The notes under the pieces were generated by a model, which did no database searches, was not told the origin of the DNA, and was given only the letters and a program-made list of their open reading frames with translations. From Branchiostoma floridae (taxonomy: Eukaryota > Chordata > Leptocardii > Amphioxiformes > Branchiostomatidae): a stretch of DNA of 64,000 bases. Below, in pieces: positions 1 through 64,000 of the stretch. The position numbers and the translations under genes are program-made. The stretch is taken from assembly GCF_000003815.2 (NCBI RefSeq), contig NC_049991.1:15936971-16000970 (forward strand), written 5' to 3'. Every line of letters begins with the position of its first letter. Within the stretch, counting starts at the first letter, position 1.

Positions 1-222
1 CAAACCTGGCTTTATCAGTTTATTTGTTTATCCTACTCAGTTACTCATGCGTGAAACCTTTACAGGGTGATATTGAATGTAAAAATCTAAGGCTGACATA
101 AAACAAGGGATTGACTTATTTCTCAACAGAGTAGACTATTCTGATTACTGAACTAAATATAATTTATTATCAAGGAGAAAATCTGTCATTTTTTGGAACG
201 GGTGTAATGCTAATGTACTTAC

Positions 223-1918
223 TCTTGAGCCTATTAATGATGGTCATTGGTCTGATGCTGTGAGCGTTCGAGTTGTTAAATACTCTGTGAAGATGTCGTC
301 CCAACTCACACATCATACACCAGTCGCTCACTCGACCTGCATAACAAATACAATAATCAATACATGATACTACTATCAATTTTGAAAACAATCATATATT
401 CTACTTACTATACAATACATGGCAATACTCCCTTACATATTACATTGACTCGTACTATTATTACTGGTAACATTTTGGATACCATAGCAACAACAAAAAT
501 AGCATAAAAAGGACCTCAATGGATTTGTTTGACATTTTGTACACAGAAGTAGCTGTTTGGCCACCAGTATTGACTCTCTATTGATTGTATTACTGTGTTG
601 GGATGTGGTTAGGCAGTAGGTTGCCTGTGTTTACACAATCTCTCAGCCACCTCCCTGTTGCGATGGGCAGGCTGCTAGGAGCATGATTTAGTCAGCTCAG
701 CAGGCAGCAAGATGAAAATTGCCTGCACAGTTGCACAAACAAACTTACATGACTGTTGATGTTCTGACATGAGGTGGTTGACCAGGGGTGCTGTGTAACT
801 GAGACACTGGATAACTGAGTTGAGGAAACAAGTGTTCCCCATGTTGTCCAGTCCCACCCCTACTTTAGCAACTTTGTCCCACTGGATACGGAGCTTGTCG
901 GGAGCAAACAGCACTCTCTTTGGTGGTGGAATGCCATCATCAGGCATGTGTTTTCCTTCCATTTTTGATCCTGTCAGAGAGATACAACCATAAGCAAACT
1001 TCTAGTAGTGGAGACACTGGAGAGTAGGGGGAGTGTCATATTCATCTTGATGTCAAGTTGACAAAAAACTTTCCTTTTAATTTTCAGATAACTTTCGAAT
1101 TACTAACACAACAATAAACAGCAATCCCAATCTCACTTAATTTTCTATATTTTGTGGCATATGTTGCAAAGTCATCATCACATTATAAACACACAAGTAT
1201 ACAAGTATATTGGCTGACAGGCTGAATCAAAGTTCAAAACTTGAACTATGTGGCTCCAGATGTCTTAATAAGGGACGACTGCAGTGTGCAAGATGTCTGT
1301 AGCTTGAGGAATGAATCTACTCTACTATATAAACACACAAGTATACGTTACGACGCTGCAATGGTTGCAGAAATATTGTAGTGGGTTTAGCTTGCACTTA
1401 CGTGAACCTGAGGGAGAGTTTTCTGTCTCCAAAGCCTTACTGGATGTTGCTGATGGATTCAGACGTATGTATTTTGACTTCAGCTTATCTAGTTCGTACG
1501 AAAATGGCTTTCTGGCCGGGGTAAACTCGACCTTTTGTAAAAGCACCTGAAAAAAGAAAACATTGGTTTGAACTTTGATACAATGCTAAATACATCCCAA
1601 CGTGCAAGCCTGTGAGAAAAGCAAATAATTTGTTGTCTTGGCTCAAGTTGGCTGCCATTCAAATAAAAGTGAATTTTCATCAACTCAAGTCAGTTTGTGA
1701 TCTTAAATTAAAGAAACTATTGCTCCTAAACTATTGTGGTTTGATAGATTCATGTCAATGGTACAACTTACTTGTTTAGCTGCCGCTGATACCGTTTCTT
1801 GGAACTGCGAATCAAAGTCTGCAGGTTCAACGGACTCAACCTTTCGACGAAGCGAAGAGCTCAGCTTCTCTGTTATATGTCCCCGTGACATATCATTGGC
1901 AAAATGCAGGGCTGGCAT
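223..1918 (-). CDS. USP36: USP36-type ubiquitin carboxyl-terminal hydrolase, 5' part (gene continues beyond window start)
   Basis: Cysteine protease that removes ubiquitin; vertebrate USP36 acts mainly in the nucleolus. Four coding exons read on the minus strand: 1918-1772, 1546-1402, 970-749 and 336-223, all with GT-AG borders and compatible phases. The second exon carries the USP36-specific N-terminal block (VLLQKVEFTP, then FSYELDKLKSKY), which separates it from the sister family member USP42. The third exon holds the Cys box with GNTCFLN; the catalytic Cys is about residue 145. The fourth has the following CMMC segment. The next USP36 block, expected to begin with the ARHFRFG-type motif, is absent, so the rest of the catalytic domain and the long basic tail lie outside the window. 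The ATG at 1918 is preceded by an AG at 1945/1944, so an untranslated upstream exon is likely. Assignment rests on remembered family sequence. Confidence 0.9.
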
Positions 1919-2914
1919 ACTCCTCTTGAGATGTTCTGATTCTAGCACAAATCATGAAACAATGAAACAGATGAAAATTTGGAATTAAATCTTCTAACTC
2001 CAGAGTCATATCATTTTACAAATGCATTTAAAAGTGAAATAACAATTTCCATATCACCTTGCATCTAGGTCTTTTTGTAAGACTACAATATCGGAATATA
2101 ATTTATCAGTATCGCAGGAGCTTTTAGCAGGTGCCAAAACAGGTGATGAGAAGCTTGCCCCCCTCCCCAAAGCGGACTTTCCGGTATCTTTCAACGTCTT
2201 TGTTTTGTCAGTCGATATCTATTCGAGCTGACACATCATTCTTACTTAACAACATTGATAAAGTTTCACCTATGCAATGAGACATTCGATGAACACTTAT
2301 CCTAACACATTCGTCTATAGCACCTCCTTGTCGGGTGGACAGGACAAACCACGTGGTACCAAGCTTGGACGCAAACCCTAAACCGGCGGAGACTTGCTAC
2401 AACCAGGCGGTGTGGCAATCAGCGAAAAACTTTGGCAAAGAGCCGCACTCAGATAGCAGCTACTGGCGAGGTGTATCATCCTTTAACAAGCTGTCAACAC
2501 TATTGGTCCATAAAAACGGAATTAAAATGACGATGACGAAAAATGAAGGAAAGGGCGGGAATCTAATTTTGTGACATAATTTTTGGCAACAGCATGGACG
2601 TCGCAACACAAAACGCAACCACCCTCCGGCCTCCTCCCGTATTTCCCCAAAATTTGCACATAAACAGAATATTAGCACACATCTATTTTAACATACAAGC
2701 TCTGCAAGGTATAGGGGTCATATTCTGAGCGAAAAGTTGACGAAAATTATCCGTATGAATGAAAATTCTGACGATAACTTACCATTAGAATCTCTTCGCA
2801 GGTACAAAATTCTAGTATTCGAAAAAACAGACAGCTGCCATAGCACATCCGGGTACTTCCTCCCAGAAACGCTCCCATCATGCTTTGTAAGGTAAATAGT
2901 AAAATAGAACACAA

Positions 2915-2991
2915 GGTCCTATTGGTCAGAGCTATCTTACTTCCACCAATCACAGCTGCTCTAACAAAAAATCACCTTACTTTACGAAAAA
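2915..2991. promoter_or_regulatory. Putative divergent promoter with two CCAAT-type boxes
   Basis: An ATTGG at 2921-2925 and a CCAAT at 2946-2950 lie in opposite orientation within 75 bp upstream of the plus-strand ATG at 2992. The USP36 gene starts on the other strand about 1 kb away. No TATA box is evident. Head-to-head spacing fits a shared promoter; the start sites are unknown. Confidence 0.4.
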
Positions 2992-4273
2992 ATGGCGGCG
3001 GTCAATGTGAAGTCATCATGTGGTCTGCTCCATAAATTTTCTTCTTCGAGATGTTTGACGCATCGTTTGAGATATCCCGCTTTATATGTGTCTTTTAGAG
3101 CATTGCAGTCTAAAGCAGCAGGGGTTTGCGTGTGCAACAAGGAGAACATCTGTGGATATGCTGCTGCCAGATATTTCCCCCTTCCCACGACCACTCCCAG
3201 ACTTAGGTGGCTGTCCAGTGCTGGGGGAGGGCTGAGCCAACAAGAAATCAAGAAGAAAATTGACGAAATAACTGACCTATTTATGGAAGCTAGGGAGCTT
3301 TTATCAGATGCTGTAAGTTGGATTGGATCTGGCACTGTTTGCTATCATTCATAATCTATGTCCACAGTGACAACCTTTTTAGTCAGTCATTGACCTAAGC
3401 TTTCTGGTAAATAAAGTAGTGGTATCCAGTCTTACGTAGATTAGCCATGCTTTCTCCGCGGCAGATGCAAGCTCTCCGCTGCGTGCGTAATGTTTTGCAC
3501 CTGGTAGGAGTTTTATGCGGTAGGAGTTGGCCATTACCTAGCCTGGGAACCATACCATCGAGGCGCTCGGCGGTGTACGGGTGACCGCCCGTACAGTTAA
3601 TTGGTACAGGCCGGGGGAGTTCTTACGGGGTAACTCCAAAGGCCGGCTAAAAGCTCTATCAGCGAAATCTCAAAGGGCAGCTAATCAGACAGGCTGACAG
3701 AAGCAGGTCGGTGCCGGGTAAAGTACCCCAAAGCCGACCGCGGAGAATGGTACCCAGGCTAGCCATTACCAGGCACGAAAGATAACACCAACAGCAGAGA
3801 GCTTCATTTGCCCGAAGAGAGCCTGACCAATCCAAGGTAGACGAGATACCAGGTCAATGTAGTATTTGCAAGATCACAAAAATATCTGTCTCATCAGTTG
3901 GATTCAAGTACATTCAATAGTATAGTTTATATACCAATCAATCATTTACGGGCATCATAGTGCCACTGAAAGAAAAAAGAAATATGAATCTTAAGGTGTT
4001 AAAACTGTATGATGAACTTATCTACAGCTATCTAATACAAAAAAATGTACTTGATCCATTTTTTCCCCTGTACAGGTTGAAGCGAAGGGTACAATATACT
4101 TCAACGAGGACTTGGAAGATGCAACTACTGCAGTAAAAGAGACATTGGCATTGTATAATCAACTCCTGGAACAGTTAACCGAGGAGCAGAGGAATGATGT
4201 TGTCAGGGCTATTGGGCTAAAGATGGAGGAACTCAAGGCTCAAGAGTCCATGATTCAAGAAATGAAGAAATAA
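2992..4273 (+). CDS. Small predicted mitochondrial helical protein, two exons
   Basis: I do not recognise the family. Exon 1 is 2992-3312 and exon 2 is 4076-4273. The junction is phase 0 with donor GTAAGT and acceptor TACAG, giving 172 residues. The first 70 or so residues are rich in Arg, Ser, Ala and Leu and nearly free of acidic residues, like a mitochondrial presequence ending near RLRWLSSAGG. The remainder is charged and probably helical: LSQQEIKKKIDEITDLF, then a second block running through NEDLEDATTAVKETL to the C-terminal EMKK. The ATG lies in a good context (AAAATGGCGGCG) just downstream of CCAAT boxes. The single intron carries a MITE. No AATAAA is visible between the stop and the hAT insertion at 4512, so the 3'UTR may run through it to the AATAAA at 5827. 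Confidence 0.75.
3539..3761. mobile_element. MITE with TAGCCTGGG termini and 9-bp target duplication
   Basis: The 223-bp element starts TAGCCTGGGAACCAT and ends ATGGTACCCAGGCTA. It is flanked on both sides by the identical 9-mer GCCATTACC (3530-3538 and 3762-3770). A 9-bp duplication is the Mutator-type signature. It lies in the intron of the small mitochondrial-type gene. Two other elements in this window share the TAGCC termini and the 9-bp duplication. Confidence 0.85.
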
Positions 4274-4770
4274 CTTTTGTAAAACTAACATATGTTCCCC
4301 AACTCCGGATGTTAGGGGCAATGCCAAATGGTTATGGCAAACTGCAAATTAGTGCAAGATGTTTCAAATAAGAAAGGCAATTGAAAAGCATCTTAATGGG
4401 GGATGTTGTGGAGAACATTTTATTGTAGTCCCTAATCAGAATGGGACTGGCTGTTTAAACATTGAATGGCCAACACCAATCTTAGTATGGACAAACCTCC
4501 TTGGTATGGACTAGGGATAGGTAGCGGTACAGAAAATTTAGGTCCACGTCTGATTCAGGTCCAGAGGATCAGGTCCAAGTCTGGACCTGAACCTGGACCT
4601 GACTCGGAATGTGAGAACTTGTAAATGGACCATATTCACAACAATGATGTACTTCACAAAGAAATCTGTTTTGTGGAGTATTCAACTCCCACTGGCGTTT
4701 TTAAATCCTACAACTTTACTAGTACTTACTGTACTATTGTCTGTAAAACTTGGTAGAAATGACTGTTGAC

Positions 4771-5206
4771 TAGGGCTGGGTATCGGTACAGCGTACCGGT
4801 ACAAAACCGGTTTTTCTTATTGGACCGGTCCAGAAAAACCGGACCTGAAAAGAATAGGTGGACCGGATGTTGGACCGATTAGAAAATTAACAGACTTTTC
4901 ATGTCAGGCATTCACACGTTTTGGCGCTTGCAGGTGGAAGATAATAACAAGAGTGAACTAGAGTACAGAGTTTATAGTCATTTCTACCAAGTTTTACTGT
5001 CAATCGTAAGGGTGCAGTTAGCGTTGTATGATTCTAAAACGCCAGTGTGAGTCAAATAGTCCACCAAACAGATTTGTTTGTAGTGAAATGGACCATTGCT
5101 TTTAGTCATACTGAATCAGGTTCAGGTTCAGGTCCGAACCTGGACCTAATCCTCTGGACCTGAACCGGACCTGGACCTGAATTTTCTGTACCGGTACCCA
5201 CCCCTA
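4771..5206 (-). mobile_element. Inner hAT-like element, same family, inserted in opposite orientation
   Basis: It starts TAGGGCTGGGTATCGGTAC, ends GGTACCCACCCCTA, and is flanked by the 8-mer CTGTTGAC at 4763-4770 and 5207-5214. Its left arm (4771 to about 4925) is the reverse complement of the right arm of the outer element (about 5655-5800). Its right arm (about 4930-5206) is the reverse complement of the outer left arm (4512 to about 4766). It is therefore a 436-bp non-autonomous copy inserted backwards into a relative. Confidence 0.8.
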
Positions 5207-5214
5207 CTGTTGAC

Positions 5215-5650
5215 TCTGTATCTGTATCTGTATCTGTATCTATATAGCCGGTATAACCGCCATTCGGCGTAACACACCAGCTTCGCAGGCACGCGGCGCG
5301 GCAGCAGCTGGTTATATTACACTGAACGATCCGTCACACCTAACTTTTGCACATCTAACTGCAAGCGTTCTTTAAAACTATCCAGAGAAGATGCCCCTAC
5401 TGTACTTGGTGATAACAAATTCCAATCTACGATAGTTCTGGGAAAATACGAATTTTTGAACACATCAATCCTAGCTTGGAAACTCTGGTACTTGAAGTCA
5501 TGGCTGTTTCTTGTTCTTTTTTGAGCTGGTATTAGATACTTATCAGTCGGTACGTCCACCAGCTTATTGGTCATTTTGTACATCATGCAAAGTCTGGACA
5601 TTTTCCTTCTGTCTTCTACTCTACTGTACTTTTTTTCTTATTTTCCTCGA
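5215..5650 (-). mobile_element. 3' fragment of a non-LTR retrotransposon with (TCTGTA)n tail
   Basis: A minus-strand reading frame at 5601-5317 encodes the C-terminal end typical of CR1/jockey-like reverse transcriptase polyproteins (MMYKMTNKLVD, then SYFPRTIVDWN). It ends in a hexamer tail, (TCTGTA)n on the plus strand at 5215-5246. The sequence between stop and tail (…gccggtataaccgcc…) recurs at 41951-42016, so it is a family 3'UTR. The 5' part is missing. It lies inside the outer hAT-like element. Confidence 0.75.
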
Positions 5651-5808
5651 CCGGTAAGCCCCGAAACGAGTGAATGCCTGATCATATAATCTGTTCATTC
5701 TTCAATCGGTCCACCAAATTTTTTCAGGTCTATTTTTTCTGGACCGGTCCAATAAGACAACCGGTTTTGCACCAGTACACCGTACCGGTACCCACCCCTA
5801 GTATGGAC

Positions 5809-6813
5809 TATGGATTGTCATATCTAAATAAAGTATCTAAATAAATGGATTACGTGTATTCAACAAGTGCAGATGTGTCTTTTATATCTTCAACTTTCAC
5901 ACCCGGGTAATAGGACTGCCCCTTGGACCTGAAGATACTACAGGTACCGGTACTAGGGATAATTTGTAGACATGTTTTGTATCTGTTCATCTCTTACGGT
6001 AAATAGACTATAAATAAAACTATGAGAATGTTCCATTATTTATTCATGTATTTCTTCCATAGCAAGGGAGTCATGAGTTCAGCCTTGACAAGCTGATTTT
6101 CAAGGAGAGATGATTATTTTAAGTGGAGACAGGATCTAGGAGAGGCCAGGAAAGCTATGCTAACTTCGGTGTCACAATGTATAATATTTTACTGTCTAGA
6201 TTACCTGGATGATCCTTCAAACTCATTAAAGTTCCCATTCATTGAGTGCTGGTGGATTCCCTGATTAGAGTAAAGGCACAAAGCCAGGGTACTAGTATCT
6301 GGTTCATTTCTGGATGCTCTTCATAGCTCCAGAAAACAAGACTCTCTCATAGACCCTTTGAAATAAAGGTACTAGCATTTGTTTGTATTTTAGGAGGGAG
6401 TGCTAATTGGTAAATTTTTTCATGGGCAAGTTGAAAATTGCGAATCAGTGGGCCTCAAAATATGGACTGAAGCGCAATGTTGCGTGGTGGCATGACACTT
6501 TATAGAACAAAGTAGACTGAAAATATAATACTTTCTTATACTATAGGCTACATGGTCTTTAACCACATTTAGCTACATGGGTATGGAGACACATTGCATT
6601 TCCTTCCCCTTCCTTCTCTTTATTTCATTTTGATCAAGAAGGACCTAATCGAGTATTGGATATCTGCTGTGCAATAAATGACTGGTCCACCTTTTAGCTC
6701 ACTGACGCCACCTAGCGGCAAATGATAAGACTGCCATGCCTATTCTAAATCTCATCTGCGCATGTGCAGAATTCCTGGCTCAAGAAAGCGGTCCGCGGCG
6801 AAGAAGGTTTAAG
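5809..6813. other. Intergenic spacer before CLUAP1
   Basis: No supported gene. AATAAA occurs at 5827-5832 and could end transcripts of the small mitochondrial-type gene. A stray 'ggtaccggtactaggga' fragment near 5942 resembles hAT-family termini. The CLUAP1 promoter must lie toward the right edge. Confidence 0.5.
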
Positions 6814-9800
6814 ATGTCGTACCGAGATCTTCGAAGTAAGCCTGTCGTCGTAGATCTGGTGTAAATCGTTGCAGAAATATAAGTAGTAGTAGTAAGAATA
6901 TCCCTTCCTGTCACAAATTGCTTGTAAGCTACGTCGCCCAGAACGCTGTTGATGGAGATTGTCCAAAATGTCGAGGTGGGGAGGGGGGCATGCCGAGACT
7001 AGAACGTTTACCGTTGCCATGATACAACTGTATGTGAAATGAAGAAGGTTTTAGAGTTAATGTTGCCAGACTCATCCTGATAAATCACTCCTCGTTAGCT
7101 TAATACCCTGTACAGAACACACTTTTCCCTGTAGATTTGATAAAATTGTTATGATTTTTCATAATCTTGGTCCATATACATGTAATTATAAACATCTGCT
7201 CAGATCAGCCTCTAGGCCTCTCAACCCAAGTTTCGGCCGAACATCGAAATTTGACGTCACATTTTAAAGATTTTGACATAAGTTATAACTATAACCAGTA
7301 CTATCTAGAGCAAGGTAACTATATCTCCATTTGTATTTTGATTCGAAAGGAACTTTTCCTCAATCTTGTACTTTTTTCCTACCAGACTTTACTGAGATGA
7401 TGCGGGCCTTGGGGTACCCCCGCCTCATCTCCATGGAGAACTTCCGCACTCCAAACTTTCCTCTTGTGGCAGAGGTGCTCATATGGCTCGTCAAAAGGTA
7501 AAAGAAGGATGTTTTTTTGCTGTCTCAATAATTACATTTAGATAAAGGAAGCGAGGACTGTTGAATATTAAGTATATCATAGTTACTTAAGTAGAATCTC
7601 CAGGTTCAAGAGGTAGATTCTTTGCCTTTCCACTAATTTTATGATGTTGATATTGCCATGCATATTCTCATTCTCACTCTAAATTGAAATAAATCGATAC
7701 ATTGAATGAAACCTCATCTACGAGCAAAGCAAGGTAGAGGCTATAGCTTCCTCAAATAGGACTGTTTTCAAATGCAGATCATAGTCATACAATGTGAAAG
7801 AGAACGGCATGTAGAATGATGTACACCACACGGTCCACACCATCCATGGTAATTCCCTGTACCTCTTCTTACAGGTATGAGCCCAATGCAGACCTTCCCA
7901 TGGATGTGGACACAGAACAGGACAGAGTCATCTTTATCAAGTCTGTCGCACAGTTTATGGTGAGTGCTTCATGCTGGAAAGTCTCTCACTTCTGTAGAAA
8001 TCGGTATTGGAGACATTTGATCCCTTGTTTCCATGCAGACATATTGTGTTCACCAATTTCAAATATACTGTGACTTCATATAAAGAAAGGTTTTTTAAAA
8101 CTACTTTAATTGTTGTACCTACTAGTGTATACTCCCTGACAATTATAATCAATATTTGGTGATTTGATCCTAACTAAGCAGGTTCTATTTGATTAAATCT
8201 CCTTGGCTTGAAAAAAAAGGTGTTTTTGAAGAGCTTAACTAGTTGTTGTAACTTTACTACTACATACTCCAGACTCCATGTAACCTCTACATACCCTGAC
8301 CCATGCAGGCTACCAAAGCACACATTAAGCTGAACACTAAGAAGCTGTACCAGGCTGATGGCTATGCTGTGAAGGAGCTGCTGAAGGTGACAGCCATGCT
8401 GTACAACGCCATGAAGACTAACACAGGACAGCAGGAGGAGGAACAGGAAGAGGAGACAACAGCAATGTCTTTCGACATCAGCTCCAGGGTGCGGTCTTCT
8501 TGATTATGTATATCTCTTACAATGTCTGGAAATTTTGTCACATTTTCTGAATCCTTTACAGTGAATCTTAGCCTCAAGTCCAGCCTTGTTTGCTCTCCTC
8601 CGCTCCCAAAGTGGCTTGTTGGCAAGGTAGCAAGGCTGGACTACAGGCTAAGTGAATCTAACAGGTGTCTTTGGTTTGTGGTGTGTTGTAATGTCAAGTG
8701 AAAGTTGGTTGAGCTTTCGATCATACTATCTGACATGTCTGACTCTGTAGAGAATTTGAACAATTGATTTGTTGATTTTGTAGTATGTAACTCAATTTTG
8801 AGTTATCAATCTGAGTATGTGTGAACGTGTCAATGAGCATTGTACTTATCACAGTGATATGTGACTCTGTGCATTTGCTTCTCAAGATAGAAAACTGTGG
8901 GATAGATCTTCTTGTTGCCCTCTCTGACATTGGAAGTGTTACACTCATTCATTCAATCATTAAGATTGGATGCAAACAAACCTTTTGATCTATTTGAAAC
9001 CCCAGATAGCGGACCTGAAGGCCTCTCGACAGCTTGCATCAGAAATTACAACAAAAGGAGCATCACTGTATGACCTCCTGGGGAGAGAGGTAGAGCTTAG
9101 GGTAAGACAAGCTCATTTCCTCTTCATCTGTTGTTTTCTTTAGGAGAGCATGTCTGTGAAATTCATGAAATGGCTTGTTGTTGATTTAGGATTCTAGTCA
9201 GCACCCATCCTTCTGTCCTCTGACTGAATTTTGCAGCTGTGGATGGACAGAAATTTTGCCCATTCGTCCTTTGTGACGGATAAAGATCGTTGTGTAAATA
9301 TGCTATTAAACAAATGAAATTTTGCAAATATCTCAAGAAATTAATGCCAGTGAACCAAGCTGAGTCTTACTCTCTAAAACTAGCTCCTCAAAATGCAGGA
9401 AATAGCATTTCATTTCAGAGGGTCTTAGATTTCAACATTTTCCCGGACCCCCCTTTTACTGTAGCATGGAAGCTTCTGGCTCTCGATGGGATTTCCGTTC
9501 AAAATCCACAGGACGGAAAACATTTCAGGCTTGCTAGAAAACTGTGCTGATTCTTAATTATCGGCCCACAGGAGCAAAGGTCTGTGGCCATCAACAAACC
9601 TCTGGAGATCAATGAGATAGAGAAGCACCTGAAGGTGAGCATCCGTGCCGTGGAACAGGAGATCAAGAAAACAGAACACATGCTGAACAACGTGGCGTCA
9701 GACGAGGCAAACCTGGACGCCAAGATCTCCAAAAAGAAACTTGAACTGGAGAGGAACAGGAAGAGACTACAGACGTTGCAGTCGGTCAGGTGAGTCAATT

Positions 9801-12800
9801 CATTTTTATTCTGAGATCTGTACTTTGTAATTTAGTTAAGAAAAAAATAGGTCAGACTGTAAAAAACGGGTTTTAATGAGATTATCGTATGCGAAAGGGC
9901 GCCGACACACATTGTCAACAATCATAACAATAGCAAAACAAACAGTTTGTGGCTTTTACGGCCGTGGACGGCGTCCCCAAGCCGCCTGTAGCTTCCACCA
10001 AGGATTTTTGTCCGTCAAGGTTGACGGATTGGTTTTAAAATTTTTCCGTCAGACGCAGCAAATTTCCGTCAATTGACGGAAAAACGGACGCTGGCTAGAC
10101 CCCTGCTGCGGACTCACCAATAGAGTTTGCTATATAGCTAGCATTGACTTCATAACTGAAAGGATAAACAGTCAAGGCTTAAGTCAGCTTTTATTTTGTT
10201 GTTTGCCACAGGCCAGCATTTATGGACGAGTATGAAAGACTGGAAGAAGACTTGCAAAAACAATATGAGGTAACATTTAGTGTTTTTTTTACATGTACAT
10301 TGTATTTATGGTTACTGTCTGATCTTGATGGTCACAAGAAATACTTTGTATTTCCAAATTTTGTATTCAATGTATGCTAGGCTATTTAGGTTTATACAAA
10401 ATACATCTGCAACATACAATCATCATCTATTACTGAAAACGAAAACTGCTTAGTTGTTGCCTTCTATTGCAACTACCTACAGCAATTTTTTTGGACAAAT
10501 ATAAACACCAGAAAGTTGCTTCTCATCTGACAAGAATTTTCCAGTACATGTGGCTCCTGGTAGTTACTTATGTCTTCTCACCTGTCTCCAGTCGTATCTT
10601 CAGAAGTTCCGTAACCTTGGTTACCTGGAGCAGCAGCTGGAGGAGCACAACCGTGCCGAGCAGGACAAGTTTGAGGTGGGCGGGGTGACAGCGTCCTCCC
10701 TTACTGCTCTTTGGAAAGATTTCTAGCTACTAGATGGTTACACAGGATTTGGAATGTGTGTAGAAATGCGAATGTGTAGATTGTCTATCTCAACCTTTCT
10801 GGTATCATTTTCAGCTTGAAATTGTTTCTTGCATTCTGAATCTTAACTTACCTAACAGCAACAAACGTGTGTTGTATCCTGTCTGATACCCTGCTATATA
10901 TGCATATTTCCTGTCTCTGTCATGCTACAATGCTACCTTCTGCATTTCTGGTTGTTGTGTGGTGTGTTAACATGCTTGACCCCTTGTGACCCCTAAGCTG
11001 AACTGGGGAGGGGAGCAGGACCAGCTGAAGGTCAGTGGGGACCAGGTGGTGCTCACCAGTAGCACAATAGCGCCCCCTGCTGATAATAATTAGTAATACA
11101 GTAGTAGAATGGTGTATTTCAAATGGCAACCAAGTTACTACGTGAGAGCCAAATTGTCAGGCTTGTATATCCATTGTACAATGACACGTGATAACGGAAC
11201 TCATTGCATGCTTACTACATTACAAGGTGTATAATGTCTAAAAAGTAGTTACTTGAAGAACTATTTGTTTTTAGAATATACTTAAGTTTATTCCAAATTC
11301 TTGCCCGGTGGCTAATTGCAGGTAACATGAGAGATTCAACAGTGTAAAAACAATATCACAAGTGTCTACCTTAGTCTAAAACTAGTAAAGGCTAACTCTA
11401 GATCCTGACCCCCTTTTCGAAGACAGTGGAAGACGAAAGATCATGTGTGGGTTTTGTGATGTTAGAAGTAGGATAGAATAGATGAGTTGCATTGCGTTGT
11501 TTGATTTGTTGCCTTACACAACTGCAGAGCAGTAAAGTTCATCATTCCAATGGTATCCATGTTTGCCCCTCAGGAGACAGAGAACTCCCTGAAGAGGATG
11601 CAGACCCTGCTGAAGACGGAGACAGACAAGATAAACTTGAACGATGATGAGTTTGAGGATGTGATGGTGGATGAGGAGGAGGATGATGATGAGGATGACA
11701 GTGAGGATGATGAGATCATGACGGCCGGACAGATGAAACCACAGAGAGGCGGGAAACCTGGTGAGCTGTTTGTTTGATACGGTATAGCCAACAGCTGCCT
11801 CTGTGTGTACAAAGGTTTTCCCAAAGGAATGTCATTCTGATTGATGCAGATCTAGAAGTGCAGGAGTGGTTTAAGCCATTCTGCATTTGAGAGTGTTGAA
11901 GTGTCATTGTCATTATCTGTCAGTATTAATGCAATATCTTCACATACACTTATACATATACTGTTGATTGTGTTGCCAACAATGCACTTCTCAGGCATGA
12001 AACACATTCAAATACATTATAAGCTTAAGACCCAGCATTCCTTGACACTCTTTCTTTAAGGATGTAAAAATTTCAGTTCAGTCATCTATCAGGTGACACT
12101 ATGAAGTCCCTCCAGATAACAGTTAAGATCAATTTGTTCATGTAGGTTCTGCCACTTACCTGTATGTGTATTGTCCATGTTGTTATTTGCAGATAAACAA
12201 CAGCAGCTCCAACCACAACAACGAGTGTTTGGCAGCATGACTGGACCTGACAGTGATGATGTAAGTGACTTTATCTTTTGATCATAAAATGGTGGAATTA
12301 TCCAGCTCATCATCAGAGATATATGACCAGGAAATAGGCAGCAAAGACAGGCAAAAAAGGATGAGTAATGCCATGGTTGCATCATGGGTTTAAGTCCAGA
12401 GCATTTGAGAGAATGGCCATTTTGGTGTGAAAAAAATGTATTAAAAGCTAAATCTGAAAACAGTTAACAGCAGGATTGCCCTTTTGGGGCAAAATCGGGA
12501 GTTTCACAACTTAGAAAGACTGCCTGTTCAACAGATTTCAGAATGTCTACCAAACAATTTACACAAAGCTTTTACTTTTTTGTGCACGCAAACTCACTCA
12601 TTCTGTCTTGCCAGGTTTGTGTTTCCTTGTCAGCAAAGAGCTTCCTGTAGGCGGCCTATCAGAGTTTCATATCATACCTCTATAAACTCTTTTGTGTAAT
12701 CTGTGACATAACATAATAATATTGTAATGTATTGCTGTCCCCAGGATTGAGAACATGTTAGCTATAAGCCTATTCGCAATTACCGGCGCGAAATGCATGA

Positions 12801-15800
12801 CGGGTAAAATCCGCCATTTTGGGAGATAACTTGTCAACCCAGTGTTGCGTCACGCGTGTGTAGTGTCAGCGTTTGTTTAAGGAGATGGCGCTCCGCGCCG
12901 CGCCGTGCGGCGCCGCAGGTGTTCCCACCTGACAGGTACGAACGTACACCTGTTCTAAAGAAGATTCTAGAACTGTCAGTTAAGAATAAAGATAATTTTA
13001 AGTTTTTGAAGTCTGGTGTAAGACGTGTGTTTGTGTTTTACTGACAGTATATGAAGTAAGTGGAGTTTTTTTTTTTTTTTCATTTTCGTTCCGGCCGTAA
13101 TGGATGAGGAGGCGGAAGTTTATACACATGAAGAGCTAAGACACAGGACGGTTCTTCATATTTATACTGCTAATTTGCTAATGCAGTTCTAAAATTGATT
13201 GGTTCATGGCAGTTATAAGCTCTGATTGGTTCCTGACAGTAGAAAAAGAAATGAAAAGAAGACACCAGCAAGAGCAATTTTATCCATATCGGGAAAACAT
13301 AATTATTGTGAGCTCCTACTGCTAGTTTGTTAGTTTGTCTGTTCGATAAATCATTTCCCATTACACAAGCCACTTCATGAACAAAGGCAAAAGTAAGATC
13401 CCGTTGATTTTATTCCAAAAAATATGTTCCTACATCACCACCAGTATGGCAGCATAAATGTACAGAACTCACAACTTAATGTATGAAAAATGTTTGAGAA
13501 TACATTTGAGGACATGTTACAGAAAGGATCCACTTTTATCTATTACATCTTCATTACATTGTCATTATTATCATCGGTCACAGTTTCCTGCTATCACAAC
13601 ATAATCAGTAAAGGATCATTAAAAAAGTCACTGGCACTCAGCTGCCAGCAATTCAATACAGTTTATCTCTGCCAACTTGAATGGCTTGTATGCCAACTGT
13701 TTATTTGACCAAGTCTGGCTGCAGGTTCCAAACCAATGCAGCACAGACCTTGATAATGTCATCTACTGCTGACATGAGTGTTACGGGAAATGTACCCTCC
13801 AGGATTTTGAAGTCCTTCAGTCGATTGTTAGCACGCTCTACGCGGATCCTCAAGTTTGCAACAGTTTTGGTTTTCTTTACTTTGTCTCTTGTCATGTGTC
13901 GCCTCCCCTATGCTGCTGGTGGTATTTCTAGTGTTGCATTCAGCAGCATCAGGTCCTCCTGGATTGGAAATCCCCTATCAGCCATTATTTTTATAACGTC
14001 ATTTGGATCAACCAAATCTAAAAAGCCACAGTCCCAGGTAATGAACACATCAGAGGCTCTTCTGCCATACGTCTTTGAAAGAAAGGAGATGTGCCCATTT
14101 GGTGTGATCCCTACAAACGGCTTTAAAGTATTGTGTTTTTATAGTCATACCATGTGGAGGCTTGTAAGTCTAAAGATCTAGGTCTCTCAATAAATATTTC
14201 TGTACAATCAATTATGCATCTTATTCTACTACATTGTTTCTTGAACTGTGGTGGCAAGGTCTTGGAAATTGCAGCTCTACTTGGCCATACTATCAGTGGT
14301 TGTAGTGTAACAGACAGGAAGCGAACCCAAGTGTTGGCAATCTGTGAGCAAGAACAGTTTTGTCCGACCATGGGTCTTTCTTGTCAGTGGGAAATGCATA
14401 GCTGGAAAGGTTGGGGACAGTTGCATCATCAAAATCCTTTTTTTGTTCCATGTTTTTACTTGGACATGTCCCTGACTTCCTTTTTTTAAAGTTGATACAA
14501 GAAGGTTGAAACCGCCTTGGTTGATATGTTCCATTACCGCAGCCGACCACTGCACACAGCCTCATGTTGAACTCCGGCACCTTAAAAAAAAGGAAGAAAC
14601 ATTAAAGCAAATATCAACACTTAAACAAAAAATACAGCTTTAAAGCGCAATACACTTCAATGCACATTCTACATGCACCCCTCCCCACCGTCACGTTTGC
14701 ATAACTTGCAGCGACCTTGCTTGCACATTTATTAGTACAATTTTTCAACCTAAAGCACCAGTTTAATACTAATACGGACATCCAAGCCATTTACTGCGAT
14801 TATTAGTGTACTCGCTGTTGGTTCTTAACATTTTTTTATCTTTCTAATCGAAGTGTTGGTCACAGTACGAAAGCTCCTCAGTCAGTGCAAGCGGGGTCAT
14901 GTCCGGACACGACTCGGAGATCACGAGACAGTGACGATATCAGCTTTCATTATTGTGAAGACACAAGGTCGTGCATTTTAGCTAACATTTTTACGGTTTA
15001 TAACATACGTAGGTTGAAATTTCCTAATTATGTCACACTGGTAACCTTTACAGACAAAAACCTGGCTGTAGTGAGAATGGACAAAAATTCTAGAAGTAAG
15101 CGGCAAAGATAGATGGCATCGTGTATGGGGGAGGGATGCATGCGTTATCACTAACTGTGGTAACACTTGCTTGGATACCGTCAAAAAACGTACCGTAAAT
15201 TCCTCTGAAGCGAAACTGAACACGGTGTTTCAGGTTTAGGACATCGTTGGAACATCAGATCCAGGCGGGTAGCTGCCGTTAACGCCGTGTAGAGGCTAAA
15301 AATCTCGACACTTGAACATTGAACCTGGACACACGCTGCCCTGTCGAACGCGACTTGTTTATCTCACTTTTTTCGTTGCTAAGGAAATTCCGCGCATGCG
15401 TACTTGTAAATGCAAATAGGCTTATTGCATCAACATAGTCTTAACATGTCTTACCTTTGTAGCTTTTGGACTTCAGTATTGAAGATTTGTCTTCCTACCC
15501 TTTTTGCATATTAATTCATAGTTAGGATAAACATGATCTTCAACTAGATCTCTTTTACAAATTACCAAGTCACAGCTAGGATATAAAAACCCTCTCCAGC
15601 AAGATCTCTTCTGTGTCACTAGTGAATACTAGTTGAAACGTCTGACCGTTTCCAAAATCATATCCAGTTGCTTGAGTAACTACTTTTTGGTGTGACATAA
15701 CATGTTATTTTTCTGTCCCCAGGATGACAGTGAGACGCTGTCCTCGGGTGACAGTGAGATCGATGTTGATGATGATGATCTGGAAGACGACCAGAGCGGA

Positions 15801-15878
15801 GACAGCGAGGATTTGGAGATCTCGGCCAATCCCAGGCGAGATCGTAACAACCTGAACGACAGTGACAATGACTTCTAA
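6814..15878 (+). CDS. CLUAP1: Clusterin-associated protein 1 homologue (intraflagellar transport protein IFT38)
   Basis: Component of the IFT-B complex needed for cilium assembly. Eleven exons: 6814-6835, 7386-7497, 7875-7959, 8309-8488, 9006-9101, 9572-9789, 10212-10269, 10592-10675, 11574-11760, 12193-12260, 15723-15878. All have GT-AG borders and phases join cleanly to 421 residues, close to the roughly 413 of vertebrates. The N-terminal calponin-homology-like domain is strongly conserved (MMRALGYPR, then [12 protein letters not shown]; later [20 protein letters not shown]). A coiled coil follows at about residues 165-330 with [14 protein letters not shown]. The tail is acidic and ends DSDNDF, as in vertebrates. 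The first exon carries only 22 coding bases (MSYRDLR). Intron 10 (12261-15722) hosts a decayed THAP transposon. An in-frame 33-nt candidate micro-exon (10998-11030) lies in intron 8. Confidence 0.95.
8569..8650. mobile_element. 82-bp MITE with 9-bp target duplication in CLUAP1 intron 4
   Basis: The inverted termini TAGCCTCAAGTCCAGCCTTG and CAAGGCTGGACTACAGGCTA are flanked by AGTGAATCT at both 8560-8568 and 8651-8659. It has the same TAGCC terminus and 9-bp duplication as the 3539 and 54945 elements. A similar half end, 'gtctggactccaggcta', occurs near 33195. Confidence 0.85.
10063..10082. repeat. Perfect 20-bp palindrome
   Basis: TTTCCGTCAATTGACGGAAA reads the same on both strands. It lies in CLUAP1 intron 6 within a stretch rich in 'ccgtc' and 'gacgg' words (about 9950-10095), probably an old foldback element. 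Confidence 0.5.
12766..15423 (-). mobile_element. Degenerate THAP/DDE DNA transposon (ISL2EU-like) in CLUAP1 intron 10
   Basis: The termini AAGCCTATTCGCAATTAC (from 12766) and GTAAATGCAAATAGGCTT (to 15423) are imperfect inverted repeats flanked by AT on both sides (12764-12765 and 15424-15425). Inside, on the minus strand, lies a broken transposase with a THAP-like N-terminus and DDE_Tnp_4 motifs. A 2-bp AT duplication with THAP and this transposase type fits ISL2EU elements. The family name is from memory and is less certain than the element itself. Confidence 0.7.
13701..14580 (-). pseudogene. THAP-domain DDE_Tnp_4-type transposase, frameshifted and internally deleted
   Basis: The N-terminal reading frame (14580 downward) has a THAP-like zinc finger beginning [15 protein letters not shown], with a later YAFPT motif. 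A second frame (14371-14123) has WPSRAAI and [13 protein letters not shown], carrying the first catalytic Asp. A third frame holds the second Asp in MADRGF (about 13980) and the last acidic residue in VERANNRLK. The frame changes near 14124, and the segment expected between THAP finger and transposase core is missing, so no functional protein is made. The long open frame on the plus strand here is antisense shadow. Confidence 0.8.
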
Positions 15879-17033
15879 TGGTCCATGAGAACTTGGATGT
15901 ATTATATCTATCCAGAGATAACATGATAAAGTTAAGACAATGGACCACATGTGAACTTGTCTTTGCATTTCAGCATACTGTGGTTCCTTTTATTTCAAAA
16001 TTGCTGCCTGTAGAATAACCTTGTACATAGCCATCTGTAACTTCATCTGTATATTCATACATTCCGCTTCAATTTCTACAGCATGTAATATTATATAACT
16101 TCTCACTCACTGTTTACAGAACATTCCACTCGATTCACAGAGTGATTTAGAGTCAAATGTGAAGAAAATCAGCAATTGCTGTTAGCACCATTTATCCGTA
16201 GAACCTTTGGACATAGGATTGTCATTTTGCTATACAATTCTGTAGTTCTTGTATAAATAGAGTTGCTAGATATCCACCCTGAATGGAATATTTCAATAGA
16301 TAAGCATGACTTGTATAAAATGAATCTACATGAAATTTAAACCTATTTACATGGTTTGTTTATTTTGATCCCAGCAGAGGGGATTTTATTCACAGTAAAT
16401 ATCTGAGTACATTTTCTTCTCTTTCAAATTGCTTAATCCACAGTCATTAAAATATGCCACAAAAGAAGCCTGCAGGCTTGCTACATTGTCTGCACTTTAT
16501 AGAAGATTAAAATTATAAAACATGACACAGTAATGTAGCTTCCTTCCAACAACTGCTTTTCAGGAATGCATTAGGGTTACTACTAATAAACTACTACTAC
16601 TATTAGGGTTACACAGCAATACAAACTAATGTATGAAATGTCAAAACAAAGCCAGTATCCATAATCATTGTCCTTATCCATTCCAGGTCTTTTGAGGCCA
16701 TAGGTCAGTGTACTTTTTTTTTACACAACTGTTTGAAAGTGAACTTACATTGCAATCTGTATGCCTGTCATAAGCTCATTCAAGTCCGGTGCACCCCTGT
16801 TATCAAACTGTCCTCTGGAGCCTAACATTTAGTAGCCATATTGAATGCTTTTAACTATGATAAATGGGCTAGTTGTAAGCTGCTTATACTCTTCTGAGTA
16901 CTGTTGGCTATTCAGGATATATCCTGGTGAGCTTTTGGGAATTGTAGTCTAGCAGTCGATTCTGTTTATAATCTCAAGATTCCAGAAGAAATTTGTAGGA
17001 GAGATTTTTAAAGTAAATGTACCCTTGTGTAGA
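15879..17033. other. Convergent 3' regions of CLUAP1 and the TPR gene
   Basis: AT-rich, no supported coding sequence. The two genes face each other, and their 3'UTRs must end here. A plus-strand AATAAA is at 16585-16590 and a minus-strand AATAAA equivalent (TTTATT) near 16366. Confidence 0.5.
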
Positions 17034-20029
17034 TCAGTCTAGAAGCTCATCAAAAACATCACTATTTGTGCAATCAGGGGTGGGTGCACTGAACTCAGGC
17101 ATTTCTGCCAATTTCTCTTCAATATTACCTGCACGACTGTGCTTCATCTCACTATACGTGTTCTTTGCCATCCAGTATGCCTTAGAGGCCTTCTCCTTAT
17201 CATCTAGAGCTTTGTAGATATCACCAAGGAGATCAAACATTTTGGCAACTTTGTTGTGCTCGTAACCATATCTCTCCTGGGTGATATGGCAGGCACGTTT
17301 TGCACGTCTGAATGCCTCTTCAGGGTCGTACCTTAGCCAGATTCTGGCCTGGATGCAGAGAACATGTGCCCTGTGGTGATGGCCCTCACCATGCCTCTCT
17401 CTCAGAATGCTGTCTGCTTTGGAACAGTCCCTCAAAGCCCTATCAAGGACAGCTTCTAAGTCTGAGACATTGCCCTCAATTGCAGACATTGCCTTGTAGA
17501 AGGCAGCATACATCAAGTACTGTGGGTATCTAAACCCCTCCTCCCTCATGTCACCCTCTAAGGCTTTGGTACAGTATTGGCATGCATCACCAAACTGCCC
17601 AAGCTTTTCACAAGATCGAGCCATTTCAAAATACATCCTACATCTGAGATAGGGCCGACCAAACTCCCCTTCCAGGCGTTTGACTGCCTTAGAGTTAAGG
17701 CAATCCTTCATCAAAGTGTGGGCTTCTTGGTACTCCCCCATATCACTTTTGCATCTAGCCAAGAGCATACGACTGATCTGGTAGGGAAGCGACTCATCAA
17801 CTGAAGATGATGCTTCATGGATGCGAAGGGTCTCTCTCAAATACCTTTTGGCCTCGTTATAATTACAAAGCTTTCGGTAGGTCTCTCCAATTTCCCTGAA
17901 CATTCTCTCTCTCTTGTTATCTGGGGCATCTTTACATTTCTCTTGGCACTTTGCACAAAGATTCTTAAGTCTGTCTTCCCAACCAGTCCAGCGGAATTTG
18001 CCAAAAGCATGCAGACACATGGTTAGGAAGTTTGCGCTTAGAATACAACCGAGCTCATTTTTCTCAACAAGTGAGAACCACTTGTCCAGATGAGGCAGCA
18101 GCTGCTGCTGAAGATGCCATTCCTCATCATCTTCTACACAAAAGACTCTCTCATAAAGCTTCTTAAGACCTATTATGCCATCTGTCTTGGCACATCCTTG
18201 GCCCAAGATCTCTCTCAGTAGGTTAGATTTCCTTTGAGTTTTGAAACATTTCTTTTTGTTACGAGGCAGAAATGGATTAAACTTCAAGCCCAAGCTAATG
18301 ACGATCTGAGACTGGTAACTATCAGGATTACTTGGTACTTCATTACAGGCAAACTCCACTATCATGAGCAGAAGACGCACTGGGATTAATGCCTTTGTAC
18401 TGCAGAGAGCTAGCAATGTCAAGGTCTTGGTGGTCACGTAGTGGGGATCATCTTTCTGTGTCCCATTTGGCGATGGTGGTCGACTTGATTCAGATCCTAA
18501 AGACACAGTGAAGCATACATTTTATTATTGACATACATGAAGATTCAAAAGGTAGTTATGAAGATATTTAACACTTTAATGTAGACCTCATAGAATACTG
18601 AAATATCTTCAGATCAGGCATATCTATATGATTAATAGATTATAATTTCTAACTCAATGCAGACCACTGTTACATGGTGCCTGTTACATGGTGCCCACTG
18701 AAGATTGTCTCACATTCACAACCAGGCCATTTATTTCACATGCATGTGATGTTACATGTAGTACAGGTTGGATCTTAATCGTAATACAAAAGTTGAACTG
18801 TGAGTTTGTGTGCAGGCTTGAATGGCATAGGTCTTCATGCTTTCATAATAAGCAACCCACCAGAGTCGGAGTTGACTTGAGGATAGCTACTGCACTTGGT
18901 TGTCACAGCATTCTGGTTGCCAAAAAGATTGACCACAACCTGGAAAACAGAAAGAGCTGTTAGTAGTTGTACTGAACATTGATAGCTGGGTATGAAATGA
19001 TTATAAATATGATTTTTTTAACCAGATAGATGATGTTATCAAATTTTGTTGTCCCTAATATCATTTTGGACACACCTGAGACTGTTGACCTGAGGTCAGC
19101 GAGGACCTGCCTGTCGGGCCTGCGTGCTCTGAGAGGTGGTTCATGCTGGCGGTGGGAGTGAAAAATGAATCAGTATCCTATACTGTATACATGTAGTATT
19201 GTTATACAATGTACCATGTGATTGTCACATTCAATTTCAAAATAGATCTGTTTAAAATTTTGTATCCACTTGGGTGTGCATTGGGCAGGCGCAAACAAGG
19301 CCAGTGGCGAACTGTTTATATTGCCAGTCATAGAGAAAGCGTTACGCTTCACCTTAATAGAGGACAACTACTTTCATACCAATTTTTACGGAAGTCGGAT
19401 TTTACGAAGTTAGGTTTTGACAATACAAGATACAGTACAGAATAGAAAGCCCGATAAAACCGACAAAAAAACGTTAGGAAAAAACAGCCGGAGTCTAACC
19501 TCTGCTTGCAGAGTAAATTTATCGCGCAACCCAAAGTAAAGACAAACATGCCTGTTCAAAACATCTCCTACGTCATCAAGTGTAACAGGTGCCAACGAAA
19601 GCTCAAAGGTCAGATTTTTAAATGCCTGCGCAATAGTTTTGCTAGACCAAGGAGGTTGAAAGGGGGATTCAACCTCCTTGGCTAGACAGACAGAGAAGTG
19701 GATGTTTTGTAATTGCCATGCATGAGTTGCAAAAACAATACTTGATACATTTACAGGAAAAGTACCCGGGACAACTGGTTAGCTAAAGGCATTGGTACGA
19801 GGTTTTCAAAGACAAAAACAAGATTATGTAAACAAACCCATTTTCCGAAGATTTACCTTAATCGCGCTGAAAAGCGATGAAAACGCCCAAATTCATAACG
19901 CTTATGCAAATAATCTGTCGAAGAGTTAGTGTTTTTATCATCGTTCATGTAGCCACTACTCGCCAAAAGCCCTATTTAAAGGGCGAGCAGCAGGTAAAAA
20001 TAAACATACCTGTTAGGTGACTCTGCCAT
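17034..20029 (-). CDS. Tetratricopeptide-repeat protein of unknown specific function
   Basis: Four exons on the minus strand: 20029-20010, 19145-19076, 18939-18861, 18496-17034, giving about 543 residues with phases that join cleanly. The first exon contributes MAESPN. If it is not used, an in-frame ATG at 19144 would start a 536-residue protein. About residues 255-515 contain roughly six TPR-like helical pairs (for example FREIGETYRKLCNYNEA and FDLLGDIYKALDDKEKA), suggesting a protein-binding scaffold. The region before them contains a basic stretch, PFLPRNKKKCFKTQRK, and matches no family I know. No transmembrane segment or enzyme motif is seen. It converges on CLUAP1. Confidence 0.8.
19438..19507 (-). 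repeat. Copy of a dispersed repeat also present near 38872 and 40322
   Basis: The segment '…aatagaaagcccgataaaa…acagccggagtctaacctctgcttg' is the reverse complement of '…caagcagaggttaggctccggctg…' at 40328 and of a related stretch at 38877. It lies in intron 1 of the TPR gene. Confidence 0.6.
19635..19684. repeat. Short foldback: 14-bp perfect arms
   Basis: CCAAGGAGGTTGAA and TTCAACCTCCTTGG are perfect inverted arms around an 8-bp loop, with CTAG at both outer ends. It looks like a tiny MITE remnant in TPR-gene intron 1. Confidence 0.6.
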
Positions 20030-20723
20030 ATCTGTAGAGAACTGTTTGGGTTTCTGTCCGCTAGTCGTGCTAGTCGTCGGTAGAAATTCGATGGGATGCA
20101 AGTTTACGGCTCTCAGATGCTTCTCTGGCCAAAGAAGAAAGCCATGGGAATACTCTGGAGAGCATTCCGGTCGTGTTGTTCGGAAGGTATGCCCTGGTCT
20201 CTCTGCGTTCTGTGCGAACACTGTGTTTGACGTTCGTTCCCAACAAAATCAGGGGATTTTATTTTGTTATGAAGCTTAGGCGGGCGGTTCTATGTTGAGT
20301 CGCCGACGTCGAGATTTTATTTCTGCGACGTAAGAGCCCCGCTGTTGAAAAATCTTACGTTATCACCTAAACCAATCTGACAAAGAAAGACTCTAAATAG
20401 TCAACTCTAAATAGTCATTTTTTATGTAACCAGACAGTTTTTGATGCATAGAAATGGATTTTGAATCTTTTCATCACCCCTTGAAATGGTGCAGACCATG
20501 CATATTTTCGACGTCACTAAGAAAAATTCTCTGTCGACTTTGGTCATCAAATTCGCGACGCCAGCAGGTTGAGGCTTGCAACAAGTAGACCTTGACACCA
20601 AAACAAAGCGTACATTTGGTGGGCTATTCAGAAGCATTGAACTGTGATCAATTGTTCGTTGACAAGGTATAGCAGCTAATAAGTCACAAATGTGCATGTT
20701 GCATAGCGTTAATCAAATATTAA

Positions 20724-21372
20724 GGTATCTCGGTTGGCTAAATTGGTATTTTGACCTTCCACTGTTTTCTTATCAATAAATTAAGAAAGAATGGAGCCAT
20801 AACCAATATTGATAGATGGGCATTAGAGAATTCAAAATCTGATTTTTTTTGGGCCGAATTGATGACGTCATCATTTTTATTACCTCTGATATCATTTTTT
20901 TCTATGACAAAATACAGCACTTTGGTACATCCCACTGTAATGAAACTTCGTTTTTCGTTGCATAAAGATGGAAGCTACAAACGTATTGTTGCGCAAATTG
21001 ATATCTACTAATGATCTGTAGTAATTAGAAAATGTTTGTTTTCATCTAATTAAAAAAATTTAATTCTTAATAACTACAGATCGTTAGTAGATATCAGTTT
21101 GCGCAACACTACGTTTGTAGCTTCCATCATTATGCAACGAAAAACGAAGTTTCATTACAGTGGTATGTACCAAAGTGCTGTATTTTGTCATAGATAAAAA
21201 ATAATATCAGAGGTAATAAAAATGATGACGTCATCAATTTGGCCCCCAAAAAATCAGATTTAGAATTCTTTAATGCCCATCTATCAACATTCGTTATGGC
21301 TCCATTCTTTCTTGATTCATTAATAAGAAAACAGTGGAAGGTCAAAATGCCAATTTAGCCAACCGAGATACC
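20724..21372. mobile_element. 650-bp palindromic (foldback) element flanked by TTAA
   Basis: The left arm begins GGTATCTCGGTTGGCTAAAT and the right arm ends with its complement. The arms match for about 300 bp each, with a 40-50 bp loop near 21015-21060. TTAA flanks both ends (20720-20723 and 21373-21376), the duplication typical of piggyBac-type insertion. There is no coding capacity. Each arm contains TGATGACGTCATCA. It lies about 700 bp upstream of the TPR-gene start. Confidence 0.85.
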
Positions 21373-21376
21373 TTAA

Positions 21377-22107
21377 GGGCATACCCACCACGATTATCAA
21401 ATGGCTAGGTTTCGATGGACATGCCATACTGAACTACATGCATGTATGCTATGCGGAACTGCACACAAAGGATCCAATAGAGCTAGTGTGTGGTTGGTAT
21501 TGAAGTTTTACTGACGATGACATACTATGGCGTTTGTGAAGGTAAAGGTAATCCAGATACAGAATATCTAAACTACGATTAAAAACTCTTCATGATGTAT
21601 ATCACTCAGCATGTCCGGAAGTGCATCTTATCCAGTTGTAGAGATTTGCCTTTGTAGCCGACCAAAAATTCCACGAAATCGTCTTCCGTGAGGGACGTAA
21701 AACGGTGGTCCCGTGCTCGAGGAGGCGCCTCGACCACATTACTCAACACATTGGGTACCTACTGGCTGCAAATACACGCGATATGTTATATCATTAAATA
21801 TTTAGTGACATGTTTTGCCTGCTACGTGTGAATTGGCGCTGTTCCGTATTTCAGGTGGGAAGGCTGGCCTTACATTGACAATAGCCCTAGGAGAATGTTC
21901 AACGGGTAACGTTATATGTAATCTGCAGACGTAGTTTTTCTAGCCAATTCTATTATTTTCTATCTTATCTATTCGTTTTTAATGTAGTACATTCTAATTC
22001 GGCATTATATAGTTACTGCAGAGGTAGTATGGAAATCGACTAATAAACTTATCGTTGAAAAATTGCACACATTCATAGAATTACTTTGTCCCTGGCATTC
22101 CCCTTCA
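21377..22107. other. Spacer between foldback element and Kelch-gene 3' region
   Basis: No supported gene, RNA or clear repeat is seen here. Confidence 0.4.
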
Positions 22108-23060
22108 TTATATTTACAACACTTAACACAATCTTTACGATTAAACGCACACGGGTAAAAATAAGTTACGTTCGTGACATGTCAATTCTGTAATAAGCGA
22201 GGCAATCAAAATGCCTCGATTGTAATGCATGCCTTCAACAACTTGCTTCGACAATAGGAGCAAATGTACAAAAGGTCAAATGTGCAACATCTTGGGAGCA
22301 CATTGCTGTTTTGCACAGTCGTTTCTGATGCACAATTCTGTATCTATGCAGAAATATATCGTGTCATGTCAGACTAGCGTCTCCATTGCCATTTGGTTGA
22401 AGTCTTTCGGAAATGGATTCGCGGTATAAAGATACAAAAGACTGTGCGCAACATTTTCACTCTGTACAACGCCAATAAAAGTTTTTGTTTGTTGCACAAT
22501 GACGGATAACAGTTATGTAAAAAGTATGTTATATCAGACTAGCGTCTCCATTGGTTCCCTGTGTGGTCGTATCTTCAGCCGGCCCGGCGACCCCCACCGT
22601 CAGCACGGTACGTGTGTCCTGGCGGGACCACCTGTTCGTGCGCGGATCAGCACTCCACTTCACTATATTTTGAACACCCCAGTGAGAGGGTAATAGTACA
22701 ACTCTTAACACAATATTAACGATTATACGCACATGGGTAAAAATAAGTTACGTTCGTGACATGTCACTTCTGTAATAAGCGCGACTATCAAAATGCGTGC
22801 ATTTTCCAACTTGCTTCGACAATAGGAGCAAATGTAAAAAACTAGTCAAAAGAGTAAGTGTGCAACATCGTGGGAGGACATTTCTGTTCTGTACAGTGGA
22901 AATTTGAAAAGTCGTTTTGATGCACAAATCTGTAGAAATGTATCGTGTCATGTCAGACAAGTGTCTCCATTGGTTCCCTGTGTGGTCGTATCTTCAGCAC
23001 GCCGCAGGCCGGCCCGGCGACCCCCACCGTCAGCACGGTGTCCTGGCGGGACCACCTGTT
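22108..23060 (-). repeat. Tandem duplication of Kelch-gene terminal exon and 3'UTR
   Basis: A block starting 'acacaatcttta…cgcacacgggtaaaaataagttacgttcgtgacatg' near 22130 recurs near 22710 ('…cgcacatgggtaaaaataagttacg…'), a period of about 583 bp. At 22545-22655 a piece of the terminal Kelch exon is repeated (minus-strand reading NRWSRQD followed by TVLTVGVAGPA), degraded and lacking an acceptor. Only the copy at 22953-23175 fits the gene model. Confidence 0.75.
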
Positions 23061-25565
23061 GGTGTGCGGGTCCAGGCTCCACACGTCCGTCAGCGCGCCG
23101 TTCCGACGGTTCTTCCCGCCAACCAGCCAGATCCTGTCCTGCAGGACCGTGCAGCCCGCTAGGTGGCGCGGAAACCTGGCGGACAGAGTACACCGGGAGT
23201 GATTGGGCATGATGTCCATGGATTGACTGGGAATAATACAAAATTGATCGACCAGTGCGGTTGTGCTTAACGATCAAGCGTTACACGTAATCAAAGTGCA
23301 TCAATATAGAAAATCATCGTTAATAAACAATCCAAGTTCCAACGTTGCTTGGCCTCTATCAGCAATATCAGGAGACAGCAAAAGGGAATGTAGTTAAGTA
23401 TTTCTAGATCCTTGATATTCTTTGCTACCTCATCCAGGCTACAGCAGACCACTGGTCGGTGGCCGGCGTGTAGCACTCCGACGACAGTAGCTCCCGGGCT
23501 CCGTTGCACCCTCCGACTGAGTACAGCTTCCCACAGCACGCCACGGACGAGTGTCCCCAGCGCTTCTTGCGCATGCTCTGTACGTCCTGCCAGTAGTCTC
23601 CCTCGGGGGAGTACTTCAGCACGTCCTTCCTGGTCTGGTCGCGATGCGTTCCCGCCATGCCTCCCGTGAAGTAGATATGTCCGTTCAGGACGGCTCCTCC
23701 CGCGGCTTGGACTTGCGCGCCTACGCTAGCCTTCAGTTCCCACTTGTCCTTGTGTGGAGTGTATCTTTCTATGGGAAACATGCGGCCGCGCATCTCATAA
23801 CCCGAGCCGATGGCCCAGATGCATCCGTCCAGGGCTAGAAGAACGAAGCCCGTGCGACCCTGTTTCATGGAGGGAAGTCTTGTCCAGCGGTTGAATCTGG
23901 GGTCGTAGCGGTGAAAGTCGGCGCTCGGCGGGCCGCCGTCGAAACAGCCGCCGGCCACGTAAAAAAAGTTGTCGAGGACCGCGGCAGCGTGGCCGGTGAC
24001 GTTCCCGGACATGTCCGCCAGCAGGCCGGGGGAGTCCTGGCCGGGATGAAGGTACAGTAGGTTGTCGCTGTACTGAGCGTGATCGGGAACGTCGTAGTCG
24101 CCGCCCGCCACCACCACCACCTCGGCACCGCCGCGCACCTGCGTCCGCTCGTTCTCGTAGTCGTGCACGCGGTGGTGGTCGATGCCGGCCCGGTAGTCCA
24201 TGGCGTGGAGGAGTATGGCTTCACAGTCGCGGTCTTTCTTCATGAAGTCCACGTTGGAGACCTCGTGTTTCAGGCGGTACCGCCCCATCAGTGGAAAGCG
24301 CACGTTGCGCATTACCTTCCCCACGTGCTTCAAGCGCGAGCCTCGATCGGCCTCCACCCAGCGCTTGGCGGATCGGAAAATTTCAATTTCTGAGTCAGTA
24401 TCCAGATTATCACTCCCCAGAACAGCACACATCTGTCTGAGGTCAAGCTTCAAAAATCCTTCAGTACTTGACACGTCTTTGAAGTTCTCAATGACATAAT
24501 TTCTGGCCGTCTCTTCCAGACACGCCAGCTTGTACTCGAAGGCAATGTTCAACACTTCCACGCATCTTTCCGCATCAATGTGTTGTCGCAGGAACCGAAT
24601 ACAGAGGTATTCCATCCCGGTTACCCCTAGTTTCCGGCTGGCGTGCAGCAGTTCCCGGATGTTGTCCATGCCGACGCTCAGCTGCCCCGTGTAGGAGAAG
24701 TGAACCATCGCGCTCACTGCAGCCGCCGTGACGTCATCCAGACGTAAGCAGGGCTTGAAACTGGAGTCGCCGCTGGCCATGGTGCTGAACTGGTGATCCC
24801 GGAAGTACTCACTGGAAAAATCAGTGGATACGGCATTGTACATGAAGTGTAGAGGGAAAAGTACTACAGAATTTTCACATAGTGCTTACTATATCTGTCA
24901 GCAGCGCAACACGACTTTAGGGAAACTGTCACTATTTAGATGTAATCTATTCTCGTGATCTATAGGGTTGTTTAGCCAAAGCCGACACTGTAGGGCTGAT
25001 ATCAATTAGGATTTTACCGTGGTCAATATTGACCGACGGAGGCCATATATGATTCTGGAGGTAGTAAAGGAGATTTCTCCACAAAGACGATTCGCCGTCA
25101 CAGTCAGGATGATTCTCAATCGCCTGTACAAGACCAGTCTATGATCCTTACAAATTAATGTTTTTTTTTGGCTAAACTTCCATTTTTAGGCCATGGTTAT
25201 ACTAGTAGTTGCGTCAGGGGGGGGGTCCTCTTGACGGCGAAACGTCTAGAAACTTTTTGGAGGCTGGCATATACACACCAGCGTAACCTTACAAACGTTG
25301 CATCTTGTCACGGTTACAGTTTTCTTAGCATGCTGATCGTATCAACTAATATAAATGTTACGCACCTGCACTGTCCGAGAGAAAACCTGCTGGCCGGCAA
25401 ACTCTCCTTTTCGGCCAGCAACACCACGTCACCCGGTAACGGCGAGGACAGACTGGCCTCCCGGGGTTGGTGCCGCTCGAAGTCGGTATAAGTCAACACC
25501 TGTCGCTCGGGCAGGGGAGTCCTCCGGTCCAACAGAGCAACTGCGCTGTCGCCGTCGATCACCAT
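22953..25565 (-). CDS. BTB-BACK-Kelch (KLHL-type) protein, probable Cullin-3 adaptor
   Basis: Proteins of this architecture bring substrates to CUL3 ubiquitin ligases. Three exons on the minus strand: 25565-25366, 24811-23429, 23175-22953, giving 601 residues. The BTB domain (about residues 45-150) is split by intron 1: GDVVLLAEKE is in exon 1 and SEYFRDHQF in exon 2. The BACK domain follows at about 155-260. Six Kelch blades cover about 280-590, with double-Gly motifs such as FYVAGGCFDGG, IYFTGGMAG, LYSVGGCNG and IWLVGG; the last blade is the third exon. The start is the first ATG of the first exon with coding character (MVIDGDSAV). I cannot assign a particular KLHL number. The last exon is partly duplicated downstream. 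Confidence 0.9.
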
Positions 25566-26271
25566 GATGATGCTTTTGCTTGGACAGGCGAGAAATGTTC
25601 TCGAAATCTGCACTGCGCCAAGCTGTGTTGTTTTAAAAGCGTTCTGTATTCTACATAGCAACCCCAACGGTTCGCGATGACGTAGCCAGTAATTGTCGTT
25701 TAGATGTTCTGGAACGGCCTCTCACTCGCCAGCAAGTTCGGACGCGGCTGCCATCATACGATTTTCGATACGGCATTATGACGTGTAAACTTTATGACAT
25801 CACAACGAGGAGAAACAAGGTTTGTACGCGCACGGGACAATCGGCCGTCGCTCAGTTACGTAACGTTACTGGCAACAGACTTTACGGCCAATTAACAACG
25901 TAAGTAGACCAAGTTTTCTACAAAGAATATCTTGAACGTACATGATGCTGAATGTTCTTTTTTGTGGTCACAGGTTTTAGTTTCATCCTTTTGTTTCCTC
26001 CTGGCACTCACACCAACTATTTAAGCAACGGAACATTCACACTTTTTTTCTTCAGAAAATAACACAAGAACATTACAACGCGCATCTTACAGATCAAAAA
26101 TACTTTTACTTTGCAAAACCAGCTGCACGATTCCTATTGCAACAAAACGCAAGGATAACTGACGTAGACGTCAGGAAAAGTTTGGACTCACGTCATCTTC
26201 ACGGAACTAAAACAAAGTTTTTGAATTTCCGAAAAAAGTCCTGTAAGTTAAAAGCAACATCTGATATCAGT

Positions 26272-26394
26272 TAGCCTGGGTACCATCCTCCGTAGGTAAA
26301 GCTGGTCTAGTAATTCTTTTCACTTTCTCCGTGGTGATCAAGGATAAGGAATGAGTGAGCCTGCAGCTAGCTACGGAAGACGGTATCCAAGCTA
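26272..26394. mobile_element. MITE with TAGCCTGGGTACCATC termini
   Basis: It begins TAGCCTGGGTACCATCCTCC and ends CGGTATCCAAGCTA as an imperfect inverted repeat, related to the 3539-3761 element. No matching 9-bp duplication is seen, so the insertion is older or the flank has been altered. Confidence 0.7.
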
Positions 26395-27334
26395 GAGAGC
26401 AATAGCCTTTCCTGTGAAATACAGCATTAAAATCATAAAACCAATAACAATGACAAAGCAAGTGCAGAAAATAGCAACAGTAAAATATGCAGCATATAGT
26501 TGTCAAACATGGGAAGCAATGACAGCACACAAATTTTGCATGGCTGTGCTAAGGCCGCCTAAAGCTCATGATATGTAGGAAGTGAACATGATACAACCCA
26601 ACCAACAAATGTTTGATGAATACAACACAACATCGTGCATTAAACAGTGCTTTGCCTCTGATAAGGCCTAAGTATTAAGTTTTAAACATTTCAGAGAATA
26701 ATCCAGGTTCTTTTTAAGAAACTCATATGCGTGGCAATGTCATGCTGCAATTATGAGGTCTTCTCTACATACATTCTTGTGCGAAAACTCAACAAGAAGT
26801 TTCTTCTTGAGTGTACAAAAGTTTCACACATTTACGCTGGTCCCCTATAGACTTCAAAACTATGGCAAAACGTTTCTGCAAACTAACAGATATATATGAA
26901 CACCTGCTTGCACTTATTTGCCAGATACTGGTAGCTTTCGAGAACATTCTGCTGCAGCATAGAAAAATAGAGTAAATCAACAACTCTATCAGTACAATAA
27001 ATTTGAGACGTAGAGATCGATTCTAGAGAGAGAGAGGGAGAGGAAATAAAGTGCCATTGACACTACAAAACACAGTTTCACTGCATTTTGGCACATCTAT
27101 CAGATAACAAACCCACATGACTCCCTTTCTCTACATCTTAGGTACACTGATTATCATTGGTTTAGCTCAAAAAAGGCAAACTTGGATCTGATTACCATGG
27201 CACTTGATTATACAGGTTGGATAAAACAACTCATCTGCATAATGTACAAGTAATATACTATTCCATCTTAGCCATATTTCTTATTTCTGAAATAACTTCA
27301 TCAGGTTGGCAATTATTCATGTAGTACGGTTCTT

Positions 27335-27463
27335 TAAGCACAACCAAGGGGTACTTACATCCAATGTTTCCGTGTCTGTCATATCCAGTCATTCTACCCT
27401 GCTGATGGTGTCTGACATGTAGACACCGAAACGTTGGATGTAAGTACCCCTTGGTTGTGCTTA
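27335..27463. mobile_element. 129-bp palindromic MITE
   Basis: TAAGCACAACCAAGGGGTAC at the left is matched perfectly by its complement at the right, and the arms run about 29 bp before diverging. It may be flanked by TA. It has no coding capacity; the open frame crossing it is an accident of the palindrome. Confidence 0.75.
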
Positions 27464-28959
27464 TAAAGCTTACTATTATCATATTTCTTATTTCCTTCCA
27501 GTTTTTTATCATATACAAGTACATGGACCTCACACTCAAGTGTCCAGAATACAACAGTAGCCAGTGTACATCAGTCCATTCGCTAAGTAACAGCGAGTTT
27601 GATGCAGTAACAATACAACTTCCTTGACAAATGTCACATTTTAAAATAGCATGTGCACAATGAAATGTCTAATGGCTAAAACTTATCCAAAACTGATGAC
27701 ATTCAAGCATGTGATGAAAAAAAACAACTATATCTGGTTATGGTCAAATCTATGATATCTCTTTTGCCAGTTTCCACATCCAACTCGTCTATGAAAGCAT
27801 ACGTTAACATCAACCATGCAATTTTAATGTCCTCTTTCTTACAAACTATCAACATTCATGCCAACATTATCTTCTTATATCTATAATAAAAGTGGCCAGC
27901 ACAAATTTTCTTAAAGTGCACAGCACAATTTCTTTAGATTAACAAATCCTCGACACCTTTCAGTGTTCTGAGGTTGACTTTGTCAGTCATAAATTTAAGG
28001 AACAAAATCTCATTTCTGATTCTTCAGTATTTGCACCAATGAGCCTTCACAACTTAAAAAGTGAGTTTGCGAGCTTGCCAAACGGAGTAATGCTACCTTA
28101 TAAATAAAAACAACTTCAATCCAAGTTTTATGACAATTTCCACATTCTGTTTTATCTGAAAACAAGACGGATTGTTAAATTTTCCTTGGCAGCACAAAGC
28201 TTACATTGAAACTTAAAATAATGTTTGGCTTGACTGTTCTATAAATGCAAAGTTCAGATCAAACCTTTGACTTCAAAGGATTTTCTATCAAAACTGGTCC
28301 CAAAATTCACTTCAAAGTGTGATAATGAGTGTTTTGTGCTTTTAAAGAAGATATGTGACATTTTTGGTCCCTTCCTTTTCTGTTTCATTGAGGTACAATT
28401 TGGACGAACAACAAGCCCTGAAATTAGTAGGCTTTGTAGTGGCCAATTTTCTCTATGTTGGTGCAAGACTTGGTAAGTACAGAGTAAGAACAACAGTGGG
28501 AGTATTGTAGCCTGGTATGCTAGCTCTGTTTCCTCCTTTGATCGCTTCCTCACAGAATATCCTGCCACACATTACCAGCGAAACAATCTGCTTTTGAAAC
28601 TGGATGCAGCTTACCCGGTCCTCATAACATCAATGCAATGGGGTTCAAACAGGCCTTCAGCAGTTTGATCCCTGTTACATTGCATGGTTTGACAAGTTTT
28701 CTAAAATTCAATTGTCCTATTGGGCAAGTACATAAAAAATCTAATTGCCCGAAACAAAGTTTCACTTGCCCAAGATTTAAATGACTTTTTTCTCTGCATT
28801 TTCACCTGCAGTGATGGAATTCTGTCTATTTTTCTGTGTTGTAAAATGTATGGACCAAAGTGTGCCAAAGAAGTGATCAGAGGAACAAACTATGGCTAGA
28901 ATAGGATGGATACCAGACAAGGCTTATTAAGCCCCACTGTTTAACTCCCCACTGCTGAG

Positions 28960-31900
28960 TCAGACGCGGGACTCGGTCATGTTGCTGGCCTTGTCCGCCT
29001 CGCTGTCGCTGTAGTTGCCGCTGTCCCACCCGTCCGACAGGAGCTCCTGGCTGCGGCTGGACGGATAGCGGACGCTCGCGCTCACGCCGTGCACGCTGCG
29101 CACGAACGGACGGCTGTCGGAACTGAACCCACCGTGGTCCTCTGGAGGGAAATAAAAACAAGGAAAGGATGAGCAAGTCCTCGGACACTCGCGCTCATGT
29201 CATGCACACTGCGCACAAACGGACGGCTGTCGGAACTGAACCCACCGTGGTCCTCTGGAGGGAAGTAAAAAAAGACAAGGATGAGTAAGCCGTGCACTCA
29301 TGCCATGCACGCTGCGCACAATGGACGGCTGTGAGAACTGAACCCACCGTGGTCCTCTGAAGGGAAATAAAAACAAGGAAAGGATGAGCAAGTCCTCGGA
29401 CACTCGCGCTCATGTCATGCACACTGCGCACAAACGGACGGCTGTCGGAACTGAACCCACCGTGGTCCTCTGGAGGGAAGTAAAAAAAGACAAGGATGAG
29501 TAAGCCGTGCACTCATGCCATGCACGCTGCGCACAATGGACGGCTGTGAGAACTGAACCCACCGTGGTCCTCTGAAGGGAAATAAAAACAAGGAAAGGAT
29601 GAGTAAGTCCTCGGACACACGCATTTATGCCGTGCACGCTGGGCATAAACGGGCGGCTGTCGGAACTGAACCCACCGTGGTCCTCTAAAGGGAAATAAAA
29701 ACAAGGAAAGGATGAGAAAGTCCTCGGACACACGCATTTATGCCGTGCATGCTGCGCACAAACGGGCGGCTGTCAGAACTGAACCCACCGTGGTCCTCTG
29801 AAGGGAAATAGAAACAAGAAAAGGATGAGTAAGTCCTCGGACACACGTACTCATGCCGTGCACGCTGCGCACGAACGGACGGCTGTCAGAACTAAACCCA
29901 CCATGGTGCTCTGAAAGGAAATAAAAAAGACAAAGATGAGTGAGTAAGTCCTCGGACACACGCACTCATGCCGTGCACGCTGCGCACAAACGGACGGCTG
30001 TCAGAACTGAACCCACCATGGTCCTCTGGAGGGAAATAAAAAGACCCGCAAGGATGAGGAAGTCATGTTTGCTCCATGACTTTCAATTTCTTATAACCTT
30101 TAGTAGAGCTGTGTAATATGATACTAAGAGAATAAAACACAGCAATCATTACACAAACATGATATTCAGACATACACCTTTTGGTTTCAGTGAACAACTA
30201 GTGACACAACAAGGGAATAAAATGGCTTTGTTGTTTGACTTGATTCATATTGTCCCAGTGAGTTGTCAAATTAAACTATAGCAGGTCCCAACATGAGAAG
30301 AGATGCATTTTGTTTCATGAATTATTTTGTGAGATATATAAGTCTACACTGATATCAATATTTATGCAATCTTGCTACAGCTGTTCAACAAGTTTAGCAA
30401 TGATTCTATATGCAGAAATATTGTATTACTATTGGCAAAGCCAGTCTTACTCACCGGTGTCACTTGTGTCATCATGAGAACTGACGTCACTTCTGGGCAG
30501 CAAGTTTAGCAATAATGTATCACTAGTGGGGAGTCTAGTACTGTAGAATCTTTACTCACCAGTATCACTTGTGTCATCGTGCGAGCTGATGTCACTCCTA
30601 GGCAGCAGGTTGGGGATGCGGTTGACCCAGTGGTCCGACAGTGAGGAACAGGTTGAGCTGCCGGACGTGCTGGAGAGGGACCCCATCCTGAGGGAGAGAA
30701 ACAACAGTTAACTAGCAGTTCAACTATATCTGTAGAGAGGTAATTTGTCATTGTTTCTTGGCGTCCTATTATGAGTACTGTAAATGCAGAAATGTTTACG
30801 GTGGTTTTATATTCATGGTTTTCTCGGTGACCACTTTACTGCGGACTTAAAACCACTGCAAAATTTTTTTCCATTATAGTATGAGAATGCAGTCTATGGT
30901 ACTACTGCGAACTTAAAACCACTGTGAACAATCCATTTTCCCGCTACCGCAAAAGTAAATCCCCGCGAAGCTAAATGCATTTACAGCATCCCCCCGTCTA
31001 GATGGAAGCCAATTACTGAATTTTTTGAGTTGACGAGATTTTGTGCAAACCTGCTGCTGCGGCTCTGGTAGAACAGGATGTACGCGTCACTGGTCTGGAC
31101 GTCCTCGTCACTCACGGGCAGGACTTTGGTGTCGTCGAACTTGTACCAACGGCCGTCCACGGGGTTCTTGGAAAAAGCTGCAAGAGAATTGTTTAATTCA
31201 GACACAGTGCTTGGAATGCACTACATTTGTACTAACGGCCGTCCACTTGGTTCTTGGAAAAAGCTGAAGGACAATTGTTTAATTCAGACCCTGGTTGTGA
31301 CAGTTTCTCAGAACAATTCATGACTAATGATGAGGCAAATAGACAACAAGAGGCAGTATTTGGAGACCACACAACACTTGTATCAACGGCCATCCATTGG
31401 GTTCTTGGAAATAGCTGCAAGAGGATTGTTTAATTTAGTGGTTACAACAGCCCCATTGCAACCAATCATGACTATTGATGAGGCAAATAGAAAACAACAT
31501 GCTTCACGCCTGTTAGGAAGCAATCTACCAAAGGAATTGCTCTATGATGGAATGATGGAATCTTAACTTAAGGCTTAAATGAATTCCTTGATGTTGCTTG
31601 TTCTGGATGCTAGAGCTCACATCCATAGCATAAATATTTTTGTACATTCATCTGTATGTGGCTCTGAATGGTAATATTTACAGGTTTGAGACAGCAAAAC
31701 CTACATTATTTTTTCTCAGGACTTAATATTTTGGACAGGCTAAATGGACAGGCATATCTGAGAGGCAACAAATAAAATTGGTGTAGCCTATTGCTAATAT
31801 ACTTCAAAATAACAGCACAGACAGACACAGACCTGTGTAATGTCCCCCCGTCATGTTGCCATGGTGATTGCACACGGCGTACAAGTCGTAGAAGTAGTCC

Positions 31901-34900
31901 GGGTGGCGGGCCGTGGTCCTGTGCTGATGGCGTCTCCACGGAGACCAGCTGGTCAGGAGGCCGAGCCCCCCGCTGTTGCCGTAGTTACGGCGGGCGACGT
32001 GAGGCTTCATGTCCAGGTTGGAGACAGGGAAGTCTACTGATGTGTACAGCTTCATTCTGCGCATCCCAACCTGGAAGAAAAGGTTTTTACGGCAGAATCA
32101 AATCAGTTGCAAACAGGAATAAACTTTTACATCACAAGACAAAAGTAGTAGAAAAGACAGGTCGTCATTGAAAATTGAGATGGCTTCACATGAGCAACGG
32201 TAATCTACTTAAATGGAAAGCTGTTTTACCTGTTTGAACCTCTTGAGCTGAATAATGAGGACATCAGGCAGGGACCACAGACTCAGCTTCTTCGTGGTGC
32301 CATGTTGGATTTTCTTACAGAAGGGGCAGTGCCAGCCGTCCTCTGGGCCAAGCTGGAGTGGGGAGGGAAAATAAACATGATCAGTCCTAATGCCATACCA
32401 AATTATTTTCTTGGTTCTCGGAAATCTTCAGGTGAAAATGTGGCAAGCAGACATCCTAAAAGCAAAGAGCAGGGAGGAAGACTTGAGTATGACTACATTT
32501 GCTCCAGAACACTGAGTGCACCAAGGGATAAAGTATCATAAACCTGATCCTCAGGCTTTGTTTTCATTATGTTTTCCAGTTAAGTGTATTTTCTTTTCTG
32601 AGAAATCACACCATATTAAATTGGTATGGCCAAAAAAACAGAAATGATGTTATACAATAGGTACAGCATGAAGATCATGTTTTATCTCAAAAGGAATGAT
32701 GTACAGATAGAGGAAAATGAGACAAGATATACGGGAAATGGAGGGTCAATATATGTCAATGAAAATTATGAGCCCACTTCTAGCATTTCATCAGTCTGCC
32801 TTGACGTCCAAATTTTTTTTGTGTTGAGCACACTTTCCATTATTATCAAGCTTAAAAATTATTTCTTGACAGTTGAAAATCACTCCAAAAATCACTGCTT
32901 GGACATATAATTTTGCAAGTGGGTCTTTGACCAACACCCATGTTCTTCTATCAGGCAATATTCTGTCTAACAACAGCCATGTTGCAGCCCTACCTTTTCC
33001 TCCTTGGTGTGCAGTTTGAAGCAGTCTGACAGGGTGACGTTGAGAGGTTTCTGCTGCAGCGTTCTCTGCTGCCTGACACTGTCCAGCTCCTCTACCTTCT
33101 CTTCACAGGCATTACCAAACAGGCTGGAGAGGACATAATCAGTGTGAGAGCATGCACATATCAACCTTATTCTAAAAACTAAAAGCACAACAAGTCTGGA
33201 CTCCAGGCTAAGAAGCTATTGTCAAGATATGATGGATTTTTATGATATTTGGTGGAAATGGGTTGACAAACTGAAGGACAATTTCAATTTTGGGCCTCCT
33301 TCCCACATTACATAGCATTACAACAGAACTTATTACATGTTTAGGTCTCGATCTCCGACAAATAGACAATTAATTCTTCGACAAAACATGATGCAGTCAG
33401 TATGGAACAGAATAGGAAGGACTGAGGAGTGTGATGAGGAAATGTCAGCATGTTGCTCCATGCTGAACACTCACCATGCCTTCGTCTCCTGTTCCCACTC
33501 TAGCACCAGCTTCAAGTGTTCCGTTCCACCAGTACCACAGCTAGACAGGGCCCTAAAACACAAGAGCAGAAATTTGTTTCTATTTGGTCTGCATCTTTGT
33601 TGGTATTGACAACATGGAAAGCTCATGTCATTCCATCAGGTCTTTAGAGAATCCCAGGATAGATTTCCCCCTCCTGAAAATTTCTAACTTCCAGTGTGAT
33701 ATAGTCAACAGCTAGCAAGCTGAATAGAATTAAAATCATGTGATGCATTAGCCAGCATCACATATCTATGCTTATTTACCTGCAGAACTCTGGCAGAGAC
33801 AAGCCTGAATGCCTTTCTCTTTAGAGCACAACCAGCCATTTTAATTCCACATATTCCGTAGCCAAATCGCTCATAGTGTAATTAGTGCATTCAACAAAAA
33901 GCGTAATTGGCACCTGAATTTAGGGTAAAGCAAAGTCAGTCTGGTGAATTAAACATACACATGTAATACGTAGGCACTATCTTTCTGTATCATTGATATC
34001 TCCCATAGACACTGGATACCATGTCAATTGTTACATTTACAGTATTTTCAGTCCACTCACTTGTCCACAGTAGGCATATACAGACACATGTTGTCGTCTT
34101 CCGTCAGGTAGCACTTGCCAGCAAGGCCACCTACCACCCGCATCTGGAATCGCACACTACCCTAAAAACAGAAACATTGACAAAACTCTGAATAGGTGTT
34201 TCAAGAGTAATACTGTAAATGCAGAAATGTTTGCGGTAGTTTTATGTTCGTGGTTTTCGCGGTGGTTACTTAACCGCTAACTTAACACCACCGTGAACAC
34301 TCCATTTTCCCGCTACCGCAAAAGTAAATCCCCTTGAACTAAAATGCATTTACAGTACTCCCGTACAACAGAAACCAAAAACCCAAAACACCCATCCCCT
34401 TCCAATTCTAATTAGATCCCTGTGAAAATAAATGACTTCCCAGTACCTGTGGCCTGATGCCCTCCCTCATCATGTCTGCCATGTTGTGCAACAGCACCTT
34501 CTGAAGGTCACCGAAGGTCAGGTTCCTTGGGACGTATAGGGCAGAGGGCGGGCCAAACCTGGTCAAGAGAGACAACTTCATCATACTTAGATTTTTTACA
34601 GGCAAACTTACACATCCCAATGGGCCAGCTTTATGGTCAAGTGTTTTAAAGTCTATATGTTTCACTTCGTTTCTGCTGCATGCATGCATATATGCATTCT
34701 AGATATATCAGATAGACAGACAGACAGATAGATAACTTTATTGAAATTCACAGTGGACCTCCACTGAATTGTATTCAATTTACAGGATTGCAAATTGCCA
34801 GACATCTCAACAATTCATTACAATGTTACAAGAAATGACTTTAGTGAATCCAAGTGTTTCTATTCAAAATCTAAACACAATATTACCTCTTCCCTTGCTT

Positions 34901-37900
34901 GCCAGCACCAGTCTTGTTCACGAACAGCAGTAATAATTTTTCCTGCTCAGAATCCTGGGAGTCTGAGGTGTCTGGGTTGGGAGTGTTGTCTGAAACTGCA
35001 CAAAATCCCTTTTAACTACAATTTGTACAAAAAGCAGTGGAAAACAAATAGAAACCTTCCATCTACATCTTCAACATGAGAAAAAAACATCAAAAGTTAA
35101 TATCAATACTTTGTGTCATCTAACACTGAATGAAATATTAAACCTAAAAGAGAGCAGATTTTCAAGGAAACCTTCAAAAACAAACAGAAACCTTCTATCT
35201 ACATCTTCAACCTGAGAAAAACAAATTAACTATCATTACTTTGAGTGATCTAACACTGAATGAAATATGAAACCTAATAGAAAGCAGATTTCCTAAGAAA
35301 CCCTTAGGAACAAACAGAAACAAACTAACAGAAACCTTCCATCTACACCTTCAACCTGAGAAAAAAAATCACCTATCATAACTTTGTGTGATTTATCACT
35401 GAAATGAAATATTAAACCGATAGCTAAAAGAGAGCAGATTTTCTAAGAAGCCTTCACAAACCATTGGTGCAAGAGAGGTCGATGACCTCCAGCGGCGCCT
35501 CGAAGGCGTAGATGCAGTCCCCATCATGCACCACACTCAGCGGCTGGTCGTCCGAGAAGGAGCGGTGGAAACCGTCAAAGTAGATTTCTGTCAGCACGAC
35601 CTACGGATTCAATAACGACAGGACTTGAAATACTTTTTCCTGCATACTTACACAGGTGAAGGTTACATTGGAAATTATCTGCACCGGACAAATTTTACCT
35701 TCACCACTCTGAATTTAGGAAGTATGGATCATACAATCTTTTCAGCAACCATTGCCATTATTTCTTTTATACTTGACTGGTGGTAACAGTTAATGTAGTA
35801 GCTAGTGAAAGTCCACATCATGAAATATGTAATGTATAGTGTATATATAAACCTAGTACATGGACCAGTGCAGGTTAGGTGAAGGTAGACATTAGAAATA
35901 CCTGCACAGCTTTAATTTACCTGCTCTAACCTGCATATGCAGGTGGTATTTCAAGCCCTGAATGATGATGTAAGTAAGGAAAGCAGATAAAAGTAACTCC
36001 AAAACCCTATGTAGTCAAGTGATCAACTGGCAAATAATCGAAAATTGACTTTCCCTCTATCTCAATGAACAGAGTGAGCTGAATGGCTGAATCAGCATGA
36101 TCTAAACTACCAGCTGTCATGCACAGATAAGCAGGCAGAGCTAAATTAGCTGCTCCCTCCATGCCAAACACTACAAATATCAAGACCTGGCTGTAGATCT
36201 ATTAACGCTAGTTAACCTTTATTCGTTCAGTTACCTTAATTCGTTTTTTCAAAAACAGGGAATCTACGGAGACACGGTAAATGCAACATCAGTAATAACC
36301 ACAGGAATGCATAACCGAGAGACTTAAGTGTTCAGAATATTCATGAAAAGGCTCCGATGACCACGCATTTGAAAACAGCGAGGTCAAAAACGTACCGTCC
36401 CTTATTGTAATAGCCTACCGCTCTATGGGAGGATTGCGTCACCGTGTTGTTCGCCGGAATGGCAGAGATCTATCACATTCGCTTCCAGTTCACAATTATC
36501 ATGCACAAGACAACTCAATAAAGTTTGTGTTGCTAACCAGTAACTGGACTCAAAGTGTGATCAATTGTCGAAAACCGTCTCTTTGTTGCCACAACCTCCC
36601 GCACTTGTGGCGCACACGATCGAACGTCGCCATGTTTTTTCCCAGAAACCTACGGTCGCAACCGCGGGAAAAAGATTGGATGACGACATTAAAAGGTATT
36701 TATTAAACTTACCTTTAATAACTCACTAACTCGCCTTTTTCTCTTAGATCATTAAGCAGCCATCTATTAAACAATTTATGCACCACCAAAAATGGAAATG
36801 ATATTGAACATCGACAAATTAATTGATTTTACTCTGGTCCCCTTTTTTTTAAAATGTGAAAGTCCCAAGCCAGATCATGTAAACTGTTGCAAATACGGCC
36901 TTGAAGACGATACCAACTGTCTCAGTACGGGTATGGTACACCGATAACAAGATTTGCACTGCATATTTGTCGACCACAAGTCTGACAGCAATGTTTTATA
37001 TCATTTATTGTGGAATCTTTCGTTCTTTGATCCAGGGCATTGACAACAGCGGCATATCAGACTTCACACCCCTTCATCTTTAGTGTTGTTGGCCGCCGGA
37101 ATAGACCTTTGACACAAATATATCGGGTTACATTTTGCCGCGTGGAGGATGCAAAACACTGTACAGATGGTTGTACTGCAAACTGATGATTACCCGCTTG
37201 GAAATAGCCACAGCACGCCGTTGAAGTTGCAACGAAAGGTGCATAAGTTTCATGGAACGATCATGGCGCCAAGATCGATTTTACGTCACGGTCTACTGAC
37301 CCAACAACCTCATTTTTTTTACCAACGCGCTACTGCGTGTGACGGTAAATACTCAGCGGTAGTTGTCGGGATTTTTTTGTTGCCTGAATAAGTTTGTAAT
37401 CTAGAGCACTCCATTCATGTCAAGAAAGGAACAATAGCTTCAGCATAAAGTAATTAGCAGCGGACAAACATAACGAGTCTCGTCAGAACGAATAAAGGTC
37501 ACGCCCTCCGAGAGCGCCGTCGTTCTCAACGCAACGCGACGGTGTTTTCAAATTGAGACATTTTCATATTAGCATGGTAGGAGAGAAAATATATCGTGGA
37601 TGGGATGAATGACAAAGGTAAACAACAATATCACCATGTTGAATACAGAAATTATGCTTTGTTCTTCTGCCAGATTGGAATAAGCTGACTCTTGGTGAAA
37701 AACGCAACGAATAAAGGTTAACTAGCGTTACTCTTTTTGAGTCACAGCCAAAAAAAATTAGTTACAGCCAAAAATGAGATAAATAATTTTCTAGAAGTGA
37801 CAAGCACAGGAACCATCATAAAAACTTGAACGAACATGTCACTAAACGACAGGTAATTCAGTGTCCTCATTTATAAGACAGAACTCGTACATCTGAATTT

Positions 37901-40900
37901 ATTAAAAAATGATTACACAAGAACCTTTCCAATCAAAGGGTGCCAAAAATAATTCTATAAAACTGGGGACACAATGCCACTCTACTCAGTGCACTACAAC
38001 CTCCACATTTTTGCTGAGCAATGGCATTAACAACAGCAACCTTGGTTTTTAGTGCTGAGCTAGTCAGTGCAATCTGACTGGCTTCACCACAAAAATAACC
38101 TGCCCTGCTAAGGCACAACCCACCAATAGGAGGCAAGCGGCATCATCAAAACTACAGCAGACACTCAGTAATTAAGTCATTTATTGAGTTACAGTTACAG
38201 TTACATTGGTTTGTGTGGGCCTCTATTGACTGAAGAACCCCTGCACTATCCCAACAACTCTACACCTTTTTGGCACCAGAAGGAAGAAGGTCACTACCAC
38301 TGGCACGACATCGGAAGCACATGTTTTACGTTATCAGAGGTGCGCAACGAAAATATACGGAGGGAGTAGTCAGTAGTAAGTCAGGCCTGGGCATTAACTT
38401 CAACAGGTAAATATCTTTTCCTTTATTGTTTAAATTGAGAAGATTACAAACTTAACGCTCAGTTGGCATGTACACTGAATGGCAATGTAATGTCTATACA
38501 GTATACCAGTGCATGAGTCACCTGATGTGTGTACTATGGTACCTTACATGTGTAGCTCTCCCCTCTTGATACTGGCACATTTTTAGCACGTTTTGAGGAA
38601 GTGTTGAAGTTCTGACAAAAATATATTAAGAAGCCTCCTATACACAGTTGCAACTTCAAAGGATGTCAAAACTTCCAGACTGGTATTTTGGTCTCTTTGC
38701 ACTCCAAGGACAACAAAATACCAGTCTGGCAAATGACCAAATGCTTTTGTACAATGCGTCACTCTAACAGGCATTGTATGCAATTGGCTCTCATAGAATT
38801 GTATGTAGATGTAAAGGACAATGACTGTTCCTGTAGTTCTGATTAAATTAGGGACTGAACTATATCCCTTCTCTCCAAGCAGAAGTTAGGCTCAAGCTGT
38901 TTTTTTGACGTTTTTAGGCGTTTTATCAGGCTAATACTACTAGTATTTTGTACTGTTTTCTTGTTAGTCCGTGAGACATCAAGAAAAAATAGGAAGACCA
39001 ATAAAAACGCAGTCCTTCCCTGTTTATGACTGTTGCTGGTTAACATGGCACAGCAGACTGTTGTCTGTACTTGAACAATTATTTGAACAATTATTTATGA
39101 TGTTAGCTGAGAAGCTGACTGAGCAAAGGTACAGAATATAATGTTTATTTAGTCTGAAGATTGTGAGATAAGATAGCACAGACTGAGAGGTTCCCTTGAC
39201 ACCCTACTGGGACAATGAACATGTGATTGTAAACAAGTACATGCTGGTTACCTGGTTTAAGGGAATATCTGCCTTGTCTGCGATGAGTCTTCTCAAGTCT
39301 CCAACGCAGCTGTCCTGGTGAAGACTGACTCCTGGGGAAACAATAAGAGAAGTTTAACTAACATGATTTTGTAGTGTCCAAACAATTGTGCCAATGGACA
39401 ACTGATATCTTAGCTAGTTCATGATGACTGTTGGCTCAATATAGCCACAGCAGAGCATGTGCCAAAGCACTGTTATTCAGCCTGCATGGTTTTGGCATAT
39501 CAGATGCTGTTTACATGACAAAGAGGGGTCTCAGAGATAGCAAAACATGTTTCATGAATGCACGGTGGAAATTTCCCATGATTGTTATTGTTACTCAAGG
39601 ACAAATGCCTGTTTACCAGCCTTACTTCAGTTCCAGAAATTTCAATCTGCATACATCATGTGAGCTACTTCACAAGATCACAATGTGTACAACTTCTACA
39701 AGACAAAGATGCAACAGACATCAATAGCATATGGCCGGTGGGTGTATATATTATATTTTTGCTACAATATTTTCATACACAGTAATTTCTTTTATGTATG
39801 CGGTTGTTTTATTTTTGCTGACCTCTCCAATTTGGAGTCATGATGTGCTTGTCTCCATTATAATACTAGTACATATAAGTGATGTACTATACAGTCAGAC
39901 TTGTTTCAACTGCAAACTTGAAACACTGCAAAAACCTCTCTTTAGCCTAGATTCATCTAATGCAAAGTTAAATTCCCACAAAAATAAGTGAATTTAGTTG
40001 TAATCAAGAAATACAATCTGTGGCGCTATGATTTGTAGGTACCATACTGCACAACTACTGCATACTGCTCTCCATGGTTCACACAGAGGCTCACAATACT
40101 TCGTAAAAAGTGAAACTGAAACATGATACATTACTAATGACCCAAGCACACATACAAAACCCTTTTGACAAACAGCACTAAAGAGTACATATCAGATTTG
40201 CTCCACTTCCCTCTACATATCCTCTGTTGGGTAATTGGTATACAAAACACACCGGTATCTGTCCCTGATCAAATAGTTTGTGCAGAACTAACAGGAAACC
40301 ATAGAAAGCAGTGAAAACATACTCTATCCAAGCAGAGGTTAGGCTCCGGCTGTTTTTTAGCGTTTTTTAAGTCATTTTTTTCGGCCTTTCTATTTTGTCA
40401 TCACTTGAAGTATGCCAGCCAGTTAGGTTTTGACAATATGAGATACTATCTTATAACCCCAAATAGAAAGCCCAATAAAAACGACTAAAAAAGAGTAGAG
40501 GAAACAGACCTATTCTGGTGAGCCTGGGTTTTCTCCTGTGGTACACCACCGCTGGGTAGATAGCCCTGGTCTGTCGCTGGGGCAGGGGCAGGGAGATGCA
40601 GATGTAGGGGTCGAAGGTGTTGCTCTGGCGGTGGCAGGTGGGGCAGGTGAGCGAGGAACGGTACTGCGCCTGGAACAGGTCGTACATGAAGCTGCTGTTA
40701 CACCTCTGGTGGTTGGCCTGGGCCTCTGCTGCCAGGTGCTCGTCTGTCTTCTTGTGCCCAAACTGTAGAGGGATAACAGGTAGATTAAAGCGGAGTCAGT
40801 TGTGCACAAACTGAGATGAAAGTACAACTGATCACATTAGTAAATCATTTGTTAAGGAATCCATGAAAGTTGACATCACTAAAAATATTCCAGCCAGCTG

Positions 40901-43900
40901 CAAATAACCTTCTATATGTGTTGTCGACGATTTGGAATTCAGTAATTACATGTACTTTCAAGTTACAATTCAACAATCGTTTGACGTTTGAAGTGGAGAT
41001 GTTATTCAGTATAAATGCTTGGTATATTCATGTACTTTACCTATCATTACCTGCTGTACGTGGCAGACTGTAATTAAACTACTTGTTGCAGACATGCTTA
41101 AATTATGCATATTGTCAGACATATGGCGCCTTCATGAAACGGTTCATGTGATACATGAGGTGTTCCAATGGGCCTTTACATTTAATAGTGTTTTTTTCCT
41201 TCAAGATGTTACACAAAGGATATTTTTCCTGAAAAAAGAACTACATGTACAAGGGATAGCCTACTTCATTTGACTTGTGCAACAGATTTTACCTTACTAT
41301 AATTCACAGGTAATATATGATCCAGCTTCGTAGCCTGAAACCACTACAGATATATTACTGTCAGTAACTATCTACTAATAAAGCTGTCCAGTATTTGCTG
41401 GTTGACTTACAATGTAGGCTACACCTTTCAGCAAACCTAATGAAGCATGGAATGACTTGTTTACTTAGAGGGGTTAGACTGCCTTGTCTATCACCAGACT
41501 GATACATCCCCTGGGAGTTGTTGTCTCAAACAAGCCATCCTCACAGAAAACAAGCAAATTTTAGGCCCAATCTATACACAGTTTTTGCCGGATATCTGTG
41601 GAGATGTCGGGAGGGATCTGGAACGTTGGCCGCGGGACACCCGTGGCGCTTGCAGTCATTAACAGCTATATAGCCTAATGAGCCCGCGTTATATGCTTAT
41701 GAGCCACTCCATGATCAGTTGGTTTGGAACACATAAAACAGTAGATTCTTCATGTTGTGAACAGTTTAATGCTCTTCATTTGGTGTACTTCATTGTAACA
41801 GTAACACAAAATGTTTGGAGCCAGTTAATGTGCAGAAATGTCAGAGAAAGAAGTGTGCATGTATGTCTTAATAATATACATAATATATGTTCATAAATGC
41901 ACATCCTCTTCTTTCATACTGCCAAGCCTCTAATACTTAAGACTAACGGCAGATATCTGTATCTCTATTTGTATCTATAAAGCCAGTATAACCGCCCTGC
42001 GGTGTAACAAACCAGCACATACATGTGTGAATCTTCAGTTGAATGCAAAAGTTATACAAATACACATTGAACTTAGTGCCCTGTTTTCCATGGATCCCCC
42101 ACCTGAAATTTAGCAGAATATGATGTATACAAAAACCATTCTCGACTTTCACCCCATGTTTAAAAATAAAGCTGACGCTATGACCTCATTTCTGTTTACA
42201 GCACACTCTAGATTCAAACAAGCAACCTATCACAGACCCGACTTGACTGAGTCATCTAATGATTGGATCAGGGGTGGAACAGGACACAATAGGCAATACA
42301 AACAAACCCTGCCAGGCTATAAATTATTGATGTCTGTAATCAATATGGTACTGTAACTGTAACTGTACTAAACATGATGATTCATGATGAGATCTTATCT
42401 TAAAAGGGAAAGAGATCAAAACAGGTAGACTGGGTTTCTTACTGCATGTGATGACTGTGGTCTTTAACCCTGATATAGAACAATGCTTAATTACTGTAAA
42501 GAGGGTACATTAGGAAAGAACAAGACCCTAAAACACAAAGTACTTGCTAGATCTCTGGCCACTTCAACATAGATAAAAAGGGCAGAGAAAATGGACAAAG
42601 ATGTATCAAGCAAGTCAGGTGAATATACAACAGCGCCCCATTGAAAATGTATTTATGTCACTTCTAAAAACAGAGATGTTATTCAGACGTAACGTTGTAA
42701 CAATGTCTAGATTTGAACTAGAAATAGGCAAATATACCTGGACACCATTTCACACTTAGATTCAACCACTAAATCTATATAAAGCTGAGCATAACCTCGA
42801 CGTTATCCCCTTATCATTGACCTCACCAGAGTTGCCATGCCTCCTGGGGCCGTTGCTAAGTGACAATGACGAGATAGACATAAATATCATAGAAAGTTCA
42901 AGTTTAATGTCTCAGGGGCCGTGTAGCTGGCAGGCTTTCCAAATCTTACAACAAATCAATACAGCCATCTGGGCCCTTAAGTGACATCAATGGAAAGAGG
43001 ACTGGTCGTTAAATCTCCATACACACTCTTGGAGACCGATTCATGCTAAGTGAATCATGGGTTTGGGTCATTGGTAGCTACACTGAGCGTAAGGGAGAAA
43101 CTGCATAGATGGAACTCAAGCAGGGCATTGGCAGAGTAACGTGTAAACTGTGCAAGTGTTTGCCATTGGCTGTTTGATATTGACATACAGCAAACTGGAC
43201 AGCAGACCTTCTCTCTCTCTCTCTCTTTCTCTCAGATGCTTAGATTAGTGTTAGTGTTAAGTAGGAGACATCTTATACCATGTGCATGAAACACATGAAA
43301 GGACGCACAAGATGAAAAGCGCAGGATTTGGTGTGCGTAGTTTAAGATCAAACTAACATCACCTCCGATGCCACATGTTTGTGAAGTACGCAGACAGAAG
43401 CTAAAACCACATGTTTCACTTTGAACAGCATTGACCTGAAATTCATCTGGCAACCTCAAACATTCTACAGATGGAAACAACATGTCTCAAGCCTTCCCAG
43501 CAACAGAAGGTCAACCTTGGTGTTTGACATTTCACTCTGGAATGCAACCCAAAAATTCCATAAAGTAAACAATGACTCATCTGTGGTGACAACTGAAATT
43601 AAGGAAGTAGTGAACAGAATGTTTCAATCAAAATATAAAACGTTAATTTCTTGTTGTGTATTCCAAAAAGACATATTATGTGAAATGTTGTTAAAGCTCT
43701 GTCATTTTGTTGACAATTTCCATGCCTTAAGAGTGACCCACATCTACGTCACATTGGTATCAACTATCAAGTTGAACAACAACCTTTCTTGCAAAATAAA
43801 ACTACTGCACAAAGCCAAAGGGAAATGAATCCACTATATGTAGAAATATGAATAGGAAAAAACGACAAGAGATGATTCCCGACCTTAGCTTTCTTGTACC

Positions 43901-44714
43901 CTCTCTTCGATGCACAGTTCAGGTCCTCATGAACTTTGTCCAACAGCCAAAGTAGAAACTCAAAGGCGTCGTGCTGGTTGTAGCCACTGTATTGGGAGGC
44001 GTACTTGGACACGGTGTTTTTGAAGTCACTGGTGAGCTTTGGGGTGTATTGACAGGACCACAGTGCCTTAAGAATCTTGGCAAAGTCTTCTGTGACCTCC
44101 CCACGGGTTACAGGTTTCAACCTGGTACTGTCCCGCCACCGACGGATCCTGCTCAAGTCCGACTTGTACTGGTTCAAGACGAAATATTCGGCTAGCATGT
44201 CGGTGTTACTGAGACACTGCAAGACGGCGTTCATAAAACACGTGTTGCCGTGGTTTCTCAGCCCAGACAGGCCGGGCACGGGCAGTTTACCTCCCGAGAA
44301 AATCAAAGAGTTCCTCTGGGTCCCGGAATCCTCCGTGGACACCACAGATTCCCGCGGACTTGAGCTGCCCACCGTGGAAGTCTCCTTGCTTTGTAGTTGT
44401 GAGAACAGCGACATATGTCGAACCATCTTCTGTACAAGCTTACCGACGGACCTAAACGACGGCCGAGAGCGCTTCAACATTCGCTTCTTCGCACGCAGCA
44501 ACACTGTAGGGGAAGGTGCAGAGCTCTCTGTGCCCGACACTGTTTCACTGAAGGTCGGGGTTCGTGAGAGAGCGGTTGGTTTTCTCGGCGACTCCGTGAA
44601 CCCACCTTCGGAGTCACTCGCGCCTTCCTCCGCCGATCTGGGCGGCGAACTCTGGTCTTCATTTTCCGCTGCGTCCTTCCCATCCTCAGAAGTCTCTTGT
44701 GTCTCGGCACTCAT
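28960..44714 (-). CDS. USP31/USP43-like ubiquitin-specific protease, complete 14-exon gene
   Basis: Cysteine deubiquitinase of the USP31/USP43 group. Exons on the minus strand: 44714-43884, 40762-40510, 39331-39252, 35600-35462, 34995-34887, 34558-34447, 34161-34061, 33552-33475, 33123-32994, 32352-32230, 32070-31833, 31177-31051, 30687-30560, 29141-28960. Phases join to 876 residues. The Cys box GLRNHGNTCFMN puts the catalytic Cys near residue 159. The His box NHHGNMTGGHYT puts His near 729, followed by WYKFDDTKV and AYILFYQSR. Zinc-type CxxC pairs are in LTCPTCHRQSNTFDP and WHCPFCKK. The Ser-rich tail keeps DHWVNRIP and the GGFSSDSRPFVRSV motif that I recall from vertebrate USP31. It is shorter than the vertebrate proteins because their long C-terminal tail is missing. 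The start is the first in-frame ATG, MSAETQE. Introns 11-13 contain partial exon duplications. Confidence 0.93.
29085..30060 (-). repeat. Nine-copy tandem array of terminal-exon 5' part plus splice acceptor
   Basis: The word 'cggctgt' recurs at 29111, 29224, 29326, 29439, 29541, 29654, 29767, 29880 and 29995, giving spacings of 113, 102, 113, 102, 113, 113, 113 and 115. Copies 2-3 and 4-5 form a 215-bp higher-order pair. On the minus strand every copy keeps a pyrimidine tract, an AG acceptor, and the exon start encoding GGFSSDSRPFVRS or a variant. The functional terminal exon is copy 1; the other eight lie in intron 13 of the USP31/43-like gene. Confidence 0.9.
30446..30503 (-). repeat. Partial duplicate of USP31/43-like exon 13 with donor site
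   Basis: About 58 bp repeats the 3' end of exon 13 and its donor (original 30549-30606, period about 103 bp). The reading LPRSDVSSHDDTSDT is kept with only synonymous or mild changes. A nearby CAG could act as acceptor, but the resulting 38-nt exon would shift the frame, so it is probably not used. Confidence 0.7.
30779..30986. mobile_element. MITE with CTGTAAATGCA termini, copy 1
   Basis: It begins CTGTAAATGCAGAAATGTTT and ends AAATGCATTTACAG. The interior contains 'ttttcccgctaccgcaaaagtaaatcccc', shared almost exactly with the copy at 34212-34356. It lies in intron 12 of the USP31/43-like gene. Confidence 0.8.
31227..31437 (-). repeat. Two decayed duplicates of the USP31/43-like exon 12 acceptor region
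   Basis: Exon 12 starts with AFSKNPVDGRWYKF (31177 downward). Similar stretches at 31288-31227 (SKNQVDGR) and 31437-31379 keep the acceptor side but carry stops or changes directly after DGR. A block with 'tgatgaggcaaatag' follows each, so the two extra copies are themselves a tandem pair of about 150 bp. They lie in intron 11. Confidence 0.75.
34212..34356. mobile_element. MITE with CTGTAAATGCA termini, copy 2
   Basis: It begins ACTGTAAATGCAGAAATGTT and ends ATGCATTTACAGT. It has the same interior words as the 30779 copy, but is about 60 bp shorter. It lies in intron 6 of the USP31/43-like gene. Confidence 0.8.
36203..37730. mobile_element. 1.5-kb non-autonomous DNA transposon with perfect 24-bp inverted repeats, TA-flanked
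   Basis: AACGCTAGTTAACCTTTATT (plus CGTT) at 36204-36227 is matched exactly in reverse complement at 37706-37729, and TA lies at each outer edge. No transposase frame is seen inside, so this looks like a Tc1/mariner-type deletion derivative. It is located in intron 3 of the USP31/43-like gene. Confidence 0.75.
38872..38990 (+). repeat. Copy of dispersed repeat (with 19438 and 40322 copies)
   Basis: The stretch 'agcagaagttaggctcaagctgtttttttgacg…' aligns by eye with 'agcagaggttaggctccggctgttttttagcg…' at 40330. No coding sequence. Confidence 0.55.
40322..40506 (+). repeat. Foldback copy of the same dispersed repeat, abutting a USP31/43-like donor site
   Basis: The left arm (ctgttttttagcg…cggcctttctatttt) and right arm (aatagaaagcccaataaaaacgac…gaaacag) are loosely inverted. 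The right end lies within a few bases of the exon 2 donor (GT at 40509-40508 on the minus strand), so the donor context derives partly from the repeat. Confidence 0.6.
41951..42016 (-). mobile_element. Second copy of LINE 3' tail
   Basis: 'atctgtatctctatttgtat…agccagtataaccgccctgcggtgtaac' matches the 5215-5290 tail ('tatctgtatctatatagccggtataaccgccattcggcgtaac'). Only the 3' extremity is present, as expected of a severely 5'-truncated LINE insertion. It lies in intron 1 of the USP31/43-like gene. Confidence 0.7.
43209..43233. repeat. (CT)n microsatellite
   Basis: About 25 bp of CT dinucleotides with one TTT interruption. Confidence 0.8.
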
Positions 44715-45995
44715 TTCTCCCGGTACATTATGTGCCTTGCTTTCTCCGATAACGTCATTGTGGGTCACTTGAACAAAATATCATTAGAAACAGAGTAAAA
44801 GAACTGCAACTTTTTAAAATCGTAGAAATCCGCCATTTCCTTGCAGGTGGACTCCTGCAGCGCCTAGGTCAAAGGTTACCAGGTCTCGCGAGATCTCCCC
44901 AGCCCGTTTTGGCGGGAAAAGTTGGACACCTGTTGGAGTGTAAACGTCATGGGGACAAGTGAGGACACATAACACAGACCCCACATGAACTTGACCTTCA
45001 TTCATCTATAACACGAGCAATATTTACAGTCTAGACCGATCTAATGATACGTACACTACAAAGTGGCAGACGGCCAAAGAGTCCGACTAAACTAGTATTG
45101 CGGACTTGGTGTAACGTTAACGTTAACGGGGGGGATCCAATGTCCGGTAACTGTTCTAAGTGAATGCGCATGGCTTTTGTCATCGTACGTTTTACTGAGA
45201 ACCCATCAAAAACAATTTAAGATCTTGTTAACAACCATATAACTGTGATTTAAGCTGTGCAGACATATGTTTCCTTTAACGGCAGCATTCCGAACTTTAC
45301 TTTGACAGCGCGCGAAAGTTTTGGCAGGTTTGGACTTGCGTTTCAGTGGAACGTTCTAACACAAAAAAGGGGGTCCAAACTCCGATAAGTTAACAACCAA
45401 TCCATCTCTGCATATTTTTAAGCATCCTATGCATGCAAAATAACACTAAGCTCCTGCAATACTATTTTTTGTCACAAATATATGCAATATTTTGAATTAC
45501 GATGCATATTTAAATACGTTTACTTACAAGGATTACCTCTCACGGTGAAACCAACCTGTCGCCAAAAAGAAAAATGGCGGCACATTTGTTTACATCTGCC
45601 TGTGATTACACTTTTTCACTTTCGGCTTCTGTATTTCCTGCTTCAACCTTGTTTTTAACAGCAAAAACGACCACAGGATTTCTTTAGTCGGTAGGGATCG
45701 ATTTTCTTGAATGATTGGTACTCTACTGACAGGTTGACTAACTCCATCATGTTGAGCATCGCTCGGCTTCCTTCAAAGGTGATTGGCAAAGATGGCGGGG
45801 GTGACAGGGCCGTGAACATGCGGCATAATTCAGCTCCGATTATCCAACTATAAAAGCAAAGACACGGCATAGCTGTGCTTATTTAGGAAGTTTTATAGAT
45901 AGCCTTCTCATCTGTGGTGGTATCTTTTCACATTTCGTATTTGACGATGAATTATTTAATAGTTTCCCGGGCCATGTTCTCGATATGTATGCACC
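44715..45995. other. 5' flank of the USP31/43-like gene and start of the LINE-bearing block
   Basis: No supported gene. The promoter and 5'UTR of the USP31/43-like gene must lie here. The left inverted repeat of the 45113-50668 block starts at 45113. Short frames starting ATGGCGGCACAT (45575) and ATGGCGGGGG (near 45792) end within 40 codons and are not supported as genes. Confidence 0.4.
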
Positions 45996-46262
45996 TTGAG
46001 GCACCACCAGGAAGCCATGGACTCCAGACAGCGCACCAAACCAGCGAGAAGACCACAGTGGATGCCAAACACTCAGCCCTACATGCGGCGCGGACAACAC
46101 CCCCCACCCCTCTGGAACACTCCACGGGACTCGTCGCAGATGTACCCGAGGAACCCAGCACGTGCACCAAGCCACCAGGGGACCGACTGGAACCACACAC
46201 GGGACAAACAGCAGACTGTGGAGAAGCTGTTACATATGCTGACGGACTTCCTGAAGCAGTGA
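45996..46262 (+). CDS. Possible short ORF1 of the LINE
   Basis: The frame is 88 residues long, Pro-, Arg- and Gln-rich (for example PPPLWNTPRDSSQMYPRNP), and lies 119 bp before ORF2. Its position and composition fit a short or truncated LINE ORF1. No RNA-binding or coiled-coil domain can be named, and it may be chance. Confidence 0.35.
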   Translation: MRHHQEAMDSRQRTKPARRPQWMPNTQPYMRRGQHPPPLWNTPRDSSQMYPRNPARAPSHQGTDWNHTRDKQQTVEKLLHMLTDFLKQ

Positions 46263-46381
46263 AAGTCAGACAGTATGGTATGCATAGATTGGAAGACTTT
46301 GGACAATCTGTGAGTAGTTATACATCCATGGAACTATACAGGTACACAATTTCATATTACCTATAGCTAGTCAACACTATT

Positions 46382-49300
46382 ATGTATGAAAATCACTCTG
46401 CTGACAATGTAGCCAAGCTCGCCCTTTGTAACACTAGTATGACAATTCAGAAGGTTGCTTTGAAATTCGGTTCTTGGAATATCCAAGGCGGCCTTAGGCG
46501 AAAATGCCAAGACGAAGATTTTGTTTCCCACTTAGCTGATTTTGATTTTATTTGCTTGCAAGAAACCTGGCTTAAGCCAGGGGAAAACTTTAGAATAGAT
46601 TCATTTAGTTTTTATAGAAGTGATAGAAGTGCTAAGAAATCATCCAGAAGGAATTCTGGCGGCGTAGTTATTATGTTTAGAAACAAGTTCTCAAAAGGCG
46701 TGACAAAACTTTCAATAGGGCACCCAGATATTCTTTGGTGCAAGTTAGATAGAAATTTCTTTGGTCTGGAGCGAGATTTGTATGTCGGATGTGCCTATTT
46801 CTCCCCTGAAAATTCTTCATCTATCAAAATGGAAAACAACCTAGTCTTTGAAACTTTACAAGAAGATATATCAAAATTTTCAAATCAAGGAGACGTATTA
46901 CTCTTAGGTGATCTAAATGCCAGGACAGCATCCCTTCAGGAATCCTTTATCCACGACGATTGTTTGAGCCATGAATTTTTAGATGTAAGAGAAGATATAC
47001 AGGCTAGGTCCAGCTGTGACAAAGGAGTAAACAGATATGGCAACCAACTCCTAGACCTTTGCTCTGCAGCCAACCTCGTGATTTTAAATGGACGGGTACC
47101 GGGTGATCTATCGGGAAAACTTACATGTCACAAATACAATGGCTCAAGCCTGGTAGACTATTATATCGTAAATTCAGAATTCCTCTCCAAAATTCAATAT
47201 TTAAAAGTAAATGACCTTTCCGTGTTTTCTGACCATTGTTCATTGTCATGTTCCATATCCACAAACTACTCTCCTTATGTGAAACAAGAAAATACCCCGG
47301 CGAACCCATTACCAACAAAATACATATGGGACGAGGATTCTCATGCAAAATTCACTGAAGCACTACTAGCGCCCTCGACATTATCAAACTTACAAAAATT
47401 TATGAATAACCCTTTCCCAAATGTGGACAATGCTGTAAAAGAAATTACAAATATTATTACTGATGTGGCCGATAAATCTCTCCGGAAGATTGTTTACAGG
47501 AAAAATAAGAAAAAGAAAAAGAAAAGCAAACCATGGTTCACATCATCTTGTTTTTCCCTCAAACGTAAAGTAAACCAACTGGCTGCTCAGTTCTCTAGAT
47601 GTCCATGGAGACTCGACATCCGCCATGCATATTTCTGTAACCTTAAATTATATAAGAAAAAACTAAAAACAGAAAAAAGACTATTTAAAGAGAGGCAATG
47701 GACAAATCTTAGCAAACTTAGCAAAGTAAACCCACAACAATTTTGGAGAGAAATGAAACAGCAACAACTAAATGACAATGATAAACAACAGGAAGATGAC
47801 AGCATAACTCACGAAGCCTGGAGAACTCACTTTAAAAATCTAAACAATTTAGCGGAAAACGACACATCTGACAAAGACTTTCATCAACATGTAATACAAG
47901 AAAGGCCTCAACTTCTCAATAGAATGAACAATAGGACCACAATAGACCGAAACAATAAGAAACAAACAGACAACATCATCAATAATCTTGAAAACCAAAC
48001 GGGAAACCCCTTAGATTTCGAAATCACCGAAGAGGAAGTAAAGAATGGCTTACGAAATCTGAAAAACAACAAAGCATGTGGTATTGATTCGATTCTCAAT
48101 GAGATGCTGAAATATGGAGACACAAAACTTATCCCACCACTAAAAAAACTATTCAATGTCATCCTTCAGTCCGGCAATTTCCCACAAGTATGGAGTAAAA
48201 GCATTTTAGTCCCAATATTTAAAAGCGGCGTCACTTCAAACCCATCAAATTACAGAGGGATAGCTATTTCCAGCTGCGTTGGAAAACTATTCACATTTAT
48301 ACTAAACAGACGATTGCAGCACTTTCTTGAAAACGAAAACATATTATCTCCTTTTCAGTCCGGCTTCCGAAAAGACTTCAGGACAAGTGATAACATATTT
48401 GTTCTAAAAACTTTAATAGATCAACAGATATCTGTACCTGGAGGAAAATTATATGCCTGTTTTGTGGATTTCAGGAAGGCTTTTGATTCAGTCTGGAGAA
48501 ATGGGTTATTTTACAAACTTTTATCTTCTGGCATTGGTGGAAAGTTCTTTAGTATGATAAAATCCATGTATTCCAATGTAGAATTCTGTGTTAAAACATC
48601 AAAAGGTTTGTCAAATTACTTTAAATCAGCACGTGGAGTACGCCAAGGTTGTAACCTAAGTCCGCTTCTTTTTAATCTTTTTGTAAATGATCTCCCAACT
48701 TTATTAACATCACCATCATCCGATCCCGTTTTTCTAAAAGATGCCCCCATAAGCAGCCTGCTCTGGGCAGACGATCTTGTGCTCCTGTCCAGATCAGAAG
48801 CAGGACTAAAGGAGTGTCTCAAAGGACTAGATAAGTACTGCTCCCTGTGGAAACTATCCATCAACAGGGATAAAACCAAAGTCATGGTTTTCTCTAAAAA
48901 TGGACGAGCATACAAAAATCAGCGCTCCCCTTTCCAAATACAGGGACAGACCATAAACATCACAGACTCTTATACATATCTTGGAATAGACATAACCCCA
49001 TCGGGATCTTTCAATCGTGCTACGAAACAAATCAGATTAAAAGCCCTTCGCGCATCGTTTAAACTTAAATCTCTATTGGCATCTAACTACAATCCGTCTA
49101 TCTCCCTCTCCCTAGATTTGTTTAACAGCCTAGTCAAGCCTATTTTACTTTATTGTAGTGAGGTAATAGGGACCAATATTCGATGCAGAGACTTTATTCT
49201 AAATGGTATAGTAGAGTTACCAAATGAAAATATTAGGGAGAAAGTCTGCAACATGTTGTCTCCGATTTTGGGATCTAATGTACATGATCTAGTTCTTAAG

Positions 49301-50233
49301 GTTGCCCGTACTGGGAAGAAATCTGATACAGTAGCATGTCGCCCTGTTCTAGTGCGTTTTAAGAAGTACAAAGATAAGTTGAATGTCTTATATAATTCAA
49401 AAACCCTAGCTAATCAAAATGTTTTATTAGAACAGCCTACAACGTCCTATGAGATACCTGACTTGGAATATGTTCTTCTTAACTATTGCAAAATGCTTCT
49501 CTGTGTCCCAAGAGGCTCTGTAAACGCTGCCATCAGAGGCGAATTAGGAATGTTTCCATTATACGTTGACATGCAAACACAACTTATTAAATACTGGCTT
49601 AGATTACGTACCCTTCCCAATGATAGAATTGTAAAGAAGGCATATGACACAGCAGTTGAACATGAACTAGAATGGACTGTCCATGTTCAAGATATTTTGT
49701 GCAGGCATGGTTTCCAAAGTGTTTGGCTAAGCCCTGCGGTTGATGCCAAACACTTTGGTAACATATTCAAAGAACGTTTAAAAGACACATTTCTCTCTGG
49801 CTGGCGACGAGAAATAAACAGTTGCAACAAACTAAAAACCTATTCCCAAATCAAAAGTCACTTTATACTTGAAAATTACCTCTCGTCAGTTCGTAATAAA
49901 GCCTTTGCTGTCAACATAACCAAATTAAGAATCAGTTCACACTGCTTGGAAATAGAAAAAGGTCGGTACCGTAATATACCAGCCAACCAGAGGCAATGTC
50001 CTTCATGTAAAGATGGTATTGAAGATGAGTACCATTTCCTAATGACATGCCCCACATATAGCGTAGATAGACAAAAATTAATGGATACAATCACATGTAA
50101 ATCTAGCACACCTTTACCAAAGACAAACAAATGTACTTTCAATCTACTTATGTCATGTCCAGACAACATATCTTCGTATTTAGGCCAATACATATGTAAT
50201 GCTCTAAAAAAGAGAGAATCTATTGTACAGTAA
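46382..50233 (+). CDS. Non-LTR retrotransposon ORF2: AP-type endonuclease and reverse transcriptase, intact
   Basis: 1283 residues without a break. The N-terminal APE-like endonuclease (about 25-300) shows WNIQGG, LQETWL, GGVVIMF, LLGDLNART and, at its end, SDHCSLS. The reverse transcriptase (about 540-860) shows NYRGIAI, FQSGFRKDF, CFVDFRKAFDSV, GVRQGCNLSPLLF and the catalytic WADDLVLL. The C-terminal part ends with a zinc-knuckle-like CPSCKDG then HFLMTC (about 1205-1230). There is no RNase H motif. Behind the stop are an AATAAA (50397-50402) and a short (TTCA)n tail ending near 50428, typical of LINE 3' ends. Such enzymes nick the target DNA and copy the element RNA in place. I do not assign the clade. 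The open frame suggests a recent, perhaps competent, copy. Confidence 0.9.
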   Translation: MYENHSADNVAKLALCNTSMTIQKVALKFGSWNIQGGLRRKCQDEDFVSHLADFDFICLQETWLKPGENFRIDSFSFYRSDRSAKKSSRRNSGGVVIMFRNKFSKGVTKLSIGHPDILWCKLDRNFFGLERDLYVGCAYFSPENSSSIKMENNLVFETLQEDISKFSNQGDVLLLGDLNARTASLQESFIHDDCLSHEFLDVREDIQARSSCDKGVNRYGNQLLDLCSAANLVILNGRVPGDLSGKLTCHKYNGSSLVDYYIVNSEFLSKIQYLKVNDLSVFSDHCSLSCSISTNYSPYVKQENTPANPLPTKYIWDEDSHAKFTEALLAPSTLSNLQKFMNNPFPNVDNAVKEITNIITDVADKSLRKIVYRKNKKKKKKSKPWFTSSCFSLKRKVNQLAAQFSRCPWRLDIRHAYFCNLKLYKKKLKTEKRLFKERQWTNLSKLSKVNPQQFWREMKQQQLNDNDKQQEDDSITHEAWRTHFKNLNNLAENDTSDKDFHQHVIQERPQLLNRMNNRTTIDRNNKKQTDNIINNLENQTGNPLDFEITEEEVKNGLRNLKNNKACGIDSILNEMLKYGDTKLIPPLKKLFNVILQSGNFPQVWSKSILVPIFKSGVTSNPSNYRGIAISSCVGKLFTFILNRRLQHFLENENILSPFQSGFRKDFRTSDNIFVLKTLIDQQISVPGGKLYACFVDFRKAFDSVWRNGLFYKLLSSGIGGKFFSMIKSMYSNVEFCVKTSKGLSNYFKSARGVRQGCNLSPLLFNLFVNDLPTLLTSPSSDPVFLKDAPISSLLWADDLVLLSRSEAGLKECLKGLDKYCSLWKLSINRDKTKVMVFSKNGRAYKNQRSPFQIQGQTINITDSYTYLGIDITPSGSFNRATKQIRLKALRASFKLKSLLASNYNPSISLSLDLFNSLVKPILLYCSEVIGTNIRCRDFILNGIVELPNENIREKVCNMLSPILGSNVHDLVLKVARTGKKSDTVACRPVLVRFKKYKDKLNVLYNSKTLANQNVLLEQPTTSYEIPDLEYVLLNYCKMLLCVPRGSVNAAIRGELGMFPLYVDMQTQLIKYWLRLRTLPNDRIVKKAYDTAVEHELEWTVHVQDILCRHGFQSVWLSPAVDAKHFGNIFKERLKDTFLSGWRREINSCNKLKTYSQIKSHFILENYLSSVRNKAFAVNITKLRISSHCLEIEKGRYRNIPANQRQCPSCKDGIEDEYHFLMTCPTYSVDRQKLMDTITCKSSTPLPKTNKCTFNLLMSCPDNISSYLGQYICNALKKRESIVQ

Positions 50234-50776
50234 CAGTTCGACTTGTTTAACTTGCATATTACATTATTTCAATACGCCATTTATGTTCATATTCCTGTAC
50301 TATACATGTATGTAGTTATAGACCTTAGACGAATATCATTGTATTAATTGACTTATCACTGTTGCCTTACAATTGTACCATGTGCAAATGTCGTGCAATA
50401 AAGTTCATTCATTCATTCATATGTTCGCTCGTCAGCATGCACGGAAGGCGTCAAACTTGTGTACTTTTTTCAATCGTTATCTGTTGGGGCTTACCAACTT
50501 GGACACATACTCTGACTTTTCAGTTATTTACAACAAGGTTTAGTCCATAACAAGTTGCACTTATTATGTGCAGACACTTATGCATATCTCCGCAAAAATG
50601 ATTTTAAAATCCTACCGGACTTTGGACCCCTACCGGACTTTGGACCCCTCCCGTTAACGTTAACGGACGATTGTTAAAATGAACAGAATGTAACTAACGT
50701 TACTGTTGATATTATGTACTGGTATTCATTTCAAGTACAGATGTAATGTTGTCAGACACAAGCATTCACTCGTAGG

Positions 50777-50811
50777 CAGCGTTTTGCCTTCGCCAATAAG
50801 GCAAAACGCTG
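50777..50811. repeat. Perfect hairpin, 14-15 bp arms
   Basis: CAGCGTTTTGCCTT and AAGGCAAAACGCTG form perfect inverted arms around a 7-bp loop. Confidence 0.65.
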
Positions 50812-50829
50812 TTTTCGGTAGTCGCCGGC

Positions 50830-50928
50830 CGATAGCGACGGTTGTACTGTATAGCAACACGTTACATGAAACGTTATCTAGTAATAGCTAATGCTCAAAG
50901 TACAATACAACCGTCGCTATCTGCGGCT
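50830..50928. mobile_element. About 99-bp foldback element
   Basis: GATAGCGACGGTTGTACT near 50831 is repeated inverted at about 50906-50925 as '…gtacaatacaaccgtcgctatc'. It resembles a small MITE; no clear duplication of the target. Confidence 0.6.
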
Positions 50929-53141
50929 ATCAACACTTTATCTTCAAAACTTATCTTGCTTGGAGTGACTAAATGTTGATATCCAACATAAAACATAACG
51001 TTATGCGTTATTCTGGTCCATTTTTTTACCGAACATCCAACCAGCGTGGCGATAATAAACTCCCATTTTTCTCTTTTCTCCGGTGTCATAACAATTTCAT
51101 CTAACCTCTGACCCGTGGGAAAATCAGGTCATCATGTGACTGACAAGCGATTGTTCACACAGACCCACACAGACCCACTAACGCCTTACCCTGGGTGCGA
51201 GGAGTTCAAAATACGTTGACACAAGCAAGCGCCGTTGAGGGAGGTCAGTGTCGGTAGGTCAATGGTTGTTTGGCTAAAGTAGACACAACTTGGAATGTTT
51301 GATGTTCTCATTTGTATATCTTCGTGACGTGTCACCCGGATATGGAATGATTTAATTCAGCACTTTTTTTTTCATTCAAAACTTTTTTACAACTTTTTAA
51401 AATCTTAGAGACAGGCAGGATTTTAACTTGCTTCAAATTGATGAGTCTGTGGTAGCACGTGTCTGGTTTTGATACACACTGAAGCTTACATCTTTGTGGA
51501 AGAGACAACGTTATAAAAAAATAGGTCATCGGTTTGGAGTAAACAAAGGTGGTTAGAAGGTTACAGAGCAAACAGAGCAAACGGTCACCTCTCTGAACGG
51601 TCGCTTCAGCTGACCTCACCTAGGATATAGCTATATCATGAACTTGCTGTTTTCTTGACACGTGTAACAGTGCCTTCTAAGTTTTTATGGGCAGTTAGAA
51701 ACTGCTCCGTCGTAGAGCGTGACCATGGGTAGACATAGTAAATATTGCCGCAAAAACGGGTGTGGACACTACACTTTGAGTGACGTTGATGTTTGGAATT
51801 AATTGAAGGAACCAGTTGTCGAGTCTACAAAGATCAAGAAATAGGAGCTAAGAGTGTCATAACTTACAGGTACCTAGGTACCTAGGTCAAGGGACACCGA
51901 CAGGTGGGTTGGTCTTAAGAAAGAAAATCGTTATTTTTTTCGTTTTTTGTTTAGAATAGAAGGAAAGAAAGGCAGGATTCCGAGATCGAGAATACGTACA
52001 ATATGTAACGGCAGTGGTATTTTTTCCACAAATCTCATCTTGGAGATTGAGATTTTACCCTGTCGAGCAAAGTATTCTGTCAGACATCATAGCTGGCATG
52101 CCTGAGAAATGTAGACATGGACGTCTCACGCCGATTTTAGCAACATGGCACAGAAAAGCAATAACCACTTGAGCTGATTTAATTGACCATCTCTTGTTTC
52201 ATTAAAAGATACTTCATGTTATAATTTCAATTCATTTCGTTTCTTAATTTTGTTCAATTTGATCATGTATAATGTAAACGTTAACATTTAATACGATCTA
52301 GTTTCTGGGGGTGAGGAGACACACGAAAAGCCATGTATAGCCCCCCCCCCCCCTCGGATGCTTTCTTTTCTACACATTGATTTATTTTTGATTGATGTAA
52401 TAGATGCGAAAAAAATAAAACATACAATCACAATTCATGAGAATGTTTTGCTAGATACATTCATCAGCCGTCCCAGAATCACAACTTGCATAGATAGAAC
52501 AGAGTGGATGGTGATGATAGGCGTCCTCGCCTCGCCCACATAAATGACGACATAAGGCCGTAGTGACAAGCTAAAGTCGTCCCTCATAACTTCGCCGATT
52601 ACCCTAAGGCCGTCACATTGAAAGAAAATTGTCATCAAGGCCTCCTAATTACCTAAAAATATCTGAATAGACTGAATTCATGAGAATTGTTATTAGCCAG
52701 ATTTCAGTTCCTATCTGTTAAGTTTGGTTTCTGTTAAGGGAAGTAAACTCTATGACTTACTGTCTGTAACTGTGGCCAAGTTCTCGCTAATAGTTTGTTT
52801 GTTCCCTAAACAACCTGACTTAAGATGATCTGTTTGTCTGAGGGCTACGCCTTCATGGTCTATTGTAACTTGATTAGGATCTATGCTTTTTTTTCTTTTT
52901 TTTTGGTGGACACGCGGTCCAACATTGACTTTTACGCCTATGCGTACTTGTGATTATAAGTGTATATCTCTACTTAGGTATTTATGTAACAATTTGTGTC
53001 ACCTTGTTAAACATGTTTGTCGCTGCTCTGTACAGCATAGTTGGTGTTGTCATTATCAATTAGCGAGGAATTCCTCCTCACACGTGCGTGCCAGGCGGGA
53101 GAGCATTGTTCCTTTAGTACTCCAATCCCTCCCCACATAAC

Positions 53142-56100
53142 ATGAAGTCTCTCTCCATCTGCCACGCCAACGTGAGAAGTCTACCTGCTAATGATTTTGT
53201 TAAACTCCATGAACTCGAGTCTGTTGCCCTAGATGTGGGATTTGATGTGATAGCATTAACAGAAACTTGGTGTGACGAAACTATTTCCGATTCAGATATT
53301 AGCCTATCGTCATATCAATCCCCGTTACGACGGGACCGCAACAGACATGGGGGTGGAGTTGCGCTTTACGCATCCAATAATCTACCGTGTGAAAGAAGGT
53401 CTGACCTTGAAACAGATGGTTGTGAAACAATCTGGTGCGAGGTGAAGCTAAAGAATTGGACTGTTTACATTTGTACCTGTTATAGACCACCTGGCCAGAA
53501 TGTGGATGAGTGTATGGCATTCATAGACCACCTGCAGCGGGCGGTAGATACCATTGTGGACAATGGACCTTCTCAGCAAAATGCAATAGTCTTACTTGGT
53601 GATTTCAATGGTAACTCAGATAATGCAGCTGGTATGATAAACAGATTTGTGTCTGACAACAATTTTTCTCAGTTAATAACGGAACCTACTCGTAGTACCG
53701 ACACCTCAGCATCTGTGCTTGATCTGATTATTACTGATTCACCAGGTATGTTTGTGAACCATGGTATTCTTCCTCCCCTTGCTAATTGTGACCATGCTGT
53801 TATTTATGGAACAATGTCTGTTAAGGTCCCTAAAGTCAACGCTTATAAACGAACAATGTATGACTTTACGAACGTCGATTATGAAGAACTTAATTCTAAG
53901 ATTCTTGAAGTAGACTGGAATTCCGTGATATCGGATCACATTCCAGACGTGAATGCCTCAGCTGAGGCTTTTATGTCAACTCTCACAGATGTCATAAAGA
54001 TGGTTATTCCAAGTAAAGTAGTCACTATCCGCCCTAGAGATAAGCCCTGGATGACATGTGAGATCAGGCGCTTACTCAGGAGAAAGAGGCGGCTCTACAA
54101 AAGGTACAAAAAAACGAATAACCCTAGTTTATTTTGTGCATTTAAACGAGTTCGAAATAATTGTATAGATTTAATTAGAAAAGCGAAGAGAAACCATCGG
54201 CATAGCCTCTGTCTTGACCTTGCCAATCCAACTTCTAACCCCAAAAAATGGTGGTCTGTTTCCAAGGACATCTTTCTTGGCAAGGCGGACCGGGTTCTGC
54301 CCTCTTTACTTGAGAATGGAAATGTTATGACAGACGACAAGGCCAAGGCCGATATTCTTAACAACTACTTTGCATCTCAAACGTACCTGAATACCGATGG
54401 CGCCTCTTTCCCAAACTTTGTACCCAGAACAGAACTAGCTCTCAATTCAATTATTTGTTGCCCCGCAAATGTCTACAGTGTACTGTCAAACCTCAATATA
54501 AACAAGGCCACAGGGCCTGATGGACTAAGTAATAGGTTTCTGAAGTGTATAGCACCTTCAATAGCACAACCACTGTCGCATTTGTTTAATGTTTCATTAG
54601 AATACGGCTGTTTTCCGTCAATTTGGAAATTTTCAAATGTTGTTCCAGTGTATAAGAAAGGTGATAAGCAGTCCAAAGAAAACTATAGGCCTATTTCACT
54701 CTTGTGCTGTGTGTCCAAAGTGTTTGAACGGATAGTTTATGCCCCATTATCTGCTTACTTACATGGCAACAACCTGCTAACCGATCGAAATTCTGGATTT
54801 CTCCCGGAGACTCACAGTCATTCACTGACACACCTTGTTCACAAGCTGCACAAAGCAGTAGACCAAGGTTTTGAAGTACGCACCGTTTTCCTGGACATAT
54901 CAAAAGCTTTTGATAAAGTTTGGCACGATGGTCTCCTTTTCAATAGCCTGGAATCCAGCCGTGTTGTGCTTTGGTCGCTCTGCTTCCTGTGTATTGGCAG
55001 GAAGCGTACCTCAGGGGAGCGACCAAAGCACAATACGGCTGGATTCCAGGCTACCTTTTCAAACTAAGCCAACTAGGAATATCTGGTTCACTTCTTCAAT
55101 GGATACAATCTTATCTCACAAATCGGAAGCAGAGAGTTGTCATTAATGGGGCATGTTCCGACTGGCTACCGATTGACGCAGGTGTCCCACAGGGGTCGCT
55201 TTTGGGCCCACTCCTTTTCCTAGTTTTTATTAATGATCTAGTGGACAACTTACAAACTGATGCCAATCTTTTTGCTGATGACACGTCTCTTGTGGAAGTA
55301 GTTTTGGATCCGCTTGTCTCAGCAAATAGATTGAACCATGATCTTAGAATGGTAGGTGAATGGTCGGACCAGTGGCTAGTAACTTTTAATCCTCTTAAAA
55401 CTGAACTGATGACATTCTCCATGAAAAGGGTCAAAGTCAATCACCCACCATTATTGTTTAAAGGAGTTGTGCTTAAAGAAGTTGACTCTCACAAGCATTT
55501 GGGCTTAAACTTGAAACGTGACTTGTCCTGGTCATATCACATGTCTACATTGATTACCAAGGCAATGAAGCGAATCAATCTTCTGAAGAGGATATCATAT
55601 TTTGTCCCTCGGGGAACATTAGAAACTCTGTATGTCACTATGATTCGTCCATTACTTGAATATGCTGACATTGTTTGGTGTGGCCTTCTCGGCAAAGATT
55701 GTGATCTTCTTGAGTCTGTGCAGATGGCCGCGGCACGAGTTTGTACCGGAGCCATGAGAGGCACTAAACATGAGAGCTTGTTAGCCGAGGTTGCATGGGA
55801 CACACTAGCGGACAGAAGGAAAAAGCACCAGTTGATTCAGTTTTGGAAAATTATGAATGGTCTCGCACCACTGTACTTACATAACATTATCCCGCCACGT
55901 ATCTGTGATACGGTCCCTTACAACCTTCGCGCAAACCAAAACCTTACTTCCATTTCCTGTAAAACTGAAAAGTATAAAAGATCCTTCCTACCTTCAATTG
56001 TTCACTTGTGGAATGAACTGCCTACGAATGCTAAAGCCGTCCTCTCGATCTACACTTTCAAAAAAGAGCTGGACTCACTATTTAACAAGCCGACAAAATA

Positions 56101-56458
56101 CTCCCATTTCTCTTACGGCCAAGGTCGTTCCGTAGTTCAACTTACAAGGCTCCGTCTAAATTTCAGTCAGTTAAACTACCATCTATTTCAACACCATTGT
56201 ATTGATTATCCTACATGTAAATGCGGCTATCATTGTGAAACAACTGAACATTATCTACTACACTGCACACTCTATACCAGCCAAAGAAGTTCTTTGTTAT
56301 CGGCTGTCTCCAATATTATAGTAGACCTAAAGCACCTCAACGACACCTCTTTATGCACTTTACTGTTATCAGGATCAACATCTCTCTCACATCAACAGAA
56401 CTGTAACATCTTTGATCTTGTCATTACTTATATCCACTGTACAGGCAGGTTCTCCTAA
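53142..56458 (+). pseudogene. CR1/L2-like LINE ORF2 interrupted by a MITE
   Basis: The first open frame (53142-55067) has the APE-type endonuclease beginning SICHANVRSLPAND, with ALTETWCDE, GGGVALYAS and LLGDFNGNSD. It continues into reverse transcriptase motifs NYRPISLLCCVSKVFERIVY and FLDISKAFDKVWHDGLLF. The second frame resumes after the insertion with GVPQGSLLGPLLF and the catalytic FADDTSL. It runs to 56458 with CKCGYHC and HYLLHCTLY Cys/His motifs near its end. The break is caused solely by the 109-bp MITE at 54945-55053 plus its 9-bp duplication; no other stop or frameshift is seen. A short A-rich tail follows near 56630. The endonuclease start and YRPISLL wording fit the CR1/L2 group, though the clade call is by eye. 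Confidence 0.88.
54945..55053. mobile_element. 109-bp MITE with 37-bp inverted repeats, inserted in LINE coding sequence
   Basis: It begins TAGCCTGGAATCCAGCCGTG and ends ACGGCTGGATTCCAGGCTA. The arms match for about 37 bp with one mismatch. The 9-mer CCTTTTCAA flanks it at 54936-54944 and 55054-55062. The reverse-transcriptase frame continues across the site if element and one duplication are disregarded, which fixes the boundaries exactly. Confidence 0.95.
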
Positions 56459-56639
56459 TTGATTAAGCACCAACTTGTCTCGTTTAAATTTACTTTTCTG
56501 TTATCCATTTTGTACTTATGTATGTAATGTGGTTTACTGTTCTTGTTTTATGCGTATGTTTCTTGAGTAGAAGGCTTAATATAAGCAATTTGTTGCTTTC
56601 TGCCTCATACTCTCAAAATATATGTGAATAAAAAAATAA

Positions 56640-57473
56640 AAAAGTAACCCGCCCTTTTATAGCGGTCTTGGTAAACACTTCATCCGCTTCATCGGATTTG
56701 GTGGATGTGTTGGCTCTTACTGTTTGATTCTGCGCATAGCCAGTTGGTGAATGTACGTTCGGATTTTGTGGATGTGTTGCCGATTACCGTTTGATTCTGC
56801 GCAATGAAACGTTAATTGCACTAATCCCTGCTCAGGCACGTAATATGTACACACAGCGCACGACATAACCACACACACCGAGGTCACTTCTTAAACAAAC
56901 ACTTAACGTGTCCGGATTAAGTCCTGTGTGCTGTTCTTCAGAGGGGTTCTCGTAAGTTACTGTGTTATATTTCTAGACACGCAAGATTTTATTTGCAACA
57001 TTTTCAGGTCACAGATTTGTAGGTAATAGCGACAAAAGAACGGATTACAACTCATCACTTTGTCATACTGTTGTGCACGTGACTACATATTAGTATACTT
57101 GGTAGTAGCCGGTTAGTCAAACAACGAGGAGCGAACCAGACGACGTGGCCAGCATGGCACAAGGTCCTTCTGTGTCACGTACATGTAGATAGATGCGGGC
57201 CTCTCTCCGCGTACTCTCCGAGCAGAGAAGGCGCCCAGTAAAAACCGGATATGAAATTGCCACAGAGACCTACTATTCAAGGGAATAAGACTCCACTGTC
57301 AGATTTGATTTTTCACATCCCTTATCATCAAACGCATCTCCCTTTGGAATGCAACTGAAAACCGTCTAGGCAAGGAAAGAACAGCTTTTACAACCACCCC
57401 TTATCACCGCGCCGTCAGAAAATAATGGCACTGATTTACTGCATAGACCTCAGATGGCCTCATATTTGTACTT
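56640..57473. other. Gene-free spacer
   Basis: 'Ggattttgtggatgtgtt…accgtttgattctgcgca' words occur twice near 56700-56810, a short local duplication. No gene or RNA supported. Confidence 0.4.
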
Positions 57474-58313
57474 AGGCCATGTTGATTTGATTATATGGAT
57501 GACATCCTCCGGGAACTCCAAAACTGATGCGAGCGAGCGAATAAAAAAAAAGTTTGGCCAAAAAAAAAAAAATTGCCTTCAGTATGAAATCAAAGTGGCC
57601 ATGAAGGTTGAACATAGGACTAAACACATAGTATGGTATACCAACAGTAAGGTGTATGGACCAGTACATCATACGACCAATAAAAAAAACAGACCTGAAA
57701 AAAACACAGGTTTCGCCAATTACAAAATGGACACACTATGTCGGCAGCCATTTGGGGTCTAACCGGGGGGCCAAGAAGACAACAAGAGCGAAGTCAAGTA
57801 GAGTACTTTATAGTCAATTGCACCAAGTTTCTACAGTCAAAGGTACAGAAATAGCCTTTATTACATGGAGATGGGATTTTAAAATGCAGTGGGAGTCCAA
57901 TAATCCACCAAACAGATTCCTTTGTAGCAAAATTGACCAATTACCATTGTTTTGAGTATTGCCAGTTCTCAAGTTTCCACAGACAATCAGGTCCAGGTTC
58001 ATGTCCGGACCTGGAAATGATCCTCTGGACCTGAATTTTCTGTACTGGTATCTCCCCCAACCAACAATAGATTTTTTTTCTTTCTGTCCTTTCACATCTT
58101 ATTCTTTGACTTTAGATTCATTTTGGCATTCTATGGCATTAGTTAGATTTCTATCTGTTTTCTGATACTTTTTTTTTTCAATCTACGGAATATTTGTGCT
58201 CATTTTACAGCTGCTTTGCACAATTTATTGTGTGGTCGAAAACTTTTTTTGGAAATGGCCGAAAATTGGTGCGAGCGCGGATGTCATCCATATAATCAAA
58301 TCAACGTGGCCTT
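57474..58313. mobile_element. 840-bp inverted-repeat element containing a hAT-family end
   Basis: AGGCCATGTTGATTTGATTA…ATGGATGACATCC at the left is inverted at 58279-58312 with one mismatch over about 34 bp. Inside, 57780-58055 resembles the arm 4935-5206 of the nested hAT pair ('ccaccaaacagattccttt', 'ggacctgaattttctgtact'), so this is a composite. No transposase. Confidence 0.7.
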
Positions 58314-58402
58314 ACAATGAATAAAGGTGGCGGTCTGTTACAGGTGCACAGGCGCTGTCGTGTGACCGCAGAGACGTTTTCTGTTCAGCATCGCAGAGAA
58401 AC

Positions 58403-61400
58403 ATGATCAAGTCGACAACATTACGTAAGTGACAATCAATATTTCTTTCTCTGTAACTTTGTTGGCCGCATGGTAAAACTGTGACAATGTGTCTTGACAC
58501 TAGTGTGAAACATGTATGCTGTGATTTGAACTGATCAAACAAGGGTGAACCAGAGTTCAGTTCAGTTCAGTTCAGATCGGCTAATTAGAGTTAAACGACC
58601 CCATACCTTTGCCAAATAATTTAACCTTTACAACTCGTGCATTGTGAGTGTTTGTCATTACGTATGGAAGTAAAGTCCTTATTTTTACATTAATTATTTT
58701 AGCTGATCATCTCCTTAGTCCCAAAACAGGCCTACATAATCTATCTAGGCTATAAAAGCGTCTCTGCTAATCTATGCAAATGAGGTACTCATTTGCATAA
58801 TTAGATGTCCAATAATGTTCAGCCCTACATAACTTCCAAACTGTACCAGAAGTAAGAAATTCCCGCAATTTACCACAATGGGATTATCGCATTAACACCT
58901 GAAATATGCGGGGCCTAAACTTAGCATATGCATATCACTATTGTTTTCAGCCGCGCTTGTCCATAACTTCATTCCGAAAATTATGTTAGATACTACCATA
59001 ATCCCAGTTGTTAAAAACAAATCTGGTAATATTTCTATTAGTGATAATTATAGACCAATTGCCCTTGCATCAACATTATCCAAAGTTCTGGAGGCCGTTT
59101 TATTTGGTTTTAAACGTGGACATGGACTTGACATGTGTGTATTTACTTTAAAACAGACAATTGAGTACTACCGGGGTCTCGGTTCGCCGTTCGCCAGTTT
59201 TTGCTTGTTTCTTGGACGCCTCCAAGGCTTTCGATAGGGTAAACCATTGGACTCTATTTAAAAAAAAACTCCTTGACAGAAAGGTCCCGGTGTATTTGGT
59301 GAGGTTTCTGGTTTACTGGTACCAGAACCAAACAATGTGTATCAGATGGAGCAATGTTTTGTCTCCCTGCTTTTATGTATCAAATGGTGTAAGGCAAGGA
59401 AGTCTGCTATCCCCACTATTATTCAATGTATATGTTGATGACTTAAGTTCGAGACTCAGCAGTACTAAAGTAGGTTGCTATATAGGAGGTTTTCTTGTGA
59501 ACCATCTTTTTTACGCTGACGACATGTGTTTGTTATGTCCTAGCCTTAAGTCTCTGCAAAAACTTGTAAGTACTTGTGAGGACTTTGGTTTAGAAAATGA
59601 TTTGTTATTCAATGTAAACAAGACATGAAGCTGCATGTGCTTCCCGAGTGCTAGTTTGCCACTTTTACATCCGCTCCCGTGCGTCGATCAATCTGTATGG
59701 AGAGTGTTTTGAGAGATTTGTGACATCATTTGTATATCTTGGAATTGCTATTAATGACAGACTGAGTGATGATGACTGCATTCTTGCCCAGCTAAGGGGT
59801 CTGTATTGTCGTGCAAATACTATAATTCGAAAATTTTGTCTTTGTTCACCTACTATTAAGAAAACACTGTTCACATCTCAATGCTCCCAACTCTTTGGTG
59901 CGCAGTTATGGAATTCTTTTCGTTCGAGTGTTCTGTCGAAATGTCGCATGGCTTACAACAATTGTTTCCGTATAATAATGAGTTTACCGAGATCTTGCAA
60001 CGCTAGTGAAATGTTTGTGTTCAATCATACTGATACCTTCGACGCCAGATGGCGTAAACAGTGCCATTCCTTTGTACATAGGCTTTTCAATTCAACTAAT
60101 ACCATTATTCAGTCTGTACTTAGGTCCGACTCGTTTTACCAGGATTCATTTTTCACCAATCTTTGGCGCCGCCTCTTTACATAGCCATGGTAGTTGTACA
60201 TATTCTTTGTTTTTCATGTTTTGTCCCTGTGTCATATGGGCCAGTGAGAGCCTGAAATAAAGAAAATAATAAATTATCGTTTTCCAGCAGTGCCTCCCCG
60301 GAGGGTGATGAGATACATCCTCTACAGCGTCATAGGAATCGTCGTCGTCACCCTGGTCTACAGAAGCATCGGCGACAACCTGCCAGAGAAGATGCGCCAT
60401 GCTGTGCAGATCGCCTCGGAAAAGACATCCAGGGGATGCCGCCTGGACAGCGTCGTGTATCCCCCAGTCATCCCCATCCACGCGCCGCTTCCAGTCAAAG
60501 TAGAGGTCACCGGCATACATGGTCGTCACGCTCCTCGGGCGGAGGCAACGATTTTAGCCAAACTTAAGGGCGCTGAAGGCATCGGATCTGAATTCATCTT
60601 GTATTACGGCATCGGTTCTGTTGTCCTGGCCTTACCCAAGCCCGGAGTTTGGGTAGTGTCCGTAAAAGTGGACAAGTACATCGCACAGGACTCTGCCGAG
60701 GACGGCGAGGCGGAGATGTGCTCGCGCACTTTCTCAGTACAGGCAGTACACCTCCGTCAAACGAACATTCCAGTCAGAAAAGTTTCAGAAGCTTCTCTTC
60801 GCGTGGATAAAAATAAAAACGTTGTTTGGTCGAATGGCATCATGGTCATCGAAGGGAGCCCGAGGATCCCAGAAGACGTAACGTTGACCGTGAAACCAGG
60901 TGTGGTCATCCTCATGACCCCAGGGTCACGTCTTGACGTCATCGGTCGGGTGAATATGGGGAGAGAGGGGGGCGATCCGGTCCTCTTCACAGCAATGCCG
61001 GACGGAGAGGGAAAGGTAATGCCGTGGGACCAGGTCACATTTCATCGTGGTTCCAAGGGCGACCTTCACAACACCTGGCTAACACACGGCGGCAGCACGA
61101 AGAGCCCCAACTTTGGCAGTCTGGACACGACGCCGGTAGTTCATGTCCAGAAAGATGCCGCCGTAAGTTTTCACGGAGGGGGCCTGGTAGACAACGTTGG
61201 CGAGGCCATCAGAGGAGACGTTTGTCGCATTGCCATACAGGGGACGGTCATCGCAAGGTGTGCAGGGGGTGGTTCGGCAAGAGAGGCTGTGGTTACCATG
61301 GAGAATGTCCACGTCACTGAGATTAGTCTGGATCAGAGAATCATGGCAGATTTCACAAAAGACGCGTTCTCCTTCTTCTCTCCTCGAACAATCGCTAATC

Positions 61401-64000
61401 CGTCCGACGTTTCGGTGATTTCTAACAGCGTCTTCGCGGTTGGAGGCGGTCTGGGTATAACCATAAGGGCTCTAACTTCGTCGTGCAGTCAACAATCATC
61501 GAGAACTTTCACCGGGCTTGCGTTCTGACGTCAGGCGAGAAGAGCCAGGTCACTTTGAAGAATATGATCATTCGGAACTGCGCGATCGGACTGCGTGTTG
61601 GGTACGGTAAGATGAATGTAACACTGGACAACTCCGTGATAGTTAACAACAAAGTCGGCGTCTGGTACGGAGAAGACGGCGTAGATAACATGGGTACCTT
61701 AGACATCCACAATGTTCTAGCCATAGGAAACTCGGAGAAAAACCTCAAGGTTTACAGCGACGGGGTGGAGCGCACCAACACCGACCGGGGGTCTGACAAC
61801 GTGCGACTGCGGTGCTTTTTCGTGAACACCGAGTCGACGAAACGTACGCCGAAATCCAAGTTTTCCCTGCCCCAACGAATGCCAGAGAAGCCCTGCCGAC
61901 AACCCGACATCTATCTGGACCACACAGAATGTCAGATCAACGTGGAGGTGCCGCGAGCCGAATGTCTGTGGGCAGACTACAGCCCGGAACCGCTGGTGGA
62001 CGCTCGCCTGGAGAGGATAGACCTCTGTTCGAACTGCTGTGAGGAGACGACACAGGAACTGACGTTCGGGAGCTACGACCACTGGCGCCTGAAGGACATA
62101 AATGATCTGAAGGACGCGTCTATCAGCACGGAGGGTAGCGCGCCGGGGGCGGAGTGCGGACTTTCCTTCTCCGCAGACTTCTTCCAGTACACGGACAGCC
62201 AATGTTTGAAAAGTAAGATCCGTATCAAGTCGGTCTTCAGCAACATATCCCACAACCAGGCAGAAAGTCATTTGAGAGAGCTGAAAACCTACTACTTCGA
62301 CCGGGTCCTACAGTTTCATCTGACTCCGCCGTCTTTTGGACTCATGCTCGACTTTTCGCACATCCTAGATTCCAATGCCTCCGCCTTCATTGACAAAACC
62401 ATGAGTTGTGGCTTGAGCGACAATGACGGCAATCAGGTGTCCTCGTTCGTCACCGCATGGGTGCCTGATATCGGGATGTACATGAAGTTATCTGTGCAGT
62501 TAGCAGATTTAGTCCACCCGAAGAACTTCTACCCTTACGTGGTATTTCTGTACCTGTCCAACTGCATGAAATCCGGACACTCCCACTTTGCCAGTAAAGA
62601 GACTTTCGATTACCTTCTCATCGACAACGATCGGTGTTTCGTGCCGGAGAGAGTCACGGCCCTGAACTTTACTTTTCACTACCGGAAACGGCTACTCGTA
62701 CTGACGGACACGTTATTCTCTGGGACACACGTCTGCGACGTGCCAACAGATATAATCAATAAGTTCAAACATGCCAACGCCATATCATCAAAAGTGCCAA
62801 GTTTAGGAAGTCAGCTCAGAGAAGAAGTTGTGAAAGACGAGGAAATGGGGCCGCTGATATTGAAGGAAAACCCAGAGATATACGAAGAAATCGATGGTCG
62901 CGTGTCCACCCTGTTAGCTCACTACCACAGGACTTGTGACGAATACAACGCAGACAAATACAATCCTATCCTGACAAAGGTTTATAAGACAGGGACAATC
63001 CAGTACGCGTACATGGTCCAGGGAAGGGACTACATGATCGCCAAATTCGAGGATGACCACATCGGTTACCTGAAAGCCGTGGGAACGTCAGCGCGGCAGC
63101 ACATCGGAGGCGAAATCATGAACGGTGGCTTTGCCGAGCTCGTGGCATACCACATTGATCGCCTGATGGAGCTCGGCCGTACCCCGGTTGTCGCTTCCCG
63201 TCGCCTGTTTCTCGACAACTCTATCCTCCTCAAAGGTATAATCGAACCGGATGGCGACCTTCTACACGACTACACGTCAAATAAGTTCACGTTGGAGAAG
63301 TTCCTGTCGGAAGTTAAAAACGGGGACAAAGATGTGGATAAGACAATCCAGTGGGTCGCAAACCAGATGAAAACGGTGGACGGAGCTCCGTTCTTGGACA
63401 TTGTGGTTGTTGGGAGAGTCAAGTCCCTACGAGTTGATATAGACTTGAACCCTAAGATAAAGGACTTTCTAGCGCACCGCATCTCCTTCAATGACCTTGA
63501 AGACGCGGGCGTGACGCGTCAGATGACGTGGGATCTCACTAACACCATCGTGTTCGATTTCCTAACGCACAACCCGCAGCGCACCGCCCTGGCGACGTCG
63601 GAACTGCGTCACGTCATCTACGACAACAGACCCGCGTTCTCCCCGTCCATTCCGACCGCGGTTTGTGACTCTATCCTGCGCTGCCATCCGGCACTATACA
63701 ACAAGCCCCCCTCCCCCAACCCCCACGGTCCAATCGCCTGCCCTGCGGCATGTTGGCGAGAAGAAGACGACCTGGCTGGAAACTGTAAATTTAGGAAACA
63801 CGTCTTGGATCGCTTTTACAACTATGAGACAAACACGTCCAGAGTCGACGAATTTGTGAATTCTCTGAAGAAAGCCTTGGCTAAGGAAGCTTTGGACGTC
63901 CAGTCCATCGAAAACTATTTTGGACAGGTAGACTTGTACACCGGACTGCAGGAGAGGATATCGTACTTTCTAGGTCACGTGGAGAAATGTCACAAACAAT
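58403..64000 (+). CDS. Predicted type II membrane protein: beta-helix ectodomain plus four-jointed/GASK-like (pseudo)kinase; 3' end beyond window
   Basis: A 22-nt first exon (58403-58424, MIKSTTL) is proposed to join 60288 or 60291 at a tandem CAGCAG acceptor; both keep the frame of ATG 60308. A hydrophobic anchor, YILYSVIGIVVVTLVY, follows. After a Cys-containing domain, about residues 190-450 show right-handed beta-helix repeats (IPEDVTLTVKPGVVIL, then GSRLDVIGRVNM). The C-terminal region (about 62950-64000) resembles Golgi kinases of the four-jointed/GASK1 type: MIAKFE (candidate Lys, codon 63043), FAELVAYHIDRL (Glu, 63136), FDFLTHNPQR, VIYDN (Asp, 63622), and the tail block CKFRKHVLDRF. 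Where relatives have FDR with the catalytic Asp, this has PQR, suggesting a pseudokinase. The frame changes near 61453 by an apparent one-base loss in GGG. From 61399 to the window end the second frame is fully open. No stop is reached, though the family tail is almost complete. Confidence 0.7.
58941..60184 (+). pseudogene. 5'-truncated, frameshifted LINE reverse transcriptase in intron 1 of the beta-helix/kinase-like gene
   Basis: Reverse transcriptase motifs are spread over three frames: NYRPIALASTLSKVLEAVLF, then FLDASKAFDRVNHW, GVRQGSLLSPLLFNVYVDDL and FYADDMCLLCPS, then a C-terminal stretch (YLGIAINDRL, SEMFVFNH) ending at 60184. There is a deletion just after the first motif, a frameshift near 59180 and a stop near 59627. 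The endonuclease is missing. It ends about 100 bp before the acceptor at 60287. Confidence 0.85.

Follow-up and report, generated by a model that had tools for sequence, protein, structure and literature searches.

Probable tandem Fam20-like pseudokinase domains joined to a beta-helix in a gene of Branchiostoma floridae

A gene of Branchiostoma floridae, located at the end of the 64-kb window (the whole stretch of DNA analysed here), probably encodes an N-terminally anchored scaffold of the secretory pathway in which a right-handed beta-helix is combined with tandem pseudokinase domains of the Fam20 superfamily. It belongs to a six-copy family found in the same genome, and the scaffold function is proposed from the features of the predicted protein. 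The encoded parts follow one another as an N-terminal membrane anchor, a beta-rich stretch, the right-handed beta-helix, a Cys-containing region, and a C-terminal kinase-like domain. The paralogues, the beta-helix, and the loss of the catalytic Asp are established for the predicted sequences, and the evidence suggests that the Cys-containing region is a second Fam20-like fold. The best reading is that tandem pseudokinase domains behind a beta-helix constitute an architecture new to the Fam20 superfamily. Among the matches listed in a search of open-licence literature (titles and abstract openings), no beta-helix joined to a Fam20-like pseudokinase was found.

The gene lies on the plus strand, runs from 60308 to 24 bases beyond the end of the window, where its stop codon is found, and contains no internal introns. 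It is read in two frames, 60308–61462 in one and 61465 onward in the other, which is long. The single reading-frame break between them (61463–61467, plus strand), missed in the first-pass annotation, has one base fewer than the paralogue frame near 61463, and besides it the 1,237 codons over both frames contain no stop or break. A 34-base intron at this position was rejected, as it would give the wrong frame and remove conserved residues. The nearest paralogue, C13b, has four internal introns, all of which are missing from the window copy. A putative splice acceptor (ttttccag, 60280–60287, plus strand) was recognized by eye just 5' of the anchor, and acceptor-like sites occur near the same place in the window and all four anchor-bearing paralogues (5/5, by eye). 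Because this site is retained upstream of the anchor, a full retrocopy was rejected, and loss of the internal introns via a partial cDNA therefore seems likelier. The lack of internal introns together with the one frame break means that the window copy either works and is misassembled or is at the onset of decay. That it is decaying, with frame loss already begun, is a possibility of some weight, to which both the break near 61463 and the four missing introns lend support. However, its codons have otherwise stayed open although identity to C13b in aligned codons is 37% in the A part and 53% in the B part, and the upstream acceptor-like site is kept. Furthermore, the two copies differ in the B part at 0.373, 0.224, and 0.600 of first, second, and third codon positions, respectively (0.672 at four-fold sites), a bias that was counted in favour of constraint on the window copy and points away from decay.

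The first-pass annotation had extended the gene upstream to 58403. This extension was rejected as a coding part, as 58403–60260 contains many stops in the gene's frame and a reverse transcriptase is matched at 59161–59625 (RVT_1, E 1.1e-21, family profile search). The stretch is better described as a decayed fragment of a non-LTR retrotransposon with broken frames (58941–60184, plus strand), whose extent was set by open reading frames; no family was matched in the profile search by 58941–59234, and no profile above the cut-off by 59648–60181.

The predicted protein starts at an in-frame ATG followed by a hydrophobic anchor, MRYILYSVIGIVVVTLVYR (60308–60373, plus strand), defined by the open reading frame and by a similar segment in the paralogues; its orientation is assumed to be type II. 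A Cys-bounded, beta-rich, presumably lumenal stretch follows (60434–60760, plus strand), conserved in three aligned rows and perhaps Ig- or filamin-like as judged by eye, with no Pfam match for the window row and no PDB match. The next segment (60815–61462, plus strand), which has no Pfam match of its own, is the probable N-terminal part of the beta-helix by its look and continuity. The C-terminal part of the helix (61468–61800, plus strand) matches PF13229, the Pfam model of right-handed beta-helix proteins of pectin-lyase-like fold. On 61468–61840 the match exceeds the curated cut-off (27.4 vs 25.9 bits, E 3.1e-6) and spans residues 2–69, the rest of the beta-helix being assigned by continuity; on the longer piece 61483–63999 it falls below the cut-off (21.2 bits). 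All three aligned family rows match PF13229, and the beta-helix proposed in the first-pass annotation is supported.

The C-terminal half is common to the window gene and at least five further loci of the same genome. Beta-helix exons are present in two of these five and in none of the stretches read of the other three, and the full architecture is found in three of the six copies. In predictions from genomic sequence, the parts are arranged in C13b and C4a as in the window gene, so the beta-helix and the kinase-like part are unlikely to be separate genes, in keeping with their earlier placement in one gene; the short piece A278–309 was not found in C4a. The sixth and diverged copy, C14, has unsettled splice sites, and one of its exon joins contains a stop. 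In a genome search with PF06702, C14 was the sole member of the beta-helix/kinase-like family among the matches, below the cut-off. A genome search with the FAM198/GASK1 model (PF15051) gave 13 matches, none of them the window gene, and separate FAM198 genes lie at three loci. Outside animals, tblastn found no relative in viral contigs, queried with the C-terminal half and with the middle domain, nor in prokaryote contigs, for which the middle domain was the sole query.

The last domain (62788–64000, plus strand, continuing 24 bases beyond the window) was assigned as Fam20-like by family profile and conserved residues, and its relationship to Fam20 is established at the level of profile comparison. 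A profile of the six C-terminal domains searched against PDB placed Fam20 entries at ranks 1–6 (5xom, E 1.6e-4; 4kqa, 0.0023; 5yh3, 0.043; 5yh0, 0.064; 5wrr, 0.098; 5yh2, 0.11), ahead of a ribosomal protein at rank 7 (0.34). Individual aligned blocks of this search were weak (best block i-E 0.45; no more than about 1 bit for the tail block), and the helix-C motif carries much of the score. Additionally, hhalign of the C-terminal profile against the FAM198 genes from the three loci gave 43.8, compared with a maximum of 22.9 in 60 column shuffles. The Pfam Fam20C model (PF06702) weakly matched three of seven family rows (best E 0.001) and the FAM198/GASK1 model (PF15051) also three of seven (best 0.046); the window protein was matched by neither. 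In HMMER searches, whose filters discard most weak matches, the window protein on its own gave nothing significant against Fam20, FAM198, or the PDB, and the Fam20/GASK assignment is owed to the family profiles and not to the window sequence alone. The relationship of Fam20/Fj/GASK type noted earlier therefore holds for the family profile and not for the single sequence, for which a significant FJX1/GASK hit, named in the first-pass annotation as the point on which its claim would fall, is indeed lacking. The combination of Lys, helix-C Glu, and D-N metal Asp that characterizes the Fam20/Fj/FAM198 superfamily is present in the C-terminal domain of five of six copies, in the window copy at 63073, 63136, and 63622. 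The catalytic Asp expected of an active Fam20 kinase is Gln in the window copy, within HNPQR (63577–63579), as first reported. This position is replaced in five of six copies, being His, Ala, Thr, and Thr in the four paralogues concerned; C14 keeps the Asp and, as read, has none of the other catalytic positions. About 827 residues precede the C-terminal domain, fewer than the 900 or so first estimated.

The Cys-containing region that the first-pass annotation could not name is probably a second, diverged Fam20-like domain (62143–62781, plus strand) likewise without the catalytic Asp, as judged from motif models, profile alignment, and invariant residues. It carries Lys 62227, Glu 62278, and D-N 62623, invariant in all six rows, and Met 62566 occupies the place where the catalytic Asp is presumed to lie. 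A helix-C motif model trained without this domain matched it in six of six copies (8.0 to 25.8 bits) and in none of 32,386 background windows, the best of which scored -2.5; this background was the six-frame translation of the 64-kb window, not real proteins. A model built solely on FAM198 and Fam20 rows gave 4.8 to 25.4 bits, with a background maximum of 4.0. The held-out motif rows omit C4c, whose helix-C stretch is identical to that of C4b, and the D-N place of C14; the C4c row of the middle-domain alignment was pieced together from fragments. Moreover, alignment of the middle and C-terminal profiles scored 26.4, a value reached by one of 398 scored shuffles. Once helix C was masked, D-N gave the best match, but its 17.4 lay within the shuffles. 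It is somewhat unlikely, yet conceivable, that the protein has a single kinase-like domain and that the middle region is an unrelated lumenal domain whose helix-C-like motif arose by chance or convergence. Such a reading agrees with the lack of any PDB match at E 10 or Fam20-type Pfam match for the middle profile, with an HMMER comparison of the two domains at noise level, and with a weak D-N motif, the window row being reached by 3 of 54,659 background windows, four other rows by 14 to 123 each, and the best match of C4c falling elsewhere than expected. It fits poorly with the held-out helix-C matches, the invariant residues, and the expected order of the two motifs in most rows. Against FAM198 the middle profile scored 18.9, below the highest of 60 shuffles (20.7), and the two single-sequence structure models gave no usable fold (mean pLDDT 32.8 and 29.2).

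The anchored tandem-pseudokinase scaffold is proposed to reside in the Golgi or on the cell surface; of a type II protein of the secretory pathway, the hydrophobic N-terminal segment is what the sequence shows. Its kinase-like domains might bind nucleotide or metal without the usual phosphate transfer, and by analogy with FAM20A could partner active Fam20/Fj kinases in a docking or activating role. The beta-helix may hold a glycan or other repetitive ligand, and we infer that the window protein could bind carbohydrate, as the first-pass annotation had proposed. SelO is a kinase-like protein that performs nucleotide transfer, and an active enzyme of similarly unusual chemistry would not need the usual catalytic Asp. 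The expected ATP and metal binders Lys, Glu, and D-N are kept in five of six C-terminal and all six middle domains, as such an enzyme would require, but the residue in place of the catalytic Asp differs between copies (Q, H, A, T), as it would where no catalysis takes place, and this option appears improbable. More tentatively, and with considerable doubt, the family might be an undescribed Fam20 branch with Asp-less tandem domains behind a beta-helix, possibly having its own nucleotide chemistry or acting as a Fam20A-like pseudodimer in covalent form, through which active secretory kinases dock on glycan substrates. If the scaffold reading is true, an invertebrate chordate has multiple copies of Fam20-like pseudokinases of its own, probably in tandem and fused to a beta-helix, secretory pseudokinase partners would appear to have arisen more than once, and a testable link would exist between glycan recognition and secretory kinases.

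Several known systems share parts of this design. Right-handed beta-helix proteins share the PF13229 match above the cut-off, whereas here the beta-helix is joined to kinase-like domains. The FAM198/GASK1 and Four-jointed/FJX1 families have an N-terminal anchor and a similar helix-C motif, and profile similarity extends to FAM198; however, the FAM198 genes sit at other loci and all three keep LDR at the catalytic position, where the window gene has Gln. With Fam20A, Fam20B, and Fam20C (5xom, 4kqa, 5wrr, 5yh2, 5yh3) the family shares the helix-C Glu motif, the catalytic-loop block, and the C-terminal Cys-Arg block, which follow one another alike in the alignments of the PDB search. Compared with them, the window protein has the catalytic Asp replaced, lacks a Pfam Fam20C match, and bears the extra N-terminal residues with the beta-helix and the probable second domain. 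According to PMC5865150, the catalytic Asp of Hydra Fam20 is Asp299, and PMC7948968 describes Fam20A as a pseudokinase that has been observed in vertebrates alone. In PMC5413348, PMC5865150, and PMC7948968, Fam20A is a secreted pseudokinase with a kinase fold lacking the full catalytic set, as here; it has lost the Glu (Gln258), whereas the window family keeps the Glu and has lost the H/YRD-type Asp.

The first frame of the gene under study runs from an ATG at 60308 to 61462, and the second extends from 61465 to a stop 24 bases beyond the window end. Near 61463 the window copy in this assembly is one base short relative to the frame of C13b (L023), a paralogue on the same contig, an apparent frame break that may be real or an assembly error. 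Besides it, neither stop nor break interrupts the 1,237 codons read. In the portion read in the second frame, the window copy and C13b share 53% identity in aligned codons, with differences of 0.373, 0.224 and 0.600 at codon positions 1, 2 and 3 and 0.672 at four-fold sites, a pattern suggesting that the protein has long been under selection. The range given in the first-pass annotation began at 58403, but no coding portion of the gene was found in 58403-60260; upstream of the ATG, inside 58941-60184, are the remains of a retrotransposon that match reverse transcriptase. A first exon may lie still further upstream. Elsewhere in the window, two non-LTR retrotransposons carry endonuclease and reverse-transcriptase matches, one at 46382-50233 (open across 1,283 codons) and one at 53142-56458 (two overlapping frames, split near 55000). 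Additionally, open frames match BTB-Kelch at 23425-24843 (-), ubiquitin carboxyl-terminal hydrolase at 43767-44768 (-) and TPR at 17034-18506 (-).

A whole-genome search (513 Mb, 431 contigs; the window is C13:15936971-16000970) with the second frame as query found at least five paralogous loci, at C13:17.10 Mb, C4:8.75 Mb, C4:22.07 Mb, C4:22.08 Mb and C14:13.75 Mb; the first frame matched the same loci, C14 excepted. C13b and C4a (L024) possess the anchor (60308-60373 in the window), the beta-rich stretch (60434-60760), the beta-helix exons, and the middle and C-terminal domains. In the neighbouring copies C4b and C4c (L025 and L026; C4:22.07 and 22.08 Mb), the anchor exon continues directly into the Cys-containing region and beta-helix exons are absent, and C14 yielded only the later portion of that region and the two domains after it. 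The matched part holds four introns in C13b and none in the window copy, where the ISN/SVF join at the second C13b intron is exact. Moreover, an acceptor-like site was seen by eye immediately 5' of the anchor in all five copies having that part. The simplest history would be that a partial cDNA removed the internal introns and the upstream intron was retained. A GGGCTA/GGGCTG-type repeat, one frame of which reads as a Leu-Gly run, adjoins the C13b anchor exon upstream.

The beta-helix proposed in the first pass was borne out by PF13229, which matches 61468-61840 above its cut-off (27.4 bits, E 3.1e-6); a longer piece scores 21.2 bits, under the cut-off, and the match is present in all three aligned rows (E 1 or better). 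The stretch 60815-61462, in which the window row has no Pfam match, was assigned to the beta-helix from its look and continuity.

For the C-terminal domain (from 62788), the proposed Fam20/GASK-type relationship is recovered with the family profile but not with the window sequence alone, which matched neither Fam20 nor FAM198 nor any relevant PDB entry. The family alignment has seven rows, C14 being split into two pieces and the other five copies taking one row each; the Fam20C and FAM198 models match three rows each (best E 0.001 and 0.046, respectively). Against 177,635 PDB sequences, the top six matches of the family profile are Fam20 entries (best E 1.6e-4). The three alignments shown carry helix C, the catalytic loop and a Cys-Arg tail in the same order, each block being weak singly and the tail scoring about 0. 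Helix C pairs AELvAYHvDRL with AEIAAFHLDRL, the catalytic loop pairs LLDLADIFVLDFLIHNPeR with [21 protein letters not shown], and the YLK lysine is paired with FK in 4kqa. Against three FAM198 genes found elsewhere in this genome the domain scores 43.8, with 60 shuffles reaching at most 22.9. Searched across the genome, the FAM198 model passes its cut-off at three other loci and the Fam20C model at two; C14 also appears in the Fam20C search, under the cut-off. A weak Fam20C-profile match under the cut-off at C19:9362792-9363004 (L046) is perhaps, by eye, the four-jointed gene of this genome. Asp299 is identified as the catalytic base of Hydra Fam20 (PMC5865150), and the window copy has Gln at this position, in agreement with the substitution first noticed; other copies have His, Ala, Thr and Thr, and C14 has Asp. 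C14 further carries Lys in place of the helix-C Glu, lacks the YLK lysine and reads STGE at the D-N place, its splice sites being unsettled.

The middle domain (62143-62781) is probably a second Fam20-like kinase domain. Its motifs follow the order of the C-terminal domain (IKS lysine, RELKxxYxDRV, NCMKSGHSHF, LIDNDRC), and Lys, Glu and D-N are invariant in all six rows, those of C4c and C14 having been assembled by hand from pieces. A helix-C regular expression, composed after inspecting these sequences, matched 17 times in 356,992 six-frame codons, at 14 distinct places once overlap between loci is allowed for; all matches belong to this family, FAM198 or Fam20, and most of the loci scanned had been chosen for such genes. 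Held out from the training of a motif model, the middle domain scores 8.0 to 25.8 bits under that model in all six copies; among 32,386 background windows (stop-free six-frame translations of window sequence outside the gene) the highest score is -2.5 bits. With a model from FAM198 and Fam20 rows only, the range is 4.8 to 25.4 bits and the best background reaches 4.0, so that the weakest copies clear it narrowly. Profile alignment of the two domains scored 26.4, a value reached by one of 398 scored shuffles (of 400 in all). Once helix C was masked, the D-N motif became the best match at 17.4, a score also given by shuffles. On the opposite side, the D-N motif is weak and C4c fails it in the motif model, the HMMER comparison with the C-terminal domain stayed at noise level, and the score against FAM198 (18.9) lies within shuffles. 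Searches with the middle domain gave no PDB hit and nothing Fam20-type in Pfam.

The single parts are already known, and their combination was seen in none of the titles and abstract openings covered by an open-licence literature search. Searches of viral contigs gave no relative, nor did searches of prokaryote contigs with the middle domain only. Type II topology and a Golgi location are predicted from the hydrophobic segment at the N-terminus and from what is known of these families, and the beta-helix may hold a glycan. The kinase-like domains retain Lys, Glu and the metal Asp but vary at the catalytic position, so their likeliest state would be one that binds nucleotide or metal and transfers no phosphate, and two of them in a single chain could make a built-in pair. 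According to two reports, such a domain in Fam20A can activate Fam20C by pairing (PMC7948968, PMC5413348), although the residue lost in Fam20A differs from the one lost in the present family.
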